Below, one piece after another: positions 1-64,000 of a DNA stretch of 64,000 bases. The notes under the pieces are model-generated. The model saw nothing but the letters and a program-made list of their open reading frames with translations, did no database searches and had not been told where the DNA came from. Each line of letters opens with the position of its first letter. Position 1 is the first letter of the stretch. A program made the position numbers and the translations under genes. The DNA is from Cordylochernes scorpioides (Eukaryota; Arthropoda; Arachnida; Pseudoscorpiones; Chernetidae), in contig CP092881.1 of assembly GCA_030710605.1 (NCBI GenBank), forward strand, positions 72,076,923 through 72,140,922. The letters run 5' to 3'.

Positions 1-207
1 AAACAAAAATTACCCAATATAGTTGTGAAATAGATTTAAGAAATATGGGGAGCATAATTGTCAATGGTATCAGGTTTTAATGTTGGTTATTTGATAGGGG
101 CTGGAGTTGGGGGGAAACGAAAATGGAGTTGAATTACCAAGGTGTAATTTGTTCCTAACCATCATTCACCATTGAGAGTCACATAAAATACTGCTTTCTG
201 GAAACTA

Positions 208-388
208 CAGTAGAACTACCTCCCTGTAAAAGACACCTAATTGCAGAACCAAAGTGTCCTTTAGAGAGAGGTGTCCTCTTACCAGAGAGTTGCAAAGTAG
301 TAAAAATGGTAATTTTGCAAATGAAAAATGTCCTTTGTAGAGAGGTGTCCTCTAGTGCGAGTGTCCTCTCATGGAGGTTGTTCTACTG
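208..388. mobile_element. pogo/Tigger-like MITE
   Basis: The left end begins CAGTAGAACTACC next to a TA, and the right end closes with GTTCTACTG in inverted orientation. The interior alternates 'gtgtcctt' and 'agagaggtgtcctct' blocks and has no reading frame. CAGT-GAACC-type ends and a TA target are typical of pogo/Tigger elements, so this is probably a short non-autonomous derivative. Related copies lie at 9923, 11480, 19883 and 63973. Confidence 0.6.
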
Positions 389-1002
389 TTATGTTTGTTC
401 CCACTCAGCTGTTAGAATGTAGAACATCACTGACTGGAATTGGCATTCTAATTTATAAAGTTGAGTGATTTTATTAATTTTTTCTCTCAAATCTTTTTAA
501 AAATAATAAAAAATTTCTCATGTGTTAAGCATATTTACGCAAGTTTGGCCTTAAATACCCATTTCTTGGTTTTTCAAGAAGCCTCTGGGATCAAAAATAT
601 TTTTGGTCTCAGTGGTACAACCTGCTCCACGCTGACAAGCGTCATCAGCGCGAAACACGTTCGTGGATGGCTTTTCTTTGATGTATCAAGAAATTGGGTT
701 GGCTAAATATCACGGAGCAAGTTAAATAAACGTTTAGTTTATTTTTGCTCCACTAGATGGCGCTCTGCCATCAAATGTGCTTTTGGTCAGGATATTCCTT
801 CATTATTTTTAAATAAAAAATTGTACTTTTGTTTCACTCATCATGATGGGGAACATGACAAGGGAAGTGTATTCATCCAATTGTAAACAACCCAATCAAG
901 TGCAGTTGTTGGATGTTTGAGCTGAGATAGTGAAACAATGTTCAAATGTAAAATGATAACAGGGGATGAGCAAACAAAGGGATTTGTTTTCCCTAGACCC
1001 TG

Positions 1003-1320
1003 TCAGCCAGGAAGTACTGGAATTTTACTTAAGCTGAAACTAATCTGACAATAATGAGGCACAATTTGGATTAGAGAGAGAAAATAGAGGTAACCCGGGC
1101 TCCTGGAGCGTAAATCGCCAACTACCCGGGCTGTACAGCTACAGTCTAGGGGCAGATTGCTGAGGTGAACCAGGTAGTTCCAGGCCAACAGGGAGTCAGG
1201 AAGTAGGGGCAGGGCTGTCGGGCTGAAGTCTTGTACTCCAAGCAGCAGGACTGTCTGTAGCCTGTGTAACATAAAAGCTGGACAGGAGAAGAGGTGATCC
1301 ACAGTCTGTGACTCTTCCCG
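1003..1320 (-). pseudogene. non-LTR retrotransposon C-terminal fragment
   Basis: The minus strand encodes a stretch with a C-x2-C-x8-H-x4-C motif (PNCREES...VDHLFSCP), the zinc-binding pattern found after the reverse transcriptase/RNase H of Jockey- and I-like LINEs. Downstream it reads LLPDSLLAWNYLV. The upstream side is cut by a foldback element at about 1327, which supplies the first residues of the open frame. It is a dead fragment. Confidence 0.5.
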
Positions 1321-1326
1321 GCAATT

Positions 1327-1455
1327 TGGATTATAGATTATAAACACAAGGTAATAAGACCTAATCCAAATAAATAAGTAACAGTGTTGTTACAGAAACA
1401 TCACACACTATTTATTTATTTGGATTAGGTCTTATTACCTTGTGTTTATAATCTG
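1327..1455. mobile_element. foldback MITE (family FB1), short copy
   Basis: The left arm (caatttggattatagatta...ggtaataagac) and right arm (gtcttattaccttgtgttt) are inverted copies around a short centre with 'gtaacagtgttgttac'. FB1 has no coding capacity and recurs through the window. Confidence 0.65.
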
Positions 1456-1491
1456 ACAATAAAGATTCTTCCCTACTCTCACAATTTTAAA

Positions 1492-1595
1492 AAATCAATA
1501 AGGAATCTAGGGTTTGGTTTCTTTTTACATTTCTCGAGAAATAAAAGAATTGTAAAAAGAAACCAAACCCTAGATACCTTACTGATTTTGTTAAA
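1492..1595. repeat. palindromic foldback repeat
   Basis: The arms 'ctagggtttggtttctttttac' and its complement are separated by a short AT-rich loop containing ctcgag. No coding frame is present. It may be a foldback MITE of a family different from FB1. Confidence 0.6.
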
Positions 1596-1865
1596 CTGAC
1601 AATATGCCAAGTGAATACATCTCAGAATGAAAATATCATTATAAATGCTATTGTAAGAATTGAAAGTAGCAAGTGGGATGTTTTGTATTGCAAAATGTAA
1701 CTTGGAACCGAGACTTAATTTTATTTATAAATGTTTTTATAGACTTTTTTTTTGTCAATACCATGTCCAAAATGTGGCCCAAAATCATCAGCATATTTTG
1801 CTGGTTTGATACTAAATTGTAGGTATTATAATTTGTTCTGTTTAATAATGACCTACATAGAGAAA
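1596..1865. other. AT-rich spacer, nothing recognised
   Basis: No reading frame, tandem repeat or repeat-family match was seen. Confidence 0.4.
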
Positions 1866-1869
1866 AACA

Positions 1870-2095
1870 GTCTTTAATTTCCAGACTTAAGTCTGGTCAT
1901 CTATGAACAATGACTTTCCAGAATGGTTGCAAGGTTTTCCCACTATGTACTAAGTGTCAACCTGCAACCCCAAAACACATTGACTGTATTGACTCATCGA
2001 TTGATGAGCTCTACTTATCCCCAGCAGACACCATCAACAAGCTCTACAAGCATGATACCCTAATATGATAGAGTAGAGATAAGAAAGATGACATA
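1870..2095 (+). pseudogene. LINE-1st-family 3' end (TPKHIIDCID family)
   Basis: Plus-strand codons, with frameshifts, give TMTFQNGCKVFP...C...TPKHIDCIDSSIDELY, then a stop and the 3' tail 'agagataagaaag'. The same end recurs at 17155 (-), 24840 (+), 30080 (+) and 62845 (-). In better copies a C-x2-C-x8-H-x4-C motif closes the protein. This copy is a 5'-truncated insertion. Confidence 0.6.
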
Positions 2096-2360
2096 CATAA
2101 TAATGTTATTGTACTGGAATATCAGGTGGATAAATTAAGATAAAGGCTTCTCCTGTTCGTGCAACTAAGATGGCACAAGTCATCAGCAACTGTTAGTTGC
2201 ACGGTCAGGAGATGCCTTTCCCTTAATACATAATTATGTTGTAAAAATTGTTACATAGAAGTAGGGGGGGGGGGGGGTGGAAATCTTCAAAACAAGGGCA
2301 TGAGATAGATGACTGCCACTTCCTGACATAGAGTGAAACACTGTCTTGTCCACTGCTGGA

Positions 2361-2679
2361 GTAATTTTGCTTATCCATAGTACACGTGGTACAGGCCATG
2401 ATAAACATGGTAGGTAGAAGTTGGTGATTGATATTTTACTGTAAGTGCATCACATGTCTTCTTCACATGTAAAAAGCAGTTTAACTTTTGCAATTACAAG
2501 TGTGCCAGAGCCCCGTTTGGTTACTTGCACTCGCTGGAGGGGTTGGACTTCTTTTGCAAGAATCGGGGGCCATTGGAGCAATTTTTTTTAAATTAGAAAA
2601 AAGTGTCCAATGCAGGATTCGATCCCAGGTTGTAGCGGTTGAAAACCAACAGTTTTGATCATCCTTCCACCGACCCCCT
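2361..2679 (-). mobile_element. tRNA-derived SINE (family SA), near full length
   Basis: Read on the minus strand it has a tRNA-like head with an A-box-like GGTGGAAGGATG and a B-box GGTTCGATCC-like element, a body with CACATGTG and CATGATTATCATGG palindromes, and an A-rich tail after 'gggataagcaaaa'. This copy is diverged (for example the B box reads gggatcgaatcc in complement). Confidence 0.7.
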
Positions 2680-2829
2680 ACTGCTGGAGTAATAAATATA
2701 GTGTACGAACAACACAAACTGAATCAGTGAGACAAAGTGAAAACCAAGCAGTGAAAAAATTGAATTGAAATTTCTAGTTTTAATTAGTATATTTGTGCCA
2801 CTGGTTTAGTGGTTGTAATTCTAAATATA

Positions 2830-3245
2830 CTAGCCGAATGACCCGGGCAACGCCCGTGTTTTACCCGATTGAATGTTTTGATTCAAATACTATTTGTTAC
2901 AATTATAAATTGGCGCCTTAAATAAATGCATATGTTAGTTAATAACTATAGCCTATGTGCTTTATCTGTCTATGTACTGTTGGCTTCCGTAGGCGTCTCT
3001 TACTGGGAAAAGGAAAGAGAGGATTCCATTTGGTTATTAACTAATATATGCATTTATTTAAGGAGCGACCCGCTCCAACACAATAGTTACAAAAACGAAA
3101 AAGCGAGTGGGGGGGGGGGGGGCAAAGGTGGCGTGATCGTAGCAAACCAATAGGAGGGCGCCATTCCAAAAAAAAAGCAAACGGTGACAGAGGTGAAAAC
3201 TGATTAAGAGATGAATAATTGATGACGCTCGTAACTGTATATAGA
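2830..3245. mobile_element. CTAGCCGAATGACCCGGGC repeat with internal palindrome
   Basis: The head 'ctagccgaatgacccgggc' and the tail (agcaaacggtgacag...cgtaactgtatat) match the repeat at 61957-62263. Inside this copy, 'ttaaataaatgcatatgttagtt' near 2918 and its inverse near 3040-3063 enclose about 100 bp, suggesting a nested foldback element. A poly-G run lies at 3109-3122. The family is not identified. Confidence 0.45.
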
Positions 3246-3800
3246 ATATTGGACTTTTGATAATATGTATGTAAATAATCTTTATTTCTTGTATAATTTA
3301 TTGTTCTAAAATGTAAATTTGGATAACTTTCACTCTCTCTCTCTCTTAAACTATAAATAATTTGTATATATATTTAAAAACTATGTACATAAAATAGATT
3401 AAACATTTACATGCAAATATCCACATAGGATATAGCGTGTGTTTGGTAATAAATAAATAAGCAGTGAAAAAATATATATGGATGAAATACACACAGGTAT
3501 TGTGAGGTATAGGTCATGTGGTGTCCAGACTTGGGGGGATGGACAGCTGGTCTTTTATAGACTTTAACAACCAATCCTAGCGTTGGTTTGCTCCGTTCCA
3601 TCTCACAGTGCCTAGGTAGAAAGGACAGCCCCTCCAGGAATGAATATTTCATAAAAAATTTTGCTCAAAGAAAGAATAACCAAATAATTGTGTTGTGGGA
3701 TTTAGGCAAGAATTGTCTCACCATTCTCACCTTGAGGAGAGTAGAAACTCTGCAAGAATTTTGTCACAATTTTATTTCTACTACTGAACATTTCATATGC
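3246..3800. other. AT-rich spacer, nothing recognised
   Basis: A short (ct)n run lies at about 3332-3348. The reading frames are short and have no coding character. Confidence 0.4.
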
Positions 3801-3805
3801 TTAGG

Positions 3806-3940
3806 TACAATTTGGATTATAGATTAGAAACACAAGGTTATAACACTAAATCCAAATAAATAAATAGTGTGATGTTTCAGTAACAAAATTGTTACCGAAA
3901 TGTCACACTATTTGGATTTGGACTAAATACCTTGTTTTTC
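3806..3940. mobile_element. foldback MITE FB1
   Basis: Both arms are present (acaatttggattatagatta... / ...tttggatttggactaaatacc) around 'gttaccgaaatgtcacac'. Non-coding. Confidence 0.65.
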
Positions 3941-3944
3941 GGAA

Positions 3945-4540
3945 CAATTAATAAACTACATTATAGATAAAATATTTATTTCCCCAAAGGAAAGTAATTT
4001 ATATGAAACTCAAGAATTTTGTTTTGATTTTTTTTTTTTACCAGCACAATACCAATGGCTTTAGATGTGTTTGAGATAAATACTGTAGTTCAATTTAAAT
4101 GTTTTCTCCAAGTTATTGTACAAAGTAAATATTCTATCTTACTATATACTGTACTGAGAGAGGTAGTACACACTGTATGTATCAATTCTAGCCTCACTAC
4201 CAACACTTCAATGACCTACATAAAACCTGTTAGCAAACCTTTCCTCCCTTATATCCACACTTCCAATTAAATAAAGAGGAGAGAAGAAGGTTTCTTTTGA
4301 GGGATTTCTGGGATTTGTTTCCTCAGCACATTCTACCTCAAATATTTATAGAAGCAACATACCCACTACAACTCAGCCAAAGTGTTCAACACATTCTCCA
4401 AAGGGGGGGGTTCCTCAAGTGTTTTATCATTCCAATCATTATATATGTTTTGTTGCAAGGCACAATTTCTCCAAGGTTTAGTATCAGGATGGGAGGAAAC
4501 ATAATATACTCTTTCCTGATTTATAATGTAATAAAATAAG
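3945..4540. other. spacer, nothing recognised
   Basis: The reading frames (71-80 residues) have no recognisable motif. A poly-G run at 4404-4411 interrupts one. Confidence 0.35.
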
Positions 4541-4545
4541 TAAAG

Positions 4546-4673
4546 TTTCCAGGGCTAAGTTTCTTGTGCAAACCTTTTATTTTCAACCTTTCGGACTTGT
4601 TCAACTCCTGTTGAAGGACTGACAAGTCCGAAAGCTTTGAAAATAAAAGGTTTGCATAAGAAACTTAGCCCTG
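4546..4673. repeat. perfect-arm foldback repeat with CGAAAG hairpin
   Basis: 'ccagggctaagtttcttgtg' at the left is matched in inverse by 'aagaaacttagccctgg' at the right, with long matching interiors ('gcaaaccttttattttcaa'). The centre holds 'cctgttgaaggactgacaag' followed by 'tccgaaagc'. Non-coding. Confidence 0.7.
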
Positions 4674-4888
4674 GAAGATTATCTATTTTATTATAAGATG
4701 CTCTTATTTGCCACTAAATTAAATAACATTCTGCAAGTTTTTTTTTTTTTAATAATAAATTTATTGAAAGCTTTAGGGTCTTGCCCTTTCTCAATCCTTA
4801 TGCAGAAATAAATAGAAAATTATCATTGGAGAATTATAAATACAAGAAGGCTGCAAAATGGTAATATATATTCCAATTATTTTACCTC

Positions 4889-5228
4889 TCTTCTTTCTTA
4901 TCTCCACTCAATCATATTAGGGTGTCAAGCTTGTAGAGCTTGTTGATGGTGTGGGTGAAGTAGAATGCCTTGTCATTAAGACTGGGAGCACTACTCTGTG
5001 GCAGGCCGACTTAGCTCCAAAAGAAATGGCCGCCTCTAACATGAGAAACAGACGCCATGTGCAGCCACTTCTAACATGGAGTACAGACTCATCCTGTATC
5101 CCTAGATCAGGAGCCCTTACAGGTTACTATCAGCTGGGCCAGCTGAACCCAGGTTTTTTAGTGAGCTTGTTATTGCTCCCCCTCCTTCCTTTTCATCCAG
5201 GCTTGGGACCGGCAAAGGCGGAGTTCCA
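4889..5228 (-). mobile_element. SINE-like repeat B1
   Basis: Read on -, it starts near 'ctccgcctttgccggtccc' and ends with a tail 'gataagaaagaag'. The body has 'cagggatacaggatgag', 'ccatgttag' and 'ttggagctaagtcggcctg'. About 50 bp before the tail is the same as the 3' end of the TPKHIIDCID LINE. Other copies: 7200 (-), 21194 (+), 28153 (-), 29460 (+). Confidence 0.65.
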
Positions 5229-5239
5229 GGTTTTGAGAG

Positions 5240-5475
5240 GAAGGTCAAAACCAAAAAAAAAAAAAAACTTCCCAATAAATTATTTTTAAAACTTGCATTA
5301 AGTAATTTAATTAAGTTTGTGTGTTAACTTTGTATATTCTGCAATTATCAAAATTTCAAATTTGTCAGATTGTTACTTTGTGATGTGTGTTTGCAATGTG
5401 TCTTGTGCTCATTGATTGTGGGGGGATAGAGGAGAGCAATTTCTTTTAAAATATTCTCTTTCTTTGAAAACACTT
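5240..5475. other. AT-rich spacer
   Basis: Nothing was recognised between repeat B1 and the next LINE fragment. Confidence 0.35.
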
Positions 5476-5499
5476 CCTAGTTTTAATAGGCAACATATG

Positions 5500-5835
5500 C
5501 GAAATAAACTCTGAGAGTGGAATTACAAAAACAATAACAAGACTACTTGGAATAAAACACTATAAAGGAATGACAATACATCCAGATGGGACAAGAACCT
5601 ACAGGACATGCAACAACTGTCCTGGTGTGGAACTAACACCTACCCACATATTCTCATGCCCAGCAATGGCCGCAGCCTTGCAGAAAATTGTCATGGACTC
5701 AGAGCAGCAGCTTTACACATCCAAGATGAAGACATTGCGACTGTCATGATAGAGATGCATGGAGACAACTGAGGCTCTTCATTGGACATAACAACAACAA
5801 TGAGCAACAATCTAACTAACAACAACAATGATCAA
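5500..5835 (+). pseudogene. LINE 3' end with C-terminal zinc motif and CAA tail
   Basis: Plus-strand codons read GMTIHPDGTRTYRTCNNC...LTPTHIFSCPAMAAAL, a C-x2-C-x8-H-x4-C motif of the kind seen at the C-terminus of arthropod non-LTR elements. The frame then breaks and the copy ends in (CAA)-rich sequence at 5785-5840. It is a 5'-truncated insertion of a third LINE family. Confidence 0.55.
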
Positions 5836-6039
5836 CAATAGAACCAACCATTCAGATTGAAACATGATACGAAAAATATAAAAATATCATCCACTAAAGA
5901 AATTGTATTATTCCAGCACTGACTTATGTCCTAAAGGAGTTGTGAAGATCTTATGATTTCCATTTTTAGAGTTTTTACTGTATCTTACAAGGTGTGTGTG
6001 TGTGGGGGGGGGGGGGGGGGGGGGTATCACAACCCCTTA

Positions 6040-6130
6040 TAAAATACCTTAATACACTATTTATTTATTTGGATTTGGTCATATCACCTTGTTTTTATAA
6101 TCTATAATCCAAATTGTGCCTTATCAATAG
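6040..6130. mobile_element. foldback MITE FB1, single arm
   Basis: Contains 'ctatttatttatttggattt' followed by 'ggtcatatcacc' and ends 'aatccaaattgtgcctta', one arm of FB1. A run of about 20 G lies just upstream (6003-6024). Confidence 0.6.
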
Positions 6131-6960
6131 AAAACAATGTTTATTAAGGCAAAAACATCCCCATTTGATGTATTACAACTTTCCCTTTTTGTAAGAGATC
6201 AAAAATACATCTCTTTGCTGAGATCAACTTTAGATCTTCCTTCTCTCACAAATCAGTGGTGAGTCAGGCGAGGGAGGGAGGGAAGGCATTTCCAGGTATT
6301 TGTTTACAGCCACATGGCTCTTGTCATTTTTAGCACAAAGTTTATTTTTCCAAAATGGTTTTGTCAAAATACAGTGTGCTGAATCTTTTCTCATTCAAGC
6401 TTCTGCTAATTCTCTAACTTTTAATCTGATGACTTGGAACAATATTTTGGAGAATTTCTTGAGAATAAGCTTTTTCTGGGGGGGGGGGGGGGGGATGTCT
6501 TGGCTTGTCTCTCCTCTGAATTTTCCTGGCTATTCTTAATATATGTAAACCATGTGTAAACATTTCTCTTTACTTACCATAGGATTTAGCCAATGATTTG
6601 TGTGTTGCCATTTTTTTTTTCATAGAATATGCTACGCTTTTTCTCTTATGATTCAGTATAGATCATAAGGCATAATTAAAGATACTAGATTATGAGAAAA
6701 ATTATTTTTAAAGAGACAATTTATAAAGAAGCCTTTTTCATTCAAAAGAAATATGCTACAATTAACAGAATGGAAGAAAGAGGAAATATCAATGATATTT
6801 GTAGATATGCTTTTTTTAAAAAAATGTGTTTTTTCCACTTTTAATTCTAAGAATAATATTCTGTGTTTCTCAGAAAACTATCTTCTTCTTATCTGCTATC
6901 TTGTTTACACACTTGATAACAGTAACTATTTAAAACATGCTGTGGTAAAACTTCTCATTC
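6131..6960. other. spacer, nothing recognised
   Basis: A poly-G run lies at 6479-6494. The short AT-rich frames show no motif. Confidence 0.35.
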
Positions 6961-6965
6961 AGTAC

Positions 6966-7042
6966 TTTTGTCTGAAGATGGTAACAACGCTGTTACCGAA
7001 AGTCACATATTTATTTATTTGGATTTGGTCTTATTACCTTGG
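6966..7042. mobile_element. foldback MITE FB1, single arm
   Basis: Contains 'gtctgaagatggtaacaacg' followed by 'ctgttaccgaaagtcac' and the AT-rich arm 'tttggatttggtcttattacc'-type end. One arm only. Confidence 0.6.
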
Positions 7043-7199
7043 ATTTAGTATAGAAAGATAACTCTGTGTTGTAAAGGTTGTTTGGGTTGACAATGAAAAG
7101 GTAACAAGATAAACTAGGCCTTGTTTATTGCACTGACTCTGGGCTGCATTGAGTTGACAACAACTACTGCAGTAATTCACAAACCTTCCTGCTATCACA

Positions 7200-7547
7200 A
7201 TCTTCTTCTTCTTCTTTCTTATCTCCACTCAACCATATTAGGGTATCAAGCTTGTAGAGCTTGAGACTTGACAACCATCATGACTGAGTGAAGTAGAATG
7301 CGTCTGCCTTTGTCATTAAGACTGGAAGAACTACTCAGTGGCAGGCCGACTTAGCTCCAAAAGAAATGGCTGCCTCTGACATGAGGAACAGATGCCATAA
7401 AGCCAATCCTAACATGGAGTAAAAACGCTGCTCATCCTGTATCCCTGGATTAGGAGCCCTTACAGGGAGCCCAGGTTTTTTAGCAAGCTTGTTACTGCTC
7501 CCCCTCCTCCTTTTTCATCTGGGCTTGGGACCGGCAAAGGCAGAGTT
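7200..7547 (-). mobile_element. SINE-like repeat B1
   Basis: Same structure as the copy at 4889: a TTC-rich tail at the left (7200-7220), the LINE-like 3' segment, and a right end at 'ggaccggcaaaggcagagtt'. Confidence 0.65.
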
Positions 7548-7599
7548 GCTATCACAATAATGTGGGGAAACTGCCAGTTTCAGCATGTCAAGCCTATAT

Positions 7600-7780
7600 T
7601 CACACTTTGATGTCAAGATATTGATGAGACAAAGGCAGAGATGTACTACCCAGTTGGTTTATTTGGTACAGTGCTGGTCTCATGGTCCAGTCCAGGAAGG
7701 TCAAGATGTTCTGGGTCTTGTCAGGCCAGTTGTAGGAGGGGATGGAGCTGTAACTGGACATTCTAATCGCCAGGTCGAAA
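7600..7780 (-). CDS. possible isolated exon, unknown product
   Basis: The minus strand carries a GC-balanced, codon-like frame reading MSSYSSIPSYNWPDKTQNIL, then TFLDWTMRPALYQINQLG, starting at about 7762. It stands out from the surrounding AT-rich DNA, which suggests either a real exon or the remains of a repeat-derived coding region. The open frame runs into a stop near 7600. Candidate donors (GTAGTA after ..QINQLG, or GTGTGA) are weak. I do not recognise the protein and no other exon was found. Confidence 0.25.
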
Positions 7781-7799
7781 ATAAAAAAAATAATGGAGA

Positions 7800-8065
7800 T
7801 TAATTTTATGGAAATATCTTTATTTACGGGGCTGCTAACCAAAATAGATGTTTTTGAACCCCAAAAAAGATTCCGAAACCCGGGAGATTAATTTTATAAT
7901 GGGCACATTGTATTTAACACATTGTAGTCAAACTGGTCAATGGTCAAATACAATTTATCCCCGTCATCTCTGTGGTGCCTTTCTCTGATAATTAATTAAA
8001 AATAAACAAAAATTAAAATAATTTTTACTGCTCCCGTGTACCATCAGTCAGGCTACTTGTTGACA
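7800..8065. other. spacer, nothing recognised
   Basis: No feature seen. Confidence 0.3.
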
Positions 8066-8074
8066 CACAACAAT

Positions 8075-8300
8075 ATTGTTGTAGTCTCTAAGTACAAGGT
8101 AATATGACCAAATAAATAGATAGTGTGTGATGTTTTGGTAACAGCATTGCTACCATCTTCAGACAAAATGAAGTTGATTCAGAACTTTTGTCTGAATATG
8201 GTAACAATGCTGTTATCTAAACGTCACACACTAATTGTTTATTTGGATTTGGTCTTATTACCTTGTGTTTATAATCCAAATTGTGCCTTATCATTAGTCT
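8075..8300. mobile_element. foldback MITE FB1, both arms
   Basis: Left arm 'aagtacaaggtaatatgacc' and right arm '...tcttattaccttgtgtttat' with inverted 'ttggtaacagcattgctacc' and 'ggtaacaatgctgttatc' hairpins inside. Ends 'ccaaattgtgcctta'. Confidence 0.65.
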
Positions 8301-8639
8301 CTAAAGTGTTTTATAACTATGAAAGTGTGGGGTAAACTATTGGTTTCTTATCTCCACGCTCTGGGATGTCTTCTTAAAATTAGAGCCCCGGAACCCATTT
8401 CATAGTTTCAGTATTATTGTGGCAAGACACATGTTTTAGTAACTATAGCATATGTTTGAAATGTGGGGGCACAGGATCAAGTACATGCCTTAGAAATTTG
8501 TTTTTTTAAATAAGTTTGGTGGTTGGTTTCTAAATGGTAATCCAAAAGCACAAAATAAGTACCTTTTGGTAGTTTTTAATGTTGAACTGAACTCTTTCTT
8601 TTCTAAATTACTTGGTCTTTTGTTGATTTTTATGTTGAA

Positions 8640-8822
8640 GCCAGTCCAACCCTACCAGTGAGTGCAAGCAACCAAATGCGGCTCTGGTACATTTGTAAGT
8701 GCAAAGTCGAACTGCTTTTCACATGTGTAGACATGTGGTGTAAAAGCAGTCGCCTACTTCTGCCCACCATGATTATCATGGCCTGTACCACGTGTACTAG
8801 GGATAAGCAAAAAAAAAAAATG
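8640..8822 (+). mobile_element. SINE SA, 5'-truncated
   Basis: Begins in the body (gtccaaccctaccagtgagt), keeps the CACATGTGTAGACATGTG hairpin and CATGATTATCATGG, and ends 'agggataagc' plus poly-A. The tRNA head is missing, and so is the second copy of the TGTAAGTGCA complement. Confidence 0.7.
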
Positions 8823-8879
8823 TAGAAGCCATATTGGGAAATTTCAAAAAGTTACTTCTGGAAATTTCCGTCAAGCTGT

Positions 8880-9366
8880 CATATAGAAGAGGATATCTTG
8901 GCTCAATTACTGGAGCATGCATGATCAGCCAGTGAAATATGCTCTTTGACAGTGGTGGTGCTTATCTCCATGGTTAAACCAATTCCTGAAGTCCACTCCT
9001 CTCCAATTTTGTGATGGTAGTTATAGGCCTGGGGTCCTCTATTGTCAGTTCTGAGCATGATATGTTCCGGAGAAGCTTCTGCACTATTGTATTTCAAGCA
9101 GTATTAAAGGTTTTTTGTCCATTTTGAAATTTTAAGGTTTTTATATGGCCACTTCTTAGTCTTGCTAAAGCTGTTTGTTTATTTCTATTGAGTTTTTGAG
9201 GTTCTTCTAATTGTTTCAATGGTTTGTACCAGTGATGATTTGGATAAGCTGTCAGTTTTGATTTATTTTTAATACGTATATATTTCTTCAAAGGTAAGAT
9301 TATTGTTTGGTAAGTGAGCTCTTTGACAGTATACAAGCTCATTGATATTGGGACAACAAAGCTCAA
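8880..9366 (-). pseudogene. LINE fragment (SPEHIM family), frameshifted
   Basis: The minus strand reads YPNHHWYKPLK...TALARLRSGHIKTLKFQNGQ and, after a one-base frame change near 9095, CLKYNSAEASPEHIM. This is the RNase-H-to-C-terminal region of a Jockey/I-like LINE. The second cysteine of the usual C-x2-C is replaced (CLKY). It is a decayed copy. Confidence 0.5.
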
Positions 9367-9564
9367 TCATCCGGAGACAATATTGTGTCAGGTTGGGATG
9401 ACAGCTTTAGCTTGGGCTGGGAATGTGGCTTGCAATCCTCTTATCTTCTTCCTCCTTATCTCCCAGGCTTTCATGTTGGAAGGGTTTGATGAACTACCTA
9501 CCCCACCACCAGTTTTCTCAAGCTTCTTTTACAAATAGAAGCTAAAATATATTTGTACTGTTGA

Positions 9565-9722
9565 AATTTTACACAAATAATTTTACTTCTTTTAAATATC
9601 ATCAAATATTATCTCTACAGACCTTACTGCAATGATGCAATGGTTCTGTAGAAATAATTTTTGATGATATTTAAAAGAAGCGCATTGCCAGTAAATTTAT
9701 TTGTGTAAAATTTTAACGATAG
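9565..9722. repeat. imperfect foldback repeat
   Basis: 'ttttacttcttttaaatatc' and 'gatatttaaaagaagcgc', plus outer 'attttacacaaataa' and 'ttatttgtgtaaaatttt', form nested inverted arms around 'accttactgcaatgatg'. The centre resembles the GCAGTAAGG motif of the repeats at 10975 and 20410. Confidence 0.55.
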
Positions 9723-9922
9723 ATGGCAATTAAATTGAATTTACTAATATTTGTACTGTGTATTTCATATGCAAATATTCCTACTACAGTTGTGATTTAA
9801 AAAAAAAAAAGTATTTTATGTCTTATTGGATATTCAGCTCTTTTAAACTTTCCTTGGCTTTTATCTGTTTACTAGCTTATTTTTGTGCTAGACAGTATGT
9901 TCCGTTTCTTTATTTTACAATA

Positions 9923-10085
9923 CAGTAAAACCTCACTGTGTAAAGGATACCTAGTTACAGAGCCAAAAGTGTCCTATAAGAGAGAGGTGTCCTCTTACCA
10001 GAGAGTTGCTAACAAATGAACATTTTGGCGATGAACTCTGGTAGAGAGGTGTCATCTAGCGTGAGTGTCCTCTCATGGAATATGT
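9923..10085. mobile_element. pogo/Tigger-like MITE, right end decayed
   Basis: The left end CAGTAAAACCTCACTG follows a TA. The interior gtgtcct/agagaggtgtcctct blocks match the copy at 208. Confidence 0.55.
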
Positions 10086-10600
10086 CCTGTTATAAGCTAT
10101 ATGTCCTATAAGCTTATGTCCATAGTTTTCTTGAAAACCATTTCTGAGATTCCATCCTTCAGTGCTGCGTATATAAGCAGAATCGTCCAATACAGTATTA
10201 GAGCTATGAGAAGCGGTCTGGTGGATTAAATTGGCGAAACCGCTGGGAGGGTTCACCACTGATGAGCCAAGCCCTCCCAATATATTTTTTCATTGCAGTA
10301 TGGACAGTAGAAGTTTGTATTATGTATAAAAGAAACATTCGTGCTTTCAAATCCTTTCATTTTATATGTCCTATTATATCTAGGTTCGTTGATGCCCTCT
10401 CTAACATTGTGTCTTTCTAGACAGGCACAAGTTATTTGTGGATCATGAATCTGGACCATGAGATTGTGGATATGTGATAAAAACCAGAATAACTAGGAAC
10501 ATACTAGTTTTTTGGAATTGAATCTGTACGTACTTTTTTGTAAAGACACACTTTGAAAAAACTAAAAAAAGATCTTTTAAAAATGTACTCAAGCCAAAAT
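10086..10600. other. spacer with a fragment shared with 28730
   Basis: 10296-10375 (cagtagaagtttgtattatg, then aaacattcgtgctttcaaat) recurs at 28740-28800, so it is an unnamed dispersed repeat. No gene seen. Confidence 0.35.
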
Positions 10601-10604
10601 ACTT

Positions 10605-10910
10605 TTTCTTATCTCTAGTACACGTGGTACAGGCCATGATAACCATGGTGGGTAGTTAGCGACTGATTTTTACTGTAAGCGCACCACATGTCTACACATG
10701 TGAAAATCAGTTCCGACTTTGCACTTACAAATGTGCCAGAGCCCCGTTTGGTTACTTGCACTCGCTTGGTGGGGTTGGACTTTTGCAAGAATCGGGGGCC
10801 ATTGGAGCATTTTTTTTTTTTTTTAACATAAAAAAGTGTCCAATGCGGGAATCGAACCCGGGTCGTAGTGGTCGAAAACCAAACGGTTTAACCAGCCTTC
10901 CACCGACCCC
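10605..10910 (-). mobile_element. SINE SA, full length
   Basis: On - it has the tRNA-like head with 'ggttcgattcccgc' B box (10846-10862), a T-run, the body with CACATGTG/CATGTG hairpin, and an A-rich tail at 10605. It ends at 'ccaccgacccc'. Confidence 0.75.
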
Positions 10911-10974
10911 ACCCCAAAATACTAAACTCATATAAAATGAGATAATCAACTATATTATGATGCGCCATCTGTTA

Positions 10975-11165
10975 TGAAAATTTGAAACTATTATAGACGG
11001 ATTCTTTTGAACAATTTCTACTGCCCTTACTGCAATGGAAAAATTAACCACTGATGAGCCAGGCCCTCCCTTTAATTTTTCCATTGTAGTAAGGGCAGTA
11101 GAAATTGTTTAATTTTCAAAAGAATCATACGCGTCTATAACAGTTTTGAATTTTCATAATCAACT
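10975..11165. mobile_element. foldback MITE with GCAGTAAGGGCAGT core
   Basis: 'caatttctactgcccttact' at 11030 and its inverse at 11090-11112 form long arms, continued by 'gattcttttgaa' and 'ttcaaaagaatc'. The loop reads 'accactgatgagccaggccc'. The same arms occur at 20410-20520, and the loop recurs at 10257. Confidence 0.6.
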
Positions 11166-11331
11166 ATATTTAAAACACCACCCTGTAGGAACCCTCCAAT
11201 TTGTCCACTTTAAGGTATTTCCTTAGGGCATTATATTTTCTATTATCTCACTCAAAAATTATAAATAAGCAATAGGTAACAACACCATTGCCAAAACTCC
11301 ACTATTTATTAATTTGAATTTGTTCTTATTA

Positions 11332-11422
11332 TGTTTAAACGAATAAGCATAAAAAGACAAGAGGAGCTTCTTTTAATTTTAAAAGAAGCTCCTCTGGTCT
11401 TTTTATGCTTATTCGTTTAACC
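11332..11422. repeat. near-perfect palindrome, ~42 bp arms
   Basis: 'gtttaaacgaataagcataa' followed by 'aaagac...gaggagcttctttt' is matched in inverse immediately afterwards, with almost no loop (ttaattttaa). It has extreme cruciform potential and no coding content. Confidence 0.7.
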
Positions 11423-11479
11423 AAATTTTAAAGAGTTCTTATCGTTTAATACAAGTCTTATTATGTTTATAATTTACTA

Positions 11480-11653
11480 CAGCAGAACTACCTCCCTGAC
11501 ACCTAATTGCAGAGCCTAAGTGTCCTTTCTCTCGGAGAGGTGTCCTCTTACTGGAGAGTTGTTAAATATTAAAATGGTATTTTTGCAAATGAAAGCTGTC
11601 CTTTATAGAGAGGTGTCCTCTAGTACGAGTGTCCTCTCATGGAGGTTCTACTG
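11480..11653. mobile_element. pogo/Tigger-like MITE
   Basis: CAGCAGAACTACC at the left and GGTTCTACTG|TA at the right. The interior blocks match the other copies. It lies about 320 bp upstream of the zinc-finger gene's first recognised exon. Confidence 0.6.
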
Positions 11654-11971
11654 TACTAACCCAATGTTTATTCCTATTTCTTTATGATTAATTACTCCCA
11701 TTTTTGTCGATTTTTTCCATTTATTTTTTTGTCATATCGATTGTATTGATATTTTTGTCTTGGGATCTGCATACAATTGTTGTTGATTCCCAGAAATAAA
11801 AAATTGAACCTTCTATTGAGAGAAGGAACCTCTATATAGAATGTGGCTACAATTGTCCTCTATGTAATGTCTGAGTGTATGCAGGTGTCGTGTGTGGACA
11901 GCTGGTGTAGCTAACTCAAGTTACTTAGAACATTGCCTATTGTTGTGCTGATTTTGTGTTTTTGCTCTCAG

Positions 11972-13215
11972 GACAACTTGGCTCGACACCAATATGGATG
12001 TCTGGGACAACTACATCATTGGAGGGGAGGTGAGTTGGTCAGGTGAGAGTAGCTCCGACAGGGAAAGACTGAAGGTAGGCTGTGTGGCTACAGGACACGG
12101 GCGGTGTCAGCACCTTCATTGGGGAGCCCAGCTACATCGCCATGAAGACCCAGGGGGATGTGATGATAGATGATCCTTCCCAGCTAGAGCAGATCATCCT
12201 CCAGGAGAATATTGCCAATGAGATGATAGTGGAGCAGAGCATAGAGGTAGGCAATGATGACAACGGTGAAATTATTCTAGTCCCCAATGGCTTGATAAAG
12301 CAAGAAGATATTCTAGAGTCAGGAGAGATCATCGTTGGGACTTCAATAGGGAATGAGGTGATAATAGAAGATGATGACTGTGCTGCCTATGCCACAGCAG
12401 AGCACTATGGTGCTACCACGGTCGAACTCACCGCCCACATGGATGAAGAACCTGTGTACGACACTCAGCTGGTGATTGACACAGCTTCACACATCAAGTT
12501 GGAAGAACCTGAAGAGGAGCTCTATCACTGCGGGGAGTGCCCCTTCATCTTGAACAGCAGAACTGCCCTGAAGAAACACATAAAGGAAGCCCATGGGAAG
12601 GTGAAGAGCAAAAAGAAGAAGCGTAATGATAATAACATTTCATTTGGCAGCCAAGTGTACACCTGCCTTTCCTGTACATACACCACAAGACGGAGGGATA
12701 AGCTGGACAGGCATGCCCAGAAACATGTTCTCAATGAGGGTTTCCACCCGTGTGGAAAGAAGCGCCAAAAAATTGGTGCACCAGCTCAGCGCCATAGGCA
12801 CAATGCTGAAGAATACAAATGTGCATTCTGTCCCTACTCCTGCACAGTGTTCAGAGCCATCAAAAAACACATGAAGCTGCACGAGAGTGGCAAGCACTTG
12901 ATGGTGAAGTACAGCTGCAAGATCTGTGGCAAGGACCGCCCCACGGAGCCAGACTTGGAGAAGCACATGAAGAAGCACCGCAACGGTGATAGGTTCATGT
13001 GTGACCTATGCAACTTCATGAGTGTGCAGCTGAAGAAAATAATCCAGCATCGCCGGATGCACACAGGCGAGAAGCCACACCTCTGCCCCTTCTGCGACTA
13101 CCGCTCAGCCCGTAGGGACAATCTCCGCTCCCATGTCCGCCGCATGCACAAAAAAGAAAACATGTACATTGACACATTCAACCCTAATGAAGATTTAGAG
13201 GAGGATTCTGAGTGA
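11972..13215 (+). CDS. C2H2 zinc-finger protein, two coding exons
   Basis: A polypyrimidine tract and AG (11960-11971) precede an exon with ATG at 11994. The coding parts are 11994-12029 and 12094-13215, joined across a 64 bp GTGAGT...ACAG intron in phase 0. The product is 385 residues, starting MDVWDNYIIGGE. The N-terminal ~150 residues are acidic and low in cysteine. A basic patch (KSKKKKR, ~186) follows finger 1. Six C2H2 fingers lie at about 156-180, 201-222, 253-274, 285-306, 313-334 and 341-365, each C-x2-C-x12-H-x3/4-H. Only fingers 5-6 are joined by a TGEKP-type linker. The tail is acidic (NEDLEEDSE). It is probably a nuclear DNA-binding regulator; targets cannot be read from sequence. 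The single-exon alternative start (12082) would place a Met in the intron end and is less likely. AG before 11972 implies an upstream untranslated exon that I did not locate. Confidence 0.85.
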
Positions 13216-13385
13216 TTTAGTTCATTGTTGACTCCCAATCTGTACCAAAGACACACAATAAGCTGGTGTTTTAACTCTGAGGCAACATTTGTAAATAAGC
13301 ACACCGGTGGCCTCCAGACAGGAAACTAATTTATGAAGACATCATGCACCACCGTGTACATATTAAATAAATAAATAAAGTGTAT
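13216..13385 (+). other. 3' UTR of the zinc-finger gene
   Basis: AATAAA-type signals (13364-13378, 'aataaataaataaag') lie about 150 bp after the stop codon and are the likely polyadenylation region. Confidence 0.5.
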
Positions 13386-14720
13386 ATTTTTCCATATTCC
13401 TATTTATTGCCCTCTCTCCCCAAAAGTTGCTGTAAATTAATTGTAACTTTTTCTTGAACTTCTCCCAGCTTTACTGAATGTTTTTCTTCTTTAAGAAAAA
13501 TATCTTTTTCTGTGCCTTTAAAGGATAAAACCATCACCATTACAGTACAACCAACCATGATATATGCAATTTGTTCCAGTTGTCTTCCCCTCCTTGTAGC
13601 AGCTTGTCAACAAGGGATCAACTCTGTTGTTGGGTGCCAATGTTGTTTTCTATGCAGGCTAATCCACAGCATTGATTTGCATATCACATTGGCCCACCAA
13701 CTTGATCCCATAGTCCTGGTACAACATGTGTAGTCCCCACCCCCCCAAAGAAGGAGGGTGATCCTGCCAACTCCTGATGCAATTTTGATAGAACAAACTA
13801 TTTTGATAAGCTGGGAAGGACTTCCATGCAATACACCAGAGTTCTATTTCTATATATATATATATATTATATCACACCATACACCAGCATCTTGTCGCCA
13901 CCGCTCCCCTGCCCTGATCCTCCCCCTCTAACCTACCATTATCTGATCCCCAAACTTTTTGTTTATTGTATATATTTATTGTAAGAAATGTAAATAAGAA
14001 CACACAAGGCCTATTTTGGATTGGCTTTTTTAGGCTAATAAACTTTGAAAAATAAAATCTTGTGGTGTTTCTTTCTTTATCTGCCCTCAGATACATCCCC
14101 ACAGGTCAAGATACTAAGAAGCCACCCTGTTTTCATTGAATAGAAGGAAGTATGTCAGAATAATCACTAGGCTATACCCTTGTATGGAAGACAGCACCAT
14201 GTTACATACCCTTGCAATGTTGCATACCATTTTGCATACTCTAGCAAAAACACCTGGGTCATGAAACTGTTGCAAGTAGAAGTAATAAAATGGAGAGCAG
14301 GGGTCAGCCTGGTCCATAATCTCAGTGTTACACCACCACAACTATTTGAAATGATAGTTGGCATATCAACAACTAAAAGCTTTATTAAGACATTTAGTCT
14401 TATACAGATTCTCAGAGTAGAAGAGGGTATATACAGGAATAACAGTCAGCATGTCTATAACAATATGTTCTAAGTAAACAAGAAATCCATGTGACACAGA
14501 GTATGTACTTTCAAACATGGTGTCAAGAAACTGCCATAGTGAGGTACAAAGTTCCATTTTCATTCAAATAAACTGTCCTTTTACTGCAATAGAAGAGAAT
14601 AAATGCATCTTTTTTTGCTAGTTATTTCATGGGTATTAATTGACAAAAGCATTTGCCAAGTTTCACTTTTTTTTCAACATTGGAATATTATTTATCATCC
14701 TTCGTAGAGAAAGCTATATG
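13386..14720. other. spacer, nothing recognised
   Basis: A (ta)n run lies at 13851-13868. Several frames of 60-97 residues overlap on both strands with no motif and no splice-consistent partner. Confidence 0.35.
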
Positions 14721-14727
14721 AATTTCA

Positions 14728-14832
14728 CATGTGTAGACATGTGGTGTACTTACAGTAAAAGCAGTCGCCTACTTCTCCCCACCATGATTATCATGGCCTG
14801 TACCACGTGTACTAGGGATAAGCAAAAAAAAA
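14728..14832 (+). mobile_element. SINE SA, 3' half
   Basis: Begins at 'ttcacatgtgtagacatgtg' and ends 'agggataagc' plus poly-A. Confidence 0.7.
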
Positions 14833-14896
14833 TAGTTACATGAAGCAGCCTATATGTCTTGTCTTGAAGGGTAGTGTGACAAATTTGCAGGGAAAC

Positions 14897-15002
14897 TTTT
14901 TTTTTTATCCCTATACCATGATAATCATGGTGGGAAGAAATTGGTGACTGCTTTTACTGGAAGTGCCCCACATGTCTACATATGTGAAAAGCAGTTCACA
15001 CC
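14897..15002 (-). mobile_element. SINE SA, 3' half
   Basis: A poly-T start, then 'ccatgataatcatggtggg' and the hairpin 'acatgtctacatatgtgaaa', cut off after 'gcagttcacac'. Confidence 0.65.
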
Positions 15003-15138
15003 TGTGCCTAACTGGACCAGAGTTGCAGGATGAGTGTTCATTGTTGGGTAAAATCCTGATGTTTTAGCTAGTTGTGTTTCATCAAACCTACTAGAGGAAA
15101 CCTCAACTAGGCCTCAATTTGAGAGAAAGATAGTAAAA

Positions 15139-15290
15139 GTTTTTTTTTTTTTGCTTATTCCTAGTACACGTGGTACAGGCCATGATAATCATGGTGGGTA
15201 GTTAGCGACTGCTTTTACTGTAAACACACCACATGTCTCCACATGTGAAAAGCAGTTCGACTTTGCACTTATAAATGTGCCAGAGCCCCG
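15139..15290 (-). mobile_element. SINE SA, 3' part
   Basis: A poly-T start, 'tacacgtggtacaggccatg', the hairpin and 'cagagccccgt'. Truncated before the tRNA head. Confidence 0.7.
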
Positions 15291-15304
15291 TAGATAGTAA
15301 AAGT

Positions 15305-15655
15305 AAATAACAAGAGATTATAAATACAAGAACTCCTAATCCATATAAATTAATAGTGTGTGAAGTTTTGATAACAGCATTGATAATAAATGACCAGTCA
15401 TTTATTCTTTTGTCTGATAATGGTAACAATGCTTTTACCGAAACGTCATTTATTCTTTTGTCTGATGATGGTAGCAATGCTGTTACTGAAATGTCGTTTA
15501 TTCTTTTGCCTAATGATGTTAACAATGCTGTTACCAAAATGTCATATATTCATATGTCTGATGATTGTAACAAAGCTGTTACTGAAACGTCACACACTAT
15601 TAAATTATTTAGATTTGGTCTTATTACTTTGTAGCTATAATCCAAATTGTGCCTT
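15305..15655. mobile_element. foldback MITE FB1 with expanded internal hairpin repeats
   Basis: Both arms are present (aagaactcctaatccatata / tttggtcttattactttg-type). The centre (15395-15595) holds four tandem, diverged units of about 48 bp, each 'tttattcttttgtctgatg', a 'ggtaacaatgctgttacc' hairpin and 'gaaacgtc'. Non-coding, despite open frames produced by the repeat period. Confidence 0.65.
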
Positions 15656-15744
15656 ATCAAACAAAAGAGAATATACTTAATAAATCCAGATAAGAGCCAA
15701 CCACATACAATTGGCTTGTACCACCAAGCTGATAGGGAGTGATA

Positions 15745-15950
15745 GCCTGTTGTTGTTGTTTCTTATCCCCTTGTGATTACACGAATTCCATGAGTTCATG
15801 CTCCTCTAGCTTTTGATAAGCAGCGGCCCCTCCCAAAGGTCCTGTTTAGTACATCTAATGTAAGCCAAAATGTGTTCTGGAGCTGTAAATGCCAAGCTGC
15901 ATTTTGGGCATGTCAGCTCCTTGTTTACTTCAGGATGGTGACAGATGTAC
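15745..15950 (-). pseudogene. LINE 3' end (AAPEHILACI family)
   Basis: On - the segment encodes the diverged C-terminal zinc motif and ends 'catggaattcgtgtaatc', then 'acaaggggataagaaacaac'. Same family as 17568, 18945 and 23430. Confidence 0.55.
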
Positions 15951-16004
15951 CTCCAGGACCAAATATCCTTTCAAGAGATGCCTCAACTCTCTATATAACC
16001 TTTA

Positions 16005-16310
16005 TTATTTAAAACACAAGGGGTAAAATAAGACCAAATAAATAAATAGTGTGTGACGTTTCAGTAACAGTGTTGGCACATTTGTAAATGCAAAGTCGAA
16101 CTGCCTTTCACATGTGTAGACATGTGATGTACTTACAGTAAAAGCAGTCGCCTACTTCTACCCACCATGATTATCATGGCCTGTACCAGGCCTGTACTAG
16201 GGATAAGCAAAAAAAAAAAAAAGTAACAGTGTTGTTACCATAACATCACACACAATTTATTTGGATTTGGTCTTATTTTACCTTGTGTTTATAATCTAAA
16301 GCTTTATACT
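16005..16310. mobile_element. foldback MITE FB1 interrupted by a SINE
   Basis: Left arm 16005-16076, with 'gtgtgacgtttcagtaacag', and right arm from 16224 ('gtaacagtgttgttaccata' to 'accttgtgtttataatct'). The SINE at 16077-16224 sits between them. Confidence 0.65.
16077..16224 (+). mobile_element. SINE SA inserted in FB1
   Basis: Begins 'gcacatttgtaaatgcaaag' and ends 'agggataagc' with 14 A. The FB1 words 'agtaacagtgttg' flank it on both sides, acting as a target duplication of about 12 bp. Confidence 0.7.
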
Positions 16311-16559
16311 CCAATATTCATAGTAAATTTAAAAGATTACTCCTTGAAGCTTTGGCCTCCATAAAATTCAACAGTTTAAAGAGACATATTCCGGAAATTT
16401 ACCATAATATTGTGCAAAACCCCTAGTTCATAGTTCACTGCTTCTAATTTACCTATGTTAAATACCAAATTTTGCTCTAGTATGTAAATATATCAATTCT
16501 AAAATAGGTTGAAAACACAGCTGATATTATGTAAATTTTATAATGTACATATTGTTTGT

Positions 16560-16835
16560 TTGTGGGGATACCCTTGTGTAAAGCTTACACGAATTCCATG
16601 AGTTCATGCTCCTCGAGCTGTTCATGGAATGGGGTGTAGGGATGCAGCTTTCGTTGATCATGGCACCATGATCTAGGTGAAAGTCTGACTTTGCCTGTAT
16701 TTTGAGGCTGTTACTAACATGGAAGCCTTTCCTGCCGACTCTAACATGAGTACAGACACAGCTCCTCTGTATTCCTGGAGTGGGACCCTTGCTGAGGTCC
16801 ATCAACCGGGTCAGTTGAACTCAGGATTTTTAAAT
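16560..16835 (-). mobile_element. SINE-like repeat B2
   Basis: The body is related to B1 (aacatgagtacagacacagc, ctgtattcctgg), but the 3' tail (on -) is 'catgaactcatggaattc', then 'acaagg', matching the AAPEHIL LINE instead of the TPKHIID LINE. Confidence 0.55.
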
Positions 16836-17024
16836 CTCCTCTTCTAACAATGCTGCTTTTGGTCAGTGACTGCTTATTCATCAGTTATTCTGCTTGTTTC
16901 ACAGCTGGCCTTCATATCTGAAGGTTGTTCCCCTATCCGCCATCTGGGGACGCACCCTGTAGCAGTCAGCTCTGCCGAGGGATAATGTACATACATAGCA
17001 TAGTAAAGTTTCATTTTGTATCAA

Positions 17025-17130
17025 TTTTCCTGTAGAAGGGCGTTATAACGAAAGCTTGAAAAACGTTTAATTAAAAAAGATACTCATCCTTAAACGTTTA
17101 TTATCTAAAATTGTTAGAAAAGGATTATAT
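17025..17130 (+). repeat. CTGTAGAAGGGC...CGAAAGCTTG hairpin repeat
   Basis: 'cctgtagaagggcg', 'taacgaaagcttg' and 'agatactcatcc' recur in inverse at 37500-37590 and partly at 21070. Function unknown. Confidence 0.45.
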
Positions 17131-17154
17131 TCTAAAATTGTACCTTATAAATCT

Positions 17155-17340
17155 TTTTCTCCTTCTTTCTATCTCCACTCAATCATGTTAGGGTATCAAT
17201 CCTGTAGAGCTTGAAATGGTGTCTGCTGGGGATGAGTAGAGTTCATCAATGGATTAGCCAATAGAGTCAATGATGTGGTTTGTGGTTGCAGATTAATAAT
17301 TGCACTTAGTACATAGTTTCTACACAGGTTTCACATTCTC
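17155..17340 (-). pseudogene. LINE 3' end (TPKHIIDCID family)
   Basis: A TTCTTTC tail at the left, then 'ctccactcaatcatgttagg' and decayed codons for the C-terminal motif. Confidence 0.55.
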
Positions 17341-17567
17341 ACCATAGTGGATTGTACATTGGATAAATTGGAGGGAATTGGATCAATATACCTTATATCC
17401 TTTAGCTCTTATATCAAACTAGACTGTGCTCTACCCCAATTCTACAGTACTCCTAGAGTAAAATAAACAAGAACTGGAGGATCCCACCTAAGCACAGCTG
17501 ATACAGTGGAGTGAGTGAACCCAGGAGGAGCTCTGAACATCAGAAATAGATAGCACCAAACAACACT

Positions 17568-17812
17568 AACAAGATTTAGAACAGGCCATCTCAAGCCATT
17601 GAAGATAGAAAATAATAACAAAATCTACCCCACTTGTCCAAAATGTAGTTTGGTACCTGCAGCTCCAGAACACATTTTGGCTTGCATTAGATGCACTAAA
17701 CAGGACCTTTGGGAGAGGCCGCTGCTTATCATCATAAAACAGCTTGAGGAGCATGAACTCATGGAATTCGTGTAATCTTTACACAAGGGGATAAGAAACA
17801 ACAACAAACCTA
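17568..17812 (+). pseudogene. LINE 3' end (AAPEHILACI family), intact C-terminus
   Basis: The open frame reads TRFRTGHLKPLKIENNNKIY, then PTCPKCSLVPAAPEHILACI and QLEEHELMEFV stop. C-x2-C-x8-H-x4-C is intact. The 3' UTR is about 45 bp and ends 'ggggataagaaacaacaaca'. It is the best copy of this end in the window. Confidence 0.65.
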
Positions 17813-18039
17813 AATAAGTATATATTGAGATTTTCACTTTTAAAATAATGAATTTGAAACACCAAATTTTATTTAATTTTATATTAAATGTTTTCCTGCT
17901 TGTGTGTATGGACATTGAACAATATAACATCGATATTTCCATCAAATGAGACTTTTTATCAAAGTATTCAAATTGTTTGATGATACATGTACAAAGAAAC
18001 ACATTGCATGAAAATGAATTGTTACAAATTCTATCGATA

Positions 18040-18257
18040 GATGTCTCCAATGGCCCCCGATTCTTGCAAAAGTCCAACAACCCCACCAGCAAGTGCAAGT
18101 AACCAAACAGGGCTCTGGCACATTTGTAAGTGCAAAGTCGAACTGCTTTTCACATGTTGTAAACATGTGGTGTATTTATAGTAAAAGCAGTCGCTAACTA
18201 CCCCCTGTGATTATCATGGCCTGTATCGCACGTAATAGGAATAAAAAAAAAAAAACC
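18040..18257 (+). mobile_element. SINE SA, lacks tRNA head
   Basis: Starts at 'ccaatggcccccgattcttg' and ends in 13 A. The central hairpin is altered (acatgttgtaaacatgtg). Confidence 0.7.
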
Positions 18258-18392
18258 TTGTGAAGTTGGGTGTGTTAGGTAGCAAGTTACTAGATAGGGA
18301 TTTAGAGAATAAAATACAGCCTCTCTACCTACCCACCAGTCTATTGAATTCAAAACTTGAAAAAATCTATAATAAAAGGGACTCTTTTTTTA

Positions 18393-18700
18393 ATTATTTG
18401 CTTATCCCTAGTACACGTGGTACTGGCCATGATAATCATGGAGGGTAGAAGTTGGTGATTGCTTTTACTGTAAGTGCACCACATGTCTACACATGTGAAA
18501 AGCAGTTCGACTTTGCACTTTAAAATGTCCCAGAGCCACTTTGGTTACTTGCACTCGCTGGTGGGGCTTGACTTTTGCAAGAATCGGGAGCCATTGGAGC
18601 ATTTTTTTTTTTAATCAGAAAAAAAGTGTCCAATGCGGGAATCGAACCCGGGTCGTAGCGGTCGAAAACCAATGGTTTAGACCATCCTTCCACCGACCCC
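18393..18700 (-). mobile_element. SINE SA, full length
   Basis: A poly-T start, complete body and tRNA-like head with 'gggaatcgaacccgg' (complement of the B box), ending 'ccaccgacccc'. Confidence 0.75.
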
Positions 18701-18944
18701 CTCTTTTTTTATTGTAACCACAATATATAGGGGTCAGTTTATCTCTTTTGAATCAAAACTTTGTTTATCCAGAAATCATCTACACACAATTGGTACTGAG
18801 TCAGGAAACACCTCACCCAATGGGATAGATGTGGTTGTATTTATTGCCAACCATCAAATGTTATCCAAAAGTGAAAACCAATTTCCATACAATGGTAACT
18901 TTCAGCATTAAAACAACTCTGTCAATACTGAGCTATTATTGAAA

Positions 18945-19075
18945 TCAATTTTGGCTTGCATTAGATTTACTAAACATTTGGGAGAGGCTGCTGTTTATCA
19001 TAAAATAGTTCAAGGAGCATGAACTCATGGAATTTGTGTAATATTTACACAAGGGGATAAGAAACAACAACTATT
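18945..19075 (+). pseudogene. LINE 3' end (AAPEHILACI family)
   Basis: 'attttggcttgcattagatt', then the stop and 'acaaggggataagaaacaac' tail. 5'-truncated. Confidence 0.55.
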
Positions 19076-19159
19076 GAAGTCACCCAGCTCCAAAGTGTCT
19101 TATAGAGATATTTGGATGGGAGAGACCACATTGCTAGTAACATTGGTTATTCCTTTTAT

Positions 19160-19415
19160 CCCTTATAAACACAAGGTAATAAGACCAAATCCAAATAAAT
19201 AAATAGTGTGTGACGTTTCGGTAACAGCGTTGTTACCATCTTCAGACAAAAGTACTGAATTCAGTACTTTCGTTTGTACGTCAGTACTTACTTTCAGTAC
19301 TTTTGTCTGAAGATGATAACAATGCTGTTACCAAAACATCACACACTATTTATCTATTTGAATTTGGTCTTATTACCTTGTGTTTATAATCTATAATCCA
19401 AATTGTTCCTTATCC
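19160..19415. mobile_element. foldback MITE FB1, near complete
   Basis: Both arms are long and well matched: 'cacaaggtaataagaccaaa' ... 'ttggtcttattaccttgtg'. Each arm contains one 'ggtaacaacgctgttacc'-type hairpin next to 'cttcagac' or 'gtctgaag'. The centre is 'agtactgaattcagtact'. It is the best example of the family. Confidence 0.75.
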
Positions 19416-19479
19416 TTTTATCCCTTGAATTTAATCTGTAATTCCAATTGTCCTTTACTAAGAAAGTCTCTTTACGGGT

Positions 19480-19545
19480 GACAATGCTGTTGCCAAAACG
19501 TCACACACTATTAAATTATTTGGATTAGGTCTAATTTTCTTGTAT
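19480..19545. mobile_element. foldback MITE FB1, arm fragment
   Basis: 'gacaatgctgttgccaaaac' then 'gtcacacacta' and 'tttggattaggtctaatt'. Confidence 0.5.
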
Positions 19546-19687
19546 TGGAGACTCATCAATTTTACATTTCCTACACTTTAACATCACACAAACCTTTTAA
19601 ATAACAAATATTAAATACTATTTTATTCACATGAATTTTCCAGAAAAAAATGAACTCTGTTATATATTACAAGTAGAATGGAGGCTG

Positions 19688-22600
19688 TCAGTCCACCCGG
19701 ATACGCCAGAATTGGATGATCCACCTGCAGAGGTTCCAGTTGAGGCCCACAGTTAGCAGGTATACCATCACAGTGAGAGTCATGGGGTACAGGAGCCGGA
19801 ACCCGCGCTGCAGGTTGCGTAAGACTGCCCCACACAATGGGCAGGTTAGTACTGCGTGCAATTATGGCTGCCTGTATATATACAGTAGAACCTCCATGTA
19901 AAGGACAACACCTAATTTCAGTTCCAAAGTGTCCTTTAAGGAGAGGTCTCCTCTTACCGGAGAGTTTCTGAATACAGTAGAACCTCCCTGTAAAGGACAA
20001 CACCTAATTTCAGTTCCAAAGTGTCCTTTAAGGAGAGGTGTCTTCTTACCAGAGAGTTGCTAAATTGTAAAAATGGTAATTTTGCAAATGAAAATTGTCC
20101 ACTGTAGAGAGGTGTCCTCTGTAGAGAGGTGTCCACTAAAGGAGGTTCTACTGTATTATAACAAAAATTTCTGCTGAGATTTTAGAATTTTATTGAGATG
20201 AAGAATTATTACTTGCTGATGGTGATGGTTTTGAGTTTGGAAGCAGTACTGGTTTGTAGTCGTGATATTTTAAAAATATATAATAAACACATGATAAGGC
20301 ACAATTTGGATTATAGAATCAAAACACAAGGCAATAAACCCAGTTTTAATCACCCCACCAAGCAAGTGGAAGTAACCAAAAGAGGCTCTAGCACATTTGT
20401 AAGTCAAAATTCGAAATTATTTTAAAGGCGTAAGATTCTCATTAAATTTTTCCATTGCAGTAAGGGCAGTAGAAATTGTTTATTTTCAAAAAGAATCTTA
20501 TGCCTTTAAAATAATTTTGAATTTTGATAACAGATGGCGCGCTAGTGCAGCATAACATTTGTAAGTGCAAAGTCAAATTGATTTTCACATGTGTAGATAT
20601 GTGGTACACTTACAGTAAAAGCATTTGCCAACTTCTACCCACCATGATTATCATGGCCTGTACCACATGTACTATATAAGCAAAAAAAAAACAGTTGTAA
20701 TCACAATTTGCTTTAATTGTGCTAATGAAGTATTGAACACATAATTTGAGAAAGTGCTACCTGACTTAAGGGGAGTAGAATAAAGAAAATAAAAGACGGG
20801 AATACATATTTACATAATTACAAAATATTTGAGCCGGCCAAAGTAAAACAACAACAATGGGTTTATATAGAGAAAACCGTGACATCTGGCGGTCAACTTT
20901 ACAGAGTAATTTGTAATCTAGGGAATATAATTTGAAATTGAATAATTTTTTTTATAACACATATCTATATAATACTCAAAATATTATCTGGTGATATATA
21001 ATTGTGTATGGACGAACATGAGTTAGCACAATGTACAGACAAATGATATGAATTTTTGATAATAAAGTGAACGTCTAAGGAAGAACATCTAATAAAAGAT
21101 ACTCATCCTAGACCTTTATTATCAAAAATTGCTAGCAAAGGACTATGTTCTAAATGATATGAATGTTAATTGGAACTATAAGAGAGAGAACACAACTCCG
21201 CCTTTGCCGGTCCCAAGCCCGGATGAAAAAGGAGGAGGGGGAGCAGTAACAAGCTCACTAAAAACCTGGGCTCAGCTGGCCTGGTTGATAGTACCCTGTA
21301 AGGGCTCCAGGGATACAGGATGAGCAGCATTTGTACTCCATGTTAGGAGCGGCTGCACATGGCGTCTGTTCCTCATGTCAGAGGAGGCCATTTCTTTTGG
21401 AGCTAAGTCGGCCTGCCACTGAGTAGTGCTCCCAGTCTTAATGACAAAGGCATTCTACTTCACTCAGTCATGAAGATAAGAAGAGAGAGAACACAGACTA
21501 TCTTAGATGAATAAACTCCAACCTAGATTATGCTAACCCTTCTGATAGCAGCACTAAATGAAACCTAAGTTTATATTGCTCAAAGAAGGATGGAAGAATA
21601 ATAAAAACTGTCCTGGGATGTTTTCTTGTCTTAATTTTTAACCCTTTACATGAGTGTAGAGGCTTCCGTCTACTGCAATACAATCCGCTCACCCATCTTC
21701 CTTTAATTCCCCATATCATCAAATATAATGGAAAACATGTTTTACAAGTGGAAATATATTTATCAGTATGCATACAATAATAAAAAGCACGAAAAAATAT
21801 TACGATATTTTATATTTCAATATAAAGTAAGGTATTTCTGGAAACAATCCCCCAAATGTAGAGCTGTTTGTCACTACAGGTTTCACAATAAAAACCTGTT
21901 ATATTCCTACCACCAGGTGTGGATTGGGAATAACAGACCTTGAATTTTTTGATAGTTTGGATGTTAGCTTTGTTGAACCTATTTTCTATCCTTTCCAAGC
22001 TTACCGATGTTGAAGCTTTTATACATTTTGGACATTCACTCTGCCATGGTTCCACAAGCTTTTCCTATATATAGGGGGGTCGGTGGAAGGATGGTCTAAA
22101 CCGTTGGTTTTCGACCGCTACGACCCGGGTTCGATTCCCACATTGGGCACTTTTTTATGTTTAAAAAAATGCTCCAATGGCCTCCGATTCTTGCAAAAGT
22201 CCAACCCCACCAGCGAGTGCAAGTAACCAAACGGGGCTCTGGCACATTTGTAAGTGCAAAGTCTGCTTTTCACATGTGTAGACATGTGGTGCACTTACAG
22301 TAAAAGCAGTCGCCTACTTCTACCCACCATGATTATATAGCCTCTACCACGTGTACTAGGGATAAGCAAAAAAAAAAAAAGCAAAGGAGAGAAGAATTGC
22401 AAGATTACTCAAGCTCCTTAACTAAGTAGTCCCAATTTGAGAGAACTACTCCGCCACCCAAACTCAACTATTCAAGCCTGGAGGACACCTTGTTGATATA
22501 ATCCACTACAGTTCCTGTCTATACAAAGAGATTGGAAAAACATTAAGAATTCATGAACCAGAAATCTACTTTTCAGAACAGTATACCAATATCCGTTCTG

Positions 22601-25600
22601 GTTGAACATGTTATTTTAAATAAACATATCCAGGAATAACAATTTAGTTCAACTGATCAGGTTGATAGATCTCAGCAAGGGTCCCTCTCCAGGGATACGG
22701 AGGAGCTGTGTCTGTACTCATGTTAGAGTGGCAGCAAAGGCTTCCATGTTAGGAACAGCCTCAAATTACAGGCAAAGTCAGACTTTCACCAATATGTGCC
22801 TGGATCACAGGGCCATTTTTTTTTCTTTTGCTTATCCCTAGTACACATGGTACAGGCCATGATAATCATGGTGGGTAGAAGTAGGCGACTGCTTTTACTG
22901 TAAGTGCACCACATGTCTACACATGTGAAAAGCAGTTCTACTTTGCACTTACAAATGTGCCAGAGCCCCGTTTGGTTACTTGCACTCACTGGTGGGGTTG
23001 GACTTTTGCAAAAATCAAGGGCTATCGGAGCATTTTATTTATTTTTTTAATCAGAAAAAAGTACCCAATGTGGGAATCGAACCCGGGTCGTAGTGGTCAA
23101 AAACCAATGATTTAGACCATCCTTTCACCGACCCCCCTCATGGTGCCATGATTAACAAAAGTTGCACCCCTACATCCCATTCCATGAGATCATGAACTCA
23201 TGGAATCCGTGTAATATTTGCACAAGGGGATAAGAAACAACAAAAGTCAATAGGAACTTGACTATCTGTGATTGACCCGAGTACTCACAGGCGTAGCCCA
23301 TGAAGTTGATGTAGAGGTAGTAGAGGAGGGCCACCATCCACATGGTGTTGCCCAGGATGGTCACAATCCTGTAGTTCGGGGAGTCTGGGGTCAGGACTGC
23401 AATCACACATTAGCTTGCTGTGTCCACATATGTAACAAGATTTAAAACAGGCCATCTCAAACCATTGAAGATAGAAAATAACAACAAAATCTATCCCACT
23501 TGCCCAAAATGTAGCTTGGCACTTGCAGCTCCAGAACACATTTTGGCTTGTATTAGAATGTACAAAATAGGACCTTTGGGAGAGGCCGCTGCTAATCATA
23601 AAACAGCTCAAGGAGCATGAACTCATGGAATTCGTGTAATCAAGGGGATAAGAAACAACACATGTAAGTTTGCTGTGTCCACACTCAACACTTCTGTACA
23701 TTCTCTCCTCACACTGACTATATTCCAACACATTTTCTCTATCATCATTCCTCATTTCTTGTTTGAGAGGAACCAAAGCATGGCACACTCTACAGAAAAG
23801 GTGTTTATTATGGAGTAGCTGTTGTTTCTGGGTTTGCATTGACTTAAACTCTCAGTCTTTCCATGACTAGGACTTGTACATTCTAAATAGTTTCCAGACA
23901 CTTGGAGATATTTGGCAATGGGCTCTTATGGGAGTTCCAGGACTCTCATCTTATACTTGCTGTATTGAATAGAGCATCCTTATGGTGTCAGAGCTCTGTC
24001 TTTTTATGGTTTGCTACAGGCAAGGTCTCCCTGCCAGTCTACTTACATACTTTATGGTCAAAGAATCTGGTGATAACCAGAAATCTCATTGCCATCTCAC
24101 TATCTTTTCACAAATTGCATCAATGATGGCATGCTGTTTCATATCTCATCTTAAAATGAGGTCTCTGCTCTAGGTTATAGGCAAAAGACACAAATTCTGA
24201 AATGAGATAGCTTGAAGTTATGGGCACACAAACATGTCATCAAATGCCTTACATACGCTGTATTACCAGAAAAGATTGTTTACTTTGTAATTTAGAGCTG
24301 TTAATGGTAAAGTGGTTGTCTGGGTAGGAATGAAGAGTGCTTTCTCTCCCTCCTATAGCACCAAGATGGTGGCCAGACTACTTACAGCAGGAGTAGAAGA
24401 TGAGGTAGAGGTCGAGAATGGTGGCAAAAGGCACGTAGGAGTTGATGTGAACATCAAAGCAGTAGCCCCACTCTATGTCATCTCCTTCTTCCAGAGTGGG
24501 ATCCTTCAGGTAGTGGTTGGTGATGTACCTGCAGGGGCATGGTGTCAGTCAAGTGTGGGGCTGGTGGGGTGATCCACTGACCAGAACAATGTGGTGATGA
24601 TGAGGGCCAGACAGAAGAAGTCGATGTACACCCAGATATGGAGCCACAGGGTTTTCTTGAAGTCCATCTTATTGGCCATGGCAAACCCCACCGTCAGCAC
24701 TGCCACACCACACCTTCACCTCGCAATTTGGATCAAGACCAGAACTATGAGCAGATTAGAATAAGTGTCATCAATCAATACCTAGTAAGAGGAGCTAAAT
24801 CCAGTTAAGAACCTCTTCTCAAGAGCATCGCTAAATCTGTAAACTGACTCCCAACCAACAGCTCTGTCATAGTGCAATGGCTTCCAGCTCATTTTGGAAT
24901 TTTTGGAAATGAGCTAGCAGATTCTCTGGCAAAGTCTGGAGCCCTTGGCCACCCTGAGGCCAGGGAATTACCACGGAACTAGACAAAAGTGACCTCCTCC
25001 GTACCATTAAGACCCAATGCTTGCAGGAATGGAAATCTAATGCTGCACATGACTAGTACAGAGCACGAGGGACAAGCACCGGTTCTGTCCTCCCAAGAGA
25101 ACAACAGACTCAAGTCTAGTCATCTACGGACAATGACTTTCCAGAATGGTTGCAAGGTTTTCCCACTATGTACTAAGTGCAACTCTCAACCTGCAACCCC
25201 AAAGCACATTATTGACTGTATTGACTCATTCATTGATGAGCTATACTCATCCCCAGCAGACACCATCAACAAGTTCTACAAGCTTGATATCCTAATATGA
25301 TTGAGTGGAGATAAGAAAGAAGAAGGAGCTAACAAGTTGTTTGGAGATGTGGAAACTACTCACCAAGTATGAGGACAAGCACAAGGATCAGGAAGGCTGG
25401 GTCATCTCTGGCAAACTGGTCCTTGTTTCCTGAGGCCACAGATTACCTCTGTCCAGACTACATAGTTCCTCACTACTTACGTTTCCTGTACAGGAAGCTC
25501 CGGTACCTGCAATTCACCCCAGGTCAACAACTTACACTGATCTCAACAAGACATGGATTGCAAAATGTAAGGTTCCTTCAAACTATACCAGGTTTTGGCG

Positions 25601-26655
25601 AAGTTCTCTCTACTTTCAACAACAAAACAAATTCCAATTAATGAACAAATTTCCACCCTGGTAACAATGGGCTGCTATCAAAATGTCACAGACATGGAGT
25701 TCATTTATAAAAACTTTTAAATAATTATAGAAATAATACACTCATGGACAAAACCTGTATACATACTTATAATTTAGATAGTAAAAAGGCATATATTGAA
25801 TAATTTTTATTCAATCCAATATATGCCTTTTCACTATCTAATGATTTAAGTATGGATTTCTCTATTTTCAGAACAATACTTATAATTATTTTTATACTTC
25901 CTGATGATGTTTGACTCAGTTACCTTGAGGAAGTTTATATGATTATAGAGTATGATTTAGTTAGAAATTAAAAACACAAGTTTTATTGTGTCTTATTATC
26001 TTAGTTAGAAATTGAATATTCTAGTTGCAATGCTGCTACCAAAGCTTTGACACAGTTTATAAGGTACAGTATAGATTGGAGATAGAATCAAAAGGAGAAA
26101 GACTAAAACCAAACACAAGGTAATAAGACCAAATCCAAATAAATAAATAGTGTGTGATGTTTCGGTTACATCATTGTTACCATCGTCAGACAAAAGTACT
26201 GAATGTTAACAACGCTGTTACCGAAACATCACACACTATTTATCTATTTGGATTTGTTACCTTGTGTTTATAATCTATAATCCAAATTGTGCCTTATCAC
26301 TAAAACCAAATAGATATGTAACATTCCATGTTTTCACCTCGTGATATACAAAGTTCTTTATTTCCACCTTCTATTGTCCAGTTATACCAGTCAGTTCTTT
26401 AATGCTTTCAAACAATCTCCACTGTATGTATGTTTGTTTGCCAAAAAACAGAGAAGATGCTCACAGTCTCCTGGGGTGCACAAAGAGATGTAGCATCTGC
26501 CAAGCAGCATAGTCAAAGTCCATGTGCTTGTAGATGACAAACTTGCGGAGGAAGCTGTGTCTTTTCTCGGAGGCACTCTTCTTCTCTCCCAGCAAGGAGC
26601 TGGGCAGGGTGATGGTGGACGAGGCCGGGGAGGAGGTGGGGAGATGCTCCGTCAT
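19688..26655 (-). CDS. unc-50: UNC50-like protein, seven coding exons
   Basis: Coding exons on -: 26465-26655, 25481-25506, 25364-25429, 24582-24699, 24386-24528, 23289-23396 and 19688-19824. All have GT/AG borders and consistent phases (2,1,1,2,1,1), adding to 789 bases, 262 residues. Family hallmarks in order: KHMDFDYAAWQMLHLF (~44-59), LYRSFLYRK, KDQFARDDPAFL (~75-86), then hydrophobic segments, EWGYCFDVHIN (~135-145), LGNTMWMVALLYYLYINFMG (~189-208), and a C-terminal LLYP...GLNWN block. UNC50 is a conserved multi-pass Golgi/ER inner membrane protein required in worms for assembly of muscle nicotinic receptors. The length matches the family (about 260). Exon 2 is only 26 bp. The stop is at 19688-19690. 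Introns carry SINEs, LINE ends and FB1. An in-frame upstream Met (26682, MSRRIADPV) lies inside the adjacent minisatellite; I prefer 26655, but the start is uncertain. Confidence 0.92.
19883..20153. mobile_element. pogo/Tigger-like MITE, partly duplicated
   Basis: CAGTAGAACCTCC occurs at 19883 and again at about 19977, so the left half is tandemly duplicated. The right end is GGTTCTACTG|TA. It lies in UNC50 intron 6. Confidence 0.6.
20295..20345. mobile_element. foldback MITE FB1 fragment
   Basis: 'ataaggcacaatttggatta' then 'caaaacacaaggcaataa'. Only the outer arm end remains. Confidence 0.5.
20405..20525. mobile_element. foldback MITE with GCAGTAAGGGCAGT core
   Basis: 'aaattattttaaaggcgtaa' and 'ttatgcctttaaaataattt' form the arms. 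The centre holds 'ttgcagtaagggcagtagaa' as in the repeat at 10975. Here the internal second copy of the core is missing. Confidence 0.55.
20560..20692 (+). mobile_element. SINE SA, 3' half
   Basis: Begins 'acatttgtaagtgcaaagtc' and ends in poly-A. Intronic in UNC50. Confidence 0.7.
20700..21190. other. UNC50 intron, nothing recognised
   Basis: AT-rich. 21065-21130 shares 'aagatactcatcc' with 17085. Confidence 0.35.
21194..21490 (+). mobile_element. SINE-like repeat B1, sense copy
   Basis: Starts 'ctccgcctttgccggtccc' and runs through 'cagggatacaggatgagcag' and 'gagctaagtcggcctgccac' to a 'gataagaagag' tail. The shared LINE-like segment before the tail is shortened in this copy. Confidence 0.65.
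21491..22073. other. UNC50 intron, nothing recognised
   Basis: AT-rich with short frames and no motif. Confidence 0.35.
22074..22380 (+). mobile_element. SINE SA, full length sense copy
   Basis: A tRNA-like head (GGTCGGTGGAAGGATGG; B box GGTTCGATTCC at about 22128), a short A-rich linker, the body with TGTAAGTGCA...TGCACTTACA and CACATGTG hairpin, and a poly-A tail. It is a good reference copy. Confidence 0.78.
22635..23248 (+). mobile_element. SINE-like repeat B2 interrupted by SINE SA
   Basis: The body 22635-22815 (agggatacggaggagctgtg, actcatgttagag) resumes after the SINE at 23139 (tggtgccatgatt) and ends 'acaaggggataagaaacaac'. The 3' tail matches the AAPEHIL LINE. Confidence 0.55.
22816..23138 (-). 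mobile_element. SINE SA, full length, nested in B2
   Basis: A poly-T start, complete body and head ending 'ccgaccccc'. It splits the B2 repeat. Confidence 0.75.
23430..23660 (+). pseudogene. LINE 3' end (AAPEHILACI family)
   Basis: The open frame reads TRFKTGHLKPLKIENNNKIY, then YPTCPKCSLALAAPEHILAC. The C-terminus is slightly frameshifted and the tail is 'ggggataagaaacaac'. Intronic in UNC50. Confidence 0.6.
23661..24385. other. UNC50 intron, nothing recognised
   Basis: No repeat family or exon recognised. Confidence 0.35.
24840..25320 (+). pseudogene. LINE 3' end with RNase H tail (TPKHIIDCID family)
   Basis: With frameshifts, the codons give GNELADSLAKSGA (end of an RNase H domain), then SSHLRTMTFQNGCKVFPLCT, TPKHIIDCI and a stop, followed by 'gagtggagataagaaagaag'. 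It is the longest copy of this family here and sits in UNC50 intron 3. Confidence 0.65.
25770..25855. repeat. foldback repeat
   Basis: 'gatagtaaaaaggcatatat' and 'atatatgccttttcactatc' are inverted around 'ttgaataatttttattcaa'. Intronic in UNC50. Confidence 0.65.
26105..26300. mobile_element. foldback MITE FB1
   Basis: Arms 'acacaaggtaataagaccaa' and '...ttaccttgtgtttataatct' with 'cggttacatcattgttacc' and 'gttaacaacgctgttacc' hairpins. It ends 'attgtgccttatca'. UNC50 intron 1. Confidence 0.65.
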
Positions 26656-26660
26656 GACAG

Positions 26661-28080
26661 GGTCTGCTATCCTCCGGGACATCTCTGCCAGACACTGGGA
26701 TGTCACATACTGGCCCCTTCTCTAATATAGAGGTCTGCTATCACAGGACATCTCTGCCAGACACTGGAATGTCACACACTGGCCCCTTCTCTAATATAGA
26801 GGTCTGCTATCACAGGACATCTCTGCCAGACACTGGGATGTCACACACTGGCCCCTTCTCTAATATAGAGGTCTGCTATCTCAGGACATCTCTGCCAGAC
26901 ACTGGGGTGTCACACACTGGCCCCTTCTCTAATATAGAGGTCTGCTATCACAGGACATCTCTGCCAGACACTGGAATGTCACACACTGGCCCCTTCTCTA
27001 ATATAGAGGTCTGCTATCACAGGACATCTCTGCCAGACACTGGGATGTCACACACTGGCCCCTTCTCTAATATAGAGGTCTGCTATCTCAGGACATCTCT
27101 GCCAGACACTGGGATGTCACACACTGGCCCCTTCTCTAATATAGAGGTCTGCTATCACAGGACATCTCTGCCAGACACTGGAATGTCACACACTGGCCCC
27201 TTCTCTAATATAGAGGTCTGCTATCACAGGACATCTCTGCCAGACACTGGAATGTCACACACTGGCCCCTTCTCTAATATAGAGGTCTGCTATCACAGGA
27301 CATCTCTGCCAGACACTGGGATGTCACACACTGGCCCCTTCTCTAATATAGAGGTCTGCTATCCTCCGGGACATCTCTGCCAGACACTGGGATGTCACAT
27401 ACTGGCCCCTTCTCTAATATAGAGGTCTGCTATCTCAGGACATCTCTGCCAGACACTGGGGTGTCACACACTGGCCCCTTCTCTAATATAGAGGTCTGTT
27501 ATCACAGGACATCTCTGCCAGACACTGGGGTGTCACACACTGGCCCCTTCTCTAATATAGAGGTCTGCTATCCTCCAGGACATCTCTGCCAGACACTGGG
27601 ATGTCACACACTGGCCCCTTCTCTAATATAGAGGTCTGCTATCACAGGACATCTCTGCCAGACACTGGGATGTCACACACTGGCCCCTTCTCTAATATAG
27701 AGGTCTGTTATCACAGGACATCTCTGCCAGACACTGGAATGTCACACACTGGCCCCTTCTCTAATATAGAGGTCTGTTATCACAGGACATCTCTGCCAGA
27801 CACTGGGATGTCACACACTGGCCCCTTATCTAATATAGAGGTCTGCTATCCTCCGGGACATCTCTGCCAGACACTGGGATGTCACACACTGGCCCCTTCT
27901 CTAATATAGAGGTCTGTTATCACAGGACATCTCTGCCAGACACTGGGATGTCACACACTGGCCCCTTCTCTAATATAGAGGTCTGTTATCACAGGACATC
28001 TCTGCCAGACACTGGGATGTCACACACTGGCCCCTTCTCTAATATAGAGGTCTGCTATCTCAGGACATCTCTGCCAGACA
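26661..28080. repeat. 69-71 bp minisatellite, about 20 copies
   Basis: The unit contains 'gacatctctgccagacactg', 'tgtcacacactggcc' and 'ccttctctaatatagagg'. Twenty full copies and one partial are present, almost identical. Variants fall into classes (ctatcacagg, ctatctcagg, ctatcctccggg; the last adds 2 bp). A 240-codon open frame over the array is a by-product of the 69 bp period. The array begins 5 bp upstream of the preferred UNC50 start, and its first unit is continuous with exon 1. Confidence 0.95.
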
Positions 28081-28152
28081 TATCCCCTTTATAATTGAGA
28101 ATCTTACTGTCGGAGGTACATCCTTCTAAGTCTGTTATTCTCTGGAATATCT

Positions 28153-28522
28153 CTCTTCTTCTTCTTTCTTTTCTCCACTTAATCATATTAGGGTATCAAG
28201 TTGTGACCCTTGGTGGTGTCTGTTTGACAACTATCATGACTAGGTGAGTTAGAATACGTCTGTTTTTGTCATTAAGAATGGGAGCACTACTCAGTGGCAG
28301 GCCAACTTAGCTCCAAAAGAAATGGCCGCCTCTGACCTGAGGAACAGACGCCGTGTACAGCAGCTCCTAACATGGAGTACAAATGCTGCTCATCCTGTAT
28401 CCCTGGATTAAGAGCCCTTACAGGGTACTGCCAGGCCAGCTGAGCCCAGGTTTTTTAGCGAGCTCGTTACTGCTCCCCCTTCTCCTTTTTCTTCCGGGCT
28501 TGGGACCGGCAAAGGCGGAATT
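28153..28522 (-). mobile_element. SINE-like repeat B1
   Basis: A TTC-rich tail at 28153-28172, the LINE-like segment 'ctccacttaatcatattagg', the B1 body, and a right end 'gaccggcaaaggcggaa'. Confidence 0.65.
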
Positions 28523-29091
28523 GAAATATCTCTACTGGACATAGTGCCACACATGGCAACATACTCCTTTTCTCTAACCCATATATTATATATTTGTGGC
28601 TTTCTACAAATTCTACCACCACATCCTGCAATAATGGGAAGTGCATTGTTACTAATGGAAAGAATTACTTAAAGAACATCATGGCATTGTAATCTGTGTG
28701 GTATTGCTTTCAGAGATAACCAAGTCATCGCAGTAACGGCAGTAGAAGTTTGTAATATGTATAAAAGAAACATTCGTGCTTTTAAATCCTTTCATTTTAT
28801 ATGTATAGATGGCGCGTTATTGCTTTGTGTTAATTTATAACCAAGTTAGCAATCATTGCGCACCATATTTTACATCCAACTCCCTTGTATCATTTTCTAA
28901 ATAATTACATCAGTGGCATTCTACATCCTTTATATGATATAATCCAATTTGTATCAATGTGCTACAAAAATACAGTTTAACCTGGTTAATCCGACCACAG
29001 ATAATTCTACTCATGTCTTGAACCATCAAATAACCAACATTAATTCGACCAATGACAATTCAACCCCATCAATGATTTCATCATTTTCAAA
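28523..29091. other. spacer
   Basis: 28740-28800 repeats the segment seen at 10296. Nothing else was recognised. Confidence 0.3.
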
Positions 29092-29380
29092 GGAGGTCGG
29101 TGGAAGGGTGGTCTAAACCATTCGTTTTCGACCACTACGACCCGGGTTCGATTCCCGCATTGGACACTTTTTTTCTGTTTAAAAAAAAAAATGCTCCAAT
29201 GTCCCTGATTCTTGCAAAAGTCCAACCCCACCAGCTGGAGCAAGTAACCATATGGGGCTTTAGCACATTTGTAAGTGCAAATTTGAACTGCTTTTCACAT
29301 GTGGTGCACTTACAGTATAAGCAGGCATTAACTACCCATCATGATTATCATTGTCTGTACCACATGTACTAGGGATAATA
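29092..29380 (+). mobile_element. SINE SA, near full length
   Basis: Head 'gaggtcggtggaagggtgg', B box 'ggttcgattcccgc', and a body with the central hairpin deleted (tcacatgtggtgcac). The tail is not poly-A but 'ataatttttttt'. Confidence 0.7.
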
Positions 29381-29459
29381 ATTTTTTTTTAAAACCATTT
29401 TTAAAATCAAATTTCTACTACAACATTATATAATTCTTGTTTATCACTAAAATTTTAAA

Positions 29460-29759
29460 ACTCCGCCTTTGCCGGTCCCAAGCCAGAATGAAAAAGGAGG
29501 GGGAGCAGTAACAAGCTCACTAAAAAACCTGGGCTCAGCTGGCTGATAGTACCCTGTAAGGGCTCCTAATCCAGGGATACAGGATGAGCAGCATTTGTAC
29601 TCCATGTTAGGAGTGGCTGTACATGGCGTATGTTCCTCATGTCAAAAGCGGCCATTTCTTTTGGAGCTAAGTCGGCCTGCCACTGAGTAGTGCTCCCAGT
29701 CTTAATGACAAGGCAGACACATTTTACTTCCCCCTGTGTGGAGATAAGAAAGAAGAAGA
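29460..29759 (+). mobile_element. SINE-like repeat B1, sense copy
   Basis: 'ctccgcctttgccggtccc' to 'tgtggagataagaaagaag'. The LINE-like segment before the tail is reduced. Confidence 0.65.
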
Positions 29760-29864
29760 CTAAAATTTTAATCACTGCAGCTGTAACACAGTGCATGTGC
29801 ACTGTGCATAAAAGTGTCACAATGCAATGTCATAAATTCCAGTACTGACATCATATGCTATTTT

Positions 29865-29912
29865 TCATGGAATTCGTGTAATCTTTACACAAGGGGATAA
29901 GAAACAACAACA
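29865..29912 (+). mobile_element. LINE 3' tail fragment (AAPEHILACI family)
   Basis: 'catggaattcgtgtaatctt' and 'acaaggggataagaaacaac' only, an extreme 5' truncation. Confidence 0.5.
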
Positions 29913-30079
29913 TGCTATTTTTGTTTACTCGTGGACAATTTCTACACTGTTAGTTCAAAACCTAACTTAAGCAGCTGCTAGTAACCAGCATAAATGTCTT
30001 TTGAAGTTTGATGTTAGAATGCATACAAAATATGGTTCTAACCTATAGGCAAACAGCCATAAGATTTATTTAAAAGAAT

Positions 30080-30222
30080 GAATCCACTATGTACCAAGTG
30101 TCAACCTGCAACCCCAAAACACATTATTGACTGTATTGACTCATCCATTGATGAGCTCTACTCTTCCCCGGCAGACACCATCAAAAGTATCAAGCTTTAC
30201 AAGCTTGAGTGGAGATAAGAAA
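30080..30222 (+). pseudogene. LINE 3' end (TPKHIIDCID family)
   Basis: 'ccactatgtaccaagtgtca', codons for the HIIDCID stretch, stop, and a 'gagtggagataagaaag' tail. Confidence 0.55.
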
Positions 30223-30279
30223 GGAATGAATTTTGTTAAATAAAATTTTTAGCCTTTTCTTTATTTTCTAAATTTATTT

Positions 30280-31055
30280 GCTTTGATTAAAATATTATTT
30301 AATTTTTCTTATGCTCAAAAATGTATTTATGCAATTTTATTCATCACTAAAAGTATTTGGTTTCCTTTTATCACTGCAGCAAAAAGATCCAAGTTGAATT
30401 CTATACAATATCAAATTCTTATTAGATGCATTCATGCTTATAGGACTTCATCTTCTTACATCACACATATACTAGCGAAAACCCCTTTACTGTCCGATTA
30501 TCTTGAATTATTACAAAGTATAATATGACAAATTCTCTCACAGATCGAACACTCAAAAAACCCCTTCAAAAAGAATTAAACAAACTATATCTGGATCTAA
30601 AATTTAAGTTTTATCTTTCTCAATCTAATGAACTGTTCAAGAAATTCTTTCCAATTGCTGTCCCAAATTTCATTTCTTCTGATAAATTCACTACTTTATT
30701 CTTAACTGGCAAAGGACCCTTCTTAAGTTTCATATTCAAACTGAATGCTATCAATGATCCAACATGTGAATGCCGCTTAGATGTTGAATCACCAGAGCAT
30801 CTTCTTTTATCTTGCCCTCTGACTAATCAAATTGTATGTAGATACTTTGAAACATTACCAAATTCTCTTTGTGTATATACTCTATCTTATGAGAACTTTG
30901 TTAAGTTTAGAACTATTTGTACAATAATTTACAAAACACTACTAATCCATCGTGTAAATAATTAATCATATATATGTAAATAATACCAGCACAGCACAAT
31001 AGTCCTTTGGACTTCGTGCTTTTGTAACAATAAATAAATAAAATAAATAAAAATC
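30280..31055 (+). pseudogene. LINE 3' end (SPEHLLLSCP family) with long open frame
   Basis: Two frames, 30283-30528 and 30525-30965, overlap by 4 bases and look like one C-terminus split by a frameshift. The first reads SKLNSIQYQILIRCIHAYRT, like the region after the reverse transcriptase thumb. The second reads NDPTCECRLDVESPEHLLLS then CPL, i.e. C-x1-C-x8-H-x4-C. The 3' UTR ends in (TAAA)n at 31030-31055. It is a fourth LINE family, better preserved than its neighbours. Confidence 0.6.
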
Positions 31056-32002
31056 ACTAAAAGTTATACATGAAACATTCTGAAAAATTAAAAAGTCCCA
31101 ATGGTATCAAAAATTGACATTATTAATTAAATTATCTTACAACAGTATTTTTTAAATATAATTTTAAATATATATTTGGTTATCATAGAAAAATTCCACT
31201 AGCAGTGAATGTTGTGATGAAAACATCTAACCAAATTGAACGCCAACTTTAATTCAACAGACAGCTCTATCTTTTGAGATGTCGATTTAAAAAGGTTTGA
31301 CTGCTTTATGTGTCCTTATAAATTGTAGTAAATAGGCTGCCCTGCTGTGTTTATCTTATAATCTCTCATCCCTCCATACCAAAATGGATTCTTTTGTCAG
31401 AATTATAATATTTCTTGAATTGTTTTAATCTATAGCTTAACTGTCTAAATGTTGTCTGTGGTAATATAATAAAAATAAACTAAGGCACGTTGTATTAACA
31501 GTGGCCGCAGTAACGAGTATTCCATCAGTTATTTGATAGTAAATTTAAATTTGATGACTAAATACATTTATTGCTAAATTACACGAAATAAATTTATATA
31601 TTTAAATATATATACCTGGGTGAGCGGTCTGTATGAATATGGATGTGAATAGAAGGAGCTAGAATTTTGATATTTGGAATAATTATGCAGTCTCTTCGAA
31701 ATAAAAACAAAAATTACGACTTTAAATACCAAAAACACAAGCTTTCGTATGTTTATTAAAGGTATTACTCCTTTTAGTGTTTTGACCAATTTGGCCAATT
31801 AAAATACAAATAAAAAAATTATATTTAATAAAATGTTAAGGTAGAGAATAGGTCAAAATCTGATATGAAAATATCAAAAATAATGGTTTTATGTAGAATA
31901 TTTTTTACAATTTGATTACTTTCTGATTTTTGAAACATTTCAAATGTGATCTGAAAAGAAATTCCTCTCCAACAAAATAAATTGGTTTGACAACAAATTT
32001 TG
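31056..32002. other. AT-rich spacer left of the nested LTR block
   Basis: No gene or repeat family recognised. Confidence 0.35.
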
Positions 32003-32006
32003 CGGT

Positions 32007-33854
32007 TGTTGGGACACGTTTTTGTAACCATACCCCAACAGAATATGTATGTATGATCAACGTCAAATGGATACATGGCTTCCCTCCCACATAGACTTAT
32101 AGACCACCTTTTTGCCCAGAAACCTAGACTCTTGATGACACCAGACTTCCATGCCGAAAGCTGATGCCTGGTAAAGAAGAAGACACCAGTGACATCCAGA
32201 GATATCCGCGCTGGAAGCTGTTGTATCATATGTACATATATGCCCTCATTTAAAATCTAGGTAAAGGTGACCAGAAGAAATGGAGAAGGAAGATTTCTAA
32301 AAGACTAAGGCCATATAAATATCTTTCCCGAGAGAGGGAAGCATCGTGTTACAGTCCAAGGGGAAGGGGGCTCGTTATATATACCTTCCCGAGAAAAGGG
32401 AGGATCGTATTTCAATCCATGTGGAGGGGGGCCTGGTGTCTGATGAAATTTTACACTAGTGCCGTGGCTGTTTCTCTCTTTAGATTTTTTTTGTTTTGGT
32501 AATACTATATGTTCTATTTTGATGGGAGAGGCCTGGAGCGTCTGTGAAATTGTATACTGGAGCCGTTGGCCATTTTGATTGGTGTTTTTTTTTTCGACGA
32601 ATGAAAATGCCAGCCAATAGAAACTTTGGCGCGGCCAGCTAATGAAAATGGAGGGAGACAAAGATAAAAGAGGGTTTCGTTGCCAAAAAGAGATTCAATC
32701 TGAGTCGCTCAGTGAGAGGACAGTCTTCAGTCGGGAGACCAGACCTTTGCCGGCACTTTCGAGAAAAGGTAAGCCATTTGTCATTATGACTTAGCGCCCC
32801 CCCTTTTTGTGTAGTAACCAACCTAGATTTCGCATGGGCCCTAAAGGGCTTTAAGTAACTTCAGGTCACCTCTATCTAGATTACTATGTAAATAGCATAT
32901 CTCGTCAGTATAGACATGTTCCCAAATTTTAATTTATTTAAATAAATATCTAGAGAAATTTTCTTGTTTCCTCTCATACATATTTCATTCCTTTTGCTTT
33001 ATGGTACTACCCCCACACCTTAATTTCACAAATTGTACTAAATATAGAACTACCGACTCTGTTGGAATAGAGTTGTGTACTATATCTTTGCTGTGATATA
33101 TTGACACAGCAACAGTTGCAAATTACGACTTTATTAGGGCTACTTTGAGGGTATCTATCTGTCAGGTTTTAGTAATGTTTGTGCTTTTATGTGTTTCAGT
33201 GCGTTATCCCATCATATTTACCATTATACCATATTTTCTGATTCCTCGGGCTATTGTTACGCTGTTAGGAGGGTACGGCATTATGCAAACAGATTTGTAT
33301 GTTTGACTATTGTTTGTGTTATTTGGGCTATAAAAATGCCTTAATATGAATCTATTTACAGTTGATCTGTAGAAATTATAGAGATCTGTTGCTATAATTT
33401 TCCTCTATGAAATAGCTCCCAGCGTCTTCAGTGGGTTGCTAAACCTCCAGAAGGAGTCTTTTATAGATTGTCCAATTTAATAACGATTTCATGGGTTGTC
33501 TGATGAAATTGTATACTAGTGTCGTGGCTGTTTCCATCTTTAGACCTTTGTTCTGACAATATTATATGCTCGATCCCTGCTTTAGCTCAACTCTTAATCA
33601 ATAACAGAGTTTCCCCTTTTTTTTATTTATCCTGTTTGCACAAATTGCTTTACATGTGATGATGTAAAGACATAAGTCGATAGTGCATCATTGACAGCTG
33701 TACTTCTATTATACAACATTAAGGTCTTGCTGCGGGTTATATACATGGTGTTGTTGGCCTAAATTGCTATATATATATATACTTAAGTAAGGAAACTTTA
33801 ATAAGTCACATCGTGTATCCTCCCTTTTCATCTATCCAAACCGGGAACGCAACA
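32007..33854 (+). repeat. 5' LTR of the outer element (LTR A)
   Basis: 1848 bp. The first 36 bp fold back on themselves (TGTTGGG...CCCCAACA). A TATA-like 'gataaaagagg' lies at about 32661, and 'gagaaaag|gtaagcc' at about 32769 is a good splice donor, suggesting the leader starts within the LTR. AATAAA-like words lie near 32940. Variant words such as 'caccagtgacatccag' and 'aaggccatataaatatc' pair it with LTR D. Confidence 0.85.
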
Positions 33855-33855
33855 A

Positions 33856-33877
33856 TGTCGCCCGCCGCGGGGCTCGA
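33856..33877 (+). promoter_or_regulatory. candidate primer binding site (outer element)
   Basis: 'tgtcgcccgccgcggggctc' starts one base after the LTR. Its complement carries the TTCGAGCCCCGC T-loop/arm of a tRNA 3' end. The third base is T where a CCA-ending primer would require G; the inner copy shares the mismatch. Confidence 0.55.
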
Positions 33878-35330
33878 ATTTAGTATATGTTTCATCCCCT
33901 ATACTTTAGAAATATATACATAATGAAAAGCCATACTATTTTTAAGTATTGGTGAAGTAGTCCACGCATCCTGAGATTAACAGTCTATTATAAATCGTGA
34001 ATTTTAATTTATGCTTTCCGTTTCACTGGCATTTTATCAGGCAATGAAAGTTATGTTGAGGCGGTGTATACCGCATCACTCGCCACGGTCATTTACGATT
34101 CACATTGTTTGTGACAAAGCCTTAACAATTTATTGATTACATTTTTTATTTTTATTTTTTTTTAATTATTTTACACAGTATGAGAAATGAGGTTGGATTG
34201 CCATGGTTCAAATTTAGAACGGTGATCAGTGTTTTACAGTAGTCTACTGAAATGACTTAGCATTTTTTTTTTCATCATAGCTCTGATATAATTTTCTCAC
34301 AGCAGAGGTGAGTTCTGATAATTATTGCTGGATACAAATATCTTAACTTCATTTTAATAGCGCTTTCTATCAAGTCATACTAGCCTGTGCATCCAGATTA
34401 GGGCTAACATGCTGAATGATAGTTAATCGATTTTATTTTTTTTAGCGCATAGTGGATTGGGAGAGTGGCAAATATATGAGCCTTAAGGTGAAAATAGAAT
34501 TGAAGATCCAGTTAGCGTACCCGTGAGGAGAGAAGTTTTGATCACCATAGAAAGACGCACCTTTTTTTTCTCTCTTCGTAAAACCTTTTTTTATTTGAAA
34601 TCAATAATGGATAGAAATCTGGTTTTAACATTCCAATGGCAGAATTTCAAGGAATAGATCTGGTGACCAATTTGCGCGAGTACGTTTTAATCACTGTGGA
34701 ACTGTTTATTAACTTATGACAACTACCTGGGATAATCTTTTATAATATTCAAAGGAAAGGAGATGACTGGAGCTTGTGTCTACAAGACAGCTGAGATATC
34801 CCGAGGTGTGCTTGGACAGTTTTAAGTTGATGACAAGGCAGCAAAAAAGCCACCTGCGTTAGAGACAGGATCTATCTAATAATGGGGGTATAGGAGACAG
34901 GAGAGTTTATCGAGGCTCGATTTAACACTTATATATAATGAGGAAGTTAGCGGAATGCGAGTCTCCAGTGCGGAGTAATATCACCTAAAGGCTGTGAATA
35001 AGGATTGATAAAGTCGGGACACCCGAGCAAAAATATTACATTGAATATAAAATCGGAACCTGTAGGCGTGAGGCGGTATCGTGATTGGATTAGTTGGCTA
35101 GCACGCGAGGAGGGTGGCCCCCTTGACGACGTTTTCTGCCAAGTATGATCACTGGATACCGATAGACCGCTTAAAGGGTGTGCCCCCCGCATTGGAAATG
35201 TCATTGAAGATATGCCAGCATGCAGAGAAGAAAGGTCTAGGACGAGATGACGTTTCCTAAAATTGACATTTAAGGTGATACGCCTGGACTATAGATGAGG
35301 CAGTGAAGTCCATCTAGAATATGGCGCTAA

Positions 35331-37208
35331 TGTTGGGGCACGTTTTTGTAACCATTCCCCAACAGAAGGCGTATGTATAATCAACATAAAATGGATACAT
35401 GGCTTCCCTCCCACATAGACTTATAGACCATTTTTTTTTGCCCAGAAACTTAGACACTTGGTGACACCAGACTTCCATGCCGAAAGCTGATGCCTGGTGG
35501 AGAAGAAGACATCCAGAGACATCCGAGCTGGAAACTGTTGTTTCCTATGTACATATATTCCCCTCATCAAAAATTTAGATAGAGGTGACCAGAAAAAAAA
35601 ATGGAGAAGGAAGATTTCTAAAAGACTAAGCCTTATAAATATCCTTCCCGAAAAAAAGGAAGCATCACATTACAGTCCAGGTAAAAGGGGCCTGGGTCGA
35701 TTTTTAGCCAAGACGGGGGGCGATATATATACCGTCCCGAGAAAAGGGAGGATCGTATTACAGCCCATGTGGAGGAGGCCTGGGGTCTGATGAAATTTTA
35801 CACTATAGCCGTGGCTGTTTCTCTCTTTAGATTTTTTTGTTTTGGTAATACTATATGTTCTATTTTGATGGGAGAGGCCTGGGGCGTCTGTGAAATCGTA
35901 TACTGGAGCCGTTGGCCATTTTGATTGGTGTTTTTTTTTTCGACGAATGAAAATGCCAGCCAATAGAAACTTTGGCGCGGCCAGCGAATGAAAATGGAGG
36001 GAGACAAAGATAAAAGAGGGTTTCGTTGCCAAAAAGAGATTCAATCTGAGTCGCTCAGTGAGAGGACAGTCTTCAGTCGGGAGACCAGACCTTTGCCGGC
36101 ACTTTCGAGAAAAGGTAAGCCATTTGTCATTATGACTTAGCGCCCCCCCTTTTTGTGTAGTAACCAACCTAGATTTCGCATGGGCCCTAAAGGGCTTTAA
36201 GTAACTTCAGGTCACCTCTATCTAGATTACTATGTAAATAGCATATCTCGTCAGTATAGACATGTTCCCAAATTTTAATTTATTTAAATAAATATCTAGA
36301 GAAATTTTCTTGTTTCCTCTCATACATATTTCATTCCTTTTGCTTTATGGTACTACCCCCACACCTTAATTTCACAAATTGTACTAAATATAGAACTACC
36401 GACTCTGTTGGAATAGAGTTGTGTACTATATCTTTGCTGTGATATATTGACACAGCAACAGTTGCAAATTACGACTTTATTAGGGCTACTTTGAGGGTAT
36501 CTATCTGTCAGGTTTTAGTAATGTTTGTACTTTTATGTGTTTCAGTGCGTTATCCCATCATATTTACCATTATACCATATTTTCTGATTCCTCGGGCTAT
36601 TGTTACGCTGTTAGGAGGGTACGGCATGATGCAAACAGATTTGTATGTTTGACTATTGTTTGTGTTATTTGGGCTATAAAAATGCCTTAATATGAATCTA
36701 TTTACAGTTGATCTGTAGAAATTATAGAGATCTGTTGCTATAATTTTCCTCTATGAAATAGCTCCCAGCGTCTTCAGTGGGTTGCTAAACCTCCAGAAGG
36801 AGTCTTTTATAGATTGCCCAATTTAATAACGATTTCATGGGTTGTCTGATGAAATTGTATACTAGTGTCGTGGCTGTTTCCATCTTTAGACCTTTGTTCT
36901 GACAATATTATATGCTCGATCCCTGCTTTAGCTCAACTCTTAATCAATTACAGAGTTTCCCCTTTTTTTATTTTATTTATCCTGTTTGCACAAATTGCAT
37001 TACATGTGATGATGTAAAGACATAAGTCGATAGTGCATCATTGACAGCTGTACTTCTATTATACAACATTAAGGTCTTGCTGCGGGTTATATACATGGTG
37101 TTGTTGGCCTAAATTGCTATATATATATATATATACTTAAGTAAGGAAACTTTAATAAGTCACATCGTGTATCCTCCCTTTTCATCTATCCAAACCGGGA
37201 ACGCAACA
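35331..37208 (+). repeat. 5' LTR of the inner element (LTR B)
   Basis: 1878 bp. The first ~500 bp share diagnostic words with LTR C (acatccagagacatccgagc, aagccttataaatatcc). From about 35990 onward it shares variants with LTRs A and D instead (gggagacaaagataaaagag, ctcagtgagagg). Confidence 0.85.
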
Positions 37209-37209
37209 A

Positions 37210-37231
37210 TGTCGCCCGCCGCGGGGCTTGA
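37210..37231 (+). promoter_or_regulatory. candidate primer binding site (inner element)
   Basis: Same 'tgtcgcccgccgcggggct' as at 33856, one base after the LTR end. Confidence 0.55.
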
Positions 37232-38306
37232 ATTTAGTATATGTTTCATCCCCTATACTTTAGAAATATATACCTAATGAAAAGCCATACTATTTTTAAG
37301 TATTGGTGAAGTAGTCCACGCATCCTGAGATTAACAGTCTATTATAAATCGTGAATTTTAATTTATGCTTTCCGTTTCACTGGCATTTTATCAGGCAATG
37401 AAAGTTATGTTGAGGCGGTGTATACCGCATCTCTCGCCGCTGTCTTTTACGATTCACATTGTTTGTGGCAAAACCTTAATATTATCATTGATTTCTGATA
37501 TCAAAGTAAAACGTTTATGGGGATGAGTATCTTTTATTCTGGTCTTCTCAAGCTTTCGAGCTTGTCCGCCCTTCTACAGGAGAAACATATACAATATATC
37601 AAGAAAATATAACGTCGCCTGATGCTAAAACTATTATGATTCTATGTACATATATATATACATTAGGAAGTTCTGCATATTATTTGTTTTCTTAAGACAT
37701 TTTTTTTTGGTTAAGGTATTTATACATATTCTACTATTGTTTGCTATATTCTATGAATTATCTTATAGGTTAGAAATTCTATTATTTAAGTAGTTTTATA
37801 ATAGTTATTGGCTATTACATATAAGTTACTTATATTATTGTTGATATTATTAGCTGGTACTAGGAAATATTGTGTTATATGTTTCGGGCAAATCTATTTC
37901 CTATTAATGCTATTGTGTTTTCTGAATAATAGAGAATCAATTATAAGCCTTTGATATTTGCTGTTTATGTTATTGTAATGTATTCTAGGTTCTCCTAATG
38001 CGAAAGTGTGGCCTGTTTCTTTGCAGTGTTGGAAGAATTAGAGATCTACCGCCTTGATTTATAATGTTGCGCCTATGTTCATATATTCTATTGCTGACTC
38101 TCCTTCCTGTCTCCACCACGTATTTGGCTTGGCAGTTGTTGCATCCTATGGAATATATTGCCTTTTATTTTTCAGTTTTGGTTAATGGGTTTTATGACAT
38201 TAGGATTATTTTAGATAGTGGATTTTAATGGTGGAGCCAATGTTAGGGGAATTACTGTAATATGTTTGGATACCGAAGTTTCTTAAGTAGTTGGCTATTG
38301 TTATAG

Positions 38307-38600
38307 ATGTTTGTGAGTATGGAATGTAACATATCGCCCTATAGATATTTTGTGGTTTTGTTTATTGGGTTATTGATAGTTATACTTTTGTGGAAATGTT
38401 GTAATATAAAGGTGGTTTGGTATCCTGCTTGCTGGACATTATTTATAATGTTCTGTGTCTCAATCATTTTGAATTCTGTTGCGAGCACCATTGATTACAA
38501 TTTCTTTATTTTACTTTCTCAAATTATTATATACAGTATGAGAAATGAGGTTGGATTCCCATGGTTCAAATTTAAAACGGTGATCAGTGTTTTACAGTAG
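38307..38600 (+). CDS. hypothetical hydrophobic frame inside inner element
   Basis: 97 codons with two or three hydrophobic stretches (YFVVLFIGLLIVILLW; LFIMFCVSIILNSVAS). It lies in the ~1 kb segment missing from the outer copy, apart from its last 20 codons, which the outer copy shares at 34180-34240. No second intact copy supports it, and AT-rich DNA readily produces such frames. I do not recognise it. Confidence 0.15.
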   Translation: MFVSMECNISPYRYFVVLFIGLLIVILLWKCCNIKVVWYPACWTLFIMFCVSIILNSVASTIDYNFFILLSQIIIYSMRNEVGFPWFKFKTVISVLQ

Positions 38601-39873
38601 TCTACTGAAATGACTTAGCATTTTTTTTCATCATAGCTCTGATATAATTTTCTCACAGCAGAGGTGAGTTCTGATAATTATTGCTGGATACAAATATCTT
38701 AACTTCATTTTAATAGCGCTTTCTATCAAATCATACTAGCCTGTGCATCCAGATTGGGGCTAACATGCTGAATGATAGTTAATCGATTTTATTTTTTTTA
38801 ACGCATAGTGGATTGGGAGAGTGGCAAATATATGAGCCTTAAGGTGAAAATAGAATTGAAGATCCAGTTAGCGTACCCGTGAAGAGAGAAGTTTGATCAC
38901 CATAGAAAGACGCGCTTTTTTTTTCTCTTCGTAAAACCTTTTTTATTTGAAATCAATAATGGATAGAAATCTGGTTTTAACATTCCAATGGCAGAATCTC
39001 AAGGAGTGGATCTGGTGACCAATTTGCGCGAGTACCTTTTAATCACTGTGGAACTATTTATTAACTTATGACAACTACCTGGGATAATCTTTTAAAATAT
39101 TCAAAGGAAAGGAGATGACTGGAGCTTGTGTCTACAAGACAGCTGAGATATCCCGAGGTGTGCTTGGACAGCTTTAAGCTAATGACAAGGCAGCAAAAGC
39201 CACCTGTGTTAGAGACAGGATCTATCTAATAATGGGGGTATAGGAGACAGGATAGTTTATCGAGGCTCGATTTAACACTTGTATATAATGAGGAAGTTAG
39301 CGGAATGCGAGCCTCCAGTGCGGAGTAAAATCACCTAAAGGCTGTGAATAAAGATTGATAAAGTCGGGACACCCGAGCAAAGATATTACATTGAATATAA
39401 TTCGGAACCTATAGGCGTGAGGCGGTATCTTGATTGGATTAGATGGCTAGACACGCAAGGAGGGAGGCCCCCTTTGACGACGTTTTCTGCCAAGTATGAT
39501 CACTGGATACCGATAGACCGCTTAAAGGGTGTGCCCCCCGCATTGGAAATGTCATTGAAGATGTGCCAGCATGCAGAGAAGAAAGGTCTAGGACGAGATG
39601 ACGTTTCCTAAAATTGACATTTAAGGTGATACGCCTGGACTATAGATGAGGCAGTGAAGTCCATCTAGAATATGGCGCTAATTCCAGAACAAAATGTGGA
39701 TGGATCGAGCTGAGGTGACGACTCCATATTAAATATACCTCTATAAATTCTTAAATGTCCACAGTGAATTATACAAGTTGCACACCTATCTCATGAGCCA
39801 GGAATGTAATTATCAGACTGACAGTAAGTAATAATATAAAATTTCTTATCCAGGAACAAACAAGACCCCTGAT

Positions 39874-40158
39874 ATGCAACAAAGTCTACAAAATAATTTC
39901 CCTATCAAATTCTCAGTATATCATCATAACTCAACAGAAAACCCAGTTACAATTGGTATCATAAAGGGCGAAATAACTTTGTCCTTTCCCAATCCAATGT
40001 GCACCTGTTACCACATAGACAGTGATCTTATAACCACATTTGATTTCGTTTCAGCATGTTGTGAGAGAATTGAACTCATGGAATTGCAGCCTTTTAATTA
40101 CTATGCCTCATACTATATAAATACAAGAAGGAAATTTCTAATAACAACCGCTAAGTGA
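39874..40158 (+). CDS. 94-codon frame conserved in both element copies (inner)
   Basis: Starts MQQSLQNNFPIKFSVYHHNS and contains MCTCYHIDSD and SACCERIELM. The frame is intact here and at 46846-47130 in the outer copy. The two differ at six bases, five of which change the residue, so there is no sign of selection on the protein. It is the only frame in the internal region that stays open in both copies. No homology recognised; it could be a relic of a larger gene or chance. Confidence 0.3.
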   Translation: MQQSLQNNFPIKFSVYHHNSTENPVTIGIIKGEITLSFPNPMCTCYHIDSDLITTFDFVSACCERIELMELQPFNYYASYYINTRRKFLITTAK

Positions 40159-43012
40159 CAACCAGAGCGAACTCAGAAGTAATGAGCCGAGGGGAAATTG
40201 ACAGAGTTAGTGTAGACAGTTTAACTTTACGCAGGTCTACAAGGGTGAAAAGGCCCACACAGTGTAAATTCTACTTAGACTGTCGCCACTAAATAGGATT
40301 TTGGAGTGTGTACGAAGAATCAACCCAATAGAATGAGAAGTTTAGAGATTTCAATCTTTTCTTTTTTAACCTTTTTTTTTCTCGAAGTAAGACTTCATTA
40401 GGATTTTTTTTCTCAAACTATTTCTTGTTAAATCCCGAGTTTCAAAGACCAGTGAGAATAATGTATACCATTGTGAATTAATTATTTAGTGTAAATCTGA
40501 AATTTTAGTTATTATCAGGAGTAATAGGTGAAGGAAGGTGTAGGAAATCACAACTTAGAGGGGGGCTATGTCTAAAACAACAAACCTAATAGGCATCCTA
40601 TGGCTTGTGTTGGGTAATTCAGAAACCCTATAATCCCTGGCCTTCAGGTAGTAGCTTTGAAATAGGTTTCTAATGAGAACATGAAAGGTCAATCTCTCAG
40701 AGTGAAGTTGTGAAGTATAGGGACCCTAAGCCAGGGGTAGAAGTTAAGTAGGCCCAGACTGTAGTCGATCCTTGGAAAGCACTTGAGAATGTTAGTGTTG
40801 GGTAGTGAATCGTAAACCCTATAAATCCATCTTTCAATAGAGTGCTGAGGTAGGACTACTGCAAAGGGGGCAGACGCACGAGGAAGTAAGAAGAAAGTGA
40901 CTTCACCCACGGTGGCTAGGGGAATGACTCAATCCGCTTTTATGAGGTGTCACGTTTAATGGTCCTTTATCCGCCATTATAATTTGTGTATGTCTTTATA
41001 GAATTGTTGTGAAAAGTCGCTTAGTGTCAAGGCAAGGGCAGTTTTTGAAGTTACACTGATTCCTTTTTTTTTTCTTGGTAGGTTAGCTTCCAGGTTATTT
41101 AGACTTGTCAACAATTATTGTTAACAATCATTTAGTGAGTATAATGAATTAATATATATATAGAGCTTGTACAGAGGCATTTTCTTTTGAGTAATATAGG
41201 GCTTTAGTTCCCAATTTGTTTTAATTTTATTATTTTATTTGATTTCACATTGTGTCCTGAAAGATGTTATCATTTGTTAGGATCTATTGATATAGATAAA
41301 TGAGTATTTTGGCCTTTATAGCAGCTTTCAACCTTAGTTTGTATGCGTACCGCGAATGATAGGGGGGAGGGTGTATGAATGAATTGGTGCAATGAATGTA
41401 GAAAAAGGTTAAAAACTATTATATTGTAAGCCCAAATTACATTAGAATAGGGTTAAGGACTTTAATAGGTTCGATTTTTATTTTATTTTATTTTTTATTT
41501 CGAATTTTGTTAGGACCGAGAAGCCTCAAACAGGACAACTACAACTCTATCTAGTTAGAAAATATTCGCTCCCTTTTTGTTAGGTCCCTCGTTAGGGGGT
41601 ATAATTTTCCTTTGATTTTCTTTTATCTTAGTTTAGCTTGAATTCTAAGGATTGTGGATAAATGATCCCTATCCCGACCCTCAGACTTGGAGATAGTGGA
41701 AGGCAAGGATCAAGCTGAATTTCCCACTCAACTCCTCCTCGCAAGAGGAAACGAAGAGGTATAGATTGAATTTTATGCAGGATGGGGGATTTGTTTTAGC
41801 CATGCCGTATAGCCTGGGGTATAACGGCGCGACCTTGGGTAACCGATCTGACACCGTAGTTTCGACGCTTTTGGCGTGGCTGGAGCGAGGGTGTTCCAGA
41901 CAGGAGGTCCTGTAAGATTGGCAAGTAGGCAGAGATTGCCCAGTTATTCTAGACGAAGTAGTTTCGGTCTATTGAATTTTTTTTGGTACCAGTTTGATCC
42001 CCCATAGCTAGCGGAAGTTTCTTCTAATAAAGGATTCGCCCTGCCATACGTTTTGTTGGAATGAATTCGAGCATAAGACCGATTCGAGAGACAGAATAAG
42101 TAATTATTAGGACCTTCAACGAGTTTAGACTCGTTCCATGATAGGATAATATTTTAAAGTATTAGTTAACTATAAGGACCGCGAACGAGACGCCAGAACG
42201 AGCCAATGGGTCAAAGTTTTAGAAGTGTTGTATTGAGGACAGTAGAATTAAGAGCAGTTATACAGGGAGTAGAATTCTGAAGGAATTTGTAAAAGAACCA
42301 AAATTTCAGATTGATAAAATTCAAATTTATAAGATGTAGATTTATAGGGTTCAGGTCAATGAATAGAGAGTATATTGGTAGATGAAAGTAATATGAATTT
42401 CTTGGAAGGGGGAGGTAGCTGAACTGTACACACCCCAGAGACAAGGTAAACGGAGTCACAAACAAAATGGGAGAAGTTGATTAGTTTCTCTGTCAAACAG
42501 AGAGCTTTCTTCATACGGTTGTCACCCTAGATTCAAAAGGACTGTGTAGCTTAATAGAGGTCTGGGCTATGTTCCATTTGACCAAGATTCTAAATGACGT
42601 TCCCACCTGGGTTGAGAGTATTGTAACAGAGGAATCTAACACATAAGAGAAAACACACCCTCCAGTAGGATCGGGATAGACGAATATTACCCAGTGACCA
42701 ACTCGTGATTCCAGACTGAATAAGATTAAAAACTTAACTGAGATTTTAAACCTTGAACCTTCAGCGCACAAATATATATAATGTGTTTTCATTTTCTTAT
42801 TGAATATGTTATTATTTTATATCATATATATTATATTATAATCATATACTATTCATTTCAACAATTTTATTTCCTTTGATATTCATGATATTAGTAATAT
42901 TTACCTGCCATATTGCGATTTTTTTTAACATGTTGTCGTGGCTTATTCTTCCCTCAAGGCATGATCTATTTTATCCTTATTGTCTTTTATCCGCCTTACT
43001 TGTATATGTATA

Positions 43013-43828
43013 TGTGATGATTTAAGACCATGGAATTGTTGTAAATAGTCTAAATATCCACTACCACATGTTCCACCCCATGACTGTATATAACTTCTTA
43101 TGTACTGCACATAGAAAGCCTCAACTAACATCAATCTGTACCGCGTAAGAATCTAATAAAGTATTGCAACTGTACAGATAGAAGGAATGGAGAGAGACAG
43201 GAGAAAGTTAAGGTTAAAACAAATCAGGCTTAGAGGATCGTAGAAGTCAAACCTAAGAGGTAGGCCTAGAAGAGAACATAATTATTAATAACGCCACAGT
43301 TAACCTTCTGACCCCGGACACCCTGCGAGCTAAGTTTAAACCAATATTTCCGGACAAGACAGGACGTATCTTGTGACCAGCAGTCATAAAAGTTTGAGAG
43401 ACGCCCAATTTCCGGAACAAGACCGGACGTATTTCTTCCGTCAAAGAGATAAGCCCGGCCCAATCAGAAGACAATACCTAAGTAGGTCAACCAATAGCCC
43501 ACTACCACGTGAAAAAGTCCCACCAATTAGGAAAGAATCACCTAAATAGGTCAGCCAATTAGAAAGCAGCAAGGTCGTGGTGTTAAATCGAGGCCCTAGA
43601 ATTGCCAGTCTTCGCTTGGATTCCAACGGTAACACTTGCTCTTAAGATCTCTCTCTCTCTCCTCATCCCATTCCTTCTTGACGTCAGACGCTTTTAGTGG
43701 AATCTCTGTTTGTTTATTTCACCTTTGGCCCAGCTGTGTCGCCTTCCACCACGACTGCACGGTAGAGTTGACATCGAGGTTCGTCTAGCATCAGGTAACA
43801 CTGGTCCCAGAGGTCCCAAGATATCACA
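43013..43828. mobile_element. solo LTR of a second LTR family
   Basis: 816 bp starting TGTGATGATTT and ending GATATCACA, flanked by TATA at 43009-43012 and 43829-43832. The outer element has the uninterrupted site at about 52204-52215. AATAAA lies at about 43154. No internal domain is present, so it is the product of LTR-LTR recombination. Confidence 0.8.
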
Positions 43829-44751
43829 TATATATATTTTGTCATCATATATAATTTTGTATTGGTTTTCTTTATCATCTATCATGGGATGATTTTTATC
43901 ATATTTAATCACTATCTGCATGATACATGTTTTCTTCAATATATATATTATACCCATCATATAACATGGAAGGATTCATTTTATCATTACATATTTCGTG
44001 CCTTATTTAATAATTACTTTCACAATTTGTTTTCTGTAATTTTTTTTTATTAGCAAAAGTCATCATGTCATAGGCTAATCATTATATACCAAGATATTTC
44101 TTTCAGCTAACTATAATTATCCTTTCCTTTGATTGTATATATATAACTATACCACACGAATGTCTTGATTGGTACTTAAATAAAGATACTGGCATGTTTT
44201 AGAAGTTGGACTAGTCAGTTATTTCTAAACGACTTCTTGGCGCCCAATATTTTTTAAATATAATATGTAATAGGGAAATGTTCTAACTGTATTGCTAACA
44301 GAAAGAAGGTAGCAATGAAACCAGCACACCAAGAGGCAAGGATGAGGTGAGAGGACTTACCACAAGGATGGCCTACTCCTCAAGGCCAAAGAAGAAAGTG
44401 GAAGGGTGGTATATATACCCATGAATGGTGAGACAGATGACCTTGCTTACTTCCATACATATGATATGACTGTCCCCCATAACCTATGTTGATAACAGTG
44501 TGCTGACAGAATAATAACACATAAAAACCCCTTTGCCAGGATGCACAATGCCCACTAATGTTCGGAATAATAAACATCTAGAATAGCATACCATCATTTT
44601 GATTAGCCTTATCTTCCCTATAGGTTTCGGTACATCTGGCTTCACCTAGTAATGGAAAATGCATTTTGTTAGAAATGGGCCTGCTTTCATAGTAACTGAT
44701 GAAAGGCAGATGAATAATGAATAGCACAAACGCATTTGTCCATTACTTGGC

Positions 44752-44762
44752 AGGGGGAGGAT
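44752..44762 (+). promoter_or_regulatory. polypurine tract, inner element
   Basis: 'agggggaggat' directly before the TGTTGGGG of LTR C. The identical tract precedes LTR D (53127-53137). Confidence 0.65.
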
Positions 44763-46637
44763 TGTTGGGGCACGTTTTTGTAACCATACCCCAACAGAAG
44801 GCGTATGTATAATCAACATAAAATGGATACATGGCTTCCCTCCCACATAGACTTATAGACCATTTTTTTTGCCCAGAAACTTAGACACTTGGTGACACCA
44901 GACTTCCATTCCGAAAGCTGATGCCTGGTGGAGAAGAAGACATCCAGAGACATCCGAGCTGGAAACTGTTGTTTCCTATGTACATATATTCCCCTCATCA
45001 AAAATTTAGATAGAGGTGACCAGAAAAAAAAATGGAGAAGGAAGATTTCTAAAAGACTAAGCCTTATAAATATCCTTCCCGAAAAAAAGGAAGCATCACA
45101 TTACAGTCCAGGTAAAAGGGGCCTGGGTCGATTTTTAGCCAAGACGGGGGCGATATATATACCGTCCCGAGAAAAGGGAGGATCGTATTACAGCCCATGT
45201 GGAGGAGGCCTGGGGTCTGATGAAATTTTACACTATTGCCGTGGCTGTTTCTCTCTTTAGATTTTTTTGTTTTGGTAATACTATATGTTCTATTTTGATG
45301 GGAGAGGCCTGGGGCGTCTGTGAAATCGTATACTGGAGCCGTTGGCCATTTTGATTGGTGTTTCTTTCGGCGAATGAAAATGCCAGCCAATAGAAACTTT
45401 GGCGCGGCCAGCGAATGAAAACGGAGAGAGACAAGAATAAAAGGGGGTTTCTTTGCCAAAAGGCAGATTCAATCGGAGTCGCTCAGGGAGAGGACAGTCT
45501 TCAGTCGGGAGACCAGACCTTTGCCGGCACTTTCGAGAAAAGGTAAGCCATTTGTCATTATGACTTAGCGCCCCCCCCTTTTTGTGTAGTAGCCAACCTA
45601 GATTTCGCATGGGCCCTAAAGGGCTATAAAGTAACTTCATGTCACCTCTATCTAAATTTTACTATGTAAATAGCATATCTCGTCAGTATAGACATGTTCC
45701 CAAATTTTAATTTATTTAAATAAATATCTAGAGAAATCTTCTTGTTTCCTCTCATACATATTTCATTCCTTTTGCTTTATGGTACTACCCCCCACACCTT
45801 AATTTCACAAATTGTACTAAATATAGAACTACCGACTCTGTTGGAATAGAGTTGTGTACTACATCTTTGCTATGATATATTGACACAGCAACAGTCGCAA
45901 ATTACGACTTTATTAGGGCTACTTTGAGGGTATCTATCTGTCAGGTTTTAGTAATGTTTGTACTTTTATGTGTTTCAGTGCGTTATTCCATCATATTTAC
46001 CATTATACCATATTTTCTGATTCCTCGGGCTATTGTTACGCTGTTAGGAGGGTACGGCATGATGCAAACAGATTTGTATGTCTGACTATTGTTTGTGTTA
46101 TTTGGGCTATAAAAATGCCTTAATATGAATCTATTTACAGTTGATCTTTAGAAATTATAGAGATCTGTTGCTATAATTTTCCTCTATGAAATAGCTCCCA
46201 GCGTCTTCAGTGGGTTGCTAAACCTCCAGAAGGAGTCTTTTATAGATTGCCCAATTTAATAACGATTTCATGGGTTGTCTGATGAAATTGTATACTAGTG
46301 TCGTGGCTGTTTCCATCTTTAGACCTTTGTTCTGACAATATTATATGCTCGATCCCTGCTTTAGCTCAACTCTTAATCAATTACAGAGTTTCCCCCTTTT
46401 TTTTTTTATTTATCCTGTTTGCACAAATTGCTTTACATGTGATGATGTAAAGACATAAGTCGATAGTGCATCATTGACAGCTGTACTTCTATTATACAAC
46501 ATTAAGGTCTTGCTGCGGGTTATATACATGGTGTTGTTGGCCTAAATTGCTATATATATATATACTTAAGTAAGGAAACTTTAATAAGTCACATCGTGTA
46601 TCCTCCCTTTTCATCTATCCAAACCGGGAACGCAACA
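44763..46637 (+). repeat. 3' LTR of the inner element (LTR C)
   Basis: 1875 bp. It pairs with LTR B over the 5' part. Its 3' part has private variants (gagagagacaagaataaaag, tagccaacctag, ctataaagtaacttcatg). Confidence 0.85.
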
Positions 46638-46845
46638 ATAATTCCAGAACAAAATGTGGATGGATCGAGCTGAGGTGACGACTCCATATTAAATATACCT
46701 CTATAAATTCTTAAATGTCCACATATATTTCCACAGTGAATTATACAAGTTGCACACCTATCTCATGAGCCAGGAATGTAATTATCAGACTGACAGTAAG
46801 GAATAATATAAAATTTCTAACCCAGGAACAAACAAGACCCCTGAT

Positions 46846-47130
46846 ATGCAACAAAGTCTACAAAATAATTTCCCTATCAAATTCTCAGTATATCATCATA
46901 ACTCAACAGAAAACCCAGTTACAATTGGTATCATAAAGGGCGAAATAACTTTGTCCTTTCCCAATCCAATGTGCACCTGTTACCACATAGACAGTGATCT
47001 TATAACCACATTTGATTTCATTTCAGCATGTTGTGAGAGAATTGAACTCATGGAAATGCAGCCTTTTAACTACTATGCCTCATACTGTATAAATACAAAA
47101 AGGAAATTTCTAATAACAGCCGCTAAGTGA
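46846..47130 (+). CDS. 94-codon frame conserved in both element copies (outer)
   Basis: Counterpart of 39874-40158, intact, differing by V/I, L/M, Y/C, R/K and T/A replacements. It lies about 210 bp downstream of LTR C in the current arrangement, but in the outer element's own order it is mid-internal. Confidence 0.3.
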   Translation: MQQSLQNNFPIKFSVYHHNSTENPVTIGIIKGEITLSFPNPMCTCYHIDSDLITTFDFISACCERIELMEMQPFNYYASYCINTKRKFLITAAK

Positions 47131-47728
47131 CAACCAGAGCGAACTCAGAAGTAATGAGACGAGGGGAAATTGACAGAATTAGTGTGGACAGTTTAACTTT
47201 ACGCAGGTCTACAAGGGTGAAAAGGCCCACACAGTGTAAATTCTGCTCAGACTGTCGCCACTAACTAGGATTTTGGAGTGTGTACGGAGAATCATCTCAA
47301 TAGAATGAGAAGCTTAGAGATTCCAACTTTTTTTTTCTTTTAAACCTTTTTTTTTCAAGGTAAAACTTCAATAGGATTTTTTTTTCTATACAAACTATTT
47401 CTTGTTAAATCCCGAGTTTCAAAGACCAGTGAGAATAATGTATACCATTGTGAATTAATTATTTAGTGTAAATCTGAAATTTTAGTTATTATCGGGAGTA
47501 TAGGTGAAGGAAGGTGTAGGAAATCACAACTTAGAGGGGGGCTATGTCTAAAACAACAAACCTAATAGGCATCCTATGGCTTGTGTTGGGTAATTTAGAA
47601 AAGAAACCCTATAATCCCTGGCTTTCAGGTAGTAGCTTTGAAATAGGTTTCTAATGAGGACATGAAAGGTCAATCTCTCAGAGTGAAGTTGTGAAGTATA
47701 GGGACCCTAAGCCAGGGGTAGAAGTTAA

Positions 47729-49963
47729 CCCTTAACTGGACGGGTTGGGTAGATTCCGCCCATGCATAAACTTAATATAAGAAAAAAATATATTTTTCGT
47801 TTACTGAGAGCTAACAGCTTTGGTGTATTCTAATTTTACAGTGATACAAACAATTTCCATTCATCGTTTAAAAATATAAGTTTTGGGAGGGCGGTTAAAT
47901 TTGCATGTGTGGGCGGATTCCGCCCATGCCGTCCAGAAGCGTGAGAATTTTTCATGTTAGGGTTATAGCTGATTGCTCATTCTCGAGTCGCTTTCTTCAG
48001 CTATTTTTTAGCTTCCATTCATAAAATAAGACTTCTTTCTTTGGCTAAGTAGAATTTATTCTTTTAGATTAAAAAAAAAACAACTTCCTTAATTTTTTTT
48101 ATCAAGGTAAGACTTTTTATTTTTGAAATTCTATTTATAATGGAAGACGAAATTTGGAATAAGAATTTTTATGATGATTCTGAAACTGAAAATTATTCAT
48201 TGAACGAATCTTCAGATGTCAGTACAGATGAGGAATGTGATTCAATTCTTACCACTGTTCAAATGTCTTCAAGTAATTGTTTCATTGGGAAAAATGGCTA
48301 TAAATGGAACAAGAATCATGCAATAATTGGAAGAACCCGTTCTCATAACATAATTACACACTTACCTGGTCTGAAAGGCCCTGCTAAACCGAAGCCAAAT
48401 TGTGGCATAGATATATTCAACTTATTTTTTACTGCCGCAATTATAAAACAAATATCTGAATTTACAAATGCAAAAATTGAAGAATTTCGCCAAAGAATTT
48501 CAGATTTGACCAAAAGTACTTACTCAAATTTTACAAGTGAAATAGAAATAAGAGCATTCTCAGGTTTGTTGTATCTAGCTGGAGTTTACAAATCAGGTCA
48601 TGAAAATGTAGAATCTTTGTTTGCCTCAGATGGAACAGGCCGTGACATTTTTCGCTCTGTAATGAGTGTGAAGCGTTTCCCTTTTCTATTACTTTGTATT
48701 AGATTTGATAATTTCAAGACAAGATGCAAAGAAGATAGACTCTCACCCATAAGAGATATTTCCCAAACCATTATTGAAAAATTTAAAAGTTGTTATACAC
48801 CTGCTGAATACCTTACTGTTGACGAAATGCTTGTAGGGTTTCGGGAAAAATGTCCATTCAAAATTTATATACCCTCAAAACCTAATAAATATGGGATAAA
48901 AATAGTGATACTAGCAGACTCAAGAACACATTATATGTATAATGCAATGGTATATACAGGAAAATCTAAAACTCAAAGTCAAAAGAACTATCCCTGCCAA
49001 CCCAAATAGTTTTAGATATTAGTCGACCACTTTGGAAGAGTAATAGAAATATTACAGCAGACAACTGGTTTACTTCAATAGAATTAGTAGAACATGGCCT
49101 TACATATTTAGGAACGATGAGAAAGAACAAACCTCAGAATCCACCACAATTCCAACCGCATCCTAAAAGAGAATCAGGAACATCTATTTTTGGTTTTTCT
49201 GGAACAAAAACTTTAGTCTCCTATGTTCCCAAAAAAAGAAAATCAGTAATCCTTATATCTTCGATGCATCATGACAATAAATGTGATGAAACAACAGGAA
49301 AACCTGACAATATAATGGATTATAATCTAACAAAAGGAGGTGTAGATACCATTGACCAAATGGTCTCTAATTTTTCTACCTCTCGTCGATCCAGAAGATG
49401 GCCTTTGGCACTTTTTTATGCCCTCTTAGATATCACAGCTCTGAATTCTTACATCATCTTCAACTATCAGATTGATAAAAAGGATCAAAAAGAAAGAAGT
49501 ACCTTTATTGTTGATCTTAGGAGATCCTTGATTGATGAACACCTGGCCACACGTAATCTAAATTCCCTCCCGGTGGAATTACAGACGACAATGAAAAAAT
49601 TAAAAAATAATGATGGTTCAAGTACATCAAGAGGATCTACGATGCCACAAGAATCTGATACTCCAAAAAGGTGCTACAAATGTCCATCAAAAAATGCGGG
49701 AAAAGTGAAAACCTTATGCTCTGTATGTCAACTAAGCGTCTGTAAAAAACATTTTTTAATTATTTGTGAAAACTGTAAATAGATTATATTTAGAATTTTT
49801 AGAAGTCAAAATCTCTGTATATTAACATTTGTAATCATTAAATAATCTTTCAAATATTGATTTAATTCATTATTTAGCGCTTATTTCGTAAAGGTACATA
49901 AGTGGGTTGAATCTACCCACCCCGTCCAGTTACGTAAGTAAAAATCACCCGTCCAGTTAAGGG
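47729..49963 (+). mobile_element. piggyBac-type DNA transposon
   Basis: 2235 bp flanked by TTAA (47725-47728 and 49964-49967). The ends are CCCTTAACTGGACGGG and its exact inverse. Near the right end a second, internal copy of AACTGGACGGG plus GTGGGTAGATTC mirrors the left end's continuation, an asymmetric subterminal repeat. The unoccupied TTAA is seen at 40744-40747 in the inner element. Confidence 0.92.
48140..49782 (+). pseudogene. piggyBac transposase, one frameshift
   Basis: The first frame 48140-49009 gives the N-terminal acidic region, the DDE domain start and the first catalytic Asp (LTVDEMLVGFREKCPFKIYI). The continuation is one frame away, from about 48985 to 49782: LDISRPLWKSN, the second Asp (TADNWFTSIELVEHGL), and the third Asp region (MDYNLTKGGVDTIDQM). 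It ends in a cysteine-rich finger (CYKCPSKN...CSVCQLSVCKKH...CENC). A single small indel near 48980 thus breaks an otherwise complete gene of roughly 545 codons. All three catalytic aspartates are present. The enzyme family performs cut-and-paste transposition at TTAA. Confidence 0.9.
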
Positions 49964-52900
49964 TTAAGTAGACCCAGACTGTAGTTGATCCTTGGAAAGC
50001 ACTTGAGAATGTTAGTGTTGGGTAGTGAATCATAAACCCTATAAATCCATCTTTCAATAGAGTGTTGAGGTCGGACTACTGCAAAGGGGGCAGACGCACG
50101 ATGAAGTAGGAAGAAAGTGAATTCACCCACGGTGGCTAGGGGAGTGACTCAATTCCGCTTTTATGAGGTGTCACGTTTAATGGTTCTTTATTCGCCCTTA
50201 TATTTGTGTATGTCTTTATAGAATTGTCGTGAAAAGTCGCTTAGTGTCAAGGCAAGGGCAGTTTTTGAAGTTACACTGATTTTTTTTTTTGGTAGGTTAG
50301 CTTCCAGATTATTTAGAATTGTTAACAATTATTGTTAACAATCATTTATCGAGTATAAAGTATTAGTATATATAGAGCTTGTACAGAGGCAATTTCTTTT
50401 GAGTAACCTAGGGCTTTAGTTCCCAATTTATTTTAATTTTATTATTTTATTTGATTTCACATTGTGTCCTGAAAGATGTTATCATTTGTTAGGATCTATT
50501 GATATAGATAAATGAGTATTTTGGCCTTTATAGCAGCTTTCAACCTTAGTTTGTATGCGTACCGCGAATGATAGGGGGGAGGGTGTATGAATGAATTGGT
50601 GCAATGAATGTAGAAAAAGGTTAAAAACTATTATATTGTGAGCCCAAATTACATTAAAATAGGGTTAAGGACTTTAATAGGATCGATTTTTTTTTTAAAT
50701 TTTGTTAGGACCGAGAAGCCTCAAGCAGGACAACTACAACTCTATCTAGTTAGAAAATATTCGCTCCCTTTTGTTAGGTCCCTCGTTAGGGGGTATAATT
50801 TTCTTTTGATTTTCTTTTATCTTAGTTTAGCTTGAATTCTAAGGATTGTGGATAAATGATCCCTATCCCGACCCTCAGACTTGGAGATAGTGGGAGGCAA
50901 GGATCAAGCCGAAAGCCCACTCATCTCCTCCTCGCAAGAGGAAGCGAAGAGGTATAGATTGAATTTTATGCAGGATGGGGATTTGTTTTAGCCATGCTGT
51001 ATAGCCTGGGGTATAACGGCGCGACCTTGGGTAACCGATCTGACACCGTAGTTTCGACGCTTTTAGCGTGGCTGGAGCGAGGGTGTTCCAGGCGGGAGGT
51101 CCTGTAAGATTGGCATGTAGGCAGAGATTGCCCAGTTTTTTTTTTTCTAGACGAAGTGTTTCCGTCTATTGAATTTTTTTGGTACCAGTTTGATCCCCCA
51201 TAGCTAGCGGAAGTTTCTTCTAATAAAGGATTCGCCTGCCATACGTTTTGTTGGAATGAATTCGAGCATAAGAACGATTCGAGAGACAGAATAAGTAATT
51301 ATTAGGACCTTCAACGAGTTTAGACTCGTTCCATGATAGGATAAGATTTTAAAGTATTAGTTAACTATAAGGACCGCGAACGAGACGCCAGAACGAGCCA
51401 ATGAGTCAAAGTTTTAGAAGTGTTGTATTGAGGACAGTAGGATTAAGAGCAGTTATACAGGGAGTAGAATTCTGAAGGAATTTGTAAAAGAACCAAAATT
51501 TCAGATTGATAAAATTCAAATTTATAAGATGTAGATTTATAGGGTTCAGGTCAATGAATAGAGAGTATATTGGTAGATGAAAGTAATATGAATTTCTTGG
51601 AAGGGGGAGGTAGCTGAACTGTACACACCCCCAGAGACAAGGTAAACGGAGTCACAAACAAAATGGGAGAAGTTGATTAGTTTCTCTGTCAAACAGAGAG
51701 CTTTCTTCATACGGTTGTCACCCTAGATTCAAAAAGACTGTGTAGTTTAATAGAGGCCTGGGCTATGTTCCATTTGACCAAGATTCTGAATGACGTTCCC
51801 ACCTGGGTTGAGAGAGTATTGTAACAGAGGAATCTAACACATAAGAGAAAACACACCCTCCAGTAGGATCGGGATAGACGAATATTACCCAGTGACCAAC
51901 TCGTGATTCCAGACTGAATAAGATTGAAAACTTAACTGAGATACTAAACCTTGAACCTTCAGCACACAAATATATATAATGTGTTTTCATTTTCTTATTG
52001 AATATGTTATTATTTTATATCATATATATTATATTATAATCATATACTATTCATTTCAACAATTTTATTTCCTTTGATATTCATGATATTAGTAATATTT
52101 ACCTGCCAAGTTGCGATTTTTTTTAACATGTTGTCATGGCTTATTCTTCCCTCAAGGCATGATCTATTTTATCCTTATTGTCTTTTATCCGCCTTACTTG
52201 TATATGTATATATATTTTGTCATCATATATAATTTTGTAGTAGTTTTCTTTATCATCTATCATGGGATGATTTTTATCATATTTAATCACTATCTGCATG
52301 ATACGTGTTTTCTTCAATATATATATTATACCCATCATATAACATGGAAGGATTCATTTTATCATTACATATTTCGTACCTTATTTAATAATTACTTTCA
52401 TAATTTGTTTCTGTATTTTTTTTTAATTTAGCAAAAGTCATCATGTCATAGGCTAATCATTATATACCAAGATATTTCTTTCAGCTAACTATAATTATCC
52501 TTTCCTTTGATTGTATATGTATAACTATACCACACGAATGTCTTGATTGGTACTTAAATAAAGATGCTGGCATGTTTTAGGAGTTGGACTAGTCAGTTAT
52601 TTCTAAACGACTTCTTGGCGCCCAATTTTTTTATATATAATATGTAATAGGGAAATGTTCTAACTGTATTGTTAGCAGAAAGAAGGTAGCAATGAATCCA
52701 GCACCCCAAGAGGCAAGGATGGGGTTGAGAGGACCTACCACAAGGAAGGCCTACTCCTCAAGACCAAAGAAGAAAGTGGAAGGGTGGTATATATACCCAT
52801 GAATGGTAAGACAGATGACCTTGCTTACTTCCATACATATGATATGACTGTCCCCAATGGCCTGTGTTGATAACAGTGGGCTTACAGAATAATAACAAAA

Positions 52901-53137
52901 GAAACCCTTTATCAGGATGCACGATGCCCACTAATACTCAGAATAATAAACATCTAGAATGACATACCATCATTTGATTAGCCCTATTTTCCCTATAGGT
53001 TTCGGTACATCTGGCTTCACCTAGTAATGGAAAATGCATTTCGCTAGAAGTGGGCCTGCTTTCATAGTAACTGATGAAAAGCAGATGAATAATGAGTAGC
53101 ATAAACGCATTTGTCCATTACTTGGCAGGGGGAGGAT

Positions 53138-54992
53138 TGTTGGGGCACGTTTTTGTAACCATACCCCAACAGAAGATGTATGTATGATCAACGTCAAATG
53201 GATACATGGCTTCCCTCCCACATAGACTTATAGACCACCTTTTCGCCCAGAAACCTAGACTCTTGATGACACCAGACTTCCATGCCGAAAGCTGATGCCT
53301 GGTAGAGAAGAAGACACCAGTGACATCCAGAGATATCCGCGCTGGAAGCTGTTGTATCATATGTACATATATGCTCCTCATTTAAAATCTAGGTAAAGGT
53401 GACCAGAAGAAATGGAGAAGGAAGATTTCTAAAAGACTAAGGCCATATAAATATCTTTCCCGAGAGAGGGAAGCATCGTGTTACAGTCCAAGGGGAAGGG
53501 GGCTCGTTATATATACCTTCCCGAGAAAAGGGAGGATCGTATTTCAATCCATGTGGAGGGGGGCCTGGTGTCTGATGAAATTTTACACTAGTGCCGTGGC
53601 TGTTTCTCTCTTTAGATTTTTTTTTGTTTTGGTAATACTATATGTTCTATTTTGATGGGAGAGGCCTGGAGCGTCTGTGAAATTGTATACTGGAGCCGTT
53701 GGCCATTTTGATTGGTGTTTTTTTTTCGACGAATGAAAATGCCAGCCAATAGAAACTTTGGCGCGGCCAGCGAATGAAAATGGAGGGAGACAAAGATAAA
53801 AGAGGGTTTCGTTGCCAAAAAGAGATTCAATCTGAGTCGCTCAGTGAGAGGACAGTCTTCAGTCGGGAGACCAGACCTTTGCCGGCACTTTCGAGAAAAG
53901 GTAAGCCATTTGTCATTATGACTTAGCGCCCCCCCTTTTTGTGTAGTAACCAACCTAGATTTCGCATGGGCCCTAAAGGGCTTTAAGTAACTTCAGGTCA
54001 CCTCTATCTAGATTACTATGTAAATAGCATATCTCGTCAGTATAGACATGTTCCCAAATTTTAATTTATTTAAATAAATATCTAGAGAAATTTTCTTGTT
54101 TCCTCTCATACATATTTCATTCCTTTTGCTTTATGGTACTACCCCCACACCTTAATTTCACAAATTGTACTAAATATAGAACTACCGACTCTGTTGGAAT
54201 AGAGTTGTGTACTATATCTTTGCTGTGATATATTGACACAGCAACAGTTGCAAATTACGACTTTATTAGGGCTACTTTGAGGGTATCTATCTGTCAGGTT
54301 TTAGTAATGTTTGTACTTTTATGTGTTTCAGTGCGTTATCCCATCATATTTACCATTATACCATATTTTCTGATTCCTCGGGCTATTGTTACGCTGTTAG
54401 GAGGGTACGGCATGATGCAAACAGATTTGTATGTTTGACTATTGTTTGTGTTATTTGGGCTATAAAAATGCCTTAATATGAATCTATTTACAGTTGATCT
54501 GTAGAAATTATAGAGATCTGTTGCTATAATTTTCCTCTATGAAATATCTCCCAGCGTCTTCAGTGGGTTGCTAAACCTCCAGAAGGAGTCTTTTATAGAT
54601 TGTCCAATTTAATAACGATTTCATGGGTTGTCTGATGAAATTGTATACTAGTGTCGTGGCTGTTTCCATCTTTAGACCTTTGTTCTGACAATATTATATG
54701 CTCGATCCCTGCTTTAGCTCAACTCTTAATCAATTACAGAGTTTCCCTTTTTTTTATTTTATTTATCCTGTTTGCACAAATTGCATTACATGTGATGATG
54801 TAAAGACATATGTCGATAGTGCATCATTGACAGCTGTGCTTCTATTATACAACATTAAGGTCTTGCTGCGGGTTATATACATGGGGTTGTTGGCCTAAAT
54901 TGCTATATATATATATATACTTAAGTAAGGAAACTTTAATAAGTCACATCGTGTATCCTCCCTTTTCATCTATCCAAACCGGGAACGCAACA
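53138..54992 (+). repeat. 3' LTR of the outer element (LTR D)
   Basis: 1855 bp, sharing LTR A variants over its length. Followed by CGGT. Confidence 0.85.
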
Positions 54993-54996
54993 CGGT

Positions 54997-56332
54997 TTTG
55001 TGAAAACAAATTGTTGGCTTTAAATCAAAAATTCAAAGGAAAGTAAATTATCCCTAAACACTTACGGCATAAACTTAAACAGACAAGATATAGCGAGACC
55101 CTGATTAAGCCCTTGATAATGAGCAAGTAAAATTATTTTACTTTTAATATATTCATTCTACTTTGATAACTATAGTTTTTTATGCATGATGACTTCATGC
55201 TCGTATTTTAAACCTGTAAAGTCACATTTCCCGCAGCATCGCTTTAATACCTTGATGAGATATGTATATCTTGTGAGCGAAGCGCTGCACCAACCCACCA
55301 TCAGGTCTAAACGTGAATGGCCCAATAAACAATTGATTTCCAATATTCGCCAAGTTGTCCTGAGCCTGGGACCGAAAAATAATCCTGACTCAAAACACTA
55401 CAGTAAAAGTTATGAATATCAAGACTTAGAGAAAGAAGCCAGTAGACCATCGTGCCTGTTCTCATCCCTGAACTGGAGTCCCATGAATCTGGATACTCTT
55501 AATCCATATGCTGGAGTTAACCTCAACTACTTCTGAATCAGCATGAAAGAGCCTATCCTGTCAAGTATAGGTCTATACTCTTCAAATTTATTCAATGCAA
55601 TTTTAAAAATAAATCAAAAGATTGATGGAGAAAAACCAATTAATTAAAATATATGCTCAACTTATAAAATATACGTTAAATATTGATAGGGATGACAGGG
55701 AGGAGTCTTGGAAATAAGGCGCTGGACAAGGCCTGGTGGATAGTAGCTGTTGTCCTGACTAGTTGCCCTGAAGTTTGGCACGCTGGATTGCTCTTTGAGA
55801 AGTGTACATGGAATAAGTGTCAGTCTATACTAGATCTGGTGGTGCCAGACTGTCTGGGACTACAGCAGTGAAACAGTTGGGCGTGATGGAGCGGGGAGCC
55901 TGTGAAAGTCATACGTGCCTTGAATCAGCGCTGTGTCTGCAAGTCAACAGAAAATATGTGCTATGATCGTCCATCCTTTATCAGACAAGGTGAAGAACCA
56001 AAAGTCCGTGCCTAAAATAGTTGTACTGAAATTGAAATTACCACGCGCCCTAACGCCTCCAGTAGTTTTGTGGAGTCCATAGTCCAGTTCAAGGTTGGCA
56101 CAAAATGCCCAAGTTTAGAGGGTTCAGAAGAAGAAAACTTCTAGAGAAAGAAATAGGATAGGGATGGCTGTGCTGGAGTAAACCTCCTTTTTGTGTCTGG
56201 ATGCGATATTTATGGCGAACTAAATAACTTAGTCCCTATTTCTGCTCCGCGCTTATTGAATTGAAGACTTGAGGCGATGGCGTCGACCTTTCATATTAAA
56301 TCTTACTTTTCCTTATTACTAATAATTGTGTA
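54997..56332. other. spacer right of the LTR block
   Basis: A 116-codon frame (55186-55536; reads SNIRQVVLSLGPKNNPDSKH among others) is the only notable one. It has no recognised domain and no splice partner. The rest is unassigned. Confidence 0.3.
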
Positions 56333-56334
56333 TA

Positions 56335-57656
56335 CGAGGTGTGTTCAAAAAGTATCGCTACTTTTGTGTTTTTTCAAAAATTATTTATTTATTCATGAAT
56401 AACTATTTTGTCCCCTTCAAAGTAATCCCCATGAGATATTATACACTTGTGCCAACGGTTTTTCCAATCTTCGAAGCACTTCAAAAAATCATTTTTTTAA
56501 ATCTTTTTCAGCTCCTCCTTCGATGCTGTCTTTATCTCGTCAAGCGTAGTGTAACGTCGTCCTTTCATGGGCCTCTTCAGTTTAGGGAACAAGAAAAAGT
56601 CACAGGGGGCCAGATCTGGGGAATACGGTGGCTGCGGCATCATTAGTGTGTTGTTTTTGGCCAAAAAGTCGCGCACAAGCAACGATGTGTGAGCAGGGGC
56701 GTTATCGTGGTGCAAAAGCCAATTTTTTTTCTTCCACAAATCCGGGCGTTTCTAGCGGATTGCTTCGCGCAAATTGCGCATAACTTGCAGGTAATATTCC
56801 TTATTGACCGTTCTACCCTGTGGCAAGAACTCATGATGCACCACGCCCCTGCAATCGAAGAAAACTGTCAGCAAAACTTTCACATTCGACCGAACTTGGC
56901 GCGCTTTTTTCGGTCTTGGTTCGTGAGGCAGCTTCCATTGAGATGAATGAGCTTTGGTTTCCACGTCATAACCATAAACCCATGCTTCGTCACCAGTTAT
57001 GACCCTCTGGAGCAATTTTGGGTCGTCGCGGACAGAGTCCAACATCTCTTTAGCAATGTTCATGCGATGCTGTTTTTGGTCGCAATTGAGCAATTTTGGT
57101 ACGAATTTCGTGGAACCGTCTCATGCCCAAATCATTGATGAAAATCGAATGGCACGAGACAATCGATATGTTTAGGTCCTCAGCAACTTCTCTAACGGTG
57201 ATTCGACGATTGGCCAATATCATCTTCTCCACTTCATTAATTTTTTCGTCTGTTGTTGAAGTGCTCGGGCGTCCGGCACGCTCTTCGTCGTACACATCTT
57301 CTCGGCCTTCTGAGAACATTTTGTACCACCGATAAACGTTGCTTCGGTCCAAGGTAGCTTCTCCGTATGCCACAGTCAACATTCGGAATGCATCCGCGCA
57401 CTTAATTTCGTTTTTCACACAAAATTTGATACAGGTTCTTTGATCCATTTTTATTTTAATAGGTGAAAATCGAAGACGATCCAAAACACCTGCAAGCAAA
57501 GCAGCTGTCAACAATTAATTGAACATTCAAAATGGCCGAGCTTGTCGGCATAAGTGAGAGACATGAGTACCAACATAAAGCCACAAAAAGATCGAAATTC
57601 GAATATACGTAACCCGCGAAAATTCAAAGGTCGCGATACTTTTTGAACACACCTCG
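56335..57656 (-). mobile_element. mariner element, complete ends
   Basis: 1322 bp flanked by TA (56333-56334, 57657-57658). Terminal inverted repeats begin CGAGGTGTGTTCAAAAAGTA and match at both ends. Length and TA target are typical of mariner. Confidence 0.93.
56497..57448 (-). pseudogene. mariner transposase, frameshift plus stop
   Basis: Starts MDQRTCIKFCVKNEIKCADA at 57448. The N-terminal helix-turn-helix region (RSNVYRWYKMFSEGR, then DERAGRPS-like ERAGRPSTST) is followed by a one-base frame change at about 57090. The catalytic domain shows D1 in VITGDEAWVYGYD, D2 in HHDNAPAH, and D3 in YSPDLAPCDFFLF, with 34 residues between D2 and D3 (D,D34D). An in-frame TAG at about 56752 interrupts it before KRPDLWKKK. 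It ends at 56497. Inactive, but the catalytic residues are all still encoded. Confidence 0.9.
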
Positions 57657-57659
57657 TAG

Positions 57660-59420
57660 TTGCGGAACTACTGGTTTCCTGTGCTGCTCTTTTCCTGTTA
57701 TTGCACCTTGTACGGAGAATCTGTATAAGACTAACGTTTTAATAAAGGCTTTGTGTGTATGTGTGAGAAAGAAATAGTAGGTGGACAGAGGACTTTATCC
57801 AGCAAAAGAACTGCCTCAACAATTTCAGGAAGACTGACAGATGGATATGTGCTGGATGACAATGATATGGACAGCAAGGGTATGGAAGGCGCACCCTCAG
57901 AGGAGTAAGATGGTCTACAGCCCCTTTGTGGGCCAAAATATCGATAAATATTTCTAATGAAGAGGAAATTGGGACGGCGGATCGAGGATATGTGCAAGTA
58001 GAAAACCAAGATAAGGGCAGTAGTTTCGCATCGAGCTGGCCGCCACAATGCGACAAACCATCAACTTGTAATAAGGTGGCCATTCAACAAGATTAAATGG
58101 CGTCTGCACTGATTGATAAGGAAAAGAGATCCCAAATCCAAATATATGATTTTGTAAACAAGGCTTGATACTTATCTTAGTGCTTTGTTTTAAGAGGAAT
58201 GACGACCCTCATGTGGGAGAGAAGTCTTCAAAGAATAAAAAAATCCCCAAATGTCTTGAGGAGAGACTTGCGCTATTCAGAAATAAAACGTTTTTTAAAG
58301 AGGAGGGCATTGTTAAGGCAACATCAGAAAATGATTTAGGTAAGTTTAGAATGACTAGCATGACTATTAGAGAACGCGTGTACTATCAGGAAGAGTTAAA
58401 GGGGTGTGAGGCGCATGGGAGTAAAACGAGAGAGACAGTCTGCTGACAGGAATTTGATAGTGAGGAGTCTTTGCAATAAGGCATCAGATATGGGAATTCA
58501 CGACGTCCAAAATTCTTCTGATGGCAGAGGTTTTAGGCAAGTCCACTATGTTATATTGCCTCAAGTCAGTAACCCTCTAATAAAGACTCAGCTGCTTCTC
58601 TTCACTAATTCATGTGTTGTCTTTGTTCCAATATGAACAGATAAAGAAAAACGAAAAAAAGGCATCTGTTTTAAAATCGGACGACTTTATAGGCTTCTAT
58701 TTGTTTTCAACTAAAATTCGGGCGCCAGTGGCTGCAGAAGGGCAGACAAAAAATTATTCATCTATGGCACATGTAGAGACCTAAAGCTGTGCTGGCTAGC
58801 AATAAATGTTGGGGGGAAATTAACCAATCCTTTCTGGGTAAACATAATTTATTTTACACGATAAAATGATATTTCAATGTCCATCAGAACTGTTTATTAA
58901 AATCAAAGAAAAATACTTAAATAGGATCACGCCCATATATAAGATTTAAAAATTATATAAGGTTAAAACAGGGAGGAGTTTAATATATATATAAACTTTT
59001 AAAAAGGCCTATCATTTCAAAAATCCCACATTTCCCCACCTACCTCTGGAACCAGCCACCCAAGTTCAGGATTCGAAAAAGAGCGGCTAAGGCTGCAGCC
59101 AGTGGCCTGAGCTTTCAGCAGCTCCCAGTCCTCGGTTTCCCAGGGAAAAAAATCCAACTGTTGTTAATCTCAAAATATCCCGCTTCCTTGCCCCCATTGT
59201 TGCTGGACTCACCCCCCCCCCCCCCCCCCCCCAAGGCTATCATCACCCTTCTCTCTCAGTGAAAAAAAAAGTATCTTTAAAAAATAATAAATATAAATTA
59301 AATATAATTTTAATTAAAGAAAAATCACAAAAAATATAAAGATTAAAAAATATTGAATAAAAAATATATTTAATATTTTAAGATCTGGGCATCTTGGGGA
59401 CAGCTTGGGAAAGGTTCAGG
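57660..59420. other. spacer, nothing recognised
   Basis: Frames at 57739-58083 (-) and 58165-58636 (+) show no motif. A poly-C run occupies 59212-59232, and AT-rich sequence follows. Confidence 0.35.
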
Positions 59421-59439
59421 GCTCGTGGTGAAGGTGGTG

Positions 59440-59765
59440 TTCTGCCTGAAAATGGTGCTTTTAACAACCACCATGGGCTTGTGGCTTGCCTATAAGCATA
59501 CTGGAGTCTGGCTTGGTACTGGTGGAGTCAAGTCAAGCACCATAGGTCAGTGGCTTGACTACAGGGAAGGGGTGTCTGAGTCCATCTTGGACTCTGGCTT
59601 GGGTTCAAGTAGGCCACCATGGGACATGTGGCTCGACCACCAGGAAGGGGTGTCTGAGTCCATCTCAGACTAACTTGGTAGGGCCAGGTCATCCACCACA
59701 GGTCAGGTGGCTTGACCACAGGAAGGGGTGTCTGAGTCTATCTTGGACTCTGGCTCGTTGTTGTC
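59440..59765. repeat. ~75 bp diverged minisatellite, 3-4 copies
   Basis: 'gtggcttgac' ... 'aaggggtgtctgagtccatc' ... 'ttggactctggct' recurs at about 59550, 59630 and 59710, with a poorer copy upstream. Confidence 0.65.
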
Positions 59766-60359
59766 AAGGCTGAAGGTGGCCCCAGGCTCCATCTCTACAC
59801 CTCAAAATCACTAGAGGTTTGCAGCTTAGATGGACAAAGATGGGACAAGGTTAGGTTAGGCGGGGTTCTGGATGATTTTGGCATACTATGGTCACGAGGT
59901 GTCCTAACATCTGGAAGGTATAAAGAAACAATATATATATAATTTATTAATGAAAAACTTTTAGGATTATTGTAGCAGGCCTGAAAAAAAAATTAAAAAT
60001 AGGACCAAAGTACTTACTTTGAAAGGGGCAGTGGACAGATAGCCTTTTGGGACCTATTTTCCTGTGTCTATCTCTGGCTGAATGACAACTTAGATAAAAC
60101 AATCATGGAAGTTAAACATTCACTTGGGCGAATCCCTGGCTTACATATAATATATGCAATTAATTCTATACATATATTAAAAAATGAAACAAAGTGATTA
60201 TTATTATTCAATCAGTCTATACATATTTTGAACATTTTGCTACTCATCGAATTTCTCTTATTGACTCTGTTCTTTTGTGAAAGCATAGTTAAATTGGTTT
60301 CCAACAAAATAAATTGCTTTGTCTTCCTGAAGTTTGTGGTTCCTAATTTTTTGTTACAA

Positions 60360-60565
60360 TATTTAAAGCATATATATATATATATATTTTTTTTTGCAAA
60401 TAATATTTATATATATTTCAGGGAACCTTATTTATTAAAAAAATTCTGGCAACTTTTTATTTTGAGAAGCTTTCATTTTCAGACATTGTTTAATTCATTT
60501 GGAAATTAATTTTATTTTAATTTCTGAAAACAATATATATATATATATATATTTTTTTTATTGTT
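60360..60565. repeat. (TA)n runs upstream of EMC7
   Basis: Short (ta)n followed by T-runs at 60370-60395 and 60533-60560. Confidence 0.6.
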
Positions 60566-60726
60566 GCATATAAAATAGACTCTATAAATTAGCTGTGGTT
60601 TATCATCATATTAATTTTCTCGATTTATTTGTTTATTACCCATCTTTTTGCTCTACTTCTTTTACGCTAAATTTACCATTTATAAGCTATTTAATTTTTT
60701 TCACCGAGTACCAAAAACAAACAATT

Positions 60727-60926
60727 ATGTTAACTCAAGTTTTTAACAAATTTGCAATATTATTAATATGTTGTTTGGCAATTGGTATAAATTGCCAGGA
60801 AACTCTTCATTCTTCAGATAAATTTGCAATCGAAGGAAAGGTTCACCCTCCAGAAGTTGTTACCACAGAATGGCTTACCACAACCAGGATTCTTATAAAT
60901 GCCGGTGAACATGTTGGATTTTTAAG
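60727..60926 (+). CDS. EMC7: EMC7, first coding exon
   Basis: ATG at 60727; donor AAG|GTAATT after 60926, phase 2. Residues 1-~23 (LTQVFNKFAILLICCLAIGI) form a signal peptide ending near C-Q. Then SSDKFAIEGKV, EWLTTTRILINAGEHVGFL matches the start of the luminal beta-sandwich of ER membrane protein complex subunit 7 (family pattern: IEG...W...ARVLVDGGEHVGFL). EMC7 is part of the EMC insertase for tail-anchored and multi-pass membrane proteins. The remaining exons were not seen before 64000. The open frame extends upstream to 60595, but the first Met there would bury the signal peptide. Confidence 0.85.
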
Positions 60927-61735
60927 GTAATTAAAACACATTTTTATAGATATTGTAAATTAAATAAATATATTTTAAAAATATATAAAGCTAACCACTA
61001 GACATATATTGAAAGTACATATAATTTATATTCTCATACATACATTTAATGCATGCAAAAAAAAAAAAGAGAGACATTTCTTCTTTTAAAATGTATATTA
61101 AATTAATTCAATTTATCGGTACTTTCCACTGATTTATTGGTGGCATAAATGTAACATAAGCTTTGGCTATTTTTGCCAAACACCAATTTGTAGGTTTTGG
61201 TTTCCACCTATGGGCCTAATAACAGGCTTGGCTTAGATATCATAATATCTTTTTAATGGAGAATTGTTGCAAAATCTGGCAAAAATATTTGAAACCTTAA
61301 AGTATATATCAATAAAATCCATTGTTTTGATGCATTTTTTAAAGGGAGAAAGCCCCTTTTGCTTATGAATATCATTATCCAGCACAGAGAGATTTTGGAC
61401 CATGTACAAACAGAGTTTTCATATATAATTTTACACACTTTTTAAATTTTGCATTATACAAAATTAAATGGAAATATTTTAAAAGTTAAATAAAGTATAA
61501 TGTCCTTAACCTGACACGCCAAGGGATCAGAACTTCCGAGTGAGTCCTCGACATTTGGCCCAATTTGAGACTAAGCCTCTCATTGGTCGTGACATCAATG
61601 TGACGTGTGATGTAAACAAAGGCTATGATTGGTTCTTTGCACGCATCACTACCTCGACCTCGGGGGAATTGTTTGATTGGCTGGATGGATTCAACTGGAC
61701 GATATAGATTTAAAAAAAAATAATAATAACTGGAT
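60927..61735. other. EMC7 intron, AT-rich then a GC-richer block
   Basis: 61500-61690 is distinctly less AT-rich (gggatcagaacttccgagtg, acgtgtgatgtaaac) and may be a fragment of an unknown repeat. Confidence 0.3.
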
Positions 61736-61737
61736 AT

Positions 61738-62285
61738 TGAACACAAGGTAATAAGACCAGAACTAAATAAATAAATAGTGTGTGACATTTCAGTAACAGC
61801 ATTGTTACCATCTTCAGACAAAAAAGTACTGAAACAGTTTCAAGTACTGAAAGTTTCAGTACTTTTGTCTGAAGATGGTAACAACACTGTTACCGAAACG
61901 TCACACACTTTATTTATTTATTTGGATTATAGATTATTACCATATGTTTATAATCTACTAGCCGAATGACCCGGGCAACACCCGGGGTTTACTCGATTAA
62001 ATGCTTTTATTCAAATACCATTCGTTACAATTATAAATTGGCGCCGTGGATGTCATTCTTGTATAATATATAAATGAGTTTTAAAAATTGTAAAAAAAAA
62101 AAAAATGCATCGGCCGGGAATCGAACCCGGGGCACTCGCGTGGCAGGCGAGCATTCTACCACTGAACCAAAAGCAAACGGTGACAGAATTAAGAACGCAT
62201 GACGATGATAACTGTATATTATCCATGACAGAGGCCACGACAGACGGTCGTGACTGTATATATTAATAATCCAAATTGTGCCTTA
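61738..62285. mobile_element. foldback MITE FB1 split by a CTAGCCG repeat
   Basis: FB1 occupies 61738-61955, with both hairpin arms and centre 'agtactgaaactttcagtac'-like (in pieces), and resumes at 62264 (aatccaaattgtgcctta). The intervening 61957-62263 is the CTAGCCGAATGACCCGGGC repeat. Confidence 0.6.
62101..62170 (-). pseudogene. tRNA-Gly(GCC)-like sequence, 5' end lost
   Basis: On - it reads GGTTCAGTGGTAGAATGCTC (A box), GCCTGCCACGCGAG (anticodon arm with GCC) and GGTTCGATTCCCGGCCGATG (B box and acceptor 3' strand), followed directly by a run of T. The expected 5' acceptor strand (GCATCGG) is replaced by unrelated bases, so the acceptor stem cannot close. It may be a retrotransposed tRNA or the head of a tRNA-Gly SINE. 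Confidence 0.7.
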
Positions 62286-62289
62286 CCAT

Positions 62290-62745
62290 GAATATTGAAT
62301 AATTGAAATAGTTTATGATTTCATCACAATGTTCATTGCTGGTGAACATTTTTCTAGGATATCTAAATATATAATTAAAATGATATTTTTGAAAATACCG
62401 TTGTGATATATTTTTATTAATAATGTGAGCCCAAATCAATTGATTGCATATCAACTCTAATTTGATATCTCTAATATCTATTTATTCATTTTCTGGATTA
62501 TATGGCTTGAAAAGTCTCCCATTAATTTCCATAATTCTTCCATTTTGAGGCCAGTTAGTCATTCCATCTTTTTTTAAATTGGTGCAAAACTAAACCTTCA
62601 ATTAAAATTAAGCTGCACCCCACTTCTGATTCTAAATTTTGCACCGTACTCAGAATCTATTTGTGTTTTTTGTTTGGTCAGAATGTCACAAAGCACACAA
62701 GTTCATGAGTTATGCAGCAAAGGTTAGCACTTTATTATGCATAGT
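62290..62745. other. EMC7 intron, nothing recognised
   Basis: AT-rich. Confidence 0.35.
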
Positions 62746-62747
62746 AC

Positions 62748-62820
62748 AAGGTAATAAGACCAAATCCAAATAAATAAATAGTGTGTGATGTTTCGGTAAC
62801 AGCTTTTAGATATCTTCTTC
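62748..62820. mobile_element. foldback MITE FB1, single arm
   Basis: 'tacaaggtaataagaccaaa' to 'gatgtttcggtaacagc'. Confidence 0.55.
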
Positions 62821-62844
62821 AAAATGTAACCTCAATCACTGCCG

Positions 62845-63285
62845 TTCTTCTTCTTTCTTATCTCCACTCAATCATATCAGGGTATCAAGCTTGCAAAGCT
62901 TGTTGATGGTGTCTGCTGTGGATAAGTAGAGCTCATCAATGGATGAGTCAATACAGTCAATAATGTGCTTTGGGGTTGTAAGTTGAGAATTGAACTTAGT
63001 ACATAGTGGAAAAACCTTGCAACCATTCTGGAAAGTCATTGTCCGTAGATGACCAGACTTAAGTCTGGAAATCAAAGATTGTTGTTCTCTTGGGAGGACA
63101 GAACCGATGCTTGTCCCTCCTGCTCTGTACCAGTCATGTGCAGCATCAGATTTCCATTCCTGCAGGCATTGGGTTTTGATGGTACGGAGGAGGTCTCTTT
63201 TGTCTAGTTGGGTGGTAGATTTCCTGGCTTCAGGGAGGCCAAGAGCTCCAGACTTTGCCAGACTGCCGTTCTTCCAGAATGAATG
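62845..63285 (-). pseudogene. LINE 3' end (TPKHIIDCID family)
   Basis: The minus strand reads SRLKSGHLRTMTFQNGCKVF, TPKHIIDCIDSSIDELYLS and a stop, then the 'gagataagaaagaag' tail at the left. CTKF replaces CTKC, so the second zinc ligand is lost. Confidence 0.6.
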
Positions 63286-63529
63286 TGCTGCACTGTTTCA
63301 ATATAAAGTTCACCTGAAAAAATGTTGCTTGAAAGCACTCTTTAAGCATTGCCCCTTTTCAAATAAAATTGTTAAGTATTTTTCTTCCATTTCCAGTTTC
63401 CACATATTCTTCTGAAGTCTAGATTTTGTTTCGAACCTATCATGCAAGCCATTGCTGGCTTTAATATCACTTTAGTTCATGGCATAAAAAAAAACCCTTG
63501 CCAATGGGCCTCTTTATTTAGATGTTTTT

Positions 63530-63852
63530 TTTAGCCTAGTTTTTTTTTTTTTTTGCTTATCCCTAGTACATGTGGTACAGGCCATGATAATCATGGTGGG
63601 TAGTTAGCGACTGCTTTTACTGTAAGTGCACCACATGTCTACACATGTGAAAAGCAGTTCGACTTTGCACTTACTAATGCCAGAGCCCCGTTTGGTTACT
63701 TGCACTCGCTGGTGGGGTTGGACTTTTGCAAGAATCGGGGGCCATTGGAGCATTTTTTTTCTTTAAACAGAAAAAAGTGTCCAATGCGGGAATCGAACCC
63801 GGGTCCTAGTGGTCGAAAACCAAACGGTTTAACCAGCCTTCCACCGACCCCC
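63530..63852 (-). mobile_element. SINE SA, full length
   Basis: A poly-T start, body with CACATGTG hairpin, and a head with B box complement 'gggaatcgaacccggg', ending 'ccaccgaccccc'. Confidence 0.75.
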
Positions 63853-63972
63853 TAGTTTTTTTTTTTAAAACTAGCTAGCCATAGAACAATTCTGATAGAG
63901 GATGCAGACCTGTACGATCGCAGCAAAAGTTGGAGTTGATTCCTCTTTGTAGCAAATTTTAATCCCTTATAC

Positions 63973-64000
63973 AGTAGAACCTCTCTCTCTCTCTCTCTCT
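63973..64000. mobile_element. pogo/Tigger-like MITE end, cut by window
   Basis: 'acagtagaacctctctctct' at the edge; only the terminus and a (ct)n run are visible. Confidence 0.4.

What the first reader, a model, noticed from the sequence alone, without database searches (positions are those of the whole stretch)
32007..54992. Nested pair of large non-autonomous LTR retrotransposons (animal LARD-like)
Four ~1.85 kb LTRs lie at 32007, 35331, 44763 and 53138. Diagnostic variants pair the 1st with the 4th and the 2nd with the 3rd. The outer pair is flanked by CGGT and the inner pair by CTAA/ATAA. A polypurine tract and primer-site candidates are present, but no gag or pol frame exists in about 7.5 kb of internal sequence even though paired LTRs look only slightly diverged. 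Large, recently mobile, protein-less LTR elements are well described in plants (LARDs) but I know of few in animals.
Basis: partly seen in the sequence, partly recalled or inferred. Interest (0 to 1): 0.8.

Follow-up and report, generated by a model that had tools for sequence, protein, structure and literature searches.

The report
Protein-less retrotransposon pair with coding relatives
Two copies of a jumping DNA element that has lost its protein genes sit one inside the other in this animal genome, and the same genome holds close relatives that still carry the genes needed to move such elements.

Summary
Four LTRs (32007, 35331, 44763, 53138) form two nested LTR retrotransposons: outer A (TSD CGGT) and inner B (TSD CTAA, one copy mutated). 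The element is non-coding: longest frame 107 aa against 104 in shuffles, and 97 stop-free segments without a retroelement Pfam domain. The host genome (2.62 Gb, 24 contigs) shows the origin. Coding relatives of Ty3/gypsy type share LTRs, 5' leader, a 1.24-kb untranslated segment (X) and about 3.6 kb of 3' non-coding DNA, and carry gag and pol. A and B lack about 4.5 kb between the end of X and the last 45 pol codons: one internal deletion, its ends sharing GTG. The breakpoint is the same in 11 of 11 protein-less copies checked and occurs 253 times genome-wide; the undeleted end of X occurs 138 times and the intact pol junction 593 times. So this is an animal LARD that arose by internal deletion, with its coding family alongside; the nearest analogues are mouse IAP 1-delta-1 and ETn/MusD. 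Movement in trans is inferred. New member of a known kind.

The parts
32003..32006 (+). target site duplication CGGT, left flank of outer element A
   Evidence: matches CGGT at 54993-54996
32007..33854 (+). LTR1: 5' LTR of outer element A
   Evidence: 14 substitutions in 1847 sites to LTR4
33856..33873 (+). primer binding site of A, variant form TGTCGCCCGCCGCGGGGC (the canonical form in sister copies is the complement of the tRNA-Lys(CUU) 3' end)
34561..35330 (+). first part of untranslated segment X in A
   Evidence: X is part of the 5' region of coding copies
35327..35330 (+). TSD CTAA of inner element B (left)
   Evidence: empty site GGCGCTAATTCC in B's own copy
35331..37208 (+). LTR2: 5' LTR of inner element B; mosaic: first part like LTR3, later part like LTR1/LTR4
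37210..37227 (+). primer binding site of B (variant form)
37209..38913 (+). 5' non-coding leader of B, shared with coding relatives (includes the about 1-kb stretch 37493-38490 that A lacks)
38914..40154 (+). segment X of B: 1.24 kb of 5' untranslated sequence; in coding copies it lies about 0.2 kb before gag
40154..40155 (+). deletion breakpoint: about 4.5 kb (0.2 kb before gag, gag, and pol except its last 45 codons) missing
40155..40292 (+). relic of the last 45 pol codons plus stop in B, in frame
   Evidence: (tblastn of the pol C-terminal piece, E 4e-20)
40293..44751 (+). 3' non-coding region of B, shared with coding relatives (contains private insertion about 43013-43829)
44752..44761 (+). 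polypurine tract AGGGGGAGGA of B
44763..46637 (+). LTR3: 3' LTR of inner element B
46638..46641 (+). TSD ATAA (CTAA with one substitution), right flank of B
46642..47126 (+). second part of segment X in A
47127..47264 (+). relic of the last 45 pol codons plus stop in A
47729..49963 (+). piggyBac-type DNA transposon inserted in A at TTAA, inverted termini CCCTTAACTGGACGGGT; transposase in two overlapping frames
   Evidence: (DDE_Tnp_1_7 E 1e-41 and 4e-26)
53127..53136 (+). polypurine tract AGGGGGAGGA of A
53138..54992 (+). LTR4: 3' LTR of outer element A
54993..54996 (+). TSD CGGT, right flank of A

Best explanation
A and B belong to a protein-less LTR retrotransposon lineage that arose by one internal deletion from a Ty3/gypsy-type element still present in the same genome. 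The deletion, about 4.5 kb with ends sharing GTG, removed the last 0.2 kb before gag, gag, and pol except its last 45 codons. What works in cis was kept: LTRs, primer site, 5' leader and X (probably holding the packaging signal), 3' region, polypurine tract. The RNA is transcribed from the LTR, packaged by Gag and copied and integrated by Pol made from coding copies, with a tRNA-Lys(CUU) primer and 4-bp target duplications. A inserted first, B then inserted into A, and later part of LTR2 was homogenised with A-type LTR sequence. Shown: structure, shared parts, common breakpoint, site counts, open coding frames in relatives, young LTR pairs. Inferred: movement in trans, packaging role of leader and X, single origin of the deletion, conversion of LTR2.
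For: At C4:13487500 a family LTR and the canonical primer site are followed by gag (329 aa; Retrotrans_gag 3e-8, zf-CCHC 1e-6) and pol (1185 aa in an overlapping frame; RVT_1 5e-21, RT_RNaseH 6e-33, Integrase_H2C2 3e-21, rve 1e-13; DTG motif), then by B's 3' region (89-98%) and LTRs (95%). At C3:99194300 B's leader and complete X (97.5%) run into the stretch before gag and an open gag, with pol and the intact pol junction further on. Breakpoint X|pol tail: same place in A, B, L009-L013, L015, L016, and in L014 (C3:41909709) and L030 (C1:80231336) with one mismatch each. Genome counts at up to 2 mismatches: deleted junction 253, undeleted X end 138, intact pol junction 593, middle of X 401; controls 0 in all four. 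RT/RNase H piece: 104 scored hits, all at least 99% identical with no stop inside. LTR pair distances: A 0.0076, C2 0.0043, C12 0.0065, C24 0.0059. Further TSDs GATC, GTAG, GTAA in 3 of 5 pairs. Canonical primer site at an LTR end: 201 hits; tRNA-Lys(ctt) genes with the matching 3' end at 3 of 4 loci read.
Against: No transcript, packaging or transposition data. In 2 of 5 extra LTR pairs no TSD was found by the simple end search. The commoner primer site is a variant (632 hits) with four differences from the tRNA-Lys complement, one opposite the CCA end, which sits badly with regular re-copying of the site from the tRNA. The coding copies were read in pieces: no single locus was read from LTR to LTR, and at C2 and C3 the middle of gag-pol is known only from the hits. 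Site counts include partial copies. The coding family is heterogeneous: at C2 another 2-kb segment stands in place of X, and at C4 the leader is missing.
Confidence: 0.92

Rival explanations
1. A and B are ordinary coding elements that each decayed after insertion.
For: A 45-codon pol tail is present, and other copies with different internal deletions exist: L069 joins X to mid-pol, L052 joins the leader to a late pol piece.
Against: The same breakpoint in 11 of 11 checked protein-less copies and at 253 sites means it was there before the copies spread; LTR pairs are young.
Confidence: 0.03
2. The lineage codes for a small protein of its own in X or the 3' region.
For: The 107-aa frame (39835-40155) is open without stop or shift in 5 of 9 other copies; a 79-aa minus-strand frame (40692-40928) is open in 9 of 9 sequences compared, one of them the coding copy L058.
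Against: The 107-aa frame is shifted in 3 of 9 and stopped in 1 of 9; the 79-aa frame shows no excess of third-position or synonymous changes; length is at chance level; no retroelement or credible other Pfam match in 97 segments.
Confidence: 0.05
3. The tandem LTR order is an assembly artefact rather than a nested insertion.
For: 1.85-kb repeats at 96-99% identity are prone to misassembly, and LTR2 is a mosaic.
Against: Each element has its own TSD, the pre-insertion sequence is preserved in the sister copy, and A's halves continue each other across B.
Confidence: 0.03
4. The lineage is moved by some other LTR element, not by its coding relatives.
For: Unrelated helpers are possible, and the variant primer site differs from the tRNA-Lys form.
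Against: The relatives share LTR ends, leader, X, 3' region and PPT, and are abundant and little changed in pol; the variant primer site also occurs in a coding copy (C2).
Confidence: 0.05

Closest known systems
Mouse IAP subtype 1-delta-1 (PMC6466679, passage read)
   Same: Internal deletion of gag-pol inherited by many copies; [quoted passage not shown]
   Different: The IAP deletion is 1.9 kb and leaves an open gag-pol fusion frame; here about 4.5 kb is gone and only 45 pol codons remain. IAP is a mammalian class II endogenous retrovirus; here Ty3/gypsy type.
Mouse ETn with MusD (PMC6466679, passages read)
   Same: LTR element without coding capacity; parent found through traces of homology; coding-competent relative in the same genome.
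   Different: Trans-movement was demonstrated there. About 240 ETn against about 100 MusD in C57BL/6; here the sites counted are 253 deleted and 593 intact pol junctions. (That ETn carries unrelated sequence in place of its genes is recalled, from no call.)
LARDs of barley and relatives (Kalendar et al. 2004: not held, not seen; described in PMC3532108, passages read)
   Same: Large LTR elements with a conserved non-coding internal domain.
   Different: Barley LARDs have about 4.4-kb LTRs and 3.5-kb domains; here 1.85 kb and about 5.7 kb, with the coding family identified.
Non-coding LTR retrotransposons of Culex quinquefasciatus (PMC3286476, passages read)
   Same: Insect LTR elements lacking coding potential.
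   Different: Those 38 carry tandem repeats and apparently lack a master copy; here no large tandem array was found in 31500-55500 and coding relatives exist.

Membership tests
LTR retrotransposon (general) | Direct LTRs with TG..CA ends and target site duplication | tested here: met
   TGTTGGG..CAACA; TSD CGGT, CTAA/ATAA, and GATC, GTAG, GTAA in 3 of 5 other pairs
LTR retrotransposon (general) | Primer binding site complementary to a tRNA 3' end, and polypurine tract | tested here: met
   some copies carry the exact tRNA-Lys(CUU) complement; A and B carry a variant with four differences; PPT AGGGGGAGGA
LARD | Large element with long LTRs and conserved non-coding internal domain | tested here: met
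   about 9.4 kb canonical length, internal about 5.7 kb, no coding frame found, layout shared by the 8 copies fetched
LARD | Multiple recently mobile copies | tested here: met
   253 junction sites; 4 LTR pairs 0.4-0.8% apart
LARD | Moved in trans by an autonomous element | not testable with these tools
   coding relatives with open frames found; movement not measured
Ty3/gypsy (coding relative) | gag with CCHC, then protease, RT, RNase H, integrase in this order | tested here: met
   on pieces of L058; protease by DTG motif only, no Pfam hit
Endogenous retrovirus / errantivirus | env gene after pol | tested here: not met
   no plus-strand frame of 120 aa or more after pol in L058/L059; one locus only
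IAP 1-delta-1; ETn/MusD | Sequence homology to mouse class II endogenous retroviruses | not tested
   compared for way of working only; membership not claimed

The most novel reading that the evidence does not exclude
The deleted lineage is an old parasite of its own family that persists by renewal. Copies 11-16% apart in X share the one deletion breakpoint, yet B combines it with LTR and leader types found in coding-type copies. Protein-less RNAs may keep recombining with the coding element to take up current LTRs and leader, so that one deletion rides along through successive bursts of the family.
Probability: 0.25. Interest if true: 0.45.

Novelty: new member of a known kind. Interest (0 to 1): 0.3.

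Why it matters
Protein-less LTR elements in animals are sometimes listed without a parent (38 in Culex apparently lacked a master copy). Here the deleted form, the undeleted form and other deletion derivatives lie in one genome with a recognisable breakpoint. That makes it a clear natural case for asking what such elements must keep in cis and how they compete with the copies that feed them outside mammals.

Tried and rejected
That was wrong: answered only after that draft, gave 401 X sites against 253 deleted junctions, and searches showed X as part of the 5' untranslated region of coding copies. Confidence in the main reading went from 0.90 to 0.92 for this reason; interest went down from 0.35 to 0.30, because a plain deletion is a more ordinary origin.

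Long translated stretches were not accepted by the Pfam tool because of internal stops; 97 stop-free segments of 35 aa or more from B were scanned instead. Shorter segments, and the 69 segments of copy A, were not scanned. Rfam over the window at gathering scores: one tRNA. A tRNA matching the variant primer site: 0 hits with one exact pattern. An 87-aa frame in X against PDB sequences: best E 0.061. A protein search with that frame did not complete. The species is unknown, and no Repbase/Dfam was on hand. Paper searches made.

Left out of the dating: C10 (the fixed cut ran past its ends, 0.026; BLAST shows 9 mismatches in 1791 columns), C23 (8 mismatches in 1430 columns, not put through) and B (0.0151, inflated by the mosaic). 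The C4 coding copy's LTRs, compared over 1506 bases, gave 0.0047 and 0.0087. C3:41905916/41913829 is not a simple LTR pair: its internal match ends about 340 bases before the second LTR hit. C23 carries about 4.6 kb of other DNA near its 5' LTR, and the stretch read for C10 begins inside the leader.

Full report
OBSERVATION. LTR1 32007-33854 and LTR4 53138-54992 differ at 14 of 1847 sites; LTR2 35331-37208 and LTR3 44763-46637 at 28 of 1869. The outer pair is flanked by CGGT, the inner by CTAA and ATAA; B's own copy of the target reads GGCGCTAATTCC, so the target was CTAA and one base changed later. PPT AGGGGGAGGA precedes both 3' LTRs, and the primer site follows one base after both 5' LTRs.

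LTR2 IS A MOSAIC. Of 47 substitution sites that pair LTR1 with 4 and LTR2 with 3, 46 lie in columns 22-621 of the alignment. Beyond column 621, 23 of 34 variable sites are private to LTR3. The first part of LTR2 is closest to L055 (95.2%), its later part to A-type LTRs (L004 98.8%), and B's leader to L040 (98.9%), among loci fetched by then. I read this as conversion of LTR2 by A-type sequence. It removes an apparent contradiction: by whole LTRs the nested B looks older than A (0.0151 against 0.0076), but in columns 22-500 B differs at 2 of 466 sites and A at 4 of 445.

NON-CODING. The longest frame in B's internal region is 107 aa; 300 shuffles gave mean 104, 95th percentile 136. Of 97 stop-free segments of at least 35 aa, none matched a retroelement family; 10 unrelated families matched one segment each, best E 0.044. 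The 107-aa frame is open in 5, shifted in 3 and stopped in 1 of 9 other copies; a 79-aa minus frame is open in 9 of 9 sequences but without a coding pattern of change.

THE FAMILY. The window is C19:72076923-72140922 of a 2.62-Gb, 24-contig genome. The LTR query gave 3355 first-look candidates; 40 were scored, all at least 96% identical. Eight LTR-hit pairs had their internal regions fetched, five also their LTRs. The internal regions follow B's, mostly at about 5.7 kb. The stretch 37493-38490 was in one of the eight (L013), though many of the 30 loci carry it; 43013-43829 was in none of the eight. TSDs GATC, GTAG and GTAA were read in 3 of 5 pairs.

CODING RELATIVES. LTR end plus the tRNA-Lys form of the primer site gave 201 hits, control 0. 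Of 30 exact-match loci read, two (L050, L051) run from a family LTR into DNA unrelated to B's leader, and a third (L037) runs into another LTR. After L051 lie gag and pol with Retrotrans_gag, CCHC, a DTG motif, RT, RNase H, H2C2 and rve, then B's 3' region and LTRs; no plus-strand frame of 120 aa or more follows pol there. L050 runs into mid-pol. At C2:121426700 the leader is followed by a 2-kb segment (U) and gag; U also occurs in L032, L036, L042, L047 and L049. The RT/RNase H piece has 104 scored hits, all at least 99% identical, none with a stop inside. No copy is singled out beyond description.

ORIGIN OF THE PROTEIN-LESS FORM. A, B and L009-L016 have segment X (38914-40154 in B) between leader and pol tail; the last 45 pol codons stay in frame with their stop. 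The middle of X occurs 401 times, more than the 253 deleted junctions. At C3:99194300 (L068) leader and complete X run on, 217 bases before the gag ATG, into an open gag; the RT piece and intact pol junction follow at the expected distance. The undeleted end of X occurs 138 times. So X belongs to the 5' untranslated region of one coding subfamily (U takes its place in another), and the protein-less form lacks about 4.5 kb (4524 bases, reckoned from L068 and L058 together). The two ends share GTG; in some undeleted sites listed they share GTGACAA, which may be what joined them. The breakpoint is the same in A, B, nine other copies (L009-L016, L030) and 253 sites in all. L069 shows a different deletion (X to mid-pol). 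X distances: 0.6-1.4% among L009-L012 and L014-L016, 1.9-2.3% from these to B, 2.7-3.2% to L013, about 6% to L054, about 11% to L030; L054 and L030 cover only part of X. One old deletion, then a recent burst.

PRIMER. The canonical site is the complement of the tRNA-Lys(CUU) 3' end. That end, at up to one mismatch, has 53 hits (19 exact), some of them element primer sites themselves, such as C3:143453948 next to L050. Of four loci read, three hold tRNA-Lys(ctt) by ARAGORN and one is called tRNA-Glu(ctc); L066 has two sites but one call. The variant site of A and B has 632 hits, including the coding copy at C2. Why it persists is not explained.

MECHANISM. RNA from the LTR, packaging by the relatives' Gag, tRNA-primed copying and integration by their Pol. 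Inferred from kept cis parts, young LTR pairs, TSDs and open relatives; not demonstrated.

KNOWN OR NEW. It works most like mouse IAP 1-delta-1 and ETn/MusD (PMC6466679, passages) and fits the plant-derived term LARD (PMC3532108, passages). Non-coding LTR elements are reported in Culex (PMC3286476, passages), LARDs listed in honey bee (PMC4028053, passages). Hence a new member of a known kind. The paper searches could not use the species name, which is unknown.

Noticed in passing
G000 C2:51596457, 51605026, 51613599: Three primer sites 8.57 kb apart on one strand, each with its deleted junction (C2:51593486, 51602055, 51610628): looks like a tandem array of protein-less elements sharing LTRs.
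   Followed up: no
33856-33873, 37210-37227: Variant primer site (632 genome hits against 201 canonical, each at up to one mismatch) differs from the tRNA-Lys complement at four places, one opposite the CCA end; one exact pattern for a matching tRNA gave 0 hits.
   Followed up: partly
L062:1481-3450 and L068: Coding copies carry one of two unrelated untranslated segments, U or X, at the same place before gag.
   Followed up: partly
L069: A second deletion derivative: X joined to the middle of pol with about 70 bases between.
   Followed up: no
47729-49963: piggyBac-type transposon in copy A, flanked by TTAA, transposase in two overlapping frames.
   Followed up: partly
26661-28080: Tandem array with a period of about 69 bases, open in one frame over 254 aa with a 23-aa repeat.
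   Followed up: no
2365, 10602, 18385, 22075, 22816, 29091, 63541 and others: Many copies of a roughly 310-base dispersed repeat at 82-94% identity in both orientations, SINE-like in size.
   Followed up: no
57053-57514: Mariner/Mos1-type transposase N-terminus (HTH_48, HTH_32) on the minus strand.
   Followed up: no
12079-13212: Open frame with several C2H2 zinc fingers, perhaps a host gene.
   Followed up: no
L059:2245-6434: At the C4 coding locus the 3' end carries two LTRs separated by about 400 bases of 3' internal region, a partial tandem.
   Followed up: no
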